Assembly (NCBI GenBank): GCA_017937065.1
Contig: JAGBEI010000009.1
Location: forward strand, 1 to 64,000
DNA length: 64,000 bases
Direction of reading: 5' to 3'
From: Clostridia bacterium
GTDB taxonomy: Bacteria > Bacillota > Clostridia > Oscillospirales > QAKW01
Shown: in pieces, positions 1 through 64,000 of the stretch
Layout of the letters: every line of letters begins with the position of its first letter
Numbering within the stretch: position 1 is the stretch's first letter
The notes under the pieces: model-generated
Seen by the model: the letters and a program-made list of their open reading frames with translations, nothing else
Databases searched by the model: none
What the model was told of the DNA's origin: nothing
Made by a program: the position numbers and the translations under genes

Positions 1-585
1 ACAACGGGCAATGCGGGAACGGGCGGCGGAGATTACAATATTGTGGCACATGCCAAGAGTGACGCAACGCAGTGGTTATCTATCTATAACGCCGTGACTA
101 CTGCTGCATCAATAGATACGGCAACGCCTGTCAGTGAAATACTATACCAGTCGGAAAATATTCCGCTTGCCGGCGCAGACAGCATAATAGACGGAACAAT
201 AACGAGTATAAGCAACGACAGGGTAACATATATACGTACATATGCCTTTTACGGATGTACGGCATTGACAACGGTAGAGTTTCCTGCTGTTACGAGTATG
301 GGTCAATCAGCCTTTTACGGGTGTACGGCATTAACAACGGCAGTTTTTCCGGTTGTCGGAAGTATAACGAGAGCTGCATTTTATAATTGTTCGTCTTTAA
401 CACACCTTATCTTGCCCGGTGACATGGTAGTTGAGCTTGAGACTACGAATGCTTTTACGGGCAGCGCAATCAAAACCGGCACGGGATATGTCTACGTGCC
501 CGACGACCTGGTGGACAGCTATAAGGCGGCGGCAAACTGGAGCACATACGCGGCACAAATTAAGGGTCTGAGCGAATTGGAGTGA
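1..585 (+). CDS. BspA-type leucine-rich-repeat phage protein, 5' truncated by window edge
   Basis: The frame is open from base 1 with no convincing start, so the N-terminus lies upstream. The visible part has at least three LRR_5 (BspA-like) repeats of the pattern AFYGC-(T/S)-(A/S)-L-T, around nt 240-420. It closes with a tail of the form YVPDDLVDSYKAA...NWSTYAAQI. That ending is typical of BspA-LRR modules on phage tail or adhesion proteins. Its place here, 4 bases before the portal gene, is unusual, because the neighbour is normally the large terminase subunit. It may be a receptor- or surface-binding decoration protein. The exact role is unknown. Confidence 0.75.
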   Translation, partial: TTGNAGTGGGDYNIVAHAKSDATQWLSIYNAVTTAASIDTATPVSEILYQSENIPLAGADSIIDGTITSISNDRVTYIRTYAFYGCTALTTVEFPAVTSMGQSAFYGCTALTTAVFPVVGSITRAAFYNCSSLTHLILPGDMVVELETTNAFTGSAIKTGTGYVYVPDDLVDSYKAAANWSTYAAQIKGLSELE

Positions 586-589
586 ACAA

Positions 590-2071
590 ATGGAAACCTT
601 TAAAAATGACGTTATCGGATTAACAGTTGAATATCTCAACAAAAAATACGATACAAATATAGATACGCAGTATTATGCAAATATACGAACGTGGCGCGAA
701 TGGTGGGAGGGCTATGTAAAAGATGTACATAGTTATATAGAACTCGGTGTTGATAATGCTCCGCGTATGCGTGAGTTATACCGCTTGGGAATGGCAAAAC
801 GAATTACTGAGGATTGGGCAAGCCTGCTTCTAAACGAGAAAACCACTATACAAGCAGAGGATAAGACGAGCAAGACATGGTTGTTCGGTGATGATAATGA
901 GCAGGGGACGGGCGGTGTATTTGGTGACAGCAATTTTTGGGCTGAGGGTAACGAACTTCTTGAAAAAGCGTTTGCCTACGGTACAGGCGCATTTGTAGCA
1001 AGGGCAAGCGGTGCAAAGGTAAATAAAGACGGTGTTGTTGTTCCTGATAAAGAATGTAAAGCAGCGATAGAATACATAGACGCGCTTAGCATTATACCTT
1101 TGTCGGTTGAAAAATCACGTATTACAGAGGTTGCTTTTGTATCGGAATTTACAAGGCGCGGCAAAAAATATGTATATCTTGAAACGCACACAAAAGCGGA
1201 TAACGGCAATTATCAGATTGAAAACGAGTATTTCCTGTTAGACGGCACACAACTGAAATCCGCTGATATACCGGAGAATATCGCACCTTTGATTGATACA
1301 GGGTCGCCGCGTCCGTGGTTTGCTTTTATATATCCGAATATCACGTGTAATATACGCACGAATAACGGTTTGGGTATGAGCGTATACGCAAACGCACTTG
1401 ACAACTTAAAAGCTGTTGATATTGCATTTAATAACTTTGTTCGTGACTTTAAATTGGGCGGTAAGAAAGTATTTTATAATAAGTCTATGCTTATGACCAA
1501 TACCGAGGGCAAGATAATCACCCCGGACGACGTTGTACAGCAGTTATTCCAGCAAGTCGGAGACGGCATTGACTTTGATGCAAAACAAATGGTACAGGAA
1601 TTTAACCCGTCCTTACGCGTACAGGAAAATAAAGACGGTGTACAGGCGCAACTTGATTATCTTTCTTTCAAGTGCGGCATGGGCACTAAAAGATATCAGT
1701 TTGAAAACAGCGGGATAAAAACCGCTACGGAATACAGCGGCGAAAAGCAAGAATTGGTACAGCACGCTAACAGGCACGTAATTATACTTGAGAGTGCATT
1801 AAAAACGCTTTGCCGGGCTTTGCTGTACATCGGCAAGGCTTTTTGCGGTGCAGATGTAGACCCTGACACGCCTATAACAGTGAGTTTTGAAGACGGCTTT
1901 ATCATTGACGATAATGCCGCTAAAGAGAGCGACAGACAGGACGTAAGAGACGGTTTAAAGCAGGCTTGGGAGTACCGCGTAAAATGGTATAACGAGACAG
2001 AGGAAGAAGCAAAGGCTGTTATTGACGGTATGAAAACAGCAATCGAAAATCCTTTTAATTTTGGGACGTGA
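590..2071 (+). CDS. Phage portal protein (SPP1 gp6-like)
   Basis: This 493-residue protein would form the dodecameric portal at the capsid vertex through which DNA is packaged and ejected. Its length is normal for SPP1/A118-type portals. Support comes from the N-terminal motif with NIRTWREWW and the central LDNLKAVDIAFNNFVRDF stretch, which resembles portal helices. Position also fits: directly before a minor capsid protein that shares the TGN-x-T / head-morphogenesis context, followed by scaffold and capsid. The ATG at 590 follows the preceding stop by one codon, implying tight coupling. The next gene begins 4 bases after its stop. Confidence 0.85.
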   Translation: METFKNDVIGLTVEYLNKKYDTNIDTQYYANIRTWREWWEGYVKDVHSYIELGVDNAPRMRELYRLGMAKRITEDWASLLLNEKTTIQAEDKTSKTWLFGDDNEQGTGGVFGDSNFWAEGNELLEKAFAYGTGAFVARASGAKVNKDGVVVPDKECKAAIEYIDALSIIPLSVEKSRITEVAFVSEFTRRGKKYVYLETHTKADNGNYQIENEYFLLDGTQLKSADIPENIAPLIDTGSPRPWFAFIYPNITCNIRTNNGLGMSVYANALDNLKAVDIAFNNFVRDFKLGGKKVFYNKSMLMTNTEGKIITPDDVVQQLFQQVGDGIDFDAKQMVQEFNPSLRVQENKDGVQAQLDYLSFKCGMGTKRYQFENSGIKTATEYSGEKQELVQHANRHVIILESALKTLCRALLYIGKAFCGADVDPDTPITVSFEDGFIIDDNAAKESDRQDVRDGLKQAWEYRVKWYNETEEEAKAVIDGMKTAIENPFNFGT

Positions 2072-2075
2072 TTAA

Positions 2076-3941
2076 ATGGCTTTAGACCCGAAATTGCTTG
2101 ACAGCTTACCCGATACGCTTGTGGATATGTACGGACTGGTTGAAATTGATATTCTTGAGGATATGGCGCGGCGTTTATCAACATATGATTATTTTATTCC
2201 TGCCGCGCAGCACCAATTACAAAAGCTGCAAGAACTGGGCGGTGTACATAGTGAGATTATAGCAAAGCTATCGGCTATGACGGGGAAATCGCAACAGGAA
2301 ATAGTCGATTTATTAGCGGAAGCCGCCGCAAAATCTATTGAAGATGATATTGAGTACTACACAGCGGCGGACGTTTACAAGCCGTCCCAAGTCAATACGG
2401 AGGCGCTGCATGCGCAGTTAAACAGCGGACTGTTACAGACGCAGCAGGCATTTAAAAATATAACAGGTACGACAGCAAACACAGCAACAAAGCAATTTGA
2501 AAATGCTCTCGACAGGGCGTGGACACAAATCAATGTCGGCGGCATGGACTATACCACGGCTATTCAAAGAGCGATAAAAGACCTCTCGCAAGCGGGTATC
2601 GGCTCTATTGAATATAAAAGCGGGCGCGTAGATAACATTGAGGTTACTGTGCGCCGCGCTTTGGTAACGGGAGCTAATCAGACAGCTGTTAAAACGCAGG
2701 AGGCTTTGGCGGATGAATTGAATGTTGATTTAGTTGAGGTCACAGCACACGGAGGCGCAAGACCGTCCCACGCTAAATGGCAGGGCAAAGTATTCAGCCG
2801 TAAGGGGCGTATAAAAATCGACGGTGTTGTATATGAAGACCTGGCAGAAGCAACGGGATACGGAAAAGCGGGAGGACTGTGCGGTGTAAATTGCAAACAT
2901 AACTTTCATCCATACATACCGGGCGCGCCTAAAGCATACAGCAGTAAACAGTTAGAAGACTATAACGCTGAAAATGTAGAGTACAACGGCGAAATGTACA
3001 CTGAGTACGAAGCAAGTCAAATACAGCGCGGTATAGAGAGAAAAATACGTTCATTAAAGCGCCAGGTGTCTGCTATGGAAGCAGGAGGACAGGATGCAGG
3101 AGTACAGCGCAGGGCACTGAGAGATACGCAGAAGGCATATACAGACTTTACAAAACAGACAGGCTTGAAAAAGCAGAGCGCAAGAACGCAGATACCGACA
3201 GGCGCAAATAATATTACAGGCAGGGCGGAAAACAGCAAAAAACAAAATTTGTATAATTCGCCTATTGAAAATAATAAAAAAAGTGATAGAATAAAAGATA
3301 ACACGACCGAAAGCCGAAAAGCCTTACTCTTAACAAGAGAGCAGACAGAGGAAGAAGCGAAAAAACTCACCCGAAAGCTGCTTGATGAGCGTAAGCTGTC
3401 GCATAACGATTATAAAGAAAACGCTCCTGTACGCGCGGCGCTGAACAGGGAGCTGGGATATGACGGAAAGCCGGAGGTAATAAGCGCGGACGAATTTGAG
3501 AAAAGAAGCGCGGGAAAAACGGTTTTATATCGCGGCGTTACGAGCAACGGCGGCAAGAGCGCAAGGGATATTGCCGACGAGTTTAAGTACGGTGAATTGT
3601 GGACAGGGCGTTCCGGCGGCTGGTCATACGGACGCGGTGTTTACTTTACCGTCGATAAGCAGCAGGCGCAGACCGATTATGCGAAAAACAACGGCGAAAT
3701 TATAACGGCATTTCTTGCCGACGACGCTGTTGTGGCGGATTACAGGGAGCTTATGGAGGAATATCTGAATACAGGCGTACTTCAGGCAGGAGCAGCAGCG
3801 AAAAAGGGCTATTTTAAAATTATACCCGACATCGGCGCATATGCGGCTTTGAAGGGGTATGACGCAATAGCCACAAACGGGTACAGGAAACATAATTATA
3901 TTGTTTTGTTAAACAGGAAAAAGATAGTTGTAAAGGAGTAG
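2076..3941 (+). CDS. Phage minor capsid protein 2 fused to an ADP-ribosyltransferase-like domain
   Basis: The protein has 621 residues. Residues about 1-290 match phage minor capsid protein 2 (head morphogenesis) with its conserved core: a VTAHGGARPSHAKWQGK motif near residue 224 and GVNCKHNFHPY near 272. A low-complexity linker (about 330-440) leads to a C-terminal domain with ART-fold landmarks: LYRGV near 484, GRGVYFT near 519, and a YDAIATNG...YIVLLNR ending near 595-615. In canonical R-S-E ARTs a Glu precedes the last strand. Here the aligned position appears to be His-Asn, so activity is uncertain. Capsid-borne ARTs could be injected with the DNA to modify host proteins; that role is inferred. 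Confidence 0.8.
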   Translation: MALDPKLLDSLPDTLVDMYGLVEIDILEDMARRLSTYDYFIPAAQHQLQKLQELGGVHSEIIAKLSAMTGKSQQEIVDLLAEAAAKSIEDDIEYYTAADVYKPSQVNTEALHAQLNSGLLQTQQAFKNITGTTANTATKQFENALDRAWTQINVGGMDYTTAIQRAIKDLSQAGIGSIEYKSGRVDNIEVTVRRALVTGANQTAVKTQEALADELNVDLVEVTAHGGARPSHAKWQGKVFSRKGRIKIDGVVYEDLAEATGYGKAGGLCGVNCKHNFHPYIPGAPKAYSSKQLEDYNAENVEYNGEMYTEYEASQIQRGIERKIRSLKRQVSAMEAGGQDAGVQRRALRDTQKAYTDFTKQTGLKKQSARTQIPTGANNITGRAENSKKQNLYNSPIENNKKSDRIKDNTTESRKALLLTREQTEEEAKKLTRKLLDERKLSHNDYKENAPVRAALNRELGYDGKPEVISADEFEKRSAGKTVLYRGVTSNGGKSARDIADEFKYGELWTGRSGGWSYGRGVYFTVDKQQAQTDYAKNNGEIITAFLADDAVVADYRELMEEYLNTGVLQAGAAAKKGYFKIIPDIGAYAALKGYDAIATNGYRKHNYIVLLNRKKIVVKE

Positions 3942-3947
3942 CAGTAT

Positions 3948-4229
3948 ATGACCAGTGAATTGTCTATATGGGACAGGTTTATGGGCACGCTTTGCGATTA
4001 TATTCAGAATTATCAGTTTGCAAAGTACGGAGAACTTTGGAGACCGGACATCGATTATGAAATCAAGGCCTATGATAAGCTGGAAAGAGACTGGTATTAT
4101 CTGATGATGCAGTGTGACAATATAAACGAATTTCCGCCCGGACTGAAAAGCGTTGCGATAGAATATATGCCTACTTATTTTGAGAGGTATCCCGACCATA
4201 AGGGCGCGGAGTGTCTGAGACTGGATTGA
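3948..4229 (+). CDS. Small hypothetical phage protein (93 aa) downstream of the ART fusion
   Basis: I do not recognise this protein. It is short, acidic and rich in aromatic residues (W, Y, F), with no signal peptide or membrane segment. A good ribosome site (AAGGAG at the end of the previous gene) precedes the ATG at 3948, 6 bases after the minor-capsid/ART stop. A strong terminator follows at 4275. The pairing of an ART-like domain with a small cytosolic partner, sealed off by a terminator, suggests a partner or immunity factor for the ART domain. It could equally be a minor head protein. Function is unassigned. Confidence 0.6.
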   Translation: MTSELSIWDRFMGTLCDYIQNYQFAKYGELWRPDIDYEIKAYDKLERDWYYLMMQCDNINEFPPGLKSVAIEYMPTYFERYPDHKGAECLRLD

Positions 4230-4274
4230 TAACAGCAGGACTTTATTTTGATAAAGAAAAAGAATATTTATTAT

Positions 4275-4313
4275 AAAGAGGTTATTTCATTTTTTGAAAC
4301 AGCCTCTTTTTTT
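4275..4313 (+). terminator. Intrinsic terminator before the scaffold/capsid genes
   Basis: The arms are AAAGAGG (4275-4281) and CCTCTTT (4303-4309), with extra pairing of TTTCA to TGAAA inside, followed by a run of T residues to 4313. It lies between the 93-aa gene and the scaffold leader, so it separates portal/minor-capsid expression from scaffold/capsid expression. Confidence 0.75.
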
Positions 4314-4474
4314 ATACTGTAAAACAGCTGTCATTTTTGCGGATACGCGAAAACGGCGGCTTTTTTAATACAAAATACGCCGACCGTACAGGCACTTAAA
4401 TGCACGGACGCGCCGACGCGGAGCAGACCGCGGAATTATAAATAAAAGCGATTTGAGCGCGGGAAAGGGAGACA
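4314..4474 (+). promoter_or_regulatory. Structured untranslated leader of the scaffold/capsid genes
   Basis: These 160 bases lack an ORF and are clearly richer in GC than the flanking intergenic DNA. They contain small hairpin-forming elements, such as GCA-CTTAAA-TGC near 4391-4402 and the tandem GACGCG units near 4408-4420. A purine-rich ribosome site (GGGAAAGGGAGA, 4460-4471) stands directly before the scaffold ATG. I see no clear sigma-A promoter. The region may carry a late promoter read by a phage factor, or an RNA structure controlling scaffold/capsid translation. Both are inference. Confidence 0.4.
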
Positions 4475-5056
4475 ATGGAAAAATTAAAAGCACTGTTCGG
4501 GAATGAAGCGCTGACATGGGAACAGTTAGAGAGCAAGCTGAAGGACAGCAAGGAAATAAAACTTGCCAATCTTGCAAGCGGCGGCTATGTCGATAAAAAG
4601 AAATTCGACGATAAAGTAACCGAGCTTGAAACTGCGAACAATACAATTACAGGGCTTAGGGAAACCGTAACAAAGTTTGACGGTGTAGACGTTGAAAGAC
4701 TTAAGGCAGACGCAAAAGAGTGGGAAGCTAAGTACAACACAGACATTGAGGCGGTAAAACTTGACAGTGCCGTAGATTTGGGTATTGTCGCGGCAAAAGC
4801 CAAAAACCCGAAGCTAATAAAGGCGGCGCTTGACATGTCGCTGATTAAAAGAGACGGCGAAAATGTTATTGGCTTGTCAGAACAGCTTGACAATCTGAAA
4901 AAGTCCGACGGCTATCTTTTTGAGGAAGAACAGCAGCAGGACAACGGCGGCGCACGTGTAAACACAGGCGCGGCGCATACGGGAAATACAAATACAGACA
5001 CATTTATGAGCGCTCTGATGAAGGGCGCGGGCTTAGAAATGAACGAAAAGGAGTAA
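4475..5056 (+). CDS. Phage capsid scaffolding protein (GP20 family)
   Basis: The 193-residue, highly charged protein has a long predicted coiled-coil (about residues 35-110, rich in K, E, D, L) and a glycine/asparagine-rich flexible tail. This is typical of the phage GP20 scaffold family that templates procapsid assembly and is then expelled. The start MEKLKALFGNEALTWEQL resembles other family members. It sits directly before the major capsid gene with a 6-base gap, the standard order. Confidence 0.85.
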   Translation: MEKLKALFGNEALTWEQLESKLKDSKEIKLANLASGGYVDKKKFDDKVTELETANNTITGLRETVTKFDGVDVERLKADAKEWEAKYNTDIEAVKLDSAVDLGIVAAKAKNPKLIKAALDMSLIKRDGENVIGLSEQLDNLKKSDGYLFEEEQQQDNGGARVNTGAAHTGNTNTDTFMSALMKGAGLEMNEKE

Positions 5057-5062
5057 TAACAA

Positions 5063-5953
5063 ATGGCTAATTCAATTACACTTGCTGAAAAATTTGTACC
5101 CGTCATTGACGGTATTTATAAAAAAGCGTCTTTGACATCTGCACTTGATGCAGCTACAAAACCCGATTTTACAGGGACTAACACCGTTAAGGTCATGAAG
5201 GTGGCAACCACCGGCTTGGGTGACTATTCAAGAAGCACGGGCTATCCCGCAGGTGACGTGACTGTTACATGGGAAGCGCTGAAGCTCACCGAGGAGCGCG
5301 GAAAAGAAATGTCAATCGACCGCATGGACGATGAGGAAACACTCGGGCAGGCTTTCGGTATGGCAATGAATGAGTTTATAAGACTTCACGTTGCACCCGA
5401 AGTAGACGCTTACAGATTTGCAAAGTATGCAAGCACTACAGGCATAAGCACCACAACAGGTGCAGCTTTGACCACAGGTACGGATGTACTTGCGGCTATT
5501 GATACGGCAACAAAAACACTTGACGGAAACGAGGTGCCGGACGACCGTATACTTTATGTTTCCACAAACCTTAAACCCCTGCTTATGGGCGCACTGTCAA
5601 GGGAATGGGGTAGTGAGGGAACTGTTTCTCGCGTACTGAACGGATACAACGATATGCCTATCGTATATGTTCCTCAGTCGCGTTTTTACACAAAGATTAC
5701 ACTGAACGACGGCTCTTCGGCTTGGGGATATGCTAAGGACACGACAAGCGAAGCAAAGGGCGTAGACATCAACTTTATGATGATTTCTAAGTCTGCCGTG
5801 CTTCAGGCAACCAAAATGGCGCTTCCGAAAGTATTTACACCCGACGAGAACCAGACCAAAGATGCTTGGAAGTTCCAGTATCGCTTGTATCATGACGCGC
5901 TTGTTTATGATAACAAGGCAAGCGGAATTTATCTGCATAAGTCTGCTTCTTAA
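5063..5953 (+). CDS. Major capsid protein
   Basis: This 296-residue protein is the expected HK97-fold shell subunit. It follows the scaffold gene. It begins MANSITLAEKFVPVIDG and has a stretch (about residues 70-95, ending in MSIDRMDDEET) that resembles the E-loop/spine region of small capsid proteins from Clostridia and Listeria phages. The C-terminal part with FTPDENQTKDAWKFQYRLYHD matches the ending of such proteins. No protease gene is present, so maturation would be scaffold-driven without a dedicated prohead protease, consistent with the separate GP20 scaffold. Confidence 0.85.
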   Translation: MANSITLAEKFVPVIDGIYKKASLTSALDAATKPDFTGTNTVKVMKVATTGLGDYSRSTGYPAGDVTVTWEALKLTEERGKEMSIDRMDDEETLGQAFGMAMNEFIRLHVAPEVDAYRFAKYASTTGISTTTGAALTTGTDVLAAIDTATKTLDGNEVPDDRILYVSTNLKPLLMGALSREWGSEGTVSRVLNGYNDMPIVYVPQSRFYTKITLNDGSSAWGYAKDTTSEAKGVDINFMMISKSAVLQATKMALPKVFTPDENQTKDAWKFQYRLYHDALVYDNKASGIYLHKSAS

Positions 5954-5971
5954 TAATTGGAGGGGGCTAAA

Positions 5972-6115
5972 ATGCTTATAACAAACGGTATCGTAACACG
6001 GAATATTAAAGCAGAGCGGCTCCCGGAGTATGCGGCTAAAGGTTATGCGGCAGTAGAAAAAGCTGCTGCGAAACCTGCGGCAAAAAAAGGGACGTCAAAA
6101 AAGGCTGGTGCTTAA
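5972..6115 (+). CDS. Very small basic phage protein (47 aa)
   Basis: The ATG at 5972 follows an excellent ribosome site (GGAGGGGG at 5959-5966), giving 47 codons ending TAA at 6115. The N-terminal half (MLITNGIVTRNIKAERLPEY) could form a small domain. The C-terminal half is an Ala/Lys/Pro-rich tail. Similar short proteins often sit between capsid and connector genes in phages of Clostridia, where the basic tail may contact DNA or the capsid. Function is not established. Confidence 0.6.
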   Translation: MLITNGIVTRNIKAERLPEYAAKGYAAVEKAAAKPAAKKGTSKKAGA

Positions 6116-6116
6116 T

Positions 6117-6464
6117 ATGTATGCCGATTTTGCTTTTTATTCGGGAACATACAAGGGGATAATTTCCGAACCTGAATATGACCGCTTGGCAGTTCGTGCA
6201 GCGGCGGAAATAAACAGAATGACATTCAACAGAGCAAAGACCGCGACAGGCGACGACCTAATTGCCGTACAGTTTGCCGAATGTGCTGTCGTTGATGAAT
6301 TATCCAATCAAGCGGTCGGCGGTTCCGGGGACGTTACGAGCGAAAGCAACGACGGTATATCACGCAGCTATGCGACAGCTACGGCTAAATCGTCACGGCA
6401 GAGAATTGATGCGGCGGCGCATACATGGCTGTGTGTAACTGACCTTTGCGCTGTTCCTGTTTAG
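6117..6464 (+). CDS. Head-tail connector protein (gp6/Ad1-like)
   Basis: The protein has 115 residues from the ATG at 6117; an upstream GTG at 6108 would add three. It is largely helical with a conserved-looking EPEYDRLAVRAAAEINRMT segment. Its place directly after the capsid genes is the standard slot for the adaptor that binds the portal after packaging. It overlaps nothing, and its end carries the ribosome site (AGGAGG) of the next gene. Confidence 0.7.
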   Translation: MYADFAFYSGTYKGIISEPEYDRLAVRAAAEINRMTFNRAKTATGDDLIAVQFAECAVVDELSNQAVGGSGDVTSESNDGISRSYATATAKSSRQRIDAAAHTWLCVTDLCAVPV

Positions 6465-6475
6465 GAGGAATCACA

Positions 6476-6814
6476 GTGATAGGGTGTACCGAAACAATAA
6501 CTCTTGTACGTCATGTCTTAGACGATGAGGACGACCGTTATATATGCCACACGGTTAAAAACAATGCGTCGTGGTTTGCCAAAACAACAATAACCACGTC
6601 GGGAGACGGCGCAAAACCGTCAAATACATATGATATACGAGTGTTTGATGCATTGACGGGCAGCGAACCCGCAGAGGGCGACTATTGTGTCAGAGGTGAA
6701 ATAAACAGTGTTACAGCTCCGGCTGACTTGAAAGAGACAGAGCACTTTCGCATTACCGCAATAGGACATAACGTGCGATGCCCGCTGCCGCACTGGAGGC
6801 TTAGCGGACAATGA
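6476..6814 (+). CDS. Phage minor capsid / head closure protein
   Basis: I place the start at GTG 6476, because AGGAGG at 6463-6468 stands at ideal distance. The longer frame reaching back into the previous gene lacks a start signal. The product is 112 residues, rich in beta strand (TLVRHVLDDEDDRYICHTV), consistent with the small beta-barrel head-closure (stopper) proteins of this phage group. It overlaps the next gene by 4 bases (ATGA, 6811-6814), implying translational coupling. Confidence 0.65.
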   Translation: MIGCTETITLVRHVLDDEDDRYICHTVKNNASWFAKTTITTSGDGAKPSNTYDIRVFDALTGSEPAEGDYCVRGEINSVTAPADLKETEHFRITAIGHNVRCPLPHWRLSGQ

Positions 6815-7197
6815 GTGTAAATATTAAAGTTGATATAAAACCCGCGGATATTCTGCGTTCGAGAGGGCTTGGCGGCGACAATCGGGCGCAGAAATATCTT
6901 GCGTCAGAGGTTTGGCGGCTTTGTGACCCTTATGTACCTATGCAGCAGGGTGCACTGAAAAGAGATGCTATAATAGCTTCCGATGGTTCAACGCTTACTT
7001 ACACTCGGCCGTATGCTCACTATCAGTATTACGGTAAGGCAATGGCGGGGCGTGCTCCTAAAAACTACACAGGTGACGATTTGGACTACCACGGCGCGCC
7101 TATGCGCGGAAAGCAGTGGGATAAGCGTATGCTTGCGGACAAGTCGCGTGACCTTGAAAGAAGCATGGATGCATACATCAAAGACAAAGGGAGATAA
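6811..7197 (+). CDS. Phage minor capsid protein (tail-completion/neck type)
   Basis: The product has 128 residues. The motif DPYVPMQQGALKRDA followed by YTRPYAHYQYYG is the signature of the 'minor capsid protein' family near the neck of Lactobacillus, Listeria and Clostridia phages. It resembles HK97 gp10-like neck proteins that join head and tail. It is coupled to the upstream gene by an ATGA overlap, and the downstream gene begins 3 bases after its stop. Confidence 0.7.
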   Translation: MSVNIKVDIKPADILRSRGLGGDNRAQKYLASEVWRLCDPYVPMQQGALKRDAIIASDGSTLTYTRPYAHYQYYGKAMAGRAPKNYTGDDLDYHGAPMRGKQWDKRMLADKSRDLERSMDAYIKDKGR

Positions 7198-7200
7198 ACT

Positions 7201-7626
7201 ATGACGGTTATACAATGCTTGCAGAAATGGCTGAAGAGTTACAGCGGTCTCTCCGGGCGTCTTGATGTTGACTTTTTGGGAGAGAACGCCGATACATACA
7301 GTATTGATACTATCCCGTGCGAGGAGGCCATAAAACGCTACCGTGACGGCGGCACGGTTAAGCAGTTTCAGTTTGCCGTATCGTCGCGCAGGTTCTATGA
7401 CCGAAACATAAAACAGAATTTAAGCAATCTGCAATTTTTTGAGGACTTAACCGCGTGGGTGGAGAACAAGGCTCACGCGCGAGAGCTTCCCGAAATGGAT
7501 AAGGGCAGAACAGCACAAAAGATTGTAGTTACTTCTACCGCGTACCCGTTTGTTGTCTCAGAGGACGGAAAAGCGCGTTATCAGTTACAAATGAGACTTG
7601 AATATTATCAAAAAAGGAGTGTATAA
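7201..7626 (+). CDS. Phage minor capsid protein / tail terminator
   Basis: The product has 141 residues. Gene order places it just before the major tail protein, the usual position of the tail terminator that caps the tail tube. The sequence (VKQFQFAVSSRRFYDRNIKQNLSNLQFFEDL and a closing RYQLQMRLEYYQ strand) matches the bacteriophage minor capsid family in the same slot of A118-like genomes. The assignment rests on family resemblance and synteny. Confidence 0.7.
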   Translation: MTVIQCLQKWLKSYSGLSGRLDVDFLGENADTYSIDTIPCEEAIKRYRDGGTVKQFQFAVSSRRFYDRNIKQNLSNLQFFEDLTAWVENKAHARELPEMDKGRTAQKIVVTSTAYPFVVSEDGKARYQLQMRLEYYQKRSV

Positions 7627-7629
7627 CAT

Positions 7630-8139
7630 ATGACATTAACTGAGCTTATGGAAGATGTCACCGTTAAATCGAGCTTTACGGGCTTTGTTACAAATGATGA
7701 TTTTGTACTTGCAGTAGATTGTGGGGAAACCCCTGCTGCCTCTTTCACTACTGCGGGAGATTTTGCGGTTGTGCAGATGGGCGTTGCAGGACTTGACAGC
7801 AATTTAAACCCGATTACACAGGATAAAACCTATATCCGTGCAGGACAGTCAACAGCAAAGACGGGCAACCAAAGGAGCTTTTCCGTTACCGGCGACAGAT
7901 ATGTAGGCGATGAATTTCAGGACTTTGCTCTCAGTCATGCAGTCAAGTACGGAACAGGGCAGACGGTTGTCCGCAAGTATGTTTATTTTAATATTGTTAC
8001 CGGCAAAGGCGAAAAGGGCGAGGGCTGTATCATAGTAAACAGCGACGGCTCGGGCGAAGCAGGCAACAGTGCAGAAATCGATATAGAAATCAGAAAGAGC
8101 GGTTCGCAGCCCGAAGAATACACCTGGTCGGCGACATAA
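7630..8139 (+). CDS. Major tail protein (tail tube subunit)
   Basis: The 169-residue beta-rich protein has GVAGLDSNLNPITQDKTYI, a common element of major tail proteins in this phage class. It is followed by a canonical terminator and then by the two tail-assembly chaperones, exactly where a tube subunit is expected. The ribosome site AAAGGAG lies just inside the end of the preceding gene. Confidence 0.75.
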   Translation: MTLTELMEDVTVKSSFTGFVTNDDFVLAVDCGETPAASFTTAGDFAVVQMGVAGLDSNLNPITQDKTYIRAGQSTAKTGNQRSFSVTGDRYVGDEFQDFALSHAVKYGTGQTVVRKYVYFNIVTGKGEKGEGCIIVNSDGSGEAGNSAEIDIEIRKSGSQPEEYTWSAT

Positions 8140-8144
8140 TTTAC

Positions 8145-8177
8145 GGGGGGCTTTTCAGCTCCCCTTTTACTTTTTTT
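8145..8177 (+). terminator. Intrinsic terminator after the major tail gene
   Basis: Stem GGGGGGCT (8145-8152) and AGCTCCCC (8157-8164) enclose a 4-base loop. T-rich sequence follows (TTTTAC then seven T). It probably reduces transcription of tail chaperone and tape-measure genes relative to the abundant capsid and tube subunits. Confidence 0.8.
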
Positions 8178-8188
8178 GAGGTGGCAAA

Positions 8189-8563
8189 ATGGCAGAGTTT
8201 ATATATAAGGACTATGAGTGCAGCCTTAAATTCGGAGATAACACTTTTAATTTGGCTTTGAATGAACAGACCGCACAGCAAATAGAAGATATTTTTAACA
8301 GCATTAAAATAACACCCGATTTTCAAGGGATTGAGGATATAGACCGTTTTTATAATGAACTTATGGACGGTATCGACACACTGCTGGGAGACGGCGCGGC
8401 AGAAAATATAATGAGCAGATACGCACACCCCGGCACAATGGAGATACTAAGCGTTATACGATTTATTGTTAAAGAATTTGACAGAGAATACGCGGCGGCA
8501 GTGGAAGAAATGAAAAAGACAACGCCTGCAAACAGAGCGCAGCGGAGAGCCGGGCGCAGATGA
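8189..8563 (+). CDS. Tail assembly chaperone, first of pair
   Basis: The 124-residue soluble protein sits between tube and tape-measure genes, the slot of gpG-type chaperones. Its end overlaps the Gp15-like gene by ATGA (8560-8563). I see no clear slippery heptamer for programmed frameshifting, so here the pair seems to be made by overlap coupling rather than a G/GT-type fusion. The C-terminus is Arg-rich (NRAQRRAGRR). Confidence 0.7.
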   Translation: MAEFIYKDYECSLKFGDNTFNLALNEQTAQQIEDIFNSIKITPDFQGIEDIDRFYNELMDGIDTLLGDGAAENIMSRYAHPGTMEILSVIRFIVKEFDREYAAAVEEMKKTTPANRAQRRAGRR

Positions 8564-9147
8564 ATATTTTAACCGACAAATTGCCCGAAAAGGTGCGTGT
8601 CGGTGACGACGTGTTTGAGCTTAATACAGATTACCGTGCCGGCATTGAGTTTGAAATAATGGTTGAAAAAGGCGAGGACAACAACAAAGCGCTTTTAAAA
8701 CCGTTTTTTTACGGCAAAGTACCCGACGATTTAGCCAAAGCGGCAACGGCGGCTCTATGGTTTTACAGCTGCGGTGCCGTTCCCAAAGGTGATAATGTCG
8801 GCAAAAATAATAAACAGACATATTCCTTTGATACTGATGCGCAGACTATATGCGCCGATTTCAGGCGGTTTTACGGTATAGATTTATCCGGGGGTAATTA
8901 TCTGCATTGGTGGACGTTTCGTGCCCTGCTTTTCGGACTGCCCGAAGACAGTGGCTTTAAAACAAGGATATATTATCGCACCTGTAAATTATCTGATTTG
9001 CCGAAGAAAGAACGCGCACGAATTGCAAGCATAAGGAAAAGCATTGAAATCAAATCAGATACGAGCGGGAAAATGACGCTTGTAGAACGTAACGAAAAAA
9101 TGCGCGCTTACGTTCTTAAAAGAAATAAAGAAACAGAGGGGGTGTAA
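8560..9147 (+). CDS. Bacteriophage Gp15-family tail assembly chaperone
   Basis: The product has 195 residues. Its start, MNILTDKLPEKVRVGDD followed by a DYRAGIEFE motif, is characteristic of the bacteriophage Gp15 family found before tape-measure genes in Lactobacillus/Listeria-type phages. The conserved FYxCG and central YLHWWTFRALLFGLPED also fit. It is translationally coupled to the preceding chaperone and followed 3 bases later by the tape measure start. Confidence 0.85.
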   Translation: MNILTDKLPEKVRVGDDVFELNTDYRAGIEFEIMVEKGEDNNKALLKPFFYGKVPDDLAKAATAALWFYSCGAVPKGDNVGKNNKQTYSFDTDAQTICADFRRFYGIDLSGGNYLHWWTFRALLFGLPEDSGFKTRIYYRTCKLSDLPKKERARIASIRKSIEIKSDTSGKMTLVERNEKMRAYVLKRNKETEGV

Positions 9148-9150
9148 AAC

Positions 9151-11994
9151 GTGGCTGACGGTAAAGTGGTTATTGATATAACGGCTGACGACAAAGATGT
9201 TAAAAAGAAGCTCGGGGACGTTGACGATGCGGCACAGGATGCGGCAGGAGGCATGGAAGACCTCTCAGACAGTACGGAAAAATCAGAAAAATCCTTTGGA
9301 ATAGCTGAAGCTGCAATCGGTAACTTCATAGCTAACGGATTAACGGCGCTTGTAAGTAAAATAGGAGAAACACTTTCCTCTATTGCAGGGCTTTCGGAAG
9401 AAACACGGGAATACCGTGAGGACATGGCAAAACTTGAAACGGCATTTACAACGGCTGGGCACAGTACCGAAGCGGCAAATAAAATCTATGAAGATTTTTA
9501 TGCAATCATCGGAGAGAGTGACAGAAGCGTCGAAGCGGCAAACCATTTGGCAGAACTTACAAGCAATACCGAAGAACTGGCAGATTGGCAAACTATTGCA
9601 GCCGGTGTAACTGCAAAATTCGGTGACAGTCTCCCGCTGGAGGGATTAACGGAAGCCGCAAACGAAACCGCAAAGGTCGGAAAGACAACCGGTGTATTAG
9701 CCGATGCTTTGAACTGGGCAAGCGCAGACAGCGACACCTTTAAAAAGGCTTTAGGAGGCAATAACAAAGCCTTAACAGCCTTTAATAAAGCAATCGAAGC
9801 GGGCTTGCCGGTTGAGGACGCGTTTACTGAGGCACTCGGAAAAATGAGTACAGAGCAGGAACGCTCAACAGCGATTACAAAGACACTAAACGGCTTATAT
9901 ACTGATGCAGCAGATGAATATAACAGCTTAACCAAAGAAACACAAAAAGCGCGTCGTGCAACCGCTGATATGGAAAAAGCACAGGCAGAGCTTGGAAAAG
10001 AAATAGAACCTGTTACTACATATGCAACTGAGCTGAAAACAGAATTTTTACGAGGTTTGACACCTGCAATTAAAAACAATGTTTTGCCGCAGATAAAAAA
10101 TTTTATGGCGTCTTTAAAAGAACGCGGAACTATTACAAGTTTTACAAACGGAATATCCAATCTTGCAAGAGTAGTGTTACCTCCGCTTGCAAACGTTGTC
10201 CAGTTTTGCGCTGCACATATTGAAACTCTGGCAGGAGTGGTTTTTACTGCGGTAACAGCGTTTACAAGTTTTTCTGCTGCCATGAAAATATCTGCCGCAG
10301 TCAACGCCGTAACAACAGCAATTTCAGGACTTTCCGCCGGTGTAAGTACTGCTACGAAGGCTCAAGCTGCATGGAATGCGGTGATGTCTGCAAATCCTAT
10401 CGGCGCTGTATTGACAGCAGTCGGTTTACTTACTGCGGGAATTGCTTTGCTTGTTTCAGCCAACAAAGAGGCTAAAGAAAGCACGGATTTGCTTTCCGAA
10501 AGTCAACGCGAAAGTGTAACAGCCGCGAAGGAAGCAGCGGATGCTTTCAAAGAGAGAAGAGAAGCAACTGATGAACTGGCAAAGTCGCAAATGGCAAATG
10601 TAGACTATGTAAGAAATAATCTTTTGCCGCAGCTTGAAACACTTGTAGACGAAAACGGACGGGTGTTAGATGGAGAAAAAGGCAGAGCGCAGTTTATCCT
10701 CGGACAATTAAATGAAGCACTGGGTACAGAGTACACGTCATTAAATCAAATTGTAGACGCTAACGGCAAAATCAAAGACAGTATATATGAAGTTATCGAC
10801 GCTAAAAAAGCTCAAATGCTGCTTGAGACATATAACGAAGAGTATATGCTTGCAATAGATGAAGTTACGGAAGCGGAAAGACGCCGAGCGATACAAGCAC
10901 AGGAATTAGCAGCGCAGGAAAAAGTGTATAATGATGCTTATAAAGAATATAAAGAAGCGCAGGCGGAATTTTCAAAGAAAGCGGCAGATGCACATACTGA
11001 AGGAGACTGGCGAAAGCTCGGCAGTGAAGCAAATTATGTAGAGGGTTTGAGACTAAGTTCAGAAAAACAAAAAGAAATACTTGAAGAGAAGCAAAAGGAA
11101 TATGACGACGCAGAGGGCGATTTAAAGCTGTATTATGAAACGATTGATAATTTCATAATCGCAAGTACATTGTTGCAGGAGGGAGAAACTGAGAAAGCAT
11201 TAAGCTACCTTACAAGACTGTCTTCCGGCTTCATTACTGCGGAGAAGGCAAGAGCAGAAGCGGCAAAGCAAGGTAAGTCCACACAAGAGGAACAGACGGA
11301 ATACGCAAAAAAGCAGCTCGAACAGCAGGTAATTGATGCCGAAGTTAATTTGCGGCTTCTTGAGGACGAATATAAAAAGACGCAGGAAAATATGACTGCC
11401 GAGCAAAAGAAACAGGCAGAGCAAAGAATTAAGGACGCCAAAAAGGTAGCGGAGGATGCAAAACAGGAATATTATAATGTCGGCGGAAATATCACAAAAG
11501 GTATTGCCGAGGGCGCAGAGAGCGAAGGCTGGATATTAACAGGTGCAATGGATGGGCTGATAGATAAAGCTGTTTCAGCGGCAAAAAAAGCCCTTGACTC
11601 TCATTCTCCGTCGAAACGGTTTGAAAAAGAAGTAGGCGTTACAATGCCCCAAGGTATCGGCGTCGGGTGGGAAAAAGATATTCCAAACGTCGAAAAGCAA
11701 ATAACGGGCGACATTTCCGAACTAACTGCACGTGTTCAGTCTACGGTCAGCGCAGAAAACACGAGAATGGCACAAGGAACAGCAGAAAGAAATACGGGTA
11801 TGTATGATGTAGCCAGAGCGATAGGGACGCAGACGGCGGGAATTAACAGCCTTGCGGGAGAATACAGACGCGGATGCCAAAATACGCGCCCTGTTATTAT
11901 AGAGCTTAACGGCAGAGAGCTGGGACGGGCTGTTGTAGACGTAGGCAACGAAGAATTAACACGTGTCGGTGCTGAACTGGCATTGTCGTATTAA
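9151..11994 (+). CDS. Tail tape measure protein
   Basis: The 947-residue protein is the longest of the tail genes. The start is GTG 9151 behind GAGGGGG. The N-terminal third is an alpha-helical, Ala/Asp/Lys-rich coiled region. Residues about 355-450 form hydrophobic segments (ETLAGVVFTAVTAF, PIGAVLTAVGLLTAGIALLV) that could span the host membrane during DNA ejection. Residues about 570-790 are coiled-coil. The closing block (ALDSHSPSKRFEKEVG...MPQGIGVGW) is a widespread tape-measure signature. The protein sets tail length and assists DNA entry. Confidence 0.9.
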   Translation: MADGKVVIDITADDKDVKKKLGDVDDAAQDAAGGMEDLSDSTEKSEKSFGIAEAAIGNFIANGLTALVSKIGETLSSIAGLSEETREYREDMAKLETAFTTAGHSTEAANKIYEDFYAIIGESDRSVEAANHLAELTSNTEELADWQTIAAGVTAKFGDSLPLEGLTEAANETAKVGKTTGVLADALNWASADSDTFKKALGGNNKALTAFNKAIEAGLPVEDAFTEALGKMSTEQERSTAITKTLNGLYTDAADEYNSLTKETQKARRATADMEKAQAELGKEIEPVTTYATELKTEFLRGLTPAIKNNVLPQIKNFMASLKERGTITSFTNGISNLARVVLPPLANVVQFCAAHIETLAGVVFTAVTAFTSFSAAMKISAAVNAVTTAISGLSAGVSTATKAQAAWNAVMSANPIGAVLTAVGLLTAGIALLVSANKEAKESTDLLSESQRESVTAAKEAADAFKERREATDELAKSQMANVDYVRNNLLPQLETLVDENGRVLDGEKGRAQFILGQLNEALGTEYTSLNQIVDANGKIKDSIYEVIDAKKAQMLLETYNEEYMLAIDEVTEAERRRAIQAQELAAQEKVYNDAYKEYKEAQAEFSKKAADAHTEGDWRKLGSEANYVEGLRLSSEKQKEILEEKQKEYDDAEGDLKLYYETIDNFIIASTLLQEGETEKALSYLTRLSSGFITAEKARAEAAKQGKSTQEEQTEYAKKQLEQQVIDAEVNLRLLEDEYKKTQENMTAEQKKQAEQRIKDAKKVAEDAKQEYYNVGGNITKGIAEGAESEGWILTGAMDGLIDKAVSAAKKALDSHSPSKRFEKEVGVTMPQGIGVGWEKDIPNVEKQITGDISELTARVQSTVSAENTRMAQGTAERNTGMYDVARAIGTQTAGINSLAGEYRRGCQNTRPVIIELNGRELGRAVVDVGNEELTRVGAELALSY

Positions 11995-12005
11995 GGGGGT
12001 ATTAT

Positions 12006-12980
12006 ATGATTTCGTTAGTAAAAATTGACGGTATACAGTATGATACAACCGTTGCGGCGATTGAAGAAGTCGGGAACATAATAGAGGGAGCAAATACAGG
12101 CACAGCGTTATTCAGAGAACGTGAAATACGTGATATTAAGGGCATTAAAATCGGTCATAATATCACGTTTGCAGCAACTAACGATGCAGATGCTTTTGAT
12201 AGCTTATATGATTATCTTTTCGGCACAATCCGCGAGAGTGTAATTATTGAGGTTGTACATAATCAACAGACAATCACCTACGAGGCGGCATATTCCACAT
12301 ATACGCGGCGCGTAGAAACTATTGATGACCGTACTGATATGGTTGGGTGGTCAGATATGACAATAGCGTTCCGCCCTATGGAGTGTCAAAATACTGAATA
12401 TCAAAGCAGTGAGGTCAGTTTGTTTGACCTTGCGTCCGACACCGTAACAGCCCAAACACTCAGCGAGGGCATAACGGCGCACGACAGCACAGGGAAGCAA
12501 ATAACCGGAACACTGATAAGCGGAGATATTCACTCAATATCGGTTAGCACATTACCGACTCCGAATGCTGGCATTTTAGGAAATATATATAAATATACCG
12601 GAGAATATTACGCATGTGTATTGGCGGGGACATACAATATATACGCCGGTAAGGATATAAATTTCATACTTACATTTCCTACAGCTGAAGAATTATATAA
12701 TAATTTCGGAACTATGCAAAACCAAGAGTTATTTAAAATCGGTCAAAGTGACAGCGATTATATCACCGCTTATATAACGATTGTTACACCTGCTAACACT
12801 GTTTTGACTATCGGGGAAAGTTCAATACACTTGAACGAATTTTCAACTACGGAAATAGATTTAAACCAGTATAGTGATTATGGCAGTCAAATAGTAGAGG
12901 TAACTTCGTTAGGTGATAACATGTTAAATGATTTGGCTTATAAAATGGCTAATATAACAACGGGTAGAATTCAGATGTAA
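12006..12980 (+). CDS. Distal tail (Dit-like) protein with C-terminal extension
   Basis: The product has 324 residues. The N-terminal part (about 1-130) resembles Dit hub proteins, which open the tube at the baseplate. A DTVTAQTLSEGITAHDSTGK segment (about 149-168) is a known hinge sequence of phage tail/fibre proteins. The remaining C-terminal half is beta-rich and may be a carbohydrate-binding or decoration module. The position directly after the tape measure supports Dit. Confidence 0.7.
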   Translation: MISLVKIDGIQYDTTVAAIEEVGNIIEGANTGTALFREREIRDIKGIKIGHNITFAATNDADAFDSLYDYLFGTIRESVIIEVVHNQQTITYEAAYSTYTRRVETIDDRTDMVGWSDMTIAFRPMECQNTEYQSSEVSLFDLASDTVTAQTLSEGITAHDSTGKQITGTLISGDIHSISVSTLPTPNAGILGNIYKYTGEYYACVLAGTYNIYAGKDINFILTFPTAEELYNNFGTMQNQELFKIGQSDSDYITAYITIVTPANTVLTIGESSIHLNEFSTTEIDLNQYSDYGSQIVEVTSLGDNMLNDLAYKMANITTGRIQM

Positions 12981-12995
12981 AAATGGGGTGGTAAA

Positions 12996-14477
12996 GTGCC
13001 GATAAGAATTGTTTACCGTGATGTTGCTTTAGAGACAGATGATAAAGCAACCGTAACAGCGAGCACAGCAACGGGCTTTTCGGATAAAGCAAAGATAATA
13101 TCAGGTGTTGAAACTCCGGCAATAGCGACATTTGAGCCTAACGGGTGGGGGTTGTCACACGATTACCAAACTCGTAAAAATCAACAGTTTGCGTTCTGGA
13201 GCGTTACATTAAGCGACGCACAGTGTATTTTTGCAAACCCGCCGACAATTACCGTGTCATTTACTGAACAATATACCGCCACGGGTCTGTCAATACGTTT
13301 TGCACCTAATTCGGGGGATTACTGTAAAAAAATTAACGTTGTATGGTATCAGGGGACAACCGTTAAGTATACACAGACATATACCGCTGATACAACAAAC
13401 TTTGTTATTAATCAGACTGTTGAAGCATTTGACAAAATTGTATTTGTTTTTTCCGAAACCGGTTTACCGCGAAAGCGGTGTAAAATTGAGCAGATATTAA
13501 TAGGTGTTATTCGTGAGTTTGATGCGAAAGAGATAAAAAGTTTTTCTTCTATTCATGAAGTTAGTTTAGTATCTGAAACTATACCGATTAATATAATGGA
13601 CGCGGGCATACACAGTGCAGACAATATAGATTATATATTTCAGCGTAAGCAAGAAGTAAAGGCATACGACGGCGAAAGCCTGATAGGTACATACTATATT
13701 GAAAAATCGAAAAAACTCGGAAGTGTTGACTATACGCTGTCATGTCAAGACGCTGTCGGTCTGCTTGAAAAGCAATTACAACCGGGCGGACTATGGCTTA
13801 CCGATACGGCATTGACAACGATATTATCGGATATATTCGGTGACACAGCAATATTTAACATTGACAGTGCATATTCAGACAGCACATTGCGCGGGTACAT
13901 TGAACCGAACACAACCAAGCGCGCTGCATTACAACAGATAGCTTTTGCGCTCGGTGCTGTTGTAGACACGTCCGGGACGGATAAAATAAAGATTTTTCCA
14001 CCGCCTGTTGATTACAGCGCGTCTATATCAACAGCTAAGACCTATACAGGAGGTAATGTTGAAAAATCTGATACTGTTACAGAGGTAACTGTCACAGCGT
14101 ATATTATAAGCGACGAGAGACCGGGTGACAATGACGAGTCAATAGAGTATAACGGCGTTAAGTATAAATATTATACAGATACAAAACACGCTTTAAACCC
14201 GAATACTGTGTCAAGCGACCCCGAAAATAAAAAGAAATTCGATAAGATGTATTTGTGTAATCTCTCAAATGCTCAAACGCTTGCAAACAACATAATGTCG
14301 TACTATCAGCGCAGAGATAAATATAATTTCAGGCATGTACTCGACAGTCAAGAGCTTTCCCGAAAATACAGCGTTAAATTACCGTGGGGCGATTTATCAA
14401 GCGGAAATATTATTAAAATGAGCGTTATAACATCGGGTATCACTGCAAGTGATACCGAGATGTTGCTTGATGAATAG
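12996..14477 (+). CDS. Tail-associated baseplate hub protein (Tal/gp27-like N-terminus)
   Basis: The 493-residue protein starts at GTG 12996 after GGGGTGG. Residues about 45-180 look like a beta-sandwich (discoidin-like) domain. The central part (EVKAYDGESLIGTYYIEKSKKLG...YTLSCQDAVGLL) matches the conserved core of Tal/hub proteins. No peptidase motif is apparent, so enzymatic drilling would rest on another protein. The genes on both sides are baseplate components. Confidence 0.65.
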   Translation: MPIRIVYRDVALETDDKATVTASTATGFSDKAKIISGVETPAIATFEPNGWGLSHDYQTRKNQQFAFWSVTLSDAQCIFANPPTITVSFTEQYTATGLSIRFAPNSGDYCKKINVVWYQGTTVKYTQTYTADTTNFVINQTVEAFDKIVFVFSETGLPRKRCKIEQILIGVIREFDAKEIKSFSSIHEVSLVSETIPINIMDAGIHSADNIDYIFQRKQEVKAYDGESLIGTYYIEKSKKLGSVDYTLSCQDAVGLLEKQLQPGGLWLTDTALTTILSDIFGDTAIFNIDSAYSDSTLRGYIEPNTTKRAALQQIAFALGAVVDTSGTDKIKIFPPPVDYSASISTAKTYTGGNVEKSDTVTEVTVTAYIISDERPGDNDESIEYNGVKYKYYTDTKHALNPNTVSSDPENKKKFDKMYLCNLSNAQTLANNIMSYYQRRDKYNFRHVLDSQELSRKYSVKLPWGDLSSGNIIKMSVITSGITASDTEMLLDE

Positions 14478-14484
14478 GGGGGAT

Positions 14485-14976
14485 ATGGTGAGCTTTGATA
14501 TTAATACACTTATTACTGACCGCACTGAAACAGACTATTTACATTGGTTAGAGTTACGCAATAAAGGCTATTTTGCCATGACGGACGAACAAAAAGCGGA
14601 ATGGAATGCGCAGAATATGAAGGGCGCATACAACGCGCGAGACTTAAACCGCGTAGGAAACGCTTTGAATTATTTGCGTGACCGTTTGGTGGAGGCAGGA
14701 TATCTTTCACCGTATGAATTTACTGCAAAGACAAATTGGACTGTATCCGGTGTGCCGACAGCTGATGACCTAACCGCATATTTGAATTTTGTATCAATAG
14801 TACGAGAAGCAATGGCACACTTCCCGAATACACCGTCTACACCGACTGACAGCGGCGGTCTTGATATAACAGAAGCAAACAACATAGAAAAAATTTTAAT
14901 CGACGTTGACACGCTTATAAATAATATGCTCGCAGCGCGTTTTTTCGTTAAAGATTTATTTGCGGGGGAAATTTAA
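14485..14976 (+). CDS. Phage baseplate/tail structural protein, unassigned
   Basis: I choose ATG 14485 (163 aa); a GTG at 14488 would be better spaced from the GGGGGG ribosome site at 14477-14482. The upstream part of the longer frame lies inside the preceding gene. The sequence SFDINTLITDRTETDYLHWLELRNKG followed by MKGAYNARDLNRVGNALNYL recurs in a family of gut phage tail proteins without known function. It lies between hub and receptor-binding genes. Confidence 0.65.
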   Translation: MVSFDINTLITDRTETDYLHWLELRNKGYFAMTDEQKAEWNAQNMKGAYNARDLNRVGNALNYLRDRLVEAGYLSPYEFTAKTNWTVSGVPTADDLTAYLNFVSIVREAMAHFPNTPSTPTDSGGLDITEANNIEKILIDVDTLINNMLAARFFVKDLFAGEI

Positions 14977-14977
14977 A

Positions 14978-15883
14978 ATGATAGAAAAAACAATAACAGA
15001 CCGCGTCCCCACATATCCGGGGCGGGTAAAACTCACGCCGACAGGAACGGCGAATATCTATACGCTTGAAAGAGCAGACGAGCCTACCGTACAAGGTACG
15101 CCGATTGATAAGGCGATGTTTGACAGCATAATACAAAGCAGACTTACAGGGAGGTTCTATATACCTGATGTAAACCAAACGGTGCAAACAGTGCAAACGG
15201 GTGCAACCGTTAAACAAACGCCTATACCGTCGAGCGGTTGGGTACTTGACAGTACACAAACAACGGCGACGTCCGGCAATTATAAAATAACAGTGTCAAG
15301 CAATGACGACTCTTTTCATACTTTAGAAAAAGCAGTTGACGGAGATATAAGCACATTCTGGATGAGCAGCGCAGGTTTAGAGCACTATGTTACTTTTGAA
15401 ATGCCTGCTGCAATCACTGTCGAAAAAGTGAGATTTGTATTACGACCCGACACCTATGATTATGACATAACGACAAAATTTCAAGGCTCAACAAACGGCA
15501 GCACATGGACGGATTTGTTAACTACAACAGATAAGTTTGACAATCCAAGCAGCCTTACAGAATACACAACTACGACAACAGGATTGTATAAATATTACAG
15601 GCTTTCATTTTCGCTTAGCAATTCTTCATCTGTAATACTGTTCGGATTTGAAATCAGCAAATACGATATTACTTCATACAGCAATCATTTCAGCATCTCG
15701 GCGGGTGTTCCGTCAGTATGGACAAACGGACAAAGAATAATGATACAAACACCGTTAAATACAAATAGCTTTGCGGTGACGTCAAACAGTTTAAACAACG
15801 TGTCGATTAATACAATTTTGCAACCGTCACGACGGTATGAATTGATGTATAACGGCACTGATTTTATGACAAAAGAGGTATAA
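14978..15883 (+). CDS. Phage receptor-binding protein with F5/8 type C (discoidin) domain
   Basis: The start ATG 14978 is preceded by GCGGGGGAA; the product has 301 residues. The N-terminal about 60 residues (TDRVPTYPGRVKL...IDKAMFDSII) attach to the baseplate in this family. Residues about 80-225 form a discoidin fold, with the typical LEKAVDGDISTFW calcium/ligand loop and a closing FGFEISKYD. Such domains bind glycans, so this is a candidate host-surface receptor binder. Confidence 0.75.
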   Translation: MIEKTITDRVPTYPGRVKLTPTGTANIYTLERADEPTVQGTPIDKAMFDSIIQSRLTGRFYIPDVNQTVQTVQTGATVKQTPIPSSGWVLDSTQTTATSGNYKITVSSNDDSFHTLEKAVDGDISTFWMSSAGLEHYVTFEMPAAITVEKVRFVLRPDTYDYDITTKFQGSTNGSTWTDLLTTTDKFDNPSSLTEYTTTTTGLYKYYRLSFSLSNSSSVILFGFEISKYDITSYSNHFSISAGVPSVWTNGQRIMIQTPLNTNSFAVTSNSLNNVSINTILQPSRRYELMYNGTDFMTKEV

Positions 15884-15886
15884 AAA

Positions 15887-16564
15887 ATGCAGTTAGTTTT
15901 ATCAGGCAATAGAGTATTGGCACACGGCGAAGATTGTTTTATATCTATGGGCGGCACTGTTATTTGTAACGATACCGGCAAGACATACCAAAACGCAACA
16001 GTTGCCCAATGTGATAACTGTCCTTCTGATATAGACGAGATAGGTTATGAATATCATTCGGGAGTATTTATACCTGTTGCACCGTATGGCAAAACAAACG
16101 GAACGGGAAATATATTGGTAGCAGATGAGGACTGTAAAGCTCCGAAAGACAGCGGTATATCGGTGGACAGCTTACAGCCGTTGAACTGTGAACTTATATT
16201 AGATACAGGTGACAAGACAGTTATTACCGAAATGCCCGACTGGTTTACAACAGACAATTATGTCAGATATAGAGTACACTTATACCACGGCATGAGCGGT
16301 CAGGACGGTACAAGTATGTTTATTGATTTTGACATTCTCGACATTTTACAGTCCGGAGTACCGGGTTCTGATATAAAAGCATATAAAACATACTGGACGG
16401 CAAACAAGTACGACGGCACATTACATGAGACTTACCGCACATATACACTCAGTATTTATAAATCTCAAGGTGTATACTTTATGCAAGTATCGCTTTTAGA
16501 AGTGGGTGAGGATTTTTCGGAGGAAGCTATCCCGTTTATAAGGATATGGGGATATAAAAGTTAA
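15887..16564 (+). CDS. Phage tail protein with Cys-rich N-terminus
   Basis: The 225-residue protein begins MQLVLSGNRVLAHGEDCFI and contains CDNC near residue 42. This N-terminal block is common downstream of baseplate genes in prophages of Clostridia and often reads like a small chaperone or tail accessory module. The C-terminal part is beta-rich and unassigned. It starts 3 bases after the discoidin protein and ends 23 bases before the lysis cassette. Confidence 0.6.
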   Translation: MQLVLSGNRVLAHGEDCFISMGGTVICNDTGKTYQNATVAQCDNCPSDIDEIGYEYHSGVFIPVAPYGKTNGTGNILVADEDCKAPKDSGISVDSLQPLNCELILDTGDKTVITEMPDWFTTDNYVRYRVHLYHGMSGQDGTSMFIDFDILDILQSGVPGSDIKAYKTYWTANKYDGTLHETYRTYTLSIYKSQGVYFMQVSLLEVGEDFSEEAIPFIRIWGYKS

Positions 16565-16587
16565 AAAAGCGGAGAAAAGGAAAAAGT

Positions 16588-16878
16588 ATGGCGGAAATAT
16601 TTATAAAATGGGTGATACCGTTTGTGTGCGGCGGTGCTGTGACGTTTGCGGGCAGTATGCTGATACGTCTGCACGCTGTGAAAAACGGCATACAGTGCCT
16701 TTTGCGCGCCGAGATAATACGCTCGCACGATAAGTATACGGAACGCGGGTTTTGTCCCATATACGCCAAGGACGCGCTTGAACGTGCATATAAGGCATAT
16801 CATGCGCTGGGCGGCAATGATGTGGCAACAGCTCTTTACAGCGACACAATGGAGCTGCCGACAGAGCCTGTGTCATAA
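16588..16878 (+). CDS. Small membrane protein of the lysis cassette
   Basis: The 96-residue protein has one N-terminal hydrophobic segment (FIKWVIPFVCGGAVTFAGSM, residues 5-24) and a soluble C-terminal half. It stands before the holin with a good ribosome site (GGAGAAAAGGA). The position suggests a holin accessory or antiholin, but no family-specific motif is evident. Confidence 0.6.
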   Translation: MAEIFIKWVIPFVCGGAVTFAGSMLIRLHAVKNGIQCLLRAEIIRSHDKYTERGFCPIYAKDALERAYKAYHALGGNDVATALYSDTMELPTEPVS

Positions 16879-16903
16879 AAAGCAAAGAAAGGAAAGATGA
16901 AAA

Positions 16904-17089
16904 ATGAAGAAATGGTTAAAAGCTGCGGGAATACGAGCAATAAAGACTGTGGCGCAGTCAGCCGCTGCGGCAATCGGCACGGCAGCCGTGCTGGGAGAAG
17001 TCAACTGGACGGCGGTCATAAGTGCGTCGGTGCTGGCGGGCATTCTGTCGCTGCTGACCTCCGTGGCGGGACTTCCCGAGCTGAAATGA
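16904..17089 (+). CDS. Holin
   Basis: This 61-residue protein has a basic N-terminus (MKKWLKAAGIRAIKT). Hydrophobic segments cover residues 16-30 and 35-56 (VISASVLAGILSLLTSVAGL), and it resembles the r1t-type phage holin family. It lies between the small membrane protein and the endolysin. It would permeabilise the membrane to release the endolysin. Confidence 0.8.
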   Translation: MKKWLKAAGIRAIKTVAQSAAAAIGTAAVLGEVNWTAVISASVLAGILSLLTSVAGLPELK

Positions 17090-17100
17090 GGTGACGGCAA

Positions 17101-17718
17101 ATGACAAACCTGCCTGTAAGCGGCATATTCACGGTGACGGCGACCTACGGACAGACGGGCAAGTACTGGGTAAACGGACATCGCGGCATTGACATTACCT
17201 GCGGCAAGCGGGAGGTATATGCAACCTGTGACGGAGTTGTGCGCGTGGTATCATACGACAGCGGCGGCTGGGGCTATTACATATCCGTAGGCGACGGCAG
17301 CGGACAGCGGCATATATTCTGCCACCTTGAAAAGGGCAGTATAAGAGTAAAGGTCGGACAGAGTGTCGACCGCAGTACGGTGATAGCAAGAATGGGCAGC
17401 ACGGGAAACAGCACGGGCGTGCATCTGCACTATCAGATAAACAATGCTGACAACGTACCCGTAAATCCCTGCCCGCACCTTGGAATACCCAATGAAAAGG
17501 GAATATACGACAGCGCGGATTATAAGATAAAGGAGACGGACGACATGACATTTAAGGACGCAGACAAAATAGGCAAGTGGGCGCGTGAGGCGGTGGACAG
17601 AGTATCCGATAAGGGGCTGATGCTGGGCGACAGCGACGGTTACTTTAACCCCAAAAACCCGCTTACAAGAGAAGAGGCGGCGGTTATAATCGAGCGTCTG
17701 CTTGATTTGATTAAATAA
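17101..17718 (+). CDS. Endolysin: M23 peptidase with C-terminal SLH domain
   Basis: The product has 205 residues. Residues about 10-135 form a LytM/M23 zinc endopeptidase: the first metal pair is in GHRGIDI (His29, Asp33) and the HxH motif is in GVHLHYQI (near residue 104). It cleaves peptidoglycan cross-bridges. Residues about 150-203 form a single SLH domain (FKDADKIGKWAREAVDRVSDKGLM...LTREEAAVIIERLL), which binds pyruvylated cell-wall polymer. There is no signal peptide, as expected for holin-dependent release. The start follows GAGGTGA. Confidence 0.9.
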   Translation: MTNLPVSGIFTVTATYGQTGKYWVNGHRGIDITCGKREVYATCDGVVRVVSYDSGGWGYYISVGDGSGQRHIFCHLEKGSIRVKVGQSVDRSTVIARMGSTGNSTGVHLHYQINNADNVPVNPCPHLGIPNEKGIYDSADYKIKETDDMTFKDADKIGKWAREAVDRVSDKGLMLGDSDGYFNPKNPLTREEAAVIIERLLDLIK

Positions 17719-17735
17719 AATAAAAAGCAGGATTT

Positions 17736-17888
17736 ATGAAATGCACTCTTAAGGACAGCAAAAAAGTTATGAATGAAACTTTACGCCACTTAGAGCAAAA
17801 ACGAATTGCCGTTGAGCAAAATATTTAGGCGCTATATGAAACCTTGAAAAAAGAAATCAACGAACATTCAAAGATATGTTGTATCTAA
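17736..17888 (+). pseudogene. Small ORF interrupted by an in-frame amber codon
   Basis: The ATG at 17736 after AGGA gives 30 codons (MKCTLKDSKKVMNETLRHLE...), then TAG at 17826. The same frame continues for 19 more codons (ALYETLKKEINEHSK...) to TAA at 17886. Continuity of helical, charged composition on both sides suggests one about 50-residue protein that acquired a stop, or a short functional 30-residue peptide. I do not recognise it. Confidence 0.4.
17742..17758 (+). repeat. Left copy of a 17-bp inverted repeat
   Basis: The sequence TGCACTCTTAAGGACAG matches, inverted and with one mismatch, the segment at 19000-19016. The pair brackets about 1.27 kb holding one membrane-protein gene. Confidence 0.6.
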
Positions 17889-17895
17889 TATAAGC

Positions 17896-17935
17896 AAAAA
17901 AGAAATGAGGGCTTTGTTTTCCCTCATTTCTTTTT
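17896..17935. terminator. Bidirectional intrinsic terminator closing the lysis operon
   Basis: Stem AAAAAAGAAATGAGGG pairs with CCCTCATTTCTTTTT around a 9-base loop. It has A/T tracts on both sides, so it can end the rightward lysis transcript and the leftward membrane-protein transcript. Confidence 0.85.
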
Positions 17936-18641
17936 AATAGTTTGGCATTTGTTCGTATTCGGTAACGGTGCTTTCGTAATAGTCTAATGCATCTGTTACC
18001 TGCTTTGAGGTCAATCCTAAATGCTTTAACCACTTTTTATATTCAGAATATTGTTCTTCTTTTTCATTATTATCATTTTCGTAAGTATCTTTAATTTGTG
18101 CCCATTCATCATTTGTATTGCTGTTTTTCCAAGAATACCTTTTTCCAATCAATGAGTTAGTGATTTTTTGAAAACAAATTTCGAATTCGGAATCATAAAC
18201 AAAAATATATCTTGTTGTATATGTACTTGTTGTATATGTACGTGTCATTTCGGAAGCTTTAAAATTATATCCATTTTCCTCTAAATAAGAAATAACTTGC
18301 CAATCAGAATATGCAGAAACATCTTCATCAAATGATACATCGCCGGTAATCGAACGATTAATCGTAGGAGTTAATACAATAGAAGTAATTGCAATGGTAA
18401 ATACAATTAAAGAAACAACTAATTTTGCCAAGTTTTTATTATCCCTTGAGTACTTATAACACCAAACACAAAAAACAATCAATGAAACTATTAGTGCCAT
18501 CAAAGCAAATACCGGTATTATAATTGTAGACGGGTAATTCATAGTATCCAATTCCCAAAGAAAAGCAACTATAAAAAATAAACTTATAAAAGAAATTATA
18601 GATACAATAACAGTGACGACAATTTTAATCCAATTTTTCAT
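17934..18641 (-). CDS. Membrane protein of the prophage accessory region
   Basis: I place the start at 18641 (235 aa), where GTGGGGGAA precedes an ATG; a longer frame exists but lacks a signal. Three hydrophobic helices lie at about residues 7-27, 34-54 and 72-91, followed by a C-terminal extracytoplasmic or soluble part rich in D, E, Y and T. No family is recognised. It is more AT-rich than the structural genes. Such right-end accessory genes of prophages often give the host phage exclusion or altered surface traits; that role is inferred only. Confidence 0.65.
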   Translation of the reverse strand: MKNWIKIVVTVIVSIISFISLFFIVAFLWELDTMNYPSTIIIPVFALMALIVSLIVFCVWCYKYSRDNKNLAKLVVSLIVFTIAITSIVLTPTINRSITGDVSFDEDVSAYSDWQVISYLEENGYNFKASEMTRTYTTSTYTTRYIFVYDSEFEICFQKITNSLIGKRYSWKNSNTNDEWAQIKDTYENDNNEKEEQYSEYKKWLKHLGLTSKQVTDALDYYESTVTEYEQMPNY

Positions 18642-18668
18642 TTTACATTCCCCCACATTATATAAAAA

Positions 18669-18694
18669 GTGTGTGCAATCGAAATCGCACACAC
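18669..18694. repeat. Perfect 8-bp hairpin upstream of the membrane-protein gene
   Basis: GTGTGTGC (18669-18676) and GCACACAC (18687-18694) flank a 10-base loop. It lies 28 bases upstream of the minus-strand gene start at 18641, so it could form part of its 5' leader or operator. Confidence 0.4.
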
Positions 18695-18717
18695 TGAAAA
18701 ATGCTCGACTTCGATTT

Positions 18718-18833
18718 GCTACCACACAAAACTCCACACTCCACACAGAAATGCGAAATAAGAAGTCAGCACTTTTACCTAAGTAAAATGCCCACTTCCG
18801 TGTGGAAAATACATTTTGGAGTTTTATGTGGTG
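18718..18833. repeat. Long imperfect palindrome (about 115 bp)
   Basis: ACCACACAAAACTCCA (18721-18736) recurs as its inverted copy TGGAGTTTTATGTGGT at 18818-18833. Inside it, CCACAC (18741-18746) faces GTGTGG (18800-18805), and CACTTTTAC faces GTAAAATG around a CTAA centre near 18781. A transcript could fold as one long hairpin. It lies in the gene-free 18642-19131 stretch. It resembles a MITE-like element or structured RNA; neither is shown. Confidence 0.55.
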
Positions 18834-18960
18834 CTTTTATTATATCACTATTTAATTTTATTGTAAAGTACCGCTTTAAGTTTGTCGCATACTCTAACAA
18901 GCAGGGAAAATGTACGTTATTTTCCAAAATCTTTAGGATATCCTAAAACCTTATATAACA

Positions 18961-18992
18961 AAAAGCAGAAACGAGAAATCGTTTCTGCTTTT
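18961..18992. terminator. Bidirectional intrinsic terminator
   Basis: A perfect 14-bp stem (AAAAGCAGAAACGA / TCGTTTCTGCTTTT) has a GAAA loop and T tracts on both strands. It can end the leftward ImmA-like transcript. Confidence 0.85.
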
Positions 18993-18999
18993 TAAATAA

Positions 19000-19016
19000 C
19001 TGTCCTTAAGAGTACA
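19000..19016 (-). repeat. Right copy of the 17-bp inverted repeat
   Basis: CTGTCCTTAAGAGTACA is the inverse of the segment at 17742-17758 with one mismatch. Confidence 0.6.
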
Positions 19017-19131
19017 ACTCTTACGCCATGCTTTTTTATTTTGCTAAAATAATACTCTATGTATCGCAGAAAATGAAGAATGTTTGCTGAATAATTGTAA
19101 ACGGCAGTAATTTTCTCGGCGGTTTCGACAT

Positions 19132-19875
19132 TTAATCAAATTCGGGCAAACCGTAATTTTTCAGCATATATTCCTTTGCTTGGATTGTCCGGCATTCCTC
19201 ACAGCACTTCGCTTTTTTGCTTTGTTCAATGCTACCTTCTTTTACATTGTCTCTATATGCCAAATAACTGCACAGACGATATAAGTGATATTCGTCGCTG
19301 TCTTCGGTATAATATACCGTTTTTGAGTTAAGTCCCGTTTTACCTTCATCAGCTTCAGTCAGTATCCTTTTTATGTAATCCGTGGAGACAGTTACAGCTC
19401 CGCCCGTATCTTGACTTTTAAATTTCTGAACAGTTGCAGCGGCAAACATAACTATTAAGATAACCGAAAGCAAATAAATACCGTGTCTGCAAAGCCTGTT
19501 TACGGCAGACACAGTAAAGTAAAACATATTCGCCTGCCATTCTTTCCATGTAGATGTATTATGTATTAATTCATTACCGCAAGCAGTATGTTCAAGATAA
19601 ATGTGACCTTCTTCGTGCAGGAGTAATATTATTTTATCCCTGTCAGTTAAATTGCTTTTTATAAATATATATTTTGAGGAATTACCAATATAAGTAAAGC
19701 AATTATAGTATTTTATGATTTCGGTGAGTTGCAGTTCTTTAATTAAAGTATCTTCAAATGAAGAGAATTCTATAACATCGAAACCTTGACTTTTTAATAA
19801 GTTATAGCAGCTTTTTAATGTTATTTCTTTTTTGTAAAATTTGCTCTCAATAAGAAATTTAATAGACCTTTTCAT
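19132..19875 (-). CDS. ImmA/IrrE-like metallopeptidase with membrane helix and C-terminal Zn-binding domain
   Basis: The product has 247 residues. The zinc motif LLHEEGHIYLEH lies near residue 86, and the third ligand is probably Glu in EWQANMFYF near 112. This is the ImmA/IrrE family, which cleaves phage or ICE repressors. A membrane helix follows (about 133-152, YLLSVILIVMFAAATV). The C-terminus has VYYTEDSDEYHLYRLCSYL...CCEEC (about 188-232), which resembles the YHxxxC...CxxC zinc-binding module often found at the C-termini of phage and surface proteins. No adjacent repressor is visible in the window. The start at 19875 follows GGGGG. Confidence 0.75.
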   Translation of the reverse strand: MKRSIKFLIESKFYKKEITLKSCYNLLKSQGFDVIEFSSFEDTLIKELQLTEIIKYYNCFTYIGNSSKYIFIKSNLTDRDKIILLLHEEGHIYLEHTACGNELIHNTSTWKEWQANMFYFTVSAVNRLCRHGIYLLSVILIVMFAAATVQKFKSQDTGGAVTVSTDYIKRILTEADEGKTGLNSKTVYYTEDSDEYHLYRLCSYLAYRDNVKEGSIEQSKKAKCCEECRTIQAKEYMLKNYGLPEFD

Positions 19876-20081
19876 TTTTAACCCCCAAAATGTTTGATGA
19901 TATGAGCTTAACTCTGAAAAGGTTATATTTCTACTGGTAAAATTTGGCGGACTGAATTATAGAGCTTAGAAATTTATAGTATATGCTTTGCCATATCTAA
20001 TTTTACTACACGATTTTTACACGATTTACATGACTATGTTCACCGATTTTGACCTTTGTTCAACACTGCTAAAAATGGCGA

Positions 20082-20125
20082 AATCCCTTGTATACGCTTG
20101 GTTTCCCAAGCGTATACAAGGGATT
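20082..20125. repeat. 20-bp perfect palindromic hairpin just 3' of ssrA
   Basis: AATCCCTTGTATACGCTTGG (20082-20101) and its exact inverse (20106-20125) flank a 4-base loop, 6 bases from the tmRNA 3' CCA. It could terminate ssrA transcription, although no T run directly follows on the minus strand. Alternatively it may be a recombinase-related arm at the prophage junction. Confidence 0.75.
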
Positions 20126-20131
20126 GTCTGT

Positions 20132-20478
20132 TGGTGTAGGCGAGGGGAGTTGAACCCCTGTCCGAAAACTTTGTTGCATCGCTTTCTACGGATATAGCTT
20201 TATATTTGCATTCCCTCCAAACGCCGTCATAAAGCAAACTGCGTTTTTCGGTAGCTTCATATTACAGACAGCCGCGCAAAGCTTTGCGGTATCCGTTCAC
20301 CACTGAATGTGACACCCTCCTGCGCCCGTGGTCCCTCGCATTCGGATGACGCCGCTTAAGCAGCGTAAGCTAATTTATTATTGTTAGCGTTTAATTTTAA
20401 ATTGCACATTTTAAAGCGGTTGTGCGCCGCTATCCGCTTACGGTGCCGTCCGGTCCCCGTCGAAACCATTGCGCCCAC
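20132..20478 (-). ncRNA. ssrA: Transfer-messenger RNA (tmRNA)
   Basis: The 347-nt RNA rescues stalled ribosomes with SmpB. The acceptor stem pairs GTGGGCG at the 5' end (20478) with CGCCTAC at the 3' end. The T arm GGTTCAACTCC and an encoded CCA (20134-20132) are present. The 5' D-like motif TGGTTTCGACGGGGA is typical. The tag reading frame at 20388-20356 encodes ANNNKLAYAA then TAA. The 3' end touches prophage DNA, as expected for the common ssrA attachment site. Confidence 0.95.
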
Positions 20479-20482
20479 ATAC

Positions 20483-20507
20483 AGTAAGGAATAACAATTT
20501 CCTTACT
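20483..20507 (-). other. Hairpin in the 5' leader of pre-tmRNA
   Basis: AGTAAGGAA and TTCCTTACT form a perfect 9-bp stem with a 7-base loop between the promoter and the mature tmRNA 5' end. It would be removed by RNase P. Confidence 0.6.
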
Positions 20508-20510
20508 TTA

Positions 20511-20539
20511 ATTATACGCTGCTTTGCTTAAAAAATCAA
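20511..20539 (-). promoter_or_regulatory. Sigma-A promoter of ssrA
   Basis: On the minus strand, TTGATT (-35, 20539-20534) and TATAAT (-10, 20516-20511) are separated by 17 bases. The predicted start is about 25 bases before mature tmRNA. Confidence 0.8.
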
Positions 20540-20575
20540 TAGCAGTCTTATCCTTTACAGCCTTTGACTGTAAAC

Positions 20576-21436
20576 TCAGTCAAGATATGCGCTTCTTGTG
20601 TCCTCTATCCAGTCGCAGACCTCTTTGAGCCAGTTTTTGAGTCTGTATGTCTCTTTGTTGGTAATCAGGTCTCCCGTTGCCTTTCCGTGCGTGCCCTTTT
20701 CGTAAATGTGCAGCTCAAAAGGAACGCCGTTTTTCTTGAGTGCAGTTGCAAACCGCAGTGTGCTGTCGCACGGTACGCCGGTGTCCTCAAACGTGCTCCA
20801 GATGAATGTGGGCGGCGTTGACTTGGATACCCGCCTGTCCAGACACAGATACTCCAGCATTTCACCGTTTTCGCGGTTTTCCTCTCCCAAAAGGTTGTTG
20901 AACGAGCCCTTGTGTATCATTTTTTCTCCGTCAAAATCGCTGATGATAACGGGATATGCTAAAATGAGACCGTCAGGCTTGAGTGCCTGTGTATTTTCGC
21001 CGAAGTACCCGCGCGCCTCTTTTCCGTTCCAAAGCGTGCCGACGGACGCTGCAAGGTGTCCGCCCGCCGAAAAACCGCAGACGTAGATTTTATCCCTGTC
21101 GGCGTGGTACTGCTCAGCCGTTTCGCGCAGGTATTTAACCGCCGTCAGCGCCTCCAAAAGCGCGACGGGAAAGACCGCCGGCTTTACGCTGTAATAGAGT
21201 ATCGCGGCGTTCATTCCGCGCGCTAAAAAGTGCATTGCAATAGGCTCCGCTTCCCGCTCCGATGTCATGGCGTACCCGCCGCCGGGAAGAATAAGCACCG
21301 TGGGACGGTCGGGCGTATATTTAACGTTCTCGTCGCAGTCGTTGGGAATAAGCAGCCTGAGCTTCGGCACATAATCAGTATGCGGCGCCGAAATCTTGGA
21401 ATAGTCAAGCTCGATGTCTTTTGTTTTATAAATCAT
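20576..21436 (-). CDS. Alpha/beta hydrolase, acetyl-xylan-esterase-like
   Basis: The protein has 286 residues from ATG 21436, which follows AAAGGAAA; a longer upstream frame overlaps smpB and lacks a signal. It is cytoplasmic (no signal peptide). The oxyanion motif LPGGGY is near residue 54, the nucleophile elbow CGFSAGG near 122, the acid is probably in STFEDTG, and the catalytic His is in KGTHG. This set belongs to the BD-FAE/acetyl esterase type, which removes acetyl or other acyl groups from sugars. The gene sits between smpB and ssrA, and may be cotranscribed with smpB (25-base gap). Confidence 0.8.
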   Translation of the reverse strand: MIYKTKDIELDYSKISAPHTDYVPKLRLLIPNDCDENVKYTPDRPTVLILPGGGYAMTSEREAEPIAMHFLARGMNAAILYYSVKPAVFPVALLEALTAVKYLRETAEQYHADRDKIYVCGFSAGGHLAASVGTLWNGKEARGYFGENTQALKPDGLILAYPVIISDFDGEKMIHKGSFNNLLGEENRENGEMLEYLCLDRRVSKSTPPTFIWSTFEDTGVPCDSTLRFATALKKNGVPFELHIYEKGTHGKATGDLITNKETYRLKNWLKEVCDWIEDTRSAYLD

Positions 21437-21461
21437 TTTAAAAATTTCCTTTCGGATATAA

Positions 21462-21926
21462 TCAATATCTGTTTCTGTCGCGCAGTGTTTTCTGTATGTC
21501 GCGGTCAGCCTGCTTTTTTGATTCCACGGCGCGTTTGTCGTACAGCTTTTTGCCGCGGCAAAGCCCAACCTCGACTTTAACTTTTGAGCCGGAAAAGTAT
21601 ACGGACAGCGGGATAAGCGACAGTCCGTCCTGCTTTACCTTGCCGAGCAGCGTCATGATTTCCCGCTTGTGCATGAGCAGCTTTTTGTGCCGCATCGGGT
21701 CGCGGTTAAAGACGTTGCCCTTTTCGTAAGGTGATATGTGCATGCCTCTGACAAACAGCTCGCCCTTGTCAATGCTGCAAAAGCTGTCTTTAAGATTGAC
21801 GTTTCCCGCACGCACTGACTTTACCTCGGTGCCGTACAGCTCAATGCCCGCCTCGTAGGTGCTTAAAATAAAATAGTCGAAATATGCTTTTTTGTTTTTG
21901 GAGATTGTTTTTATATGCTCTTTCAT
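21462..21926 (-). CDS. smpB: SsrA-binding protein SmpB
   Basis: The 154-residue protein has a normal length. It contains the OB-fold landmarks NKKAYFDYFI, YEAGIELYGTEVKS(V)RAG and a basic C-terminal tail (GKKLYDKRAVESKKQADRDI) that inserts into the ribosomal A site. It binds tmRNA and delivers it to stalled ribosomes. The gene lies about 1 kb from ssrA on the same strand, so both partners of trans-translation are neighbours. It starts within the ATGA overlap of the upstream gene. Confidence 0.95.
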   Translation of the reverse strand: MKEHIKTISKNKKAYFDYFILSTYEAGIELYGTEVKSVRAGNVNLKDSFCSIDKGELFVRGMHISPYEKGNVFNRDPMRHKKLLMHKREIMTLLGKVKQDGLSLIPLSVYFSGSKVKVEVGLCRGKKLYDKRAVESKKQADRDIQKTLRDRNRY

Positions 21927-22789
21927 CTGATGTCCTTGATAATGTTTTCGGGCGGCGTGTCCAAAAGCTCAGGATTGTTGAAAAGCGTTCGCATGTATTT
22001 CAGCGCGGACGCAAAATAAAATCCGTCGCATACCCGTTCATCCGTTACCACCGCGATGTCGATGTACCGCTTTGTTATCGGCTGACCGTTTTTGTCCAGC
22101 TCGTTTTCCCGCCGCTTTGCACCGTATGAAATAAACACCGGAATGTTGCCGAAATCATACAGATGATGATAAATCGGCGGTATTCCCAGCGAGCCCATAG
22201 AGGTGATGGCAAGCGAGGCGTGGAACGGGCTGATGTGCGTCAAAAACCGCGGCAGCAGTCCGAAATAGTCTATAAACCTTAAAAATCCTACCGTAAATCT
22301 CAGCATTACGCCGGGTATGTAGGTGAGAATGCGCGCCGTTGAGTCAAAGCTGCTCTCGCCGTTTCCGCTTTTGGCTTTGTTCTCCTCTATCAGCTTGTTG
22401 AAGTTGTGATAAATTGTCTCTGCGGTGTCGCCGGGGCTCATGTAAAACTTGATACATGTGTCGGGCGCTTCGAGGGTCATTTCCTTTTTTATTGTCATCA
22501 TGACCTCGATGTGGTCGCGCGTGTATATTTTCTGCCCGCGTATAAATCTGTTGATACCCGGCTTCTGCGACACGGTTCTTGCGTACACCGCAAGAAATAT
22601 GTGCAGCATGCCGAAGGAGGAAAGCCCCTCCTGCCTTTTTCGGCGGATGTATGCCTCCGCTTTTTCGATGTCAATGACGTCTTTTATATAATTCATGGAC
22701 GTGTTTCTCGTCTTCATGATATACGGCATAACGTATGACATGGGCGGCAGCGTTTTGACGCGGCGCCCCTCTTTTGGATATTTACTCAT
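21923..22789 (-). CDS. Lipoyl-less E2-type acyltransferase homologue (CAT-like fold)
   Basis: The 288-residue protein resembles the catalytic domain of 2-oxo acid dehydrogenase E2 enzymes (chloramphenicol acetyltransferase fold) without lipoyl or E1-binding domains. A hydrophobic stretch is at about 155-175. The catalytic signature DHRxxDG is seen as DERVCDG near residue 251, so the active His is replaced by Glu. The family occurs in many Clostridia with no established role. It is coupled to smpB by a 4-base overlap. It starts with ATG after GGGGGAA. Confidence 0.7.
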   Translation of the reverse strand: MSKYPKEGRRVKTLPPMSYVMPYIMKTRNTSMNYIKDVIDIEKAEAYIRRKRQEGLSSFGMLHIFLAVYARTVSQKPGINRFIRGQKIYTRDHIEVMMTIKKEMTLEAPDTCIKFYMSPGDTAETIYHNFNKLIEENKAKSGNGESSFDSTARILTYIPGVMLRFTVGFLRFIDYFGLLPRFLTHISPFHASLAITSMGSLGIPPIYHHLYDFGNIPVFISYGAKRRENELDKNGQPITKRYIDIAVVTDERVCDGFYFASALKYMRTLFNNPELLDTPPENIIKDIR

Positions 22790-22937
22790 AAATTTCCCCC
22801 AAAATCTGAATATAAACTAATTATATATATAATGATGTGATTTGTCAATCAAGTTACATTATTTGATTTTCGGCAGACAAATTATTCTAAAGTTTTCGCG
22901 CGCTGCATTAATTTTTTTTAAAAAACCGAAAAAGTGG

Positions 22938-22966
22938 TTGCAAAATCGGATATAATATTATACAAT
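22938..22966 (+). promoter_or_regulatory. Promoter of gap
   Basis: TTGCAA (-35, 22938-22943) and TACAAT (-10, 22961-22966) are separated by 17 bases, 40 bases upstream of the gap start. Confidence 0.7.
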
Positions 22967-23005
22967 AATCGTTGGAAAATTTTTATTTAAACGGAGGATA
23001 TAAAA

Positions 23006-24016
23006 ATGGTAAAAGTTGCTATCAATGGATTCGGAAGAATCGGCAGACTTGCTTTCAGACAGATGTTCGGCGCAGAGGGCTATGAGGTTGTCGCTATCAA
23101 CGACCTTACAAACCCCGCTATGCTTGCGCATCTTCTCAAGTATGACTCGGCTCAGGGCAGATATGCTCTTGCCGATAAGGTAGTTGCCGGTGAAGATTCC
23201 ATCACGGTTGACGGCAAGACAATTAAAATCTATGCCGAGAAGGACGCCAAGGATTTGCCCTGGGGTGAAATCGGCGTTGACGTTGTTTTGGAGTGTACGG
23301 GCTTCTACACCTCAAAGGCAAAGGCTCAGGCTCATATAGATGCGGGCGCTAAAAAGGTTGTTATCTCCGCTCCTGCCGGCAACGACCTGCCCACAGTTGT
23401 TTTCAGCGTTAATGAAAAGACGCTTACAAAGGACGACAAGATTATCTCTGCCGCTTCCTGTACTACAAACTGCCTTGCTCCCATGGCTAAGGCTCTCAAC
23501 GATTACGCAGCTATCCAGAGCGGTATCATGACAACCGTTCATGCCTTTACCGGCGACCAGATGGTTCTTGACGGTCCCCACAGAAAGGGTGACCTGCGCC
23601 GTGCACGCGCTGCTGCCGTAAATATCGTTCCCAACTCCACAGGTGCCGCAAAGGCTATCGGTCTTGTTATACCCGAACTTAACGGCAAGCTTATCGGTTC
23701 CGCTCAGCGTGTTCCCGTTCCGACCGGTTCAACAACAATTCTTGTTGCCGTTGTTAAGGGCAAGGACGTTACCGTTGACGGTATTAACGCCGCTATGAAG
23801 GCAGCGTCTTCCGCCTCATTCGGCTACACCGAGGAGCAGCTTGTATCCTCTGACGTTATCGGTATCACCTACGGCTCGCTCTTTGACGCCACTCAGACAA
23901 TGGTTACAAAGATTGACGACGATACCTATCAGGTACAGGTAGTATCCTGGTATGACAACGAGAACTCCTACACCAGCCAGATGGTAAGAACTATCAAATA
24001 CTTCGCTGAGATGTAA
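23006..24016 (+). CDS. gap: Glyceraldehyde-3-phosphate dehydrogenase, NAD-type
   Basis: The 336-residue enzyme catalyses the NAD-dependent phosphorylating oxidation of glyceraldehyde-3-phosphate in glycolysis. The Rossmann motif [16 protein letters not shown] starts at residue 4. Asp33 (in AINDLTN) favours NAD over NADP. The active-site [10 protein letters not shown] has Cys152, and the His motif lies in TVHAFTGDQ. The strong ribosome site (GGAGGA), own promoter and tight terminator suggest a highly expressed monocistronic gene. No pgk or tpi is adjacent. Confidence 0.97.
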
Positions 24017-24034
24017 TTTTTTCTCTGAATACTC

Positions 24035-24062
24035 AAAAGGCTCTGATTTTTCAGAGCCTTTT
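24035..24062 (+). terminator. Terminator of gap
   Basis: A perfect 12-bp stem (AAAAGGCTCTGA / TCAGAGCCTTTT) with a TTTT loop begins 18 bases after the gap stop codon. Confidence 0.9.
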
Positions 24063-24172
24063 GTTGCATTTTGGCGTCTGATGTGTTATCTTTAATATGT
24101 CACTTAACTGAAAAAGCACAGCCCCGTTAACAGTTAATGCAGTAACCCGATTTACGGAAAGGACGTCAGTCA

Positions 24173-24949
24173 ATGAAAATTTGTACCAAATGCGGAGCAT
24201 ATAATTCGGATGATCGAAAATTTTGCGTAGATTGCAGCGAAAAGCTGGGCAATGTGTTATCGGCGTCCGAGGAGCGGCAAATGCGCGATAACCTTAATAA
24301 AAGAATGGATGAAATGTATAACAGAAACGAGCCGCTTTATGTAAGTAAATTTGATAAAGCCATCGGTGCGGTATCTATTGCAGGTATTTTATGCAGCATA
24401 GTTTTATTGATAATAGGCAAAATCACTCAGCGCAGCTTTGAGCTTTTGTGGGCTGGAATTATAATTTTCCTGTTGGCGTGCGTTGAGGCGTTTATGCCTA
24501 AGGTTACATGGGCTGTCAGAAAGCTGAGGCTAAGGTTTTCCGTAAGTAATGCACGGATTGCCGAGCCAAGCCGGTTTTATATGTATTGCCGCAAGGCGGC
24601 GGTTGTATTTATGGCGGTGATGGGCATTGTGATACTTGCAACAAATTTACGTGATTTTAAGCATCCGCCGATTAGGCGGTATATTTCGGACATTGCAGCG
24701 ACGGAAAGTGTTGAAGCAGGCAGCAGTACAAGAGATTATATCAATGCCAACCCCGATAAATGGGAAAAAATTCTGAATGAAGGTGATTATACAATCGGAA
24801 TTTTTGTCTCCGAACTTGAAAAGGCAGACAGCACGGGGCTTGACGAGTGGCTTATGATGGAAGCTGTTACTGAAATATCGGGCATAAATGATATGTTTTA
24901 TACCAATAAGGATGACTTTTTGCTTGTGTACAGCACTTACGGATGGTAA
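24173..24949 (+). CDS. Zinc-ribbon membrane protein, unknown function
   Basis: The product has 258 residues. An N-terminal zinc ribbon (CTKCGAYNSDDRKFCVDC, residues 4-21) is followed by a helical segment. Three hydrophobic helices lie at about 63-83, 90-107 and 143-161, and a C-terminal soluble domain (about 165-258) follows. Such zinc_ribbon_2 plus TM proteins are common in Clostridia without assigned role. The 73-base gap to the next gene, also a multi-TM protein, suggests one operon. Confidence 0.7.
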   Translation: MKICTKCGAYNSDDRKFCVDCSEKLGNVLSASEERQMRDNLNKRMDEMYNRNEPLYVSKFDKAIGAVSIAGILCSIVLLIIGKITQRSFELLWAGIIIFLLACVEAFMPKVTWAVRKLRLRFSVSNARIAEPSRFYMYCRKAAVVFMAVMGIVILATNLRDFKHPPIRRYISDIAATESVEAGSSTRDYINANPDKWEKILNEGDYTIGIFVSELEKADSTGLDEWLMMEAVTEISGINDMFYTNKDDFLLVYSTYGW

Positions 24950-25022
24950 AAGCAAAAATCGTTTCGGTAAAGTGTTTGTGCACTGACCTGAGATAAACAT
25001 ATATATAAAAGGAGGGGTAACT

Positions 25023-26249
25023 GTGCTTTTTCATATTTACTGCACGGCGGCGGTGATTTTTTTCGTTATCAGTATAATTTTACTTCAAAAGAACAGGACC
25101 GCGGGCAGGGCAATGCTTACCGTAAGTACGGTAGCTTTTATATTTCCCGCACTGTTTTATATGTGGGTTTTGTCCGTTTTTTATTTCATGTATACGGTTT
25201 TGGCTGTAATCTGCGGTATTATTACAATATTGCTGGCGATTACAATTCTGCTCGCTATATGGGGACAGCTTAAGAAAAAACCGATTATAATCGGTGCGGT
25301 CGCGGCTTTTGCAATATGCTTTACCGTGCTTTTCGGGTATAAAAGCTACCGTTCATGGCTGGTTAAGGTGCCGACGGTGGGAGAGGGCGCGGATTTGCTT
25401 TATGAGTATTCACCGCTTAACGATCAGGCAAAAACGGCTGTTCTTGACTCTCCGTGCGAGCTTAAAATAAATTCGGATTTTCCCCGGCTTGACGGCGCCA
25501 CGGCGTTGTATCCTGTGTATTCTGCCTTTGCAAACGCCGTTTATCCCGAATATATACAGCGTGACGAGCAGTATCTGACCTGCTCGACAACAGGCAATGC
25601 GTATAATAAAATCGTTTCGGGGAAGGCGGACATTATTTTTGTCGCCGCGCCGTCCGAAAAGCAGAAGCAGTATGCCGAAAGCCACGGCGTCGAGCTTGAA
25701 TTTACTCCGATAGGGCGGGAGGCTTTCGTATTTTTCGTAAACTCGCAGAATCCGCTTGAAAACATAACTGTCGGGCAGATTCAGGACATATATTCCGGCA
25801 AAATCACAAAATGGTCTCAGCTGGGAGTGCAGAAGCTCGGTAAGATAAAGGCGTTTCAGCGCGACGAGGGCAGCGGCAGCCAAAGCGCGCTTTTGCGTCT
25901 TATGGAGGGCAAAACCCTGACGGAGCCGATAAAAGATGAGGTGTCCGGCGACATGGGCGGCATTATAAATACTGTTGCCGACTATAAAAATTTCAAAAAC
26001 GCAATAGGCTTTTCTTTCCGCTTTTATTGCACCGAGATGGTGAACAACAATCAGATAAAGCTTTTGGGTGTGAACGGTGTCAAGCCCACGGAGGAAAACG
26101 TGGAAAACGGGTCGTATCCTATATCGAACAGCTTTTTTGCCGTTACCAGAAAGGATAAAACGGAAAACACCGCGCGCTTTTTGGAGTGGATGCAGGGTGA
26201 GCAGGGCAGGGAGCTTGTTGAAAAGACGGGGTATACTCCGCCAAAATAA
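25023..26249 (+). CDS. Membrane-anchored PstS-like substrate-binding protein
   Basis: The product has 408 residues. GTG 25023 follows GGAGGGG. Four N-terminal hydrophobic helices (about 5-22, 31-50, 52-78, 86-104) replace the usual signal peptide. Residues about 125-405 form a PBP-like domain of the phosphate-binding type: the DGATALYPVYSAFANAVYP, CSTTGNAYNKIVSGKADI and AFQRDEGSGSQ segments are diagnostic. No pstCAB or phoU lies nearby. It may sense phosphate or another anion rather than feed a transporter. Confidence 0.8.
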   Translation: MLFHIYCTAAVIFFVISIILLQKNRTAGRAMLTVSTVAFIFPALFYMWVLSVFYFMYTVLAVICGIITILLAITILLAIWGQLKKKPIIIGAVAAFAICFTVLFGYKSYRSWLVKVPTVGEGADLLYEYSPLNDQAKTAVLDSPCELKINSDFPRLDGATALYPVYSAFANAVYPEYIQRDEQYLTCSTTGNAYNKIVSGKADIIFVAAPSEKQKQYAESHGVELEFTPIGREAFVFFVNSQNPLENITVGQIQDIYSGKITKWSQLGVQKLGKIKAFQRDEGSGSQSALLRLMEGKTLTEPIKDEVSGDMGGIINTVADYKNFKNAIGFSFRFYCTEMVNNNQIKLLGVNGVKPTEENVENGSYPISNSFFAVTRKDKTENTARFLEWMQGEQGRELVEKTGYTPPK

Positions 26250-26274
26250 ACTTGTGTACAGGCAAAAAATGTGT

Positions 26275-26304
26275 GCATAAAATAAACGTGCTTCTCATAA
26301 TCAT
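26275..26304 (+). promoter_or_regulatory. Possible sigma-E promoter of spoIVA
   Basis: A GCATAA element (26275-26280) lies 15 bases before CATAATCAT (26296-26304). This is near the sporulation sigma-E pattern (ATA then CATACAAT-like). It is weak by sequence alone, but spoIVA is a mother-cell sigma-E gene in known spore formers. Confidence 0.3.
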
Positions 26305-26338
26305 GTACAAAAGAAAGTATGATACGGAGGAGCACAAG

Positions 26339-27820
26339 ATGGCGACGCAAACAGACATATACCGCGACATTGCAACGCGCACGGGCGGGGACATCTATAT
26401 CGGAGTGGTAGGACCTGTGCGCACGGGCAAATCCACGTTTATAAAAAAATTTATGGAGACGCTCGTTATTCCCAATATTCCCAACGAATTTAAGCGCGAG
26501 CGCGCGGTTGACGAGCTGCCGCAGTCCGCCGCCGGAAAAACTATCATGACCACCGAGCCCAAATTTATTCCCGACGAGGCAGTGGAGATTGTGATGGACG
26601 ATAATGCGCACTTCAATGTGCGCATGATAGACTGCGTGGGTTACGTTGTTGACAGCGCGCTGGGCTATATAGAGAATGAACAGCCCCGCCGCGTGATGAC
26701 GCCGTGGGACGAAAATGAGATGGAGTTTCAGCAGGCGGCGGAAATCGGCACAAGGAAGGTCATAAACGAGCATTCCACCATCGGTCTTGTAATCACGACC
26801 GACGGCAGTATAGGCGAGATTCCGCGTTCCGATTACGAGCCGGTGGAACGCAGGATAATAGACGAGCTAAAGGCGATAGATAAGCCGTTTGTTCTGCTTG
26901 TCAACTCTATGTTTCCCGACAGTGACAGCGCACAGACGCTGCGTGCGCGGCTTGAGGAGGAGTATGACGTACCCGCTATGTGCGTCAACTGTCTTGAGCT
27001 TGACCAGAACCAAATACTTGATATAATCAAAACAGTGCTGATGGAGTTTCCGCTCAAACAGATAGAGGTTAATATTCCGGAGTGGATAAACAGCCTTGAC
27101 AGTACGCATTGGCTAAAGCGCGACATCTGCGCCGCGCTTACCGACAGTGCGCGCGACCTGCACAATATCCGCGAGGTTAAAAAGATGGTGACAGGTCTTG
27201 CCGATATGGAGCGGCTGGAGAGCTGTCGTCTGTCCGGCATGGATTTGGGCGTGGGCAGCGCCGATATAAAGCTTGACTTTGATAAAGAGCTTTACTATAA
27301 AATACTGAGCGAAACCGCGGGCGTTGATATTGCTGACGACGGCGAGCTCATCGAGTTTATAACCGCCATGTCCTCTGTGAAGGAGAAATACGATAAAATA
27401 AAATCCGCCTTTGAGGAGGCGCAGGCGACAGGCTACGGAATTGTAAATCCGGGCATGGAGGATTTGACATTAGACGAGCCGGAAATATTCAAGCAGGGAG
27501 GACGCTTCGGCGTAAAGCTGAAGGCGAGCGCACCGTCTTATCACATCATTCAGGCAAATATCAAGGCGGAGGTAAGTCCTATTGTCGGAAGCGAGAAGCA
27601 GAGCGAGGAGCTCATTATGTACCTCATGGAGGATTTTGAGGAAAATCCGCAGAAAATCTGGGAGTCCAATATCTTCGGAAAATCCGTTCATGAGCTTGTC
27701 AATGAGGGGCTTCAGAATAAGCTTTCCAAGATGCCGGAGGACGCGCGCTACAAGCTCCAGGAAACACTGTCGCGTATAATCAACGAGGGCAGCGGCGGAC
27801 TTATCTGCATAATTCTTTAA
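26339..27820 (+). CDS. spoIVA: Stage IV sporulation protein A
   Basis: I start at ATG 26339 after GGAGGAGC; the longer frame lacks a signal. The 493-residue length matches Bacillus SpoIVA. SpoIVA is an ATPase that polymerises on the forespore surface and anchors the spore coat. The Walker A motif GPVRTGKST is near residue 26, followed by an N-terminal GTPase-like domain (DCVGYVVDSALGY near 100), the middle domain, and the C-terminal SpoVM-contacting domain ending GGLICIIL. Presence indicates a spore-forming organism. Confidence 0.97.
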   Translation: MATQTDIYRDIATRTGGDIYIGVVGPVRTGKSTFIKKFMETLVIPNIPNEFKRERAVDELPQSAAGKTIMTTEPKFIPDEAVEIVMDDNAHFNVRMIDCVGYVVDSALGYIENEQPRRVMTPWDENEMEFQQAAEIGTRKVINEHSTIGLVITTDGSIGEIPRSDYEPVERRIIDELKAIDKPFVLLVNSMFPDSDSAQTLRARLEEEYDVPAMCVNCLELDQNQILDIIKTVLMEFPLKQIEVNIPEWINSLDSTHWLKRDICAALTDSARDLHNIREVKKMVTGLADMERLESCRLSGMDLGVGSADIKLDFDKELYYKILSETAGVDIADDGELIEFITAMSSVKEKYDKIKSAFEEAQATGYGIVNPGMEDLTLDEPEIFKQGGRFGVKLKASAPSYHIIQANIKAEVSPIVGSEKQSEELIMYLMEDFEENPQKIWESNIFGKSVHELVNEGLQNKLSKMPEDARYKLQETLSRIINEGSGGLICIIL

Positions 27821-27838
27821 AAATAATAAAAATTCTGA

Positions 27839-27866
27839 AAGAGGAGCGAAATTTTCCGCTCCTCTT
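27839..27866 (+). terminator. Terminator of spoIVA
   Basis: The 10-bp stem AAGAGGAGCG / CGCTCCTCTT has an 8-base AT loop and begins 18 bases after the stop. Confidence 0.75.
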
Positions 27867-27916
27867 AATGTATTTTATGCCCAAAAGTGTTAATAATAAA
27901 CTGCGGAGGTGATAAT

Positions 27917-28057
27917 ATGACGGATAATGAAAAGAGCATCGGAGAGTACATGGACAGCCTTCCTGAGTATATACAGGAGAATATTAAGCAGAGCGGTGTT
28001 AAAATCGAGAGCGTGGAACAGCTGAAAAAGATTGCTCAGAGCATACAGGAAAAATAA
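27917..28057 (+). CDS. 46-residue acidic protein between two terminators
   Basis: ATG 27917 follows a strong ribosome site (CGGAGGTGAT), giving 46 codons and TAA at 28057. The composition is helical and acidic (MDSLPEYIQENIKQSGVKIE and a VEQLKKIAQSIQ ending), with no membrane segment. Its own terminator follows. I do not recognise it. Proximity to spoIVA might hint at a sporulation role, but it appears separately transcribed. Confidence 0.7.
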   Translation: MTDNEKSIGEYMDSLPEYIQENIKQSGVKIESVEQLKKIAQSIQEK

Positions 28058-28071
28058 AAATATAATATCAA

Positions 28072-28103
28072 AATAACCTCCGCACATAGCTGCGGAGGTT
28101 ATT
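28072..28103. terminator. Terminator after the 46-residue gene
   Basis: A perfect 13-bp stem (AATAACCTCCGCA / TGCGGAGGTTATT) has a 6-base loop. Confidence 0.85.
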
Positions 28104-28137
28104 TTATTTCTGTAATATTTCATAACTCGACTGATTT

Positions 28138-28166
28138 TTGCCTGATTTTATGCGGATTCATATAAT
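28138..28166 (+). promoter_or_regulatory. Promoter of the comEC-holA-rnmV transcript
   Basis: TTGCCT (28138-28143) and TATAAT (28161-28166) are separated by 17 bases, about 75 bases before the comEC start. Confidence 0.75.
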
Positions 28167-28242
28167 ATTAAGCTAAATATTCCGCTTGATATTTACAATG
28201 CAGCAAATAAATTATATACTAAGCTGTGTAAAGGGTGGTAAC

Positions 28243-30531
28243 ATGAAAAATTTTATTAGGTCACGCCCGCTGTTTTGCATGTGTCTTTGCGGAACGGCAA
28301 GTGCGTTTGTGTGCTCGTTTTTAAAAAGCGAGATGATTTTTGCATGCTTTTGTGCATTTTTGTTTTCGATGCTTTTTGTTCTGCCGCTGAAGTTTGAGCT
28401 GCGGCGCGTTGTTTTGTCTATGCTCGCTTTCGCGGCGGTTATGTCTTTGTCTTTCTTCGTATATTACGGATTTTCCTATGAAAGGGCGTGCAGGCTTAAC
28501 GGGCAGACGCTGACCGCCGAGTGTACCGTGCTGTCGCAGTCACGGAAAACCTCCGGAGGCGGTCTTACCTTTGATGTCAGGATAAAGGAGATAACAAGCG
28601 GAGCCTCCGACCTTCCGACAGGCTGTAAGGTTCGCCTTTACTGCGATGACGATGAAAAACTCAACCTTGTTCCGAGTGCGTATATCAAAGCCTCGTTTAC
28701 TGTATATGAAGCTGAGGACAACAATAAATTCGATTCCGACGGAGTACATATCAGCGCTTATGCTGCTGACCTTGCGGTGCTCAGCCCTTTTGATTTCGGC
28801 TCTTTTGCTTATCAGTGCTTTAAAATCAGAAATTTTGCGGCAGACAGGATAGAGTTTGAAAACGCGGACGCCTCGGCTTTTGTAAAGGGTATGATACTCG
28901 GTGACAAAAGCGGCATTTCCGCTGTCTTTTTAAATAAATTTTCCGAAATCGGTATGTCCCACGTCATGGCTGTCAGCGGAATGCATCTGATGTTTGCTGT
29001 TTTGTTTTTTGACTTTATTCTGTCCGTTTTCGGCGCGGGATATAAGCTGCGCGCCCTGTTCTCCTTTGCTGCGGCAGCCCTGTTTCTGGTGCTCAGCGGG
29101 TTTTCCGTGTCCTGTATCCGCTCTGCCGTTATGATATCGGTGCTTTACGGCGGCAGACTTATCAACAGATTTTCCGACAGTCTGACATCTCTTTCTTTTG
29201 CAGTCTTTGTAATACTTTTGCTGTCTCCCTATAATATTCAAAATCCGTCGTTTCTGCTTTCCGCCTGTGCGACGTTCGGGATAATTGTCTTTTCGCGTAT
29301 GCTGAGCTTTGCCCGGTTTTTCAGGATTAAAAACAGTGTTGTAAAAAGGATTGCCGACGCTGTTTTCGGCTCTCTTTCGGTCTCGCTTTCCGCGTGTATC
29401 GGGTGTCTTCCCGTATTTGTGCTGATGTTCAAAAAGGTTAATCTTCTGTCGCCCCTTTCCAATCTGCTGCTTATACTTCCGGTACAGCTTATGTTTTATA
29501 CGGGGTTTGCGGCTGTGCTTTTTCCGTTTTTGTCGTCTGCCGCCGGCGCCGTTATTTCCGTGCTTTATAAATTTGTAAGCTGTGTCGCGGATTTTGAATA
29601 CGGGCTGAGATATACCTCCGTCACAGCGGAGTATGAATATTTTTATCCCGTGTTTGCAGTGCTTGCGGTGCTGATTGTCGGAGCTTTTGTTTATAACTCG
29701 AATTTACCGGAAAAACGGGTATACCCTTTTGTTTTGGGTTACGCAGTGCTCTGCTGCGTGTTGTTTTGCGTGAATTTCGTGCTGAGCAAGGACACAGTTA
29801 CGGTTGACTTTGTCGATGTGGGACAGGGCAGCTGCACCGTTTTCAGTAAGGACGAACGCGCGGTCATTGTCGACTGCGGCGGAGAGTATTCCGATAATTT
29901 GATTGAAACACTGCGGTTTCGGTCGGTAAAAAGGATTGAAGCTATAGCCCTGACTCATACCGACTATGACCATATAAAATACCTTGACTACTTGATTAAT
30001 TCGTATGAAATTGATAAAATAATATATCCGCATTTTGCAGACAGTTCAAAAACGGAACAATCGCTTTCCCGCGCCGCGGAAAACGGGACTTGTATTTGCG
30101 TGCTTGAAGACGATATTTCTTTTGACGTCTTAAACGGCGCACAGCTTTCTGTATTTGTAGAGCTTGCGGACAGGCTGATTTCCGATACGAATGTGAGCGC
30201 GCTGTATAAATTGAGCTTTGCCGGAAGCTCGGTTGTGTGTCCCGGAGACATGGACGTTTATGAGGAACGCCTGTATCTTGATTATGGGGACGCGCTTGAC
30301 TGTGATATTCTGCTTGCGGCGCATCACGGAGCGAACAACTCCTCGCTTGCATGGATACTTGAGCTGTATTCGCCGCGGTATTCCGTTATAAGCGTCGGGC
30401 GAGACAACGGTTACGGTCATCCGGGCGGCAAGGCGCTTTCAAGACTTGAGGCAGTGTCTGAAATTTTACGCACCGACGAGCGGGGAACAATTACTTTTAA
30501 ATTAGATAAAAAAGGATACAGGCTTGCATAA
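28243..30531 (+). CDS. comEC: DNA internalisation / competence protein ComEC
   Basis: The 762-residue protein starts at ATG 28243 after GGGTGG. It is the membrane channel for single-stranded DNA uptake. N-terminal helices and an OB-like soluble segment (about 75-210) lead to the Competence domain (about 215-510), which has the conserved MAVSGMHLMF motif near 247 and multiple helices. The C-terminal metallo-beta-lactamase-like domain (about 535-762) retains THTDYDHIKYL and AAHHGANN. No comEA/comEB neighbours. The presence of comEC does not by itself show natural competence. Confidence 0.92.
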   Translation: MKNFIRSRPLFCMCLCGTASAFVCSFLKSEMIFACFCAFLFSMLFVLPLKFELRRVVLSMLAFAAVMSLSFFVYYGFSYERACRLNGQTLTAECTVLSQSRKTSGGGLTFDVRIKEITSGASDLPTGCKVRLYCDDDEKLNLVPSAYIKASFTVYEAEDNNKFDSDGVHISAYAADLAVLSPFDFGSFAYQCFKIRNFAADRIEFENADASAFVKGMILGDKSGISAVFLNKFSEIGMSHVMAVSGMHLMFAVLFFDFILSVFGAGYKLRALFSFAAAALFLVLSGFSVSCIRSAVMISVLYGGRLINRFSDSLTSLSFAVFVILLLSPYNIQNPSFLLSACATFGIIVFSRMLSFARFFRIKNSVVKRIADAVFGSLSVSLSACIGCLPVFVLMFKKVNLLSPLSNLLLILPVQLMFYTGFAAVLFPFLSSAAGAVISVLYKFVSCVADFEYGLRYTSVTAEYEYFYPVFAVLAVLIVGAFVYNSNLPEKRVYPFVLGYAVLCCVLFCVNFVLSKDTVTVDFVDVGQGSCTVFSKDERAVIVDCGGEYSDNLIETLRFRSVKRIEAIALTHTDYDHIKYLDYLINSYEIDKIIYPHFADSSKTEQSLSRAAENGTCICVLEDDISFDVLNGAQLSVFVELADRLISDTNVSALYKLSFAGSSVVCPGDMDVYEERLYLDYGDALDCDILLAAHHGANNSSLAWILELYSPRYSVISVGRDNGYGHPGGKALSRLEAVSEILRTDERGTITFKLDKKGYRLA

Positions 30532-30532
30532 A

Positions 30533-31549
30533 ATGAGTGTTAAAACAATTACCGAGAACTTAAAAAGCAAAGACTTTCAGCGGCTGTACTATATCTACGG
30601 CGATGAGGAGTACCTTAAACGCCACTATTATTCTCAGCTGATGAGCGAGTCCGTGACAGCACTTCCCGAATTCAATGCCGCAGAACTTGACGGAAGAGCG
30701 TTTGACCTTGCCGAGTTTGAGAATATCACAAACGGCTATCCCGCAATGTCGGACAGAAAAGCCGTAGGTGTAATTGACTTTGACAATTCGCTTCTTAAAA
30801 AGAATTTCACGGCTGATTTTACCGAAGTGCTCAGACAAATTCCTGATTTTTGTACGGTAGTGTTTTTAGATACTCAGCTTAAAAGCGGCGTGAGTAATAC
30901 CGCGCTTTTGAAAGCGATTGACGGCAGCGGCGGAGTCTGCGCCAAGGTGGACAAGCCGTCGCTGTCCGGGCTTGCCTCATGGGCGGCGCGTCATTTTAAA
31001 AGCGAGGGCAAGAGCATTGCCGGGGACGATATACGCTATATGCTTGAAATCGCAGATACCGATATGCTGTCGCTGAGCAATGAGATATCCAAGCTGTGCA
31101 GCGGCGTGGCAGGTGATACTGTCACACGGCGGGACATCGACAGGCTTGTGACAAGGAGCATTGAGGCAAACCGGTTTGAAATTATCGACGCATTCTGTAA
31201 CGGGGATTACGATAGGGTAAATTCGGTTATTGACAGACTTTACCGTCAGAATATCGATGATATAATGATTGCAAACGTATTTTACCGTGCCTTTTTGGAT
31301 TTATGGCACGCGCGGACGGCGCTGGACAGCGGCAAAACTCAGAGCGATATGGTTCGCGATTTTTCGATGAAGCCGTTTGCCGCGGCAAAGGCGCTGAAAA
31401 ACGCAAAAAGCATGAGCCCGCAGTTTTTGCATGACGCGGTGCTTTTGTGTCTTAAGCTGGATCGTGAGCTGAAAAGCACGCCTTTTAATAAACGTGATTT
31501 AATCACCGTGTTTTTGGCTGATGTGACAGGCAGGCGCCGCCGTGGATAA
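30533..31549 (+). CDS. holA: DNA polymerase III subunit delta
   Basis: The 338-residue clamp-loader delta subunit opens the beta clamp. The start ATG 30533 lies 1 base after the comEC stop, consistent with coupling. It has YYIYGDEEYLKRHYYSQL at the N-terminus (family signature), the DxQLKSG-like strand in VVFLDTQLKSGVSNT, and the C-terminal helical domain. The order comEC-holA is conserved in many Bacillota. Confidence 0.92.
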   Translation: MSVKTITENLKSKDFQRLYYIYGDEEYLKRHYYSQLMSESVTALPEFNAAELDGRAFDLAEFENITNGYPAMSDRKAVGVIDFDNSLLKKNFTADFTEVLRQIPDFCTVVFLDTQLKSGVSNTALLKAIDGSGGVCAKVDKPSLSGLASWAARHFKSEGKSIAGDDIRYMLEIADTDMLSLSNEISKLCSGVAGDTVTRRDIDRLVTRSIEANRFEIIDAFCNGDYDRVNSVIDRLYRQNIDDIMIANVFYRAFLDLWHARTALDSGKTQSDMVRDFSMKPFAAAKALKNAKSMSPQFLHDAVLLCLKLDRELKSTPFNKRDLITVFLADVTGRRRRG

Positions 31550-32129
31550 GCTGCATACGGATAAGCTGATTGTTGTCGAGGGCAAGTATGACAAGATACG
31601 GCTGGAAAATATAATTGACGCACCCGTTATTGCCGTGGGCGGATTTCGGGTTTATAATGATAAAAAGCTGCATCGCACATTGAGGGAGCTTTCGAAAAAC
31701 GGTGTGATTATCATAACCGACAGCGACAGTGCCGGGTATAAAATACGCGTGTTTTTGTCTAAAATTCTGCATGACTGTGAGATTACCGATGTTTTCGTGC
31801 CGAGAATTTGCGGCAAAGAACCGCGCAAGAGCGCGCCGTCCGCGCAGGGCTTTTTGGGAGTAGAGGGTATTTCCGACGATGTGCTTGTGCGCTGTCTTGA
31901 AAAATTCTGTGTGCGTATACAAAACAAAACGGACGACAGCGGAAAAATCACCGTGTCCGACCTGTACGCGCTCGGATATACGGGTACCGACGGTGCGCGC
32001 AGAAGAAAAAGTGCGCTTCTGAGCTATTTGGGTGTGCAGGAGGGGATATCCAACCGCTTTCTTTTAAGGATACTTAATGGGAGATTTACGCGAAAAGAGC
32101 TTGCAGACTTGAAATTGGAAGATAAATGA
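31542..32129 (+). CDS. rnmV: Ribonuclease M5
   Basis: The 195-residue TOPRIM nuclease matures 5S rRNA precursors. Motifs VVEGKYDKIRL (residues 11-21) and ITDSDSAGYKIR (near 58-69) are the TOPRIM Glu and DxD residues; GxDxxG-like spacing is intact. The start is GTG 31542, overlapping the holA end by 8 bases. Family length is normal. Confidence 0.92.
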   Translation: MDKLHTDKLIVVEGKYDKIRLENIIDAPVIAVGGFRVYNDKKLHRTLRELSKNGVIIITDSDSAGYKIRVFLSKILHDCEITDVFVPRICGKEPRKSAPSAQGFLGVEGISDDVLVRCLEKFCVRIQNKTDDSGKITVSDLYALGYTGTDGARRRKSALLSYLGVQEGISNRFLLRILNGRFTRKELADLKLEDK

Positions 32130-32162
32130 TATATACTTGTCACAAAAGTGAGGTAAATTAAA

Positions 32163-33611
32163 ATGATGTGTGAAAACAATGTAAGATTCAACATGCTCGC
32201 GGATTTTTACGAATTTACGATGAGCAACGGCTATTTTGAAAAAGGCAAGCGCGATGAAATAGTGTACTTCGACATGTTTTTCAGAAAAATTCCCGACGGC
32301 GGCGGTTTTGCTATCGCGGCGGGACTGGAGCAGGTTGTCGACTATATGGAAAACCTCAAATTTGACAGCGATGAGATTGAGTTTTTGCGCTCTAAGGGGA
32401 TTTTCAGCGAGGAATTTCTGAAATACCTTGAGACGTTTGAATTCTCCTGTGACGTTTACGCAGTGCCGGAGGGTACGCCGATTTTTCCGGGCGAACCGAT
32501 ACTGATTGTCCGCGGTCCCGCAATTCAGGCTCAGCTGCTGGAGACAATGGTGCTTTTGACAATAAACCATCAGTCGCTTATCGCTACAAAGGCGTCCCGC
32601 ATTGTGCGCGCCGCGCAGGGGCGCGCCGTCAGTGAATTCGGCTCAAGACGCGCACAGGGCTACAGCGGAGCGCTGCTCGGTGCCCGCGCGGCTTATATTG
32701 CAGGCTGTGTCGGCACCTCAAACACACTGTGCGATATGCTTTACGGTATCCCGTCGGGCGGTACAATGGCTCACAGCTGGGTGCAGAACTTTGACAGCGA
32801 GTATGAGGCGTTTAAGGCATACGCCGAGATTTATCCCGACAACTGCGTGCTGCTGCTCGATACATATAACGTGCTTAAATCAGGCATCGTAAATGCCGTC
32901 AGGGTGTTCAATGAAGTGCTTGTTCCCCGCGGCTTCCGTCCCAAGGGTGTGCGCATTGATTCGGGCGATATAACATACCTCACCAAAAAGCTGCGCAAAA
33001 TTCTCGATGAAAACGGCTTTTCCGACTGCGGCATAATGGTGTCGAACTCTCTTGACGAGTATATTATCCGCGACACTATCGTGCAGGGCGCACAAATAGA
33101 CTCCTTCGGTGTAGGCGAGCGGCTTATAACATCAAAAAGCGAGCCGGTTTTCGGCGGAGTGTACAAGCTTGTTGCCGTTGAGGATAAAAACGGCAGGATA
33201 ATTCCTAAAATAAAGGTGTCGGAAAACGTCGAAAAAATAACTCTTCCGCATTTCAAAAAGGTTTACAGATTTTATTCCAATGAAACGGGCAAGGCAATGG
33301 CAGACCTTGTATCTCTGTTTGATGAGCAAATTGATGATTCAAAACCGTACACGCTGTTTGATCCTGTTTACACCTGGAAGCAAAAAGAGGTGGACAATTT
33401 TACAGCCGTCAATATTCTCAAGCCGGTGTTTATCAAGGGTAAGCTGATATACAGGAAACCGCGTGCGTGTGACATCCGCGAATACTGCCTGGCGCAGATA
33501 GACACTCTCTGGGACGAGGTTAAGAGATTTGAAAATCCTCATAAATATTATGTCGATTTAACGCCCAAGCTGTGGCAAATAAAAACCGATTTACTGAAGA
33601 AGTACAATTAA
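32163..33611 (+). CDS. pncB: Nicotinate phosphoribosyltransferase
   Basis: The 482-residue enzyme converts nicotinate and PRPP to nicotinate mononucleotide in NAD salvage. It has MLADFYEFTMSNGYF at the N-terminus, the SEFGSRRAQGY motif near 158, the phosphoribosyl-histidine motif GGTMAHSW near 199, and VRIDSGDITYL near 260. These are full-length type-I NAPRTase features. It is probably in the rnmV operon or read from a nearby promoter, since the gap is 33 bases. A long hairpin follows. Confidence 0.95.
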   Translation: MMCENNVRFNMLADFYEFTMSNGYFEKGKRDEIVYFDMFFRKIPDGGGFAIAAGLEQVVDYMENLKFDSDEIEFLRSKGIFSEEFLKYLETFEFSCDVYAVPEGTPIFPGEPILIVRGPAIQAQLLETMVLLTINHQSLIATKASRIVRAAQGRAVSEFGSRRAQGYSGALLGARAAYIAGCVGTSNTLCDMLYGIPSGGTMAHSWVQNFDSEYEAFKAYAEIYPDNCVLLLDTYNVLKSGIVNAVRVFNEVLVPRGFRPKGVRIDSGDITYLTKKLRKILDENGFSDCGIMVSNSLDEYIIRDTIVQGAQIDSFGVGERLITSKSEPVFGGVYKLVAVEDKNGRIIPKIKVSENVEKITLPHFKKVYRFYSNETGKAMADLVSLFDEQIDDSKPYTLFDPVYTWKQKEVDNFTAVNILKPVFIKGKLIYRKPRACDIREYCLAQIDTLWDEVKRFENPHKYYVDLTPKLWQIKTDLLKKYN

Positions 33612-33620
33612 ATAATGTTT

Positions 33621-33703
33621 ACAAATTGTGCAATATAACCAAAAATCGCATGACTGAAATTGTAAAAGGTGATTTTTTGTGTAGATTGCACAATTTATTT
33701 TTT
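33621..33703 (+). terminator. Extended hairpin/terminator downstream of pncB
   Basis: AAATTGTGCAAT (33623-33634) and ATTGCACAATTT (33685-33696) form a perfect 12-bp outer stem. Inner pairing of AAAATC to GATTTT continues after a mismatched bulge. T-rich sequence follows. It is a probable terminator of unusual length. Confidence 0.55.
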
Positions 33704-33793
33704 AATTAAAATAAATAAGAACCCAAAAAAATGCGGATTTTAAAAAATAACGTGATTTGTACATGCTTTATTCTTTTTTTATTAATATTATTA

Positions 33794-33822
33794 TTGCATT
33801 GATTTCGAAATTTTGTTATAAT
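33794..33822 (+). promoter_or_regulatory. Promoter of the solute-binding protein / DUF5696 locus
   Basis: TTGCAT (33794-33799) and TATAAT (33817-33822) are separated by 17 bases. The predicted transcript starts near 33829, leaving a leader of about 110 bases before the ATG at 33942. Confidence 0.8.
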
Positions 33823-33941
33823 CAACTAATGTAAAGCAGTATGTAATTGTGTCGGCTGTCGGAATTGCCGGTTCGGACGGCGGCATTCTGCAAAATACTG
33901 CACAATACGACATGTATATTATTGAAGCGGAGGTATCCATA

Positions 33942-36900
33942 ATGTATAACAGCAAAATGCCAAGATTTTTCTTCAGAACAATGCTCATGCTGTTAGCTGT
34001 CGTTATGCTTCTTTCGTCTTTCAGCGTTTTTGCTTTTGCGGAAACGGCGGACGGTGCGGATGAAAATTCCGTGTCGGACGGTGATGTAAGCGGAGCGGAA
34101 ATCGGTGATGAGACGTCGGACGGTACGGACGATGAGCCTATTATGCCGGACGCGGATGAGAACGATTCCATCCTCAACGGAGACGGCGAAGTGGGCGCGG
34201 AAGAAGTAAGTGACGAAGAACTGAAAAAGCTCTATATAGAGGGCTTTGAGCGTACCGGCATGTACGATGATTATTACGAAAAATATGCCGAGTACGACAA
34301 GAAGCTGGCGCCGATCGTTATTGATCCGAGAAACTATGTTTCAACAACGGCGGGTGCGCAGAAGCTTGACTCATACGAGGGTAAAAACGGCGTCGTGAAG
34401 ATGGATAAAAACGGCGAGTTTGTGTATGAGGTGCAGATTCCCGAAACGGGTATGTACGCGCTTGAACTTACATATTTCCCGATGGCGGACAAAATCACAA
34501 GAGACCTTGAATTTGCTGTCTACATTGACGGAAAAGCTCCCTTCTCCAGCACGGAGAGCTTAACGCTTAAGCGCAACTGGGCTGACGAGACCGATGAGGC
34601 AAGCTATGACTCGGTAGGCAACGAGCTGCTTCCGGCGCAGGTTTTGTCCCCGAAGTGGCTGACGCTTGACTTTTACGAGCCCAACGGCAACTATAACGAT
34701 CCTATTAAATATTATCTTGAAAAGGGTACGCATACCATCACTTTGAAGTCTGTTTCCGGCACTTTTGCGATGTCGCAGATCAGAATTCACAATGACGGTA
34801 CCCTTATATCGTATGATGAATATATCGCTCAGAACGATGCCAAGGGAGCGGCGGACGCGTCGACGTATTTTGAACTTGAGGCGGAGGACTATGTTGACAA
34901 GACAGACTCCATCATGCAGAATGCGTATGACAGAAGCGATCCCAAGGTTACGCCTTACAGTGTAAGCAAAACCACGCTGAATACCTTCGGCGGCGCTAAC
35001 TGGAATACAAGCCTTGGCAGAGTAAATTATACAATCAATGTTGAGGAGAGCGGCTATTATGAGCTGTCCTTCAGATACAGACAGTCATTCCAGCGCGGTG
35101 CGACGATTTACAGAAGACTGTATATCGACGACGTTGTGCCTTTCAACGAAGCGCAGTCACTGGCGTTTGACTACGGCTCCGGTTATCAGTATACCGTTGC
35201 GGGAAGAACTAAAGAGGACGGTACGTTTGAGCCTTATAAGGTTTACCTTGAAAAGGGCACCCATACGTTCTCGCTTGAGGCTGTTATCGGTGACATGGCG
35301 CAGGCAAGCCGCGATGTTGAGCAGGCGGTATACCAGCTCAACTATATCTACCGTAAAATCATTATGATTACCGGTACTTCTCCCGATACAAACCGTGACT
35401 ATGAACTTTTTGACAGCGTTTCCAATCTGAAAGCCATGCTGCTTCAGATTTCCGATTCGCTCAAGACTATAAAAGCAAATGTCGATGCGGTTTCTACAAA
35501 TACCGGCGGCGAAAGCGAAATACTCAATACTCTTGCTATACAGATTGACAGCTTTCTCCAGAAGCCGTATACAATTCCTTCGCGTCTTTCTACCTTTAAA
35601 GATAATATAAGCACGCTCGGCTCGTGGATGATTGAAATCAGAGATATCCCGCTGCAGCTTGATAAGATTATTTTTGCCGGTGCAGATGTTAAGACCCCCG
35701 GCTATAAGGCGAACGGATTTGAAAAGATAGCTCATGAGGTAAGAGCGTTTGTCTCCTCCTTTGTTGATGACTATACCGCTATCGGCGGCACCTCCAGCGA
35801 GGAGGACAGATCTATCACAGCTTGGGTAGGAACGGGACGTGACCAGGCTATCACGCTCAAAACACTTGTTGATAACTACTTTACTCCCGACACGGGTATA
35901 AAGGTAAATGTTTCGCTTGTTCCTCTGGGCGTATTGTCAAAGGCGATCGTTGCCGGACGCGGACCTGACGTTGCACTTCACGTTTCGCGTTCCGAGCCGA
36001 TGAACCTCGGCTTCCGTAATGCGCTTGTAAACCTCAACGAGTATGACGATTATGATGAGGTTATCAAGAGATTTACCGATTACGCCACTGTTCCGTATAC
36101 TATGGATACTGTTGACGCAGACGGCAATGAGGTGCATAAGGCATTTGCGCTTCCCGAGACACAGAACTTTACTATGCTGTTCTACCGCAAGGACGTATTT
36201 GACGAGCTGAAAATCAAAGTTCCCAACACCTGGGACGAGTTTGACGCAATTCTTCCTATTATACAGGAAAACAATATGTCAGTCGGTATTGAGTCGGCAA
36301 TCTCGACCAACTTGTTCTTTACATTTATTATGCAGAACGGCGGCGAGGTTTATTATGAGGACGGCTCTCAGACCAGATTTGAAGAAGAGTATGCCGTTGA
36401 TGCGTTTACCAAATGGACTAATTATTATACGCTCTATGATTTCCCGCTGTCTTACAGCTGGTACACACGTTTCAGAAACGGCGAAATGCCGCTTGTATTT
36501 GAGTCCTATTCAAATATCACATACCTTGCCGAGTCTGCACCTGAGCTTAAAGGTCTGTGGGGCGTTGCACCGCTGCCCGGCACCGTAGATTCGACCGGTA
36601 AGATTAACAGAACGGAAAGCTCTGTCGGTCTTTCCGCGTGCTGTATAGTTAAGAACAAAACCCACAGCGCCGAGATTGCAAAGCGCAGAGAGGACGACTC
36701 ATGGGAGTTCCTCAAGTGGTGGACCTCCACCGATACAATGGCAGAGTACGGCAACCGTATAGAAATGGCTATCGGTCCTGTCGCCAGATATACAACCGCC
36801 AACGTAGAGGCGTTTGAGCTTCTCAACTGGACAACGGAAGAGGCTTCCGCCATCAAGGAGCAGCGCGAATGGGTTAAGGAATATCCCGAGCTTGTCGGCG

Positions 36901-37064
36901 GCTACTATGTCAGCCGTTCAATCGTCAACGCATTCAGAAACGTAACAAATAACTATACAAACCCCAGAGAGATGCTGTTCTATTATAACGACCAGATTAA
37001 TGACGAGATTTGGCGTAAACGTATGGAATATGACTTGTATGTTCCGGAGGAGGCGAATAAATAA
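33942..37064 (+). CDS. Giant extracellular solute-binding protein with CBM-like N-terminal domains
   Basis: The 1,040-residue protein starts at ATG 33942 (GCGGAGG). The signal peptide ends near VFAFA-ET (residues 1-26). An acidic linker (about 27-100) follows. Two beta-sandwich domains of CBM35/6-like appearance span about 130-290 and 303-470 (each with a YxVxIxETGMYxLxLTY / NVEESGYYELSFRY strand and an LEKGTHTxxL strand). A helical spacer runs to about 615, then a family-1 sugar-binding protein fold about 620-1035 (WVGTGRDQAITLKTL, MLFYRKDVFDEL, NTWDEFDAI). There is no lipobox Cys. It overlaps the permease gene by 1 base. Confidence 0.88.
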   Translation: MYNSKMPRFFFRTMLMLLAVVMLLSSFSVFAFAETADGADENSVSDGDVSGAEIGDETSDGTDDEPIMPDADENDSILNGDGEVGAEEVSDEELKKLYIEGFERTGMYDDYYEKYAEYDKKLAPIVIDPRNYVSTTAGAQKLDSYEGKNGVVKMDKNGEFVYEVQIPETGMYALELTYFPMADKITRDLEFAVYIDGKAPFSSTESLTLKRNWADETDEASYDSVGNELLPAQVLSPKWLTLDFYEPNGNYNDPIKYYLEKGTHTITLKSVSGTFAMSQIRIHNDGTLISYDEYIAQNDAKGAADASTYFELEAEDYVDKTDSIMQNAYDRSDPKVTPYSVSKTTLNTFGGANWNTSLGRVNYTINVEESGYYELSFRYRQSFQRGATIYRRLYIDDVVPFNEAQSLAFDYGSGYQYTVAGRTKEDGTFEPYKVYLEKGTHTFSLEAVIGDMAQASRDVEQAVYQLNYIYRKIIMITGTSPDTNRDYELFDSVSNLKAMLLQISDSLKTIKANVDAVSTNTGGESEILNTLAIQIDSFLQKPYTIPSRLSTFKDNISTLGSWMIEIRDIPLQLDKIIFAGADVKTPGYKANGFEKIAHEVRAFVSSFVDDYTAIGGTSSEEDRSITAWVGTGRDQAITLKTLVDNYFTPDTGIKVNVSLVPLGVLSKAIVAGRGPDVALHVSRSEPMNLGFRNALVNLNEYDDYDEVIKRFTDYATVPYTMDTVDADGNEVHKAFALPETQNFTMLFYRKDVFDELKIKVPNTWDEFDAILPIIQENNMSVGIESAISTNLFFTFIMQNGGEVYYEDGSQTRFEEEYAVDAFTKWTNYYTLYDFPLSYSWYTRFRNGEMPLVFESYSNITYLAESAPELKGLWGVAPLPGTVDSTGKINRTESSVGLSACCIVKNKTHSAEIAKRREDDSWEFLKWWTSTDTMAEYGNRIEMAIGPVARYTTANVEAFELLNWTTEEASAIKEQREWVKEYPELVGGYYVSRSIVNAFRNVTNNYTNPREMLFYYNDQINDEIWRKRMEYDLYVPEEANK

Positions 37065-38023
37065 TGGCTACTGTTTCCAGTAAAGAAGTCGAGCTTCTTA
37101 AAAAGTCGCGGCTTACATTTGGGGAAAAAGCCCATCTTACATGGAAACGTATGAAGGATAATAAAGTAAACTATTTTCTTATTCTTCCGTTTTTAATCTT
37201 TTTCCTGTTATTCACGATCATTCCGGTTCTGTCGTCGATCGTGCTTTCATTCACAAGATACGATATCCTCAACGCGCCGGTTTTTGTCGGCTGGGATAAC
37301 TATCTTAGAATGTTTCTTGAGGACGAGGTTTTCCTCATAGCTTTGAAAAATACTTTCCAGTTCGCGGTTATAACCGGTCCTGTTTCGTATTTTCTCTGTT
37401 TCGTATTCGCGTGGTTTATCAACGATTTGCCGCCTATTGCCAGAGCGACGTTTACCGTTATCTTCTACGCACCGACGCTTGCAAATATCTACTTTATATT
37501 CCAGTATATTTTCAGCGGCGATATGTACGGACTTTTAAATTCGTTTTTAATTCAGTTCGGACTTATAAACGAACCTATTCAGTGGCTGACAAATACCGAT
37601 TATATGCTGAACATTGTTATTTTCGTTCAGCTGTGGTGCAGCTTGGGTACCGGATTTCTGGCGTTTGTCGCCGGTCTCCAGAACCTCGACCCGTCGCTTG
37701 TTGAGGCGGGCGCCATCGACGGTATAAGAAACAGATTTCAGGAGCTTATTTACATAATTCTCCCGCAGATGGGCGGCTCGCTCATGTTCGGTGCGGTTAT
37801 GCAGATTTCTCAGGCGTTTTCTGTCGGCGGCATTTCGTCAGCGCTTGTCGGCTTCCCGTCTATCGACTATGCGGCGCACACGATAGTTTTGCATATTTCC
37901 GACTTCGGTAATACGAGGTTCGAGCTGGGGTATGCGTCGGCGCTGTCCGTTGTTCTGTTTGCTATAATGCTCGGTATTAAGGGCATTGTAAACAGACTGC
38001 TCAGACGTTTTTCTCATGATTAA
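37064..38023 (+). CDS. ABC sugar transporter permease, LplB/MalF type
   Basis: The 319-residue membrane protein has six hydrophobic helices and the cytoplasmic EAA loop near residue 212 (VEAGAIDGIRNRFQELIYIILP), which docks the ATPase. It pairs with the next gene as a heterodimeric channel for a complex carbohydrate. It is coupled to the solute-binding protein gene by a 1-base overlap (TAATG). Confidence 0.92.
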   Translation: MATVSSKEVELLKKSRLTFGEKAHLTWKRMKDNKVNYFLILPFLIFFLLFTIIPVLSSIVLSFTRYDILNAPVFVGWDNYLRMFLEDEVFLIALKNTFQFAVITGPVSYFLCFVFAWFINDLPPIARATFTVIFYAPTLANIYFIFQYIFSGDMYGLLNSFLIQFGLINEPIQWLTNTDYMLNIVIFVQLWCSLGTGFLAFVAGLQNLDPSLVEAGAIDGIRNRFQELIYIILPQMGGSLMFGAVMQISQAFSVGGISSALVGFPSIDYAAHTIVLHISDFGNTRFELGYASALSVVLFAIMLGIKGIVNRLLRRFSHD

Positions 38024-38043
38024 TGGAAAGGAGATTATTGTAG

Positions 38044-38898
38044 ATGTCAAAGTTAAGACGAAATAAAGTCGCAATAGCAGGCGATATTACTACATATATT
38101 CTGCTGCTGCTCTACGGCGCATTTATGGCATTACCGCTGATCTATTCCGTTATTCAGGCGTTTAAACCGTATAATGAGCTGTTTATCTTCCCGCCTCGCT
38201 TTTTTGCAAGGCAGCCTACTCTCGGCAACTTCTCCCAGCTGTTTGACCTTACGTCATCTACCTGGGTTCCGTTTTCAAGATACGTGTTCAACACCATTTT
38301 GAATACCGTTGTAGGAACGGTTTTGCACATTATCGCTGCGGCGATGTGTGCCTATCCTCTTGCCAAGAACAACTTCCCCGGCAAAAAGCTTATCTTCAAC
38401 GTAGTTGTATGGTCGCTTCTTTTCTCGGGCGGTGTTCTTGAAATCCCCGTATATCTTGTAATGTCTACCTTGGGCATTATAGATACATACTTTGCGTACT
38501 GGCTGCCGGAAATCGCGGTTGCAATGGGTACCTTCCTGCTGAAACAGAATATGTCGGAGATTCCGGACGCCATGATAGAGGCGGCGCGGATAGACGGCGC
38601 GGGCGAATGGAAGATACTGTGGCGCATTGCAATGCCCGCCGTCAAGCCTGCGTGGCTGACGCTGGCAATCTTCGCATTCCAGCGGAACTGGAACGCAACA
38701 TCGTCTTCCTATATATATACGGAAACTATCAAAACACTTCCTACCGCACTCAGCCAGATAACGGCTACCGGTTCTGTTGCGCGTGCGGGTGAGGCGTATG
38801 CGGCGTCGGTACTGATGCTTGTACCTCCTATAATATTCTTTATACTTGCTCAGAGCAGTACGGTTAAGACAATGGCCCATGCGGGTATTAAGGGTTAA
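38044..38898 (+). CDS. ABC sugar transporter permease, LplC/MalG type
   Basis: This 284-residue permease has six helices. The EAA loop is near 180 (IEAARIDGAGEWKILWRIAMP). It is the partner of the preceding permease. The ribosome site GGAAAGGAG precedes it by a normal distance. The genes share family with the oligosaccharide LplABC systems. Confidence 0.92.
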   Translation: MSKLRRNKVAIAGDITTYILLLLYGAFMALPLIYSVIQAFKPYNELFIFPPRFFARQPTLGNFSQLFDLTSSTWVPFSRYVFNTILNTVVGTVLHIIAAAMCAYPLAKNNFPGKKLIFNVVVWSLLFSGGVLEIPVYLVMSTLGIIDTYFAYWLPEIAVAMGTFLLKQNMSEIPDAMIEAARIDGAGEWKILWRIAMPAVKPAWLTLAIFAFQRNWNATSSSYIYTETIKTLPTALSQITATGSVARAGEAYAASVLMLVPPIIFFILAQSSTVKTMAHAGIKG

Positions 38899-38912
38899 GG
38901 GGGTAGAGATAA

Positions 38913-40445
38913 ATGAAAAAAAGTCTGAAAACAATCCTGCTGTCGCTTCTCATTGTTATAATGTCAGTCACGATGGCAGCTCCCGCGCTTGCATACATAC
39001 CTTATAATACTTATAACTATAATTACTACGGTGAAACTGTCGGCAGTCCCTCCGGTTATGTTCCGGAAAAGGTTTACCTTGCCGAGGATCTCGGAATAAG
39101 CTCTATCCACAGCCCGACCGATATCTATGTCAGCCCCGATGAAGAGATTTATTTTCTTGACCTCGGCGGCGATAATGCCCGCGGTCGTATGTGTATCTTT
39201 GATAAAGACTTTAAGCTTATCCGCGAGTTCAAAAAGCTGAAGGATATTGACGGTTCGGATTATTACATGAACAATCCGAGCGGCGTTACCGTTGATAAGG
39301 ACGGATATATCTATCTCTGCGATACCGATAACAGGGCGCTTTTAAAGCTTACAAAAGACGGGCAGATTGTCATGAAGTATGAACAGCCCGGCGACGATGT
39401 ATTTGACGAGTCATATACCTATCAGCCCTTTAAAGTCGTAATCGGTATTAACGGTGCGGCGTATGTAATTTCCAAGGGCTGTCTTGACGGTATTTTGGAA
39501 TTTGACGTTGAAGGCAATTTTGTCCGTTTCTTCGGTGCTCCTAAGGTTCAGCTCAGTGTCGGCGACTATCTTCTGATGTACTGGCGTAAAATTTTCCGTG
39601 CGTTCGGCGGCTCCGATGTTGACGAGAACTTCGTCACCTTCGTTCCCACCGAGTTTGAAAATGTCGATATAGACGAGCATGGATTTATTTTCTCGACCGT
39701 CATTGCCAGTGAGTCATCTGTCGATGAGGTCTCCAAGCTGAACTTTACAGGCTCGAATGTTCTGAGTCCTACTACAAAGAGCACAAAGAAAATTTCCGAC
39801 AGTCTTTCAAGAAACTACGGTGACCTTGAGACGCTGGGTAAGGACAATGACAACAACTTTGTTGATATCGTTGTCGACGACGACGGATTTTTCTCTGTTC
39901 TTGACTCAAAGCTTTCAAAAATATTCGAGTACGACGCCGAGGGCAACCTTGTATTCGTCTACGGCGGTGCAGGTCAGCAGGCGGGTACAATGATTCAGGG
40001 CTCGGCAATGGCAAAGCTCGGTACAAAGACGCTTATAACCGATAAAATCGGATGCAGTATCACCGTTTACAGACTTTCCGACTACGGTCAGTATCTGCAT
40101 GACGCCGTTGTTCTTTACAATAAGGGACTTTACAGCGATGCAGAACCGCTTTGGCGCGAAGTCCTCAGATACAATGCCAATTCGGATATTGCTCATGTAG
40201 GTATCGGTAAGGTTTACTACATGAACGGTCAGTATAAGGAAGCGATGAACGAGTTCAAACTCGCAAATGACCGTGAGAATTACTCCCGCTCATACGAACT
40301 TTACAGAAAAGACTATATAAGAAGCAATTTCGGTCTGTTCATGACAGTGATTTTGATTCTGATAATTCTTATCGTGCTTTGGCGCTTCTTCGGCAAAAAG
40401 ATTATTAACAGCATCAAAGGAAAAAAAGAGGGGGGTGTACAATAA
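38913..40445 (+). CDS. Secreted NHL-propeller/TPR protein with C-terminal membrane anchor
   Basis: The 510-residue protein has a signal peptide (residues 1-27, ends ...PALA-Y). Residues about 50-400 form an NHL-type beta-propeller, with repeats such as NPSGVTVDKDGYIYLCDTDN. Residues about 405-468 are two TPR-like units (ALYNKGLYSDAEPLWREVL). A single C-terminal helix (about 473-493) is followed by a basic tail, so the protein should face outward and be anchored. Role unknown; the propeller may bind glycans or a partner. It overlaps closely with the YIP1 gene (adjacent stop and start). Confidence 0.85.
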   Translation: MKKSLKTILLSLLIVIMSVTMAAPALAYIPYNTYNYNYYGETVGSPSGYVPEKVYLAEDLGISSIHSPTDIYVSPDEEIYFLDLGGDNARGRMCIFDKDFKLIREFKKLKDIDGSDYYMNNPSGVTVDKDGYIYLCDTDNRALLKLTKDGQIVMKYEQPGDDVFDESYTYQPFKVVIGINGAAYVISKGCLDGILEFDVEGNFVRFFGAPKVQLSVGDYLLMYWRKIFRAFGGSDVDENFVTFVPTEFENVDIDEHGFIFSTVIASESSVDEVSKLNFTGSNVLSPTTKSTKKISDSLSRNYGDLETLGKDNDNNFVDIVVDDDGFFSVLDSKLSKIFEYDAEGNLVFVYGGAGQQAGTMIQGSAMAKLGTKTLITDKIGCSITVYRLSDYGQYLHDAVVLYNKGLYSDAEPLWREVLRYNANSDIAHVGIGKVYYMNGQYKEAMNEFKLANDRENYSRSYELYRKDYIRSNFGLFMTVILILIILIVLWRFFGKKIINSIKGKKEGGVQ

Positions 40446-41075
40446 ATGGATAAGGCTTTTGCTTTTAAGGGCACTATAAACCCATTTAAAATAGTCAACC
40501 ATCCCATTGACACTATTGAATCTCTCAAAGAGAAAAAGAACGGCTCGATATTTTCCGCGACTATAATCCTGGCACTTTTCACAATCTCGGAAATTATACT
40601 TGACGTAATGAAGGGTTTTATACAAAACACTTCGCGTATTCAGGACTTTAATGTCATTATGGTTCTGGCTCGCTCGCTGTTTATGGTTTTGCTGTTTGTT
40701 GTGGCAAACTGGGCGCTGTGTACACTGCTTGACGGCGAAGGACGTATGATAGATATTTACGTATCCATCTGTTATTGTCTGATACCGCTTGTAGTTGCGC
40801 GTATCGTGGAGACGGTTGCCTCCAATATCCTGACGGCGGACGAATATGTATTCGTTGATATGATTGTTCTTTGCCTGAATCTCTGGTTTGTATGTCTTGC
40901 GCTTTTTGCACTGAAGACTATTCATAACTACTCACTGGGCAGAACTATATTTAACGTTATTATTACACTTATAGGTATGGCAATTATTTTCTTCATCATT
41001 TTCCTGTTTGTCGTTCTTATGCAGCAGCTGTACATCTTTATCGCGACAATTGTTACAGAGCTAATGATGAGATAG
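40446..41075 (+). CDS. YIP1-family integral membrane protein
   Basis: The 209-residue protein has five predicted transmembrane helices (about 35-55, 72-92, 99-120, 138-158, 165-195), typical of the Yip1 domain. It starts immediately after the NHL stop codon, with the ribosome site GAGGGGGG inside the upstream gene end. Such proteins recur in DUF5696 loci of Bacillota; their role is unknown. Confidence 0.8.
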   Translation: MDKAFAFKGTINPFKIVNHPIDTIESLKEKKNGSIFSATIILALFTISEIILDVMKGFIQNTSRIQDFNVIMVLARSLFMVLLFVVANWALCTLLDGEGRMIDIYVSICYCLIPLVVARIVETVASNILTADEYVFVDMIVLCLNLWFVCLALFALKTIHNYSLGRTIFNVIITLIGMAIIFFIIFLFVVLMQQLYIFIATIVTELMMR

Positions 41076-41093
41076 AAAGGAGAGTATTGATAA

Positions 41094-43454
41094 ATGAAAT
41101 TTAAAAAGGTTTTATCTTTGATACTGACAGCTTGTCTTATTATTTCAATGCTCTCGGTATTTGCATTTGCGGAACCTGAGGATGATTATGCCGTCGAAGA
41201 TACATCAGGCGACACCGCCGATGGTGAGGACGGTACTGCCGATGAAAACGGCGGTGACGGCGAAACTACCACTCCCGACGGTGCCGACGTTGTAGTTGAC
41301 TCCGAGCATATGACCGGTGACGGAACGATAGGAAATGTTGCCGACCTGTCGCAGTTTACCCTGGCGTCTGAAAATGATAATCTTGCATTTTATGTAAACG
41401 ATATCAACGGCTTTTTTGCTCTCTATTACAAAAAGACTGGGGCTATTTGGTATTCCAACCCCATCGACTGGGAAAAGGATGTCATTGCCCAGGCGGCAAA
41501 TAAGGAAAATCTCCAGTCTCAGCTGATAGTTACTTATCTTAATGCCAGCTATGACATCATCAGTGTTGCTTCATGCCAGGCACATATCGTTTCCGAGCAT
41601 GACGGTAACAGACAGATAATGACTTATGTTTTCAGCGGCGCTACCCGCAATTTCTCGATACCGGTTGCTTATGAGCTTAAAGAGGACTATCTTGATGTTC
41701 AGATTATAGTGGATGATATCGAGGAAAATTCAGATGCAAGAATAACTCAGATCACATTGCTTCCGTTTCTCGGTGCAGGCGGTCTGGCTGACAACGGTTA
41801 TGCCCTGATACCGGACGGCAGCGGTTCTCTTATGGAGTTTAATAAAATCTGTAAGAATTTGACACAGTATACCGGATATATATATAACCGTGACGTTACC
41901 GCTTCATCAAACAATACATCTTATGTTGACCTTAACGAGACGATAAGCCTTCCGGTTTACGGCATTCAGAAAAACGGTGCGGCATATCTCTCGGTGATTA
42001 CGGAAGGCGCGGGTACAGCGGCTATTAAGTGCAATGTAAGTAAAATGTACAACTCATATAACAGCGTCAGCTCGCATCTGTTACTGCGTGATACTCAGAC
42101 GCGCCGCAGCGCTACCGGTACTGCAAATACCGAAAGTATGTATTACAGCGACAATATGTGCGGTAATATGTCCATGCGCATTTATCCTCTTGATAATGAT
42201 AATTCGAGCTATGTCGGCATGGCTAAGCGGTACAGAAAGTACCTGATAGACGAAGAGGGTCTGTCTCCTCTTGACGGCACAAGCTCGTATGTCAATTCTC
42301 TTAACATCAACCTTTTCGGCGCCGTAAAATCACCTATGCATTTTCTCGGTATTCCCTATACCGGAGTTAAGGCGCTTACCACCTTCTCGGATGTAAAGAG
42401 TATTATCGACGATTTAAAGGGTAAGGGTATAAATAATTTAGTTATCACAATGTCCGGCTGGTCCGGCGGAGGACTTGAGTCGTCTATTGATATGGATTTC
42501 AGTCCGGAGTCAAAGCTGGGCGGAATGAAGGGCGCAAAGGAGCTTATTGCCTACGCCGAGGAGCAGGGAGTAAACCTGATTTTTGATAATGACGTTCAGT
42601 CGTTCTACTCCGGCTCATCAAAGGTAAAGAAATTTAAGCATACAGCGTATTCGCTGGCGGCAACCCCCGTTACTGTTTATCCGTTTTCCAAATCACTCAA
42701 CAGGTCGGTTATCAGCGATAAATTCAATCATCTTATACATCCCAATTATATGGTTGAGTTTGCCAATACGTTTGTTGACAACGCTATGAAGCTTGGAGTA
42801 AAGAACTTTTCGTTCAATACCGCCGGTACCGATCCGTATGCTGCATATAACGATGACAGCATGATTACAAGAGATAAGTCGGCAGACCTCATGAAGGAGC
42901 TCTTCAAAAATGTTGCCGATAAGACAGACGGTATTGTCAGTACAAGGGTCGGAAACTCATTTGTTCTCGGCAGTGTGGATAATATTGTCGAGGCTCCCGT
43001 TTACTCCAGCAGCCTTATCATGGCGCAGACAACGGTTCCGTTTTATCAGATAGCGCTCCGCGGCTATGTGAACATGTCCGCAGAGGCAATGAACCTCTCC
43101 TCCGAGGTCTCTGAGCTTGAACTGAAATGTGCCGAATCGGGACTCAGCCTTTATTACCAGCTCATGGACGCCGACTCAACTGCGTTTCAGAATACTTCAT
43201 TCAGCGATTACTATGCATGCTCATACGATGATTATTTTGATATCATGACTTCTGCTTACGGCAGAATGAAACAGATATATGATGCTGTCGGTGCAAGCAG
43301 CATTACAAATCATGAAATTAGAAGTGACACGCTCAGAGTCACCACCTTCTCAAACGGTGCCAAGGTCTATGTCAATTACGGCGAGGAGGCTGTGACGGTA
43401 GACGGCATCAAGATTGACGCCAGAGCGTACACTGCTGTGGGAGGTGCTAAATAA
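41094..43454 (+). CDS. DUF5696 secreted protein, glycosidase-like architecture
   Basis: The 786-residue protein has a signal peptide (1-26, ending AFA-E), an acidic Asp/Glu/Gly-rich linker (27-80), a beta-sandwich (about 90-370; FALYYKKTGAIWYSNPIDWE and YDIISVASCQAH) resembling the N-terminal domains of GH31-like enzymes, and a TIM-barrel-like part (about 380-780). Signature segments are INNLVITMSGWSGGG near 451, FDNDVQSFYSG near 503 and YVNMSAEAMNL near 665. No enzyme activity is documented to my knowledge. It overlaps the next permease by 1 base. Confidence 0.85.
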   Translation: MKFKKVLSLILTACLIISMLSVFAFAEPEDDYAVEDTSGDTADGEDGTADENGGDGETTTPDGADVVVDSEHMTGDGTIGNVADLSQFTLASENDNLAFYVNDINGFFALYYKKTGAIWYSNPIDWEKDVIAQAANKENLQSQLIVTYLNASYDIISVASCQAHIVSEHDGNRQIMTYVFSGATRNFSIPVAYELKEDYLDVQIIVDDIEENSDARITQITLLPFLGAGGLADNGYALIPDGSGSLMEFNKICKNLTQYTGYIYNRDVTASSNNTSYVDLNETISLPVYGIQKNGAAYLSVITEGAGTAAIKCNVSKMYNSYNSVSSHLLLRDTQTRRSATGTANTESMYYSDNMCGNMSMRIYPLDNDNSSYVGMAKRYRKYLIDEEGLSPLDGTSSYVNSLNINLFGAVKSPMHFLGIPYTGVKALTTFSDVKSIIDDLKGKGINNLVITMSGWSGGGLESSIDMDFSPESKLGGMKGAKELIAYAEEQGVNLIFDNDVQSFYSGSSKVKKFKHTAYSLAATPVTVYPFSKSLNRSVISDKFNHLIHPNYMVEFANTFVDNAMKLGVKNFSFNTAGTDPYAAYNDDSMITRDKSADLMKELFKNVADKTDGIVSTRVGNSFVLGSVDNIVEAPVYSSSLIMAQTTVPFYQIALRGYVNMSAEAMNLSSEVSELELKCAESGLSLYYQLMDADSTAFQNTSFSDYYACSYDDYFDIMTSAYGRMKQIYDAVGASSITNHEIRSDTLRVTTFSNGAKVYVNYGEEAVTVDGIKIDARAYTAVGGAK

Positions 43455-44503
43455 TGGCTGAAGCTGTAAATAACGATGCTTTAAATCCTGCTGAGGAAAA
43501 CTCAGAAGCTAATGCTCCGAAAAAGGTAAAAAAGATTAAACCTGAAAAGGTTAAAGCCAAAAAAGAGAAAAGCACTAAAAAGTCAGAGCCTTCGGATAAC
43601 TCAAAAAAGAAAAACCGCAAGCGTATGTCATATGAACGTAAGCAGAGCTTTGTCGGATTTATGTTTACGCTTCCGTGGCTTATCGGATTTCTGATGTTCT
43701 TTTTTATCCCGGCGATTAAGTCTATAAACTTTTCGCTTTCTGACGTTAAAATTTTTGAAGACTATGCCACCGAGTGGAATAATTTTCAAAACTATTCCAA
43801 CATTTTTAAAGATGCAACCTTCTTGAGAAATCTCAGCAGCACTTTCGGCGACCTTGCGATAAACGTGCCCATCATTCTTGTTTTCAGCTTGTTTGTTGCG
43901 GTGCTGCTCAACCGTAAATTTATCGGCCGCGGAATTGCAAGAGCTGTTTTCTTCCTTCCGGTTATCGTTACTACGGGTGTTGTTATGACCGCGTTTAACG
44001 GTGCGTCCGATACCTCTGCGGTTTTTGAAGGCGATGTATCAAACGGTATTATGTTTTCTACGATGAATGCGACTGAGGTCTTGGGAAGTCTGGGACTCGG
44101 AGAGCAGATAACCGGATATATGATTGCTATTTCAGACCGTATATTCGACGTTGTTTGGGATTCGGGTATACAGATAATCTTGTTCCTTGCGGCACTCCAG
44201 AGCATTTCGCCCGCGCTTTACGAAGCGTGTGACGTTGAGGGTGCTACCGCGTGGGAAAAATTCTGGCTTATCACATTCCCGAGCGTGTCTCCTATCATTC
44301 TTGTAAATATTGTTTACACGATAGTTGATACTTTCTCAGACCCGTCAAACGCCGTCCTAAGCCAGGTTGACGCTTTGGTAACGACCACATTCAATTACGG
44401 AAATGCTGCCGCAATAGTTTGGGTCTACTTCGCAATCGTTTTGGTTATTATCGGTGCCGTGTTCCTGGTTTGTAAACGGCTTATATTCTATTCGGTAGAT
44501 TAA
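43454..44503 (+). CDS. ABC sugar transporter permease with Lys-rich N-terminal extension
   Basis: The 349-residue permease has a cytoplasmic extension of about 58 residues very rich in Lys (KKVKKIKPEKVKAKKEKS and following) before the first helix near 66. The EAA motif lies near 258 (YEACDVEGATAWEKFWLITFP). The charged tail is unusual for this family and could contact another subunit or nucleic acid. It is the second MalF/LplB-like member of the locus. Confidence 0.88.
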   Translation: MAEAVNNDALNPAEENSEANAPKKVKKIKPEKVKAKKEKSTKKSEPSDNSKKKNRKRMSYERKQSFVGFMFTLPWLIGFLMFFFIPAIKSINFSLSDVKIFEDYATEWNNFQNYSNIFKDATFLRNLSSTFGDLAINVPIILVFSLFVAVLLNRKFIGRGIARAVFFLPVIVTTGVVMTAFNGASDTSAVFEGDVSNGIMFSTMNATEVLGSLGLGEQITGYMIAISDRIFDVVWDSGIQIILFLAALQSISPALYEACDVEGATAWEKFWLITFPSVSPIILVNIVYTIVDTFSDPSNAVLSQVDALVTTTFNYGNAAAIVWVYFAIVLVIIGAVFLVCKRLIFYSVD

Positions 44504-44517
44504 GGGGGTGCAGTTAA

Positions 44518-45525
44518 ATGAATATTACAAAAGCTATTGTATCGCAGTTTACTGCACATAAGGGCAAAAAGACAGATAAGCGTCTGTGGCTGAATATTAT
44601 TTCCAAGTTTATCGGCAAGCTGGCTGTTTCGCTTATACTGATAGGACTTGCGTATGTTATCCTATATCCGCTTATTTTCTGTATATCGCAGGCGATACGT
44701 CTGCCGGCGGACATGTATGACCCGCGTGTAATTTATATTCCGCAGCATTTTACATGGCAGAATTTTAAGGATGCTTGGTCTTTTCTTGAGTATCCGAGAA
44801 TTCTGATGAATACCATAAATGTATCTCTGTGGCCCACACTTTTGCAGCTCTGTACATGCGCTCTTGCAGGTTACGGTTTTGCGAGATTTAAGTTTAAGGG
44901 CAAGGGTCTGATGTTCGGTCTGGTTATCCTGACCTTCATCGTTCCTCCGCAGACTATTTCGGTTACGACATACACTACGTTCCGTTATTTTGACCCGTTC
45001 TATATTTTCTCAGGTCTTAATTTAGTAGGAATAATGCCGGCAGATTATATAGACATTACGGATACCTTGTGGTCATTTATTTTACCGGCGCTGTTTGCCA
45101 GCGGTATTAAGAGCGGTTTGTTCATTTTCGTTTACAGACAGTTCTTCCGCGGCTTTCCGAAGGAGCTTGAAGAGGCAGCTTATATTGACGGCTGCGGCTC
45201 TTTCGAGACCTTCCTTAAGATACTCGTTCCCAACGCTGTTCCGGCGTTTGTCACGGTATTCTTGCTTAGCCTTGTATGGTATTATAATGACTACTATACG
45301 GTTCCGCTGTTCCTGCCTCAGACAGAGGTGCTCTCCAGCTCGCTGAACGATATGTTTACAAACATGACTACTGTCGGCGGTTTGTACGCGGGTGTAGATG
45401 AGGTGCTGATTTATCCTATTTGGCGTGCGGGCATTATATTGTATATTTTGCCGTTGCTTATCATGTTCCTTCTCTTCCAGAGAAAGTTTACCGAATCTAT
45501 TGCAAGATCCGGTATAGTGGGATAA
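44518..45525 (+). CDS. ABC sugar transporter permease, second MalG-like
   Basis: The 335-residue permease has an extended N-terminus (about 40 residues). The EAA loop is near 218 (LEEAAYIDGCGSFETFLKILVP). It partners with the preceding Lys-extended permease. It is the last gene of the locus, and a strong terminator follows 15 bases after the stop. Confidence 0.9.
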   Translation: MNITKAIVSQFTAHKGKKTDKRLWLNIISKFIGKLAVSLILIGLAYVILYPLIFCISQAIRLPADMYDPRVIYIPQHFTWQNFKDAWSFLEYPRILMNTINVSLWPTLLQLCTCALAGYGFARFKFKGKGLMFGLVILTFIVPPQTISVTTYTTFRYFDPFYIFSGLNLVGIMPADYIDITDTLWSFILPALFASGIKSGLFIFVYRQFFRGFPKELEEAAYIDGCGSFETFLKILVPNAVPAFVTVFLLSLVWYYNDYYTVPLFLPQTEVLSSSLNDMFTNMTTVGGLYAGVDEVLIYPIWRAGIILYILPLLIMFLLFQRKFTESIARSGIVG

Positions 45526-45540
45526 TCTTAAATGCAATAA

Positions 45541-45572
45541 AAAATGTGTCCGGTTTTATCCGGGCACATTTT
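45541..45572. terminator. Bidirectional terminator between the permease locus and the AraC regulator
   Basis: AAAATGTGTCCGG / CCGGGCACATTTT with a 6-base loop; one G-T pair. T tracts on both sides serve both converging genes. Confidence 0.85.
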
Positions 45573-45574
45573 AT

Positions 45575-46351
45575 TTAATTCTTAGTTTTATTGTTTAAAC
45601 GGTATTCCTTGGGAGAAAGTCCGCACTCTCTTTTAAAAGCGCGGTTAAAGTTTCGTATCGTTTCAAAACCGCATATGTTTGAAATTTCGGTAATATTCTT
45701 ATCGGTTGAAGTGAGGTACGCCTTTGCAAGCTGTATCCTGTAGCTGTTGACATAAGCGGAGAAATTCATGCCGAAATATTTGCTGAAATAGGCGGACAGG
45801 TAACTGTAATTATATCCGAAATTCGCTGCCAGCTCTTTAAGGGTGATTTTTTTCCGATAATTGTTCTGTATATAAAAAGCAAGAGAATTTGTCAGTGCAA
45901 AGTGTAATTCATTCGACTTTTGGAGATTGCTGCTGCGATATGCTTTGCTGCATAATCGGTATAAAACGGAGCGGATTAAAAACTTGTCGCTTTTTTTATC
46001 CTGCAGCACTTTTCCGTAATATTCGCCGTCACAGCTGAATGTCGGATTTTCAAAATGAAATCCTTTTACCTCGTCGTAAAAGCTGTGAACCCAGTCGTTT
46101 GAAAACACGCACAGATAGCTCTTGCTGTACTGCCTTGTTTTATAAGAGTGAATCTGTCCGGGAAGAATAAGTATCGCCTGACCGGCATTCAGCTCAAAAA
46201 CATTTTCTTCAATTTCACACTCAAGCGCTCCGTCACTGACAAATGTCACCTCAAAGCTTCTGTGCGTGTGCTTTTGAAAGTTCAGATTTATATCATTCTG
46301 ATTATAAATATATTCGATTTTATCCGACCTGTGATTTTCAAAGTCAATCAT
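45575..46351 (-). CDS. AraC-family transcriptional regulator
   Basis: ATG 46351 follows AGGTGAT; a GTG 9 bases upstream is possible. The 258-residue protein has an N-terminal cupin-like ligand domain (ECEIEENVFELNAGQAILI) and a C-terminal two-helix-turn-helix domain (ITLKELAANFGYNYSYLSAYFSKYF and ISNICGFETIRNFNRAFKREC), the AraC signature. It probably senses a sugar and regulates the flanking glycan genes. It is 52 bases downstream of fucU, so the two may share a transcript. Confidence 0.9.
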   Translation of the reverse strand: MIDFENHRSDKIEYIYNQNDINLNFQKHTHRSFEVTFVSDGALECEIEENVFELNAGQAILILPGQIHSYKTRQYSKSYLCVFSNDWVHSFYDEVKGFHFENPTFSCDGEYYGKVLQDKKSDKFLIRSVLYRLCSKAYRSSNLQKSNELHFALTNSLAFYIQNNYRKKITLKELAANFGYNYSYLSAYFSKYFGMNFSAYVNSYRIQLAKAYLTSTDKNITEISNICGFETIRNFNRAFKRECGLSPKEYRLNNKTKN

Positions 46352-46403
46352 ATTTATCACCTGAATTTATTTTCCTCATAACAGGCATCATTGCGTCATC
46401 AGA

Positions 46404-46820
46404 TCAGATGACTCCTTTTTTTAACAGAATGTTAGCGTACAGCGCGCTTTCTCCCGTAGCGATCACTGCATATGCTTTTTTTGAGCGCTCGTAAAAATCA
46501 AATCTTTCTAATGTCTCAAATCCCATATCGGTATGATTTTTGACTATACTTTTATATTCATCCCAGATAGGGGTTTTAACATCGTCTCCTTCAACAACCT
46601 TCATAAGAAAAAGCGGCTGCTGGTATGTGTCAAGCGGCAGTAATTCAAGCACAGCCGATAGAACCTCGGCAGCGCCGCTGCCATTCATGTAAACTACTCT
46701 TTGACCAACGCTTGCCGACGGAAAATTACCGTCGGCGATAACTATTTCATCGCCGTGCCCCATCTCGCACATTATTTTTAAAAGCTCGGGCGGTATTATT
46801 TTCGGTACATTTTTAAGCAT
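46404..46820 (-). CDS. fucU: L-fucose mutarotase
   Basis: The 138-residue RbsD/FucU-family enzyme interconverts alpha and beta anomers of L-fucose (FucU type). Evidence: MLKNVPKIIPPELLKIMCEMGHGDEIVIADGNF near the N-terminus matches FucU rather than RbsD, and the expected EMGHGDEIVIADGN active-site His is present. This ties the neighbouring GH95 protein to fucose. No fucose isomerase or kinase is visible in the window. Confidence 0.88.
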   Translation of the reverse strand: MLKNVPKIIPPELLKIMCEMGHGDEIVIADGNFPSASVGQRVVYMNGSGAAEVLSAVLELLPLDTYQQPLFLMKVVEGDDVKTPIWDEYKSIVKNHTDMGFETLERFDFYERSKKAYAVIATGESALYANILLKKGVI

Positions 46821-46865
46821 TGCATGTTCTCCTTTTTCGGCATTTTAAAAACTCAGGATGCGCAA

Positions 46866-46894
46866 ATTATATCATGTTTGCAAAACGATTTCAA
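46866..46894 (-). promoter_or_regulatory. Promoter of fucU-araC
   Basis: On the minus strand TTGAAA (-35) and TATAAT (-10) are separated by exactly 17 bases. A cre-like sequence (TGAAATCGTTTTGCA) overlaps the -35. Confidence 0.8.
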
Positions 46895-46965
46895 TATAAC
46901 GACAAAAATACATGCATTATAGGCTTAACATCTATATTTTTGTCTATAATTTGAAAACATATTTC

Positions 46966-46994
46966 TTGTTTTGGATTTTACTAAAATATATAAT
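46966..46994 (+). promoter_or_regulatory. Promoter of the giant SLH protein
   Basis: TTGTTT (46966-46971) and TATAAT (46989-46994) are separated by 17 bases, about 34 bases before the start codon. It faces away from the fucU promoter, so the two could share regulators. Confidence 0.75.
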
Positions 46995-47028
46995 TTAGTT
47001 ATCAATTCAATATAAAGGAGAATTTGCT

Positions 47029-50000
47029 ATGAAAAGGTTAGTATCCTGGCTGTTGTGTGCGTGCATGATAATTTCTTTGCTGAGCACAACAGGATTGTCA
47101 TTTTCTTTTGCAGTATCGTCAGATGAAACTGAATTGCAAAATGATATGCCCGAGCCGATTGTGACGGGAGCCGATTTTGAATCGGCAGCACAGAGCTTTT
47201 ATATTAATACGGGAGAAAAAACTGTTTCGGCAATAATCAAAGAGGGAACTGAATTTTCAAATCCTACCTTTACTGTTGACAGAGAAAACATTACGACTTC
47301 GCTTTATTATGATGAAAGCTGTACTCAGCCGGCGGAGTCCGTTACATATGAGCAGGTCAGCGCCGACGGTATGAAGACGTATTATCTTCTGCTCCAAGGC
47401 GACGGCATTGCCGATGTAAAATATAAGGTTGTTATTATTTCGGAAAATGCTCAGCTTGATTTCAAAAGTACCTTTTTCGACCCGACGGGAACAATTAAAA
47501 ATACCGCCGCTCTGCTTTTGCATTCCGGCAGCTTTGCTGCGGGGCAGAGAGTAACGGACACCTTTAACGGAATGAGCTATGTATTTACCGTTGGTGTAAA
47601 CGCTTTCAGCTCAATATCCGAGGCAAGGGCTGCAAATGTAAAACAGCTGATTTTAACTGCCGGCGATTATGCCGGAATAACGATTGACGGATCAGTTGAG
47701 CTTTACGGTCCCGGCTATGCCGTCAATCCGAATGTGGTACCCGATGACAGAACGGAGCAGTGGCAGCTCAGCGAAAAATTTGCCGACTCTGCCGCTGTTG
47801 CAAAAATTTCCGGTCAGATTGTAATCTCCGAGGCGGCTACTCCCGAATCTGAGGAGGGCACCGAAATTATCATTAAGGGTGTCTCAATCGGCAGCCGTAT
47901 CATGGATACCTACCGCAAGGCGTCCGCGTATAAAACAGATATTACAATCGAAAATTGCCTGCTTTCCTTTAACAGCACGGGCTTTGTGTACAGATTTGCC
48001 AACGGCAATACCGACAATACAGACGCCTCAAAGCCCAATATAGATTCGCTTACCATGAAAAACTGCCGTTATAATTTTGTAAAAGGCGACAACGGGCAGC
48101 GCGTGTTTACGGAAAACAGCCCTGCCCATGTTACACTGGACGGTTTGTATTTTGATAATAAATTTCCGACTCTCGGATATCCCAAGTGGAAGGATTCCGT
48201 AATAAACGGCAGCTATGTGGTAAAGAACTGCTATTTTGGGGATTATCTGCGTACTCCCGACGAGCGCGGAAACCCAAAGCCGACTATAATCGCGCCCACA
48301 GGTCACTCTCAGTACTGCAGTGCCGAGGGCAGGGATACGCATTTGTTATTTGAGAACAATATTGTAATTGACGCTGCGAGCGATAAGTATAATACGAGTG
48401 ATTTTGTATTTGCCGCAATTTATCCCGACGCATTTACCGATATTATCTTCAGGGACAATACGTTTATAGATAAAAATAATTATCTCAGTACACCGTTTGT
48501 TGCCGCTTCAAATACATACGCGCCTATGAACAAGGATTACTCGGACAGAATTATATTTGAGGGCAACCGTCTTATAGGATATACCCCTTTTATTACTGTT
48601 AATGATGAGACCGAGACGCTGACAAGAGGCTCAAATAATTATTACGCGCCTTTTACGGAGGACTATGCCTTAGCTCAAAACGGAACTGCGCTTTTCGGCG
48701 TGCTTGAGGGATGTGATTATTATTTGGATTATGCCAAAACGACGCTTGCCTCTCAGATGGATATGGTTATAGACCGAAAGCTTGCTGTTGTCAATAATGC
48801 CACACGTGAAGCGTCCCTTGTTATCGGTGAAGACGAAGTTTACTATTCGGATATCAAGACGTCTGACGGATTGAACAGGTATAACCTGTATTCGGATGCG
48901 GCGTGCCTGCAAAGTATAAGCGCGCTTAACAGCGAAATTGTCGGAAACGGCACTGTTGTATATGCAAAAACAACCAATGCAAACGGAGTATCCGCTGTGT
49001 ATAAGGTTTACGTCTCCGTCGGAGATGTCAATGCCGCTGAGCCCGTGACAGTCGGAAAGGAAAGCATTCCCTCGCCGTACCTTTTCTGTGAGGAAACGGA
49101 AAATATGCCGCACGGTACAAAATTTACCGTCTCGTGGGAGGATACCGAATATGTGTTTACCGCCGGTGTAAATGCGTTTGCGTCGGTATCTCAGATAATC
49201 GCGGCGCACGGCACCGACAGCGTTCCAAACGTAATAATGCCCGGCGGCGTATATAACGGTGATGTCATAGTCACAAGCTCTGTCAATTTTTACGGCGAGA
49301 ACGGCAGCACCGTGCTGACAAGCGAGCCTGATGTGACAAGCCCCGTAAAAATCGCCTGCGTGGGTGATGCCGTTACGGAAGGAAACGGTCTTTCGGAGAA
49401 TGAGCGCGCGGAAAAAAGCTATCCGGCGCAGCTTGAAAGCATACTTGCCGAAAAATACGGTGACGGTAAGTATGAGGTCAGAAACTTCGGCTGTGACGGG
49501 GCTACCGTAAACATTCAGAGCAATGCCGAAAGCGGCAGCTATAATTACTGGACATATATTTATGCAGTGCAGTATTATATGTCGCTTGACTATAACCCCG
49601 ACGTAGTAATCGTCATGATGGGCAGCAACGATACGCTGGGGCAGGCATACAGCTCTCCCGAAATGTATAAAAAGCAGTATCAGTCGCTTATTGACAGCTA
49701 TACGCAGCTTCCGTCTCACCCGGCGGTTGTTATTGCGGGTTCGCCTGCAATGAGCAGCGGACTGCGCAGTCAGCTTCTTACCGAAACAATTATTCCCATG
49801 CAGAAGCAGGTAGCTGCGGATAACGGGCTTATATATATTGATACCTATACGAAAACAAATGAAAAGCTCACCGACACGTCGTATTTCACCGGCGACCTTA
49901 GCGACGATATGAAATGCACCGAGAAGGGCTATGGCTTTATTGCGGACATAATCGCACAGGGCATTGCACCTATGCTATCGTCAAATCGCAGTATCTTGAA

Positions 50001-53000
50001 AAACGGCATTACGGTTGACCCCTCTCAGAAAACCGAAGAAACCCGGAAAATAAAGGTTGCATGTATAGGCGACAGCCTTACCTACGGCGACAAGTCCGAT
50101 AAGGGCTATCCTGTTTTTCTTCAGCAGATGCTGGACGGCGGATATGAGGTGCGCAATTTCGGCGAATGCGGCGCCGTTGCCTGCGATATGTCAACCTATA
50201 ATTATTCAGGCGGCGGCACAAGCTGGGTATATCAGGAGACCCTGCGCTATAAATATTCGATGGAATGGAAGCCGGATATTGTTATACTGATGCTCGGAGT
50301 CAACGACGCGGGCGCGCATCTGACAAACTTCCACAGTGTAAACTGGGACGGGGGTGCAGGCAGCAGTGCGGCGGCAGAATTTGAAAAGGATTATAAGGCG
50401 CTTGTTGAGAGATATCAGGGAAGCGGAGCGCAGGTATACTGCGTAAACTGCCCGTCCGGGAAAATCGAGGCGGACAGGGACGCAACCTCTGTGAAGATAA
50501 GCTGTGTCAATCCGATAATCGAGCGGGTTGCAGGCCAGACAGGCTGTAACCTTATCGATATATACAGCGAGACAAAAAACTGGGAGGATAGTATCTATAC
50601 CGATACTGTTCACTTTAATTCAGACGGTTACAAAAAGACAGCCGATTTTATATTCTCAAAGATATTCAGCGATTTTTCGGACAGCTACAATGATAAATAC
50701 GGCGAGATATCAAAAAATGCCGTGATACTTGATGCCGAAAGCGACGGTGCGCTTGCGACAGGCACTAAGGTCAAATACTCGTGGGAGGGCTCAACATACA
50801 CCTTCACATGGGGAGTAAATGCGTTTCGGTCGATAGACGATATCATAGTGTATGCAAATGAAAACGGTATTTTTGATATTCAGGTGCTTATACCCGAAAA
50901 CAATTTAAAGACGGAGGATAATAAGTACTTTTTCATAACGGCTGACGTTACAAATATTAAGTCCATTGAGGTGTACGGACAAAACCGCCTGATTGACCCG
51001 AACGATAAGTCAGCCTCTTACAGCGATGCTTCGGCGGATTGGACGCTGAGTCCGCAGTGGGATAAATATTCCGTGTCGGGCGGCACATCGTCAGTAGGCT
51101 CAGTCATTATCAGCAGTAAAAATCTTGCGGGACGCCTTGAATTTAAGGGCATTACCATGCGCGATATATTTTATGACAGGTCGCGTACGGCCGGCACCGC
51201 AGAAGACCCGCGCAATCTGTCTGTTGTTTTTGAAAACTCGATAGCAGACTTTACGGCGCTTTCAAACTACGCGGGATTTCTGTTTGACTGTAAATCACCG
51301 CGCGCTGCAAATACCGGCAGCGATTACGGCTATAACGATTTTCTTACCGTTAAAAATTTCCGCGTGGAGCACTATTTCTATAAATCTGCCTCAAATAACA
51401 GAATTGTCAATACGGGCAATATGAATAACATGATTTTTGACGGGTTCTACTTTAATGAGGACAATAACCTCTATCCCGGCAACAATGTAAGATTTGCTCT
51501 TTCTCAGTTCGGATATGTCGCAAGCACCGCTGCTTCCGCTCAGACGGGCTCGGTAATTTTCAGCGGCTGTAATTTCAGAAATGCCGAGTCACTGCGCCTC
51601 ACAATTAACGGCTATACCGATAATGCCGCAGATAAAGGCGTAACGGAAAAAGTTGTATTTGACAATAATATCGTGTATAATTGCAGCAAGGCGGCAATGG
51701 GCGTTAATTTCCAGCCCTCCTATATCACGTCCCTGAGCATTTGCGGCAATATCTTTATAAATACAGTGAGCGCTCAGCCTGTTGTCGGCAGTACCACCGC
51801 TTCAAATGACGTGGACTATGTTGAAAAAATAGGATATACAGCGCGTGACAATACATTTGTTTTGAGCGATATAACCTCAACAAGATATTTGAAATTCGGA
51901 ACAGGCACCACCGCTGACAGCACAGGCACCTACCTTGCTGAAGCGTCGGATAATTATACTGAGGCTATAATGGGTGTCGAGCCGAATTTCGGCAAAGCCG
52001 ACTATTACTATGTTGATTTTGCGCGTAATGTAAAAAATACCGATTTTGCCTTGACCTCGGCTTATTTCGGGGATAAAATAGAAAACGTCGAGATAAACGG
52101 CGATACTGTCAGTGCAAACGGCACAAACGGTCAGGTTGTCGACACGCTTGAATTTGCTTGTGTAAATCCCCTGATTTCTGCTGATGTTTACGCTGACGAG
52201 CAGTGTACCGAAAAGCTCGATAAGCTTACTCTGAGCGAGAGAGATTCCGCCGATATTTATTACATCAAGCTCAGCTATAAAGATTATTCGGGCGCGGTCT
52301 TTAAATTAAAATTCAATCTCGGTGAGGCAAAATCCTTTGCCGAGGCTTATGAGGATAAAAACGGTATAATTAAAAATACCGCGGTGCTGTATGCGCCGGG
52401 TGCTTCGGGCAAAAACGCGGGCGATAAGCTGAACGCCGTCTGGAATGACATTCAGTATGTGTTTGTATACGGTGAAAATGCCTTTGCAACACTTGAAGAA
52501 ATCCGCGATAAATTCGGCGCCGCTCCGGTGCAGATTATACTTCCTGCCGGAAGCTATGGCAGGCTTGACATTTACGGAAGCTGGAGCATATTCGGCGAGA
52601 GCTTTGCCGTAAACCCCAACGGCAGGGGCGACCAAAACCTTGACAGCAGCTGGAGCGAATACGGCGAAACGATTATTGACAATGCAGACGTCGTGATTGA
52701 CGCCTCGGCAACGCCGGGCACGGAGGGCGGCACTGATATTCTTATCAGCGGCGTAAGGCTTACGGGACGGTTTGTTGACACAAACCGTAATGAAAGCGCG
52801 TATGCAACAAATATCACTTTGAAAAATATTGTATATGACCGCTGCTTTTTGACCGGTGGGGAAAGAGAATTCAATCTTCAGAATGCCAACAGCATGAGCA
52901 GCTCGGACACTGCCGTCAACAGTGACAGCTTCAATATAGAAAACATGTTTTATATCGGTACAAACGCGTCCGGCGACCACGCACTTTTTGAGGATACGGT

Positions 53001-56000
53001 AGCGCCGTTTGTTACCATTGACGGGTTTGTTTGCGCCGATAATACACCGAGCTTCGGCAATTTTACGGTAAGCAAAACTGCGCGTAAAGTTGAATTCACT
53101 TTAAAGAACAGTTATTTTTACGGCTGCAAGAGCAGCGCCGCACTCAATGATAACCTCATTTCCTTTGTCGGTCATAATTCCGATGTTTCAAGCGAGCAGC
53201 GCAGTACTTTTGATACAAGGCTGAATGTTGAAAACAACAAATTTATTAACTGCGGAAACGAGTCCGAGTATAACGGACAGACGCTGCGCACGGTAATTGA
53301 GCTTTACCCGCAGTCATTTAACAGCATTAATTTTGTTTCAAACGAATTTGTATCGACACGTGATTTCAATTATCTGTTTGTTACAGCAAAATCCGATACA
53401 TTTTCCGTAAACCACGGGGATTATTCAGACCGCGTAACCTTTAAGGACAACAGAGTAATCGGTATAATGGCGACCTTTTTCTTAAACGAGGATACGGTTG
53501 TAGACCATTCCGACAACTACTTTGCCACATACACGTCCGATTATAAAACGGCGGCAAACGGCGACATACCGTCTGATTATAAGGCGGATGTATATCTTGA
53601 CTATGCCATGACCGTGAAACGCAGTGATATGGCTCCTGTTGTCAGCAATATCTGCGGATTTACCGTCGATAATGAAACATTCAGCGCGTACGGTTATGCG
53701 TCAAGGGATTTTACTCCGATGCCGGGCGAGGGCTGTGAGCTTTATGCGGATAAAAACTGCACATCAGAGCTTAAAATAATTGACGTTAATGTCGGTCAGG
53801 CAACGACGGCTTACATTAAGGTTACACGCGGTAATATTTCAAAGGTATACACCCTGTATGTAATGGGGGTTAAAGACCTTGCGGATATTGAATATGCAAA
53901 GGTAAGTCCGCAGACTGTCGGGGGCATAGAAAATCCTGCCGTTTATTATCCGACCCTTTACGGCGCGCCGGACGGCATCACGCTTTACACATACTATGAT
54001 AATATCTGCTACGGATTTGTGACAGGTGAAAATGTAGTTACATCAACCGCCAATATGGCGCTTTACAGCAATGAGCTGCTGGTGCCCGACGATATTTTTG
54101 AAATAAACTTTTCCATTGTTGCCGGTATCAAGCTTCACAGTAAAAATGCAAATATTTCGGGCGTTGAGGTACGCAAGCTTAAAATTGCCTGTATCGGCGA
54201 TTCTATAACTCAGGGTGTGGGCGCCGGCTCAACGGCGGACTATCCGAGCTATCTGCAAAAGTATCTTGGCAGTGAAGAGTATATTGTACAGAATTTCGGC
54301 AAGGGCTCAGCCACCGTTCAAAGCGATGAGCGCGGCTATATGGTGTTTGCAAAGCAGCAGCATGAAGAAAGCCTTGCGTTTGAGCCGGATGTTGTAATAT
54401 GTGCTCTGGGCACAAATGATTCGCGTTATAATATCTGGACGTCAAACAGCAGCTTTATTGATACTTATATTGATATAATCGACACTTACCGTGCGCTTGA
54501 CAGCAAGCCGGCAATTTATATTACGACAACACTTCAGCGCGCAGACGATTTGATGAATAACGAGCGTGTTGAAAAGAACACAATATACCTTGACGAGTAC
54601 ATTGCCAAAATGGTAGGCGGCAGGATAATCGATACCCATGATGAAATGCGGCAGTATACAAATGATACAAGCTATTTTGCCGACGCTCTACATCCCACCG
54701 CAATCGGATATGAGAAAATGGCAAACTATATCGGCTCTTGTATCGCGGCAAACATGAACAGCCTGTCGCAGACGGGAATTACACTTGACGGACTGAATAT
54801 TACAGGTTCTGTCACATCGGATGCCGTTGAATTTCCGCTTGCCGTATGCAACGCCGATATTCGTGTCGGCGCTCTCGGCAGGGCAAAAATACTTTGTTCT
54901 GAAATAACCGAGCTTATCATTGATAATACAACGCTTTCCGACGGATCGACTGTCTCAACGGAGCTTGACCTTGGCAGGTTTATTGATTTCGGCGACGGGT
55001 TTACTGTCGAAAATGAATCATCGCTTGTAATCGGCAAATCAGGTGAATATAAAATTATATCCGCTGACGGTCAGACGGTGCCCTTAATTGTAAATCTTAA
55101 ACCGGACAGCAGTGTGTTAAAAGAACTTATCAATAAGGCGCTGGGCTATTCCAACGATGATAACTTATACTGCGCTCAATCTTTCAATAATTTGCTTGAC
55201 GCCGTTTTCCTGGCGGAGCAGAAGCTTGAAAATGCGTCGCAGTCTGAGCTGGGAAGCCTTGCGGCAATGCTTCAGTCGGCGATAGACTCGCTCAAAATGC
55301 ATGATTGGGACGAGGGTAATATTGCAGTGGCGCCTACATGCAAAAGCGAGGGCGTTATAGTCTATATCTGTAAAAATGACCCGACTGAGATGTCGGTTGA
55401 GATAGTTCCGGCAGATCCCGATGCACACGTCTGGGACGACGGCAGTATAACAAAGCCGCCTTCATGTACGGAAGACGGTGAGATTACTTACATATGTGAA
55501 AAAGATGAATCGCATACAAAAACAGATACTGTCGGCGCTCTCGGACATGACCGGGACGACGGAGAGATAACAAAGAGACCCACATGTACGTCAGAGGGCG
55601 AGATAACTTACCGCTGCAAACGCGATGGCTGTGATGTTACTGAAATCAAGATAATTCCGGCAGACCCCAATGCCCATGAGTGGGGCGAATATGTGTATAA
55701 CAATGACGCTACTTATGAATCGGACGGGACAGAAACCGCAAAATGTATACGCTGTGATGTAACTGATACAAGAACAGCTGACGGCACAAGGCTTGAAGAG
55801 CCGCCGGAAACTGAAATTATCGACAGCTCAAAGCAGTTCAGTGATGTTAAGGAGGGCAGATGGTATAAAAAGTATATCGACTATGCGGCGACTTATAAGC
55901 TCATGAACGGTATGACGTCTTCAAGGTTTGAGCCTGCTGCAACTCTTACAAGGGCAATGTTTGTGCAGATACTTGCAAATCTCAGCGGTATTGATACGTC

Positions 56001-56394
56001 AAACCGTGAGGTAAGCACACGGTTTACAGATGTCCCTTCGGGCAAATGGTTTACTCCGGCTGTCAGCTGGGCGGCGGAAAACGGTATTGTAAACGGAGTC
56101 TCGCCGACGGAGTTTATGCCTTCAGAGCCGGTACAGCGGCAGCAGATTTGCGTAATGATTGTAAGATATGCAGAATATGCAGACATAACCCTTACATCTG
56201 ACCTTGAAAAGGCGGAGTTTTACGACGATTCAGATATACAGGACTATGCAAGAGAGGCTGTATACACATGTCAGCGTGCGGGTATTGTAAACGGTATGGA
56301 CGAACATATATTCGCACCGCGCGGCAATGCAACGCGTGCTCAGGTTGCAGCAATCGTAACAAGGTTTCATGAAAATTTTGTATCCGCTGAGTAA
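47029..56394 (+). CDS. Giant SLH-anchored surface protein with beta-helix and SGNH-hydrolase modules
   Basis: The protein has 3,121 residues. A signal peptide covers about 1-29. Five modules begin near residues 160, 681, 1230, 1780 and 2304, each with a ...W...Y.F..GVNAF-type unit. After modules 1, 3 and 4 lie long beta-helix-like stretches. SGNH domains are near 775-985, 1005-1225 and 2385-2570 (GDA781, GDS1016, GDS2392). A linker (about 2758-2920) has PTC...CEKD repeats, and three SLH domains lie near 2936-2985, 2997-3045 and 3062-3113. It would attach to cell-wall polymer and act on external glycans. The start has AAAGGAG. Strong promoter upstream. Confidence 0.93.
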   Translation: MKRLVSWLLCACMIISLLSTTGLSFSFAVSSDETELQNDMPEPIVTGADFESAAQSFYINTGEKTVSAIIKEGTEFSNPTFTVDRENITTSLYYDESCTQPAESVTYEQVSADGMKTYYLLLQGDGIADVKYKVVIISENAQLDFKSTFFDPTGTIKNTAALLLHSGSFAAGQRVTDTFNGMSYVFTVGVNAFSSISEARAANVKQLILTAGDYAGITIDGSVELYGPGYAVNPNVVPDDRTEQWQLSEKFADSAAVAKISGQIVISEAATPESEEGTEIIIKGVSIGSRIMDTYRKASAYKTDITIENCLLSFNSTGFVYRFANGNTDNTDASKPNIDSLTMKNCRYNFVKGDNGQRVFTENSPAHVTLDGLYFDNKFPTLGYPKWKDSVINGSYVVKNCYFGDYLRTPDERGNPKPTIIAPTGHSQYCSAEGRDTHLLFENNIVIDAASDKYNTSDFVFAAIYPDAFTDIIFRDNTFIDKNNYLSTPFVAASNTYAPMNKDYSDRIIFEGNRLIGYTPFITVNDETETLTRGSNNYYAPFTEDYALAQNGTALFGVLEGCDYYLDYAKTTLASQMDMVIDRKLAVVNNATREASLVIGEDEVYYSDIKTSDGLNRYNLYSDAACLQSISALNSEIVGNGTVVYAKTTNANGVSAVYKVYVSVGDVNAAEPVTVGKESIPSPYLFCEETENMPHGTKFTVSWEDTEYVFTAGVNAFASVSQIIAAHGTDSVPNVIMPGGVYNGDVIVTSSVNFYGENGSTVLTSEPDVTSPVKIACVGDAVTEGNGLSENERAEKSYPAQLESILAEKYGDGKYEVRNFGCDGATVNIQSNAESGSYNYWTYIYAVQYYMSLDYNPDVVIVMMGSNDTLGQAYSSPEMYKKQYQSLIDSYTQLPSHPAVVIAGSPAMSSGLRSQLLTETIIPMQKQVAADNGLIYIDTYTKTNEKLTDTSYFTGDLSDDMKCTEKGYGFIADIIAQGIAPMLSSNRSILKNGITVDPSQKTEETRKIKVACIGDSLTYGDKSDKGYPVFLQQMLDGGYEVRNFGECGAVACDMSTYNYSGGGTSWVYQETLRYKYSMEWKPDIVILMLGVNDAGAHLTNFHSVNWDGGAGSSAAAEFEKDYKALVERYQGSGAQVYCVNCPSGKIEADRDATSVKISCVNPIIERVAGQTGCNLIDIYSETKNWEDSIYTDTVHFNSDGYKKTADFIFSKIFSDFSDSYNDKYGEISKNAVILDAESDGALATGTKVKYSWEGSTYTFTWGVNAFRSIDDIIVYANENGIFDIQVLIPENNLKTEDNKYFFITADVTNIKSIEVYGQNRLIDPNDKSASYSDASADWTLSPQWDKYSVSGGTSSVGSVIISSKNLAGRLEFKGITMRDIFYDRSRTAGTAEDPRNLSVVFENSIADFTALSNYAGFLFDCKSPRAANTGSDYGYNDFLTVKNFRVEHYFYKSASNNRIVNTGNMNNMIFDGFYFNEDNNLYPGNNVRFALSQFGYVASTAASAQTGSVIFSGCNFRNAESLRLTINGYTDNAADKGVTEKVVFDNNIVYNCSKAAMGVNFQPSYITSLSICGNIFINTVSAQPVVGSTTASNDVDYVEKIGYTARDNTFVLSDITSTRYLKFGTGTTADSTGTYLAEASDNYTEAIMGVEPNFGKADYYYVDFARNVKNTDFALTSAYFGDKIENVEINGDTVSANGTNGQVVDTLEFACVNPLISADVYADEQCTEKLDKLTLSERDSADIYYIKLSYKDYSGAVFKLKFNLGEAKSFAEAYEDKNGIIKNTAVLYAPGASGKNAGDKLNAVWNDIQYVFVYGENAFATLEEIRDKFGAAPVQIILPAGSYGRLDIYGSWSIFGESFAVNPNGRGDQNLDSSWSEYGETIIDNADVVIDASATPGTEGGTDILISGVRLTGRFVDTNRNESAYATNITLKNIVYDRCFLTGGEREFNLQNANSMSSSDTAVNSDSFNIENMFYIGTNASGDHALFEDTVAPFVTIDGFVCADNTPSFGNFTVSKTARKVEFTLKNSYFYGCKSSAALNDNLISFVGHNSDVSSEQRSTFDTRLNVENNKFINCGNESEYNGQTLRTVIELYPQSFNSINFVSNEFVSTRDFNYLFVTAKSDTFSVNHGDYSDRVTFKDNRVIGIMATFFLNEDTVVDHSDNYFATYTSDYKTAANGDIPSDYKADVYLDYAMTVKRSDMAPVVSNICGFTVDNETFSAYGYASRDFTPMPGEGCELYADKNCTSELKIIDVNVGQATTAYIKVTRGNISKVYTLYVMGVKDLADIEYAKVSPQTVGGIENPAVYYPTLYGAPDGITLYTYYDNICYGFVTGENVVTSTANMALYSNELLVPDDIFEINFSIVAGIKLHSKNANISGVEVRKLKIACIGDSITQGVGAGSTADYPSYLQKYLGSEEYIVQNFGKGSATVQSDERGYMVFAKQQHEESLAFEPDVVICALGTNDSRYNIWTSNSSFIDTYIDIIDTYRALDSKPAIYITTTLQRADDLMNNERVEKNTIYLDEYIAKMVGGRIIDTHDEMRQYTNDTSYFADALHPTAIGYEKMANYIGSCIAANMNSLSQTGITLDGLNITGSVTSDAVEFPLAVCNADIRVGALGRAKILCSEITELIIDNTTLSDGSTVSTELDLGRFIDFGDGFTVENESSLVIGKSGEYKIISADGQTVPLIVNLKPDSSVLKELINKALGYSNDDNLYCAQSFNNLLDAVFLAEQKLENASQSELGSLAAMLQSAIDSLKMHDWDEGNIAVAPTCKSEGVIVYICKNDPTEMSVEIVPADPDAHVWDDGSITKPPSCTEDGEITYICEKDESHTKTDTVGALGHDRDDGEITKRPTCTSEGEITYRCKRDGCDVTEIKIIPADPNAHEWGEYVYNNDATYESDGTETAKCIRCDVTDTRTADGTRLEEPPETEIIDSSKQFSDVKEGRWYKKYIDYAATYKLMNGMTSSRFEPAATLTRAMFVQILANLSGIDTSNREVSTRFTDVPSGKWFTPAVSWAAENGIVNGVSPTEFMPSEPVQRQQICVMIVRYAEYADITLTSDLEKAEFYDDSDIQDYAREAVYTCQRAGIVNGMDEHIFAPRGNATRAQVAAIVTRFHENFVSAE

Positions 56395-56412
56395 TATTTA
56401 ATATATAAACAA

Positions 56413-56450
56413 GCGTAAAAAGGACCGGGCTTTTCCGATCCTTTTTATGC
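56413..56450 (+). terminator. Terminator of the giant gene
   Basis: The GCGTAAAAAGGACCGG / CCGATCCTTTTTATGC stem has one mismatch and one wobble pair, with a T tract inside the descending arm. It begins 18 bases after the stop. Confidence 0.7.
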
Positions 56451-56499
56451 GCGTTGCGGAGGCTATAAATTTTAATTAAAATAACAGAGAGGTCAATAA

Positions 56500-58794
56500 A
56501 TGGAAAAACTGTTTTATTTGCAGCCCGCAAAAAAATTCGACGAGGCTTTGCCGCTCGGAAACGGGCACATCGGCGCCATGCTGTACGGAGGGGTGACGGA
56601 GGACGTATATTCTCTCAATGATGACACGCTGTGGTCAGGCTATCCCAGGGACAGAATTAATCCTATGGCGTCGTCGTATATGGATGAGGTGAAAAAGCTT
56701 GTATTTGAAGATAAGCTCATGCAGGCGCAAAACCTTGCCGAGCAGCACATGTACGGCAGCTGGGGGCAGAGCTACATGCCTGCGGGAAGGCTTACCGTTT
56801 CAACAGGGCACGGCGAATTTTCCGATTATAAAAGAACACTGTCACTTGATGAGGCAGTGCATACGGTGGAATACAGCACGCGGGAGCTTTTTTATAAAAG
56901 AGAGGCGTTTATAAGCTTCCCCGATGACGTAATGTGTATACGTTACAGCAGTGACAGTGCGGATTTATCGCTGCAAATAGGTCTTGACAGCAAATTAAAA
57001 TTTGATACCTTCTGTGAAAACGATATGCTGTTTTTGGAGGGTGAGGCGCCCGGAGACGGCGTGCCGAGTTATATAAAATCAAAGGAAAAAGCGCGTTACA
57101 GCGATATCCCGGCTCTGCGCGCAATGACGTATACGATTGCTGCAGAGGTTAGGGTGCAGGGCGGCAAAACAGTCTGCCGTGACAATAAAATTTTTGTCAG
57201 CAACGCCCGTGCTGTCGAAATTTATGTTACAGTCCGTACAAGCTTTTCGGGATATAACAGGCATCCGTATCTGGAGGGGATTAATCATAGGGAAAAATGC
57301 CTTGACGTAATGAAAAATATCCGCGGCATGTCGTTTGACGAAATTAAAAGGCGGCATACCGACGATTACGGTAAATTGTATAATCGGCTTGAGCTGAATT
57401 TGGGCGACGGATTTGACAATGTGCCGAGTGACCGAAGATTAAACGGTTTCAGTCAGAACAAAAACGATTTATCGCTTTATAAATTAATGTACCAGTACGG
57501 ACGCTATCTTCTGATAAGCTGTTCGCGTCCCGGAACGCAGCCGGCGAATTTGCAGGGGATATGGAATGAAGAGCCGGCAGCCGCGTGGAGCTGTAACTAT
57601 ACAACGAATATAAATGTGCAGATGAATTACTGGGGCGCTCTCGGTGCTAATTTGGCTGAATGCTGTCAGCCGCTTCATCAAATGATTTATGAGCTGAAGG
57701 AAAGCGGAACGCAGACGGCAAGGGAGCATTACTCGGCAAGCGGCTTTTGCGCTCATCACAACGTTGACCTGTGGCGTATTTCAACGCCTATGGGAGCTTG
57801 GGGACGCAATACGACCAAATATGCTTATTTCCCACTTGCGGGCGCGTGGCTTACGCGCCATCTGTTTGAATATTATTCATATACTCTTGATAAGGAGTTT
57901 TTGGGCGGCAGCGCTTATGATGCAATCAAGGCGTCTGCACAGTTCTGCGACGACATGCTTGTTGAGGATGAAAGCGGAAAGCTGATATTCAGTCCTGCAA
58001 CATCGTCTGAAAACATGTTTGTCCATAACGGTGAAAAATGTTCACTGAGCAAATCCTCTGCGATGTTTCAGTCTATTGTCAGAGACGCCTTTGAAATCTT
58101 TATAAAATGCTCCGAAATTCTTGAAAGGGACACCGAATATGCGGATTACATTTCAAAACGTCTTGAACGGACGGCGTGGCTTGAATTAGGCTCTAAGGGG
58201 CAGATTTTGGAGTGGGACAGAGAGTATGAGGAGGCTGACCCTCATCACCGGCATTTGTCTTTCCTCTATGCGCTGTATCCCGCGAAAATGATACACACAA
58301 AACAGCTGGCGCAGGCATGCAGACGCTCTCTTGAGCTGCGCGGCGATGCGGGCACGGGCTGGAGCTGCGCCTGGAAAATATGTATGTGGGCGATGCTCGG
58401 TGACGGTAACCGCGCGCTGTCCCTGCTGAACCGTCTTATGAGCCCGGTAGATGAAAGACCGGAAAATTACAATTACAGAGGGGGTACCTATCCCAACTTA
58501 TTGAATGCATGTCCTCCGCTTCAGATTGACGGCAGTCTGGGGCTTGTGGCGGGTATAAACGAGATGCTTGCCCGGTGTGATAATGACAGGCTCGTTTTGC
58601 TGCCCGCTTTGCCCGATATGTGGAGCACGGGATCTGTCAGGGGGCTTAAAGTCAGCGGAGGGTATACCGTCGATATGACATGGAAAGACGGAAATCTTAC
58701 AGCAGTTCATATTGATTCGGTCACAGGAAAAATGCCCGAAATTATTTATGAAGGAAGAAACTTAGACTATGACAAATTTATCGGACAGCAGTGA
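56500..58794 (+). CDS. GH95 alpha-L-fucosidase (intracellular)
   Basis: The 764-residue protein lacks a signal peptide, so it is cytoplasmic. It has the GH95 order: a beta-sandwich N-domain (KKFDEALPLGNGHIGAM, NDDTLWSGYPRD), then the (alpha/alpha)6 barrel with NYTTNINVQMNYWG near 375, a probable catalytic acid Glu504 in SPATSSENMF, and Asp677 in PPLQIDG. GH95 hydrolyses alpha-1,2-linked fucose (also galactoside variants exist). The overlap of 26 bases with the GH36 gene implies an operon. Confidence 0.9.
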   Translation: MEKLFYLQPAKKFDEALPLGNGHIGAMLYGGVTEDVYSLNDDTLWSGYPRDRINPMASSYMDEVKKLVFEDKLMQAQNLAEQHMYGSWGQSYMPAGRLTVSTGHGEFSDYKRTLSLDEAVHTVEYSTRELFYKREAFISFPDDVMCIRYSSDSADLSLQIGLDSKLKFDTFCENDMLFLEGEAPGDGVPSYIKSKEKARYSDIPALRAMTYTIAAEVRVQGGKTVCRDNKIFVSNARAVEIYVTVRTSFSGYNRHPYLEGINHREKCLDVMKNIRGMSFDEIKRRHTDDYGKLYNRLELNLGDGFDNVPSDRRLNGFSQNKNDLSLYKLMYQYGRYLLISCSRPGTQPANLQGIWNEEPAAAWSCNYTTNINVQMNYWGALGANLAECCQPLHQMIYELKESGTQTAREHYSASGFCAHHNVDLWRISTPMGAWGRNTTKYAYFPLAGAWLTRHLFEYYSYTLDKEFLGGSAYDAIKASAQFCDDMLVEDESGKLIFSPATSSENMFVHNGEKCSLSKSSAMFQSIVRDAFEIFIKCSEILERDTEYADYISKRLERTAWLELGSKGQILEWDREYEEADPHHRHLSFLYALYPAKMIHTKQLAQACRRSLELRGDAGTGWSCAWKICMWAMLGDGNRALSLLNRLMSPVDERPENYNYRGGTYPNLLNACPPLQIDGSLGLVAGINEMLARCDNDRLVLLPALPDMWSTGSVRGLKVSGGYTVDMTWKDGNLTAVHIDSVTGKMPEIIYEGRNLDYDKFIGQQ

Positions 58795-60502
58795 TAATAT
58801 TTATCGAATATGCAAAGGCAAAGCGGACGCGGACACGGAGCTGTTTCTTGAAAACCTCACTGACAGTACAATAATGCCGGGCGAGGTCTGCGTTGCGTCT
58901 TTTACCAATACATATAACGGCGGCAGCAAAATATACGGAGAGGGCTTTACAATGCTCAGTCAGTATGCGGGGACATTGGACGAACCGAGGTGTATGACAA
59001 AATACGATGATTTCCGTCATTATAAATTAAATAAAAATGACGGATATAACGCGGTTTACAATCTGTTGGTTGTTGAAAACAATGATAATGCCGATATCTA
59101 TGCCTTTTCATCGTGCAGGCGTTTTTCCGGGAGGATTGAGTGGAACAGCGATGAGATAAAGATGATACTCAATCTGGAAAATATATGTGTAAAGCCTCAT
59201 GAGCGCGTGCGTCTTGAAAATATTCTTGTTTTGAATGATGTTGACGGCAGTGCAGGCATGAATTTGCTGTCGGACTGTCTTGTGAAAAACCATAGCGTAC
59301 CGCAGCCGTCGTCTGATATCACGGGGTGGTGCTCATGGCTGTGCTTCGGTCCCGATGTTACGGCAGATGATATAGACGCCAACATTCTTGCCATAAACCG
59401 ACATATACCGGAGCTTAAATATATCCAGATTGACGACGGTTTTCAGGCGCATATGGGCGATTGGCTTACGGTCTCAGAGGCTTTCGGGAGCATGGAGGAC
59501 ACACTTGAGAGCATCAGAAAACGGGGAGCGGAGCCTGCAATTTGGGCAGCACCCTTTATAGCTGACAGGGACTCTGCGCTTTTGGCAGAGCATCCCGAAT
59601 ATTTCGTGCGTGACAGCGACGGCAGACCTCTTGCCTCTGATAAGTTTACCTTCGGCGGCTGGAGGTGCGCGCCGTGGTATATTCTTGACGGCTCAAACCC
59701 CAGGGCTTGCGCATATCTTGAATATGTATTCCGTACAATGCGTGAAAAATGGGGGATAAAGTACTTTAAGCTCGACGCCAACTGCTGGGGTGCGTTTTCT
59801 GCCGGGGTAAGATACAATAAAAGCTGTACATCGGTTGAGTCCTACCGTCTCGGAATGGAGGCGATAAGGCGCGGGGCGGGAGATGATGCGGTTATTCTCG
59901 GATGCAACGCGCCGATGTGGCAGTCGGTGGGCGTTGTAAATTCAATGCGTGTGTCGGGCGATATGTGCCGGCAGTGGAAAGCTGTCAGAATGCTCGGACA
60001 GGAGATTTGCGCCAGGACATGGACGAATAGGCTTTGGTGCGTAGACCCGGATGTTATAACCCTCAAAAATCAGACGATTGCCCAGCTGATGCCTGACGGA
60101 ACAAAATCCGAATGTCTAAAGGACGGACTGACGGAAAATGAAATTGAGTATCATAAATGTGCCGTTTTCGCCGCAGGCGGATTTATTCTTGCGGGTGATG
60201 ACCTCAGCAGATATGATAAAGCGGATTTTGATACGCTCAAAATTTTTCTTGACGAAAAGCATACGCCGGCGGTATTCAGCCCTCTTGATTTTTCCGTGGG
60301 CTACATGAACGGTGACGGATGCAGCTATGCGGTGGCGCTGAATCCGAACGACAGTCAGCGCACCGAAATTGTCAGATGCGCACGGAAGGCTTGCGCGTAT
60401 GATGTGTTTGCAAAACACAGTATGGGAGAGTGCAGTGACAGCATTGAAATTACAATACAGCCGCACAGCGCAAGACTTATAAAATTTATTTCAGGGGAAT
60501 AA
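58769..60502 (+). CDS. GH36-type alpha-galactosidase (intracellular)
   Basis: The 577-residue protein lacks a signal peptide. The TIM barrel shows GWCSWLCFG near 190, YIQIDDGFQ near 216, the nucleophile Asp336 in YFKLDANCWG and the acid/base Asp398 in MRVSGDMC. These are GH36 (clan GH-D) positions. It is shorter than many GH36 enzymes and has a reduced N-domain. It would release alpha-linked galactose from the same imported glycan as GH95. It starts inside the preceding gene (26-base overlap; ribosome site GGAAG). Confidence 0.85.
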   Translation: MTNLSDSSDNIYRICKGKADADTELFLENLTDSTIMPGEVCVASFTNTYNGGSKIYGEGFTMLSQYAGTLDEPRCMTKYDDFRHYKLNKNDGYNAVYNLLVVENNDNADIYAFSSCRRFSGRIEWNSDEIKMILNLENICVKPHERVRLENILVLNDVDGSAGMNLLSDCLVKNHSVPQPSSDITGWCSWLCFGPDVTADDIDANILAINRHIPELKYIQIDDGFQAHMGDWLTVSEAFGSMEDTLESIRKRGAEPAIWAAPFIADRDSALLAEHPEYFVRDSDGRPLASDKFTFGGWRCAPWYILDGSNPRACAYLEYVFRTMREKWGIKYFKLDANCWGAFSAGVRYNKSCTSVESYRLGMEAIRRGAGDDAVILGCNAPMWQSVGVVNSMRVSGDMCRQWKAVRMLGQEICARTWTNRLWCVDPDVITLKNQTIAQLMPDGTKSECLKDGLTENEIEYHKCAVFAAGGFILAGDDLSRYDKADFDTLKIFLDEKHTPAVFSPLDFSVGYMNGDGCSYAVALNPNDSQRTEIVRCARKACAYDVFAKHSMGECSDSIEITIQPHSARLIKFISGE

Positions 60503-60505
60503 GCT

Positions 60506-61105
60506 ATGATAAGAAATATTGTATTTGATATGGGAAATGTACTGGTGCGGTACAATACGGATTTTTATCTGCGCGGCTATTCCGAAGATGAAAAAACACT
60601 TCTGAACAGGCAGATATACCTGTCGGTTGACTGGCTGCGGCTGGACCGCGGAGAGCTTACAGAGGCGGAGCTTATATCAAAGATTAAAAAAAGCCTTCCC
60701 GATGCTCTTTGCGGTGATGCTCAAAGACTGGTTAAATGGTATGAGCAGTCCGAGCCGATTGACGGAATGGAAAAGCTCATAAGGGATTTACATGAATACG
60801 GATATAAGATATATCTTTTGTCCAATACCAGCCTTGAGTTTCACAGTTTTCGTGAAAAAATTCCGGCTCTGAAATATTTTGACGGCGAGTTTATTTCAGC
60901 AGACTGCGGATTGCTCAAGCCCGATGAGAGGATATATCGTATGTTTTGTGAACATTTTTCTCTCACTCCGAATGAATGTGTGTTTATTGACGATTCACCT
61001 GCAAATATTGAAAGTGCGGCGCGGGTCGGTTTAAACGGAATTGTATTTTATTCAGATGTCGCGCTGCTGCGGGAGCAATTAATTGAAAAGTGTATTTTGC
61101 CGTAA
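60506..61105 (+). CDS. HAD-superfamily hydrolase (subfamily IA)
   Basis: The 199-residue protein has HAD motifs in order: FDMGNVLV (residues 7-14, first Asp nucleophile), SNTS near 109, LKPDERIYR (Lys) near 135, and FIDDSPANI near 157. The GNVL variant is usual in the YihX-like sugar phosphatase group. It starts 3 bases after the GH36 stop, so it probably acts on a phosphorylated sugar from the pathway; the substrate is not known. Confidence 0.85.
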   Translation: MIRNIVFDMGNVLVRYNTDFYLRGYSEDEKTLLNRQIYLSVDWLRLDRGELTEAELISKIKKSLPDALCGDAQRLVKWYEQSEPIDGMEKLIRDLHEYGYKIYLLSNTSLEFHSFREKIPALKYFDGEFISADCGLLKPDERIYRMFCEHFSLTPNECVFIDDSPANIESAARVGLNGIVFYSDVALLREQLIEKCILP

Positions 61106-61152
61106 CAAAAAGCACAACACGGATGCATAAAACATCTGTGTTGTGCTTTTGT
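61105..61152 (+). terminator. Terminator of the GH95-GH36-HAD operon
   Basis: An about 20-bp stem, with few mismatches (ACAAAAAGCACAACACGGATG / CATCTGTGTTGTGCTTTTGT), has an 7-base loop and lies 0-2 bases after the HAD stop. Confidence 0.85.
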
Positions 61153-61168
61153 TTAACGGATAAAAGGC

Positions 61169-61572
61169 TTACAGTGATATCCTTGCGGCAAAACCGCCGA
61201 AGAGACAAATCATAGCAATATTTATCCTTTTCGATTTTACCGCTGAAATGCCGCAATTTTTCAGATATTTTAAAATGTTTTTAAAGGCTTTTTTCCCCAA
61301 ACCTTTATTTTGAAACCTGTAATCAATCATATATCGGCATATTGTCGCTGTCTGCGGCTCTGAATCAGTACGCTTATACATAAAAACCCGATTAATCTTT
61401 TATCATTATAAATAGCCTTCGGATACATTTCGGGAAAATACTTTGCCTCTGCAATGGAGATTGCATTGCAGCAAAAATACTTCTCCATAATTGTGCCGAT
61501 TCCGTTTTTGTTTGTGGTTAATTCACATACTTCAAAAATATTTTGCGTGTCGATTCCTTTTATGTAAATCAT
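61169..61572 (-). pseudogene. GNAT-family acetyltransferase, frameshifted
   Basis: Reading from ATG 61572, the first frame encodes MIYIKGIDTQ...AISIAEAKYFPEMYPKAIYNDKRLIGFL, then drifts out of the family. A second frame (before 61381) continues with MYKRTDSEPQ...CRYMIDYRFQNKGLGKKAFKNIL, the acetyl-CoA loop. The switch lies at a T run (minus strand; + strand A run 61382-61386), consistent with loss of one base. The C-terminus is also shorter than usual. It is related to spermidine/amine-type GNAT proteins. Confidence 0.8.
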
Positions 61573-61656
61573 TTTTAATTTCTGTTTTTTCCAGTGCTGT
61601 TTGGTGCGGGTGTCGTGCTGCGGCATTAAGAGTGTAAAAAACGTGTATAGAAATAT

Positions 61657-61684
61657 AAAATCCTTAGCAATAGCTAAGGATTTT
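61657..61684 (-). terminator. Terminator of the tRNA operon
   Basis: Perfect 12-bp stem AAAATCCTTAGC / GCTAAGGATTTT with an AATA loop, 8 bases past tRNA-Pro. Confidence 0.85.
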
Positions 61685-61691
61685 AATAATT

Positions 61692-61767
61692 TGGTCGGAG
61701 TGACAAGACTTGAACTTGCGGCCCCTAGACCCCCAGTCTAGTGCGCTACCAACTGCGCCACACCCCG
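61692..61767 (-). tRNA. tRNA-Pro (GGG)
   Basis: Cloverleaf with acceptor CGGGGTG/CACTCCG, anticodon stem CTAGA/TCTAG, anticodon GGG, T loop TTCAAGTC and encoded CCA. It reads CCC/CCU proline codons. Confidence 0.92.
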
Positions 61768-61828
61768 AAATGTGTTTAATATATTATACATACATTGACC
61801 TTGCAAGTCAATATACAATGAAAAATAA

Positions 61829-61905
61829 TGGTGAAGACGAGTGGACTTGAACCACCGACCCCCTGCATGTCAAGCAGGTACTCTAACCAGCTGAGCTACG
61901 CCTTC
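61829..61905 (-). tRNA. tRNA-Val (GAC)
   Basis: Acceptor GAAGGCG/CGTCTTC, anticodon stem CCTGC/GCAGG, loop TTGACAT with anticodon GAC, and encoded CCA. Confidence 0.92.
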
Positions 61906-61940
61906 ATAGAAAGCACCGTTATCCGCCGTTTCATAAAATT

Positions 61941-62015
61941 TGGCTGGGATGGCTGGATTCGGACCAGCGAATGACGGAGTCAAAGTCCGTTGCCTTACCG
62001 CTTGGCTACACCCCA
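61941..62015 (-). tRNA. tRNA-Gln (TTG)
   Basis: Acceptor TGGGGTG/CATCCCA, discriminator G, anticodon loop CTTTGAC with TTG, encoded CCA. Confidence 0.92.
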
Positions 62016-62070
62016 ATATTCACTGACAAACGGTACGGCATACGACCGCTCCGAAATTTAATAAAAAAAG

Positions 62071-62148
62071 TGGGGTGGATGATGGGACTCAAACCCACGA
62101 CCTCCAGAGCCACAATCTGGCGCTCTAATCAACTGAACTACATCCACC
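62071..62148 (-). tRNA. tRNA-His (GTG)
   Basis: Acceptor GTGGATG/CATCCAC with the extra 5' G (-1) opposite C73, anticodon loop TTGTGGC with GTG, encoded CCA. Confidence 0.92.
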
Positions 62149-62177
62149 ATATGAGAGATTTTGCCGTAAATTCAAAG

Positions 62178-62254
<77 letters not shown>

Positions 62255-62260
62255 AAAAAA

Positions 62261-62334
62261 TGGAGCGGGTGATGGGAATCGAACCCACGTTATCAGCTTG
62301 GAAGGCTGGAGTTCTACCATTGAACCACACCCGC
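62261..62334 (-). tRNA. tRNA-Gly (TCC)
   Basis: Acceptor GCGGGTG/CACCCGC, anticodon loop CTTCCAA with TCC, encoded CCA; the first gene of the operon by transcription order. Confidence 0.92.
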
Positions 62335-62355
62335 ATATTCATTTGCCGCCTAAAT

Positions 62356-62384
62356 ATGTTAGCATAAGTTTTATTTGTTGTCAA
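62356..62384 (-). promoter_or_regulatory. Promoter of the six-tRNA operon
   Basis: Minus strand TTGACA (-35, perfect) and TAACAT (-10) with 17 bases between, overlapping the 3' end of the DNA glycosylase gene. Confidence 0.8.
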
Positions 62385-62880
62385 GCCCTTTATCAAAAAT
62401 AAAATCTTTGACAATGCTCCATTCTTTTGTCAGCCGCTCTAAGGACCAACCCGCGTTTGCGGGACTGGTGGAGGGCAGGGGGTGTGCTTCTATTCCCGTG
62501 ACATTCTGGCAATATTTTTTGTACAGCCGGCTTGACTTTCCGCCGTTTGTAAAGATTGCTTTAATGTCGGCGGCGTTCAGTATAACGCTCAGGTCGTTTA
62601 CTTCAACGTTTTTTATACTGCTGTCGCTGGAGTTTTCAATATCGCAGCTTTTTATTACATCCCACAGCGCAATGCGGTTGTCGTGTAAAAGCCTGCGTTT
62701 TTGTTCTGTTGTTATCGGTGTTTGCTGTCCGAGTACGGCAGCAATGACTTTCCAGAATCTGTTTTGCGGGTGGTGATAGAAAAAATTACCCTCTCTTGAT
62801 TTTACAGAGGGAAAGCTGCCGAGAATTAAAACAACCGAATTTTTATCATATAGCGGTGCTATTGTATGAATTTCTCTCAC
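62371..62880 (-). CDS. DNA-deoxyinosine/uracil-type glycosylase
   Basis: The 169-residue protein belongs to the uracil-DNA glycosylase fold. The N-terminal VLILGSFPSVKSREGNFFYHHPQNRFW is characteristic of hypoxanthine-DNA (deoxyinosine) glycosylases; the catalytic loop resides in GSFPS and the closing motif is PLPSTSPANA near 140. It repairs deaminated purines by cleaving the base. Its 3' end contains the promoter of the tRNA operon. Length is normal. Confidence 0.87.
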   Translation of the reverse strand: MREIHTIAPLYDKNSVVLILGSFPSVKSREGNFFYHHPQNRFWKVIAAVLGQQTPITTEQKRRLLHDNRIALWDVIKSCDIENSSDSSIKNVEVNDLSVILNAADIKAIFTNGGKSSRLYKKYCQNVTGIEAHPLPSTSPANAGWSLERLTKEWSIVKDFIFDKGLDNK

Positions 62881-62995
62881 TGTCAGCCTCCTGCATTAAA
62901 TATTACTGTTATTTTATCAGAAAATGTAAAAAAATCAAGTCTGCCTTGACATGGGTCATTGTATAAAATATACTGTTATGGTAAGAAGGTGTATT

Positions 62996-64000
62996 ATGTT
63001 TAATTATTTGAATGAAAATAAAATGACCGAACAGGCTCGGACAGAGGGCAAAACTTACTCTCCGTTTGCACTGGTTCTTATTTATTTTGCCGTTATGATT
63101 ATTGTTAATGTTGTGACAAATATTGTAATGACACCCGTTTTGATGCTTCTGCTTTCCGAAAGTGCGGATTTTAAGCCGTTTTTAACCTCTCTGATGCAGG
63201 CGGACTATACATCTGCTGCGGAGATTTTTTATAAGCTGCTGAACGGACTGCCTGAATGGATAAATGTTTTTTCGCTGTTTTTGCAGCTTGTTTTACTGAT
63301 TGCCGCAGTCATTTTTTGCAGGTTTGTTGAAAAACGCTCCGTTGCGAGCATGGGCTTTCGCCGCGGTCAGATCATTCCGGAATATCTCAAGGGTCTGTTT
63401 GCAGGCGCTGTAATGATGACGGTTGTTGTTATGCTTATAAGGCTCAGCGGCGCTGCGGTTTTCGAGGGCTGGCGTAGGTTCAGTGTGCCGACAGTTATAT
63501 TTTATTTTATAGGCTACATGATTTTCGGCCTTGCCGAGGAGGCGCTGATTCACGGCTTTTTTATGACAAGCTCCGCCAAAAGCTCCTCTCTTGCATATTC
63601 GCTTATTATGAGCTCTGTTCTGTTTTCGTTTACAAATTCAATGAATTCGGGAGCGTCTGTTTTATGCAGCGTTAATGTTTTCATGTTAGGTCTTTTTTCG
63701 GGTCTTTGTGTTATGCGCCGCGGTAACCTGTGGGGAATGGGTGCGTTTCATGCGGCATGGAATTTTACTCAAAGCGTGATTTTCGGTTTCGGCATGAGCA
63801 GTGAGTCTTCGCGGACAAGCATAATGAAGTTTACCGGAATAGAGGGATATGACAGCCTGAACGGCGGCATTTATGGGCTTGAGGGCGGTCTGATTGTTAC
63901 GCTGGTGCTGTTTTTGGCAATCGGCGCCGTGCTGATATCAAAGCCCAATAGCAGGGAAGCGGTGATAAGGGCGGTGCCTGAGTCTGGAGAGGAGAATAAG
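62996..64000 (+). CDS. CPBP-family intramembrane protein, 3' truncated by window edge
   Basis: The frame is open for 335 codons from ATG 62996 (AAGAAGGTG upstream) to the window end, without a stop. Multiple hydrophobic helices are present (about 27-55, 97-115, 139-157). The ABI/CPBP signature is recognisable but degenerate: GLAEEALIHGFF has His in place of the usual Arg, and FHAAWNF keeps HxxxN, whereas the middle His motif appears as FTNSMN. The family includes CAAX-type peptidases and bacteriocin-immunity proteins. Activity of this copy is uncertain. Confidence 0.75.
   Translation, partial: MFNYLNENKMTEQARTEGKTYSPFALVLIYFAVMIIVNVVTNIVMTPVLMLLLSESADFKPFLTSLMQADYTSAAEIFYKLLNGLPEWINVFSLFLQLVLLIAAVIFCRFVEKRSVASMGFRRGQIIPEYLKGLFAGAVMMTVVVMLIRLSGAAVFEGWRRFSVPTVIFYFIGYMIFGLAEEALIHGFFMTSSAKSSSLAYSLIMSSVLFSFTNSMNSGASVLCSVNVFMLGLFSGLCVMRRGNLWGMGAFHAAWNFTQSVIFGFGMSSESSRTSIMKFTGIEGYDSLNGGIYGLEGGLIVTLVLFLAIGAVLISKPNSREAVIRAVPESGEENK

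Follow-up and report, generated by a model that had tools for sequence, protein, structure and literature searches.

The eight genes described here, from a Clostridia bacterium (Oscillospirales; QAKW01), form a real conserved unit, far beyond what chance would give, and we read them as a composite, envelope-anchored CUT1 importer of oligosaccharides powered by an MsmX-type ATPase, a reading to which we assign a probability of roughly 0.6. Judged from its sequence, the unit would be an importer of the CUT1/MsmX type fitted with unusual, strongly conserved extra parts; the import role itself follows from what is established for CUT1 importers and MsmX. The genes lie in a window of 64,000 nt (the whole stretch of DNA that was analysed; contig JAGBEI010000009.1, positions 1-64,000), where they run co-directionally and tightly packed over 33942-45525 between pncB, which ends at 33611, and a convergent AraC-family gene:

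33942..37064, + strand: giant solute-binding protein (SBP) of 1040 aa, with a signal peptide, two CBM35/golvesin-like jelly-rolls, a helical segment and an SBP_bac_8 domain
37064..38023, + strand: permease P1, UgpA/MalF type (NCBIfam UgpA, 56 bits; EAA-like motif EAGAIDG at aa 214)
38044..38898, + strand: permease P2, UgpE/MalG type (BPD_transp_1, 44 bits; UgpE, 86 bits; EAARIDG at aa 179)
38913..40445, + strand: NHL-TPR protein, with an NHL beta-propeller and TPR, a signal peptide and a C-terminal membrane anchor
40446..41075, + strand: YIP, a Yip1-domain integral membrane protein with five TM segments predicted from hydropathy (PF04893, 54 bits)
41094..43454, + strand: DUF5696 protein, secreted, beta-sandwich plus TIM-barrel with a GH129/GH101-like fold (PF18952, 543 bits)
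43454..44503, + strand: permease P3, UgpA type, with an EAA loop (Pfam, NCBIfam)
44518..45525, + strand: permease P4, UgpE type, with an EAA loop (BPD_transp_1, 55 bits; NCBIfam UgpE)
45541..45572, + strand: stem loop resembling an intrinsic terminator, 13 pairs with a T-rich tail, closing the operon (pattern match only)
45575..46360, - strand: convergent AraC-family gene (HTH_18, 79 bits; AraC_binding), a possible regulator of the operon

The sequence-only reading had placed eight open reading frames here, with one-base overlaps at 37064 and 43454 and abutting genes at 40445/40446. All eight were found where it put them, on the + strand, and these junctions hold; the complete series, in gene order, is -1, 20, 14, 0, 18, -1 and 14 bases. 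Every start in the operon is preceded by a purine-rich stretch resembling a ribosome-binding site, and a search for Rfam elements in the operon region found none.

The proposal that the genes constitute a dedicated set is borne out by their relatives. Of 399 near-complete Bacillota genomes searched for DUF5696, 43 passed the curated cut-off of the family, and 41 of these, from about 18 families, gave strong, near-full-length matches. Forty-two loci from this phylum-wide set were combined with 80 named loci, gathered with an 11-member alignment as the query (a 33-member alignment was too diverse), and the order SBP-P1-P2-NHL-YIP-DUF-P3-P4 was found in most of the resulting 122 loci, counts over which overweight one clade, Paenibacillus and close kin, that supplies most of the 80 named relatives. 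In many lineages NHL and YIP are joined as one protein. At several loci SBP-P1-P2 is found behind P4, or not at all in the neighbourhood, with NHL-YIP-DUF-P3-P4 remaining complete; the set thus consists of two separable sub-units. A profile of the N-terminal half of the giant SBP, run against the same 399 genomes, found this protein in all 41 genomes with DUF5696 (in one, G108, it is cut by the contig end) and in only two further genomes, at full length and near contig ends in both. The co-occurrence gives a Fisher p of 6e-54, which is indicative only, as the genomes are not independent and phylogenetic dependence is uncorrected; likewise, the distance matrices of the eight proteins correlate pairwise at 0.85-0.95 with the species tree not subtracted. 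Because relatives share the gene order and the genes co-occur across genomes, chance clustering can be dismissed. A recent mobile origin was also discarded, since pncB precedes the operon in each of the four relatives from the same family that have it intact. The unit had been thought to be undescribed, and our literature search agrees: among open-licence papers in PMC, subscription papers and preprints lying beyond its scope, the word DUF5696 is absent, and no paper was found that connects Yip1 and NHL with a sugar SBP or that describes the unit.

The four permeases fall into two complete UgpA/UgpE-type pairs by NCBIfam, P1/P2 and P3/P4, and each of the four carries an EAA loop, as had been proposed. 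P1 and P3 share only 26% identity and P2 and P4 only 22%, too little for the second pair to be a recent copy of the first. The set was said to lack an ATPase, and indeed no ABC ATPase is encoded within 33942-45525; one hidden in the operon was ruled out by a domain search of the operon together with a genome-wide ATPase search. The anticipated MsmX-type ATPase is encoded elsewhere: the genome has a single MalK/MsmX-type ATPase, at C3:76279-77367, which is beyond the window and 31 kb downstream of the operon (best match 429 bits, next 125). It has OB_MalK (58 bits) and TOBE_2 domains, and it matches PDB 7x0q ("ABC transporter related protein") at 599 bits and Bacillus subtilis MsmX (6yir) at 456 bits. 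Aligned to 6yir, it matches all four of the residues reported for multitask ATPases, D77, R104, E110 and K154 (PMC7658222). Another CUT1-like set, an SBP with a permease pair on contig 14, likewise has no adjoining ATPase, which is consistent with one ATPase serving more than one importer. An ATPase adjacent to the operon in relatives would speak against sharing; a UgpC-type gene in this position occurs in only 1 of about 120, that of Paenibacillus cellulosilyticus. A shared MsmX-type ATPase for the permeases of the operon is therefore well supported by these sequence comparisons, and it may couple to them physically.

The SBP_bac_8 match of the giant SBP (58 bits) spans aa 647-938. In the AlphaFold2 model of this protein (pLDDT 88), two beta-rich N-terminal domains are followed by a helical segment and then by the SBP domain at the C-terminus, for which Foldseek finds as neighbours proteins binding beta-1,2-glucooligosaccharides, cellooligosaccharides and cycloisomaltooligosaccharides. 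The two N-terminal domains, which in relatives give weak CBM_35 and Golvesin_C matches, may be read from the model as jelly-rolls. The NHL-TPR protein has hydrophobic segments at 8-26 and 475-493. The earlier description of a single binding protein among eight genes holds at this locus and fails more widely, as a second, ordinary SBP lies in the neighbourhood of 105 of the 122 loci. This protein, of 300-700 aa, accompanies 30 of the 42 phylum-wide and 75 of the 80 named loci, mostly preceding the giant SBP or following P4, and is missing at the operon in the window and in its family. An orphan SBP lipoprotein without permeases, on contig 26 of the genome, was considered as the missing second SBP and set aside, as it does not match the profile of the relatives' small SBPs.

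We propose that the jelly-rolls of the giant SBP capture glycan fragments, that its SBP domain binds the oligosaccharide, and that it would pair with P1/P2. The secreted DUF5696 protein would act at the mouth of P3/P4, where this member more likely holds or presents sugar than cuts it. The NHL-TPR protein and YIP may together make one membrane scaffold, and the one MsmX-type ATPase of the genome would power both permease pairs. That NHL-YIP serves as a scaffold and DUF5696 as a receptor is an inference, and the lack of a dedicated SBP for P3/P4 at this locus counts against the composite model.

The set was expected to process its substrate as well as import it, and here the expectation is weakened: the fold of the DUF5696 protein is that of a glycosidase, but the likely nucleophile is missing in this member. 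The AlphaFold2 model (pLDDT 88, pTM 0.92) finds as its best Foldseek match 5opq, the GH129-like 3,6-anhydro-D-galactosidase DagB (E 5e-31), followed by NagBb (GH129) and GH101 endo-alpha-GalNAcases, with TM-scores of 0.68-0.73 by target length against 5opq, 8rzk and NagBb chains. Identity to the GH129-type structures in the structural alignment is 12-14%, and GH129-type sequence profiles match at E 2e-14, independently of the structure match. From these structure and profile matches, the protein is homologous to GH129 in fold, though not filed as GH129. A search of 200 Bacillota for GH129 (PF11308) gave no match, but as no control matched either, it says nothing on absence. The GH129 nucleophile is Asp435 in NagBb, conserved as Asp486 in DagB, whereas the second catalytic residue of NagBb is not conserved even in DagB (PMC5698469). 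Alignment of a TIM-barrel sub-profile to NagBb stopped short of passing the nucleophile, and the corresponding column in DUF5696, likely from the sequences to be its equivalent, was placed by counting about 9 residues past the last aligned residue, so that it is good to about one position either way. Asp occupies this column in 97 of the 122 sequences, namely in 80 of the 80 named, mostly Paenibacillus, sequences versus 17 of the 42 phylum-wide ones; in the window member it is Thr576, and in four family relatives Thr or Ser. The end of beta-5 has no conserved acid and is Asn in 112 of 122 sequences, and what is invariant in the family is mostly Gly, Pro, Trp, Tyr and Asn; D241, D267 and E681 are conserved too. 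With Thr in place of the Asp that best matches the GH129 nucleophile, the window protein is probably non-hydrolytic and probably not a GH129-type hydrolase.

These observations bear directly on another explanation, by which the locus would hold two ordinary, co-regulated CUT1 importers and an active extracellular glycosidase, DUF5696, each pair importing a different product and NHL and YIP being accessory. Two complete UgpA/UgpE pairs, the GH129/GH101 fold and the Asp present throughout the Paenibacillus-type clade are what it would predict, and the second SBP at 105 of the 122 loci would equip each pair with its own binding protein. The window, however, is without the small SBP, the Asp is missing there and in its family and is present in only 17 of the 42 phylum-wide sequences, and at beta-5 nearly all sequences have Asn; we therefore consider this explanation possible but rather improbable. 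A device for sensing or gating, in which NHL-TPR, YIP and DUF5696 sense the cell wall or an external glycan and gate the permeases, with import not the main role, seems to us very unlikely. Such a device would suit Yip1, NHL and TPR, which are folds for interaction or scaffolding, and it would suit the two-component genes, a histidine kinase and a response regulator, near the Butyrivibrio copy. Yet the regulators beside the operon differ among loci (LacI, AraC, two-component) while the transport genes stay constant.

The sequence-only reading had also named fucosylated or galactosylated glycans as the substrate, a proposal compatible with any of the other explanations. A GH95 gene, RbsD/FucU and a melibiase-like gene do lie 1-15 kb downstream of the operon, and two further genomes, L130 and L155, have GH95 next to the operon, which gives mild support to fucose or galactose. 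However, the three downstream genes lie past the terminator-like stem, and none was present beside the operon in the stretch fetched from the four relatives of the same family whose operon is intact. The flanks of relatives are rich in glycosidases and sugar SBPs, and other copies of the operon sit mainly beside GH26, GH30 and GH2 of the mannosidase type. In the named set GH26 occurs in the flanks of 21 of 87, and the Paenibacillus pabuli copy lies beside such a gene, with GH38, GH43, GH10, GH9, GH5 and GH3 also found. A specifically fucosylated or galactosylated substrate is thus unlikely. As the neighbouring glycosidases vary from copy to copy (GH26, GH30, GH2, GH43, GH95), the substrate would vary with them, and the copies probably serve different glycans.

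Returning to the composite importer, a bolder version would make DUF5696 a glycosidase fold turned extracellular receptor of the second permease pair, NHL-YIP a new assembly subunit, and the eight genes one large two-channel importer, in role a Gram-positive analogue of SusCD; taken as a whole, this version is doubtful. If the composite reading is true, an import core would be common to glycan-using Bacillota of soil and gut, with swappable enzymes, and the genes next to a copy would allow its substrate to be predicted. DUF5696 and the bacterial Yip1/NHL pair, for which we found no description in such a setting, would gain a first testable role, and it becomes testable why a single operon should need a shared ATPase and two pairs of permeases.

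Among known systems, the closest are the CUT1 ABC importers of sugars that have MsmX as their ATPase, e.g., AraNPQ-MsmX of Bacillus subtilis (PMC7658222, PMC5730181), with which the operon shares an SBP, UgpA/UgpE-type permeases with EAA loops and an MsmX-type ATPase encoded elsewhere. It departs from these importers in its two permease pairs, in a giant SBP that bears two jelly-rolls and in three further, nearly constant partners, NHL-TPR, Yip1 and DUF5696. The DUF5696 protein has the beta-sandwich, TIM-barrel and C-terminal beta domain of GH129 (NagBb), GH129-like (DagB, 5opq) and GH101 enzymes; unlike them, it adjoins importer genes and has, in this member, Thr at the likely equivalent of Asp435, a position that is variable family-wide. 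The Gram-positive polysaccharide utilization loci (gpPULs), which bring together a polysaccharide-degrading enzyme, a transport system and a regulator (PMC5320581), resemble the loci of many relatives, where the importer has glycosidases and regulators nearby. Unlike gpPULs, the operon keeps a fixed eight-gene core across families while the glycosidases exchange, and in the window it holds no enzyme-family gene except the probably degenerate DUF5696, the AraC gene and GH95 lying near the operon but outside it. The SusCD systems of Bacteroidota also join a conserved import core to exchangeable enzymes; the likeness is one of analogy only, with no homologous part, the present operon being ABC-driven and built for a single membrane.

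Among the approximately 120 loci carrying relatives' copies of the operon, a UgpC-type ATPase is encoded immediately upstream only in the plasmid copy of Paenibacillus cellulosilyticus (locus L085, 6876-7988). A remote paralogue of DUF5696, a 585-aa open frame, is present in locus L049 (contig 27 of genome G006), where no importer genes lie beside it. The genome under study carries other transport genes on contigs 14 and 26:

L177 3616-6721 (contig 14), second set of a solute-binding protein and two permeases, with an AraC gene
L189 6860-8293 (contig 26), orphan solute-binding lipoprotein

No ATPase gene adjoins the contig 14 set, which is likely to be the other client of the genome's single MsmX-type ATPase, and no permease gene adjoins the contig 26 lipoprotein.

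The window itself contains the following additional features:

20132-20478 (-), tmRNA with the tag ANNNKLAYAA
21462-21926 (-), SmpB-like gene
47029-56394, secreted protein of 3121 aa that combines three esterase domains of the GDSL type with SLH repeats for anchoring
61692-62334 (-), six clustered tRNA genes

Phage structural-type genes run head-to-tail over approximately 17 kb (590-17718), and this region, judged from ORF layout and sequence, is likely a prophage. It lies near both the tmRNA and the SmpB-like gene, an area that may represent an attachment site. The 3121-aa protein, whose gene is followed downstream by a GH95 gene, is possibly a cell-surface giant that binds and deacetylates glycan.
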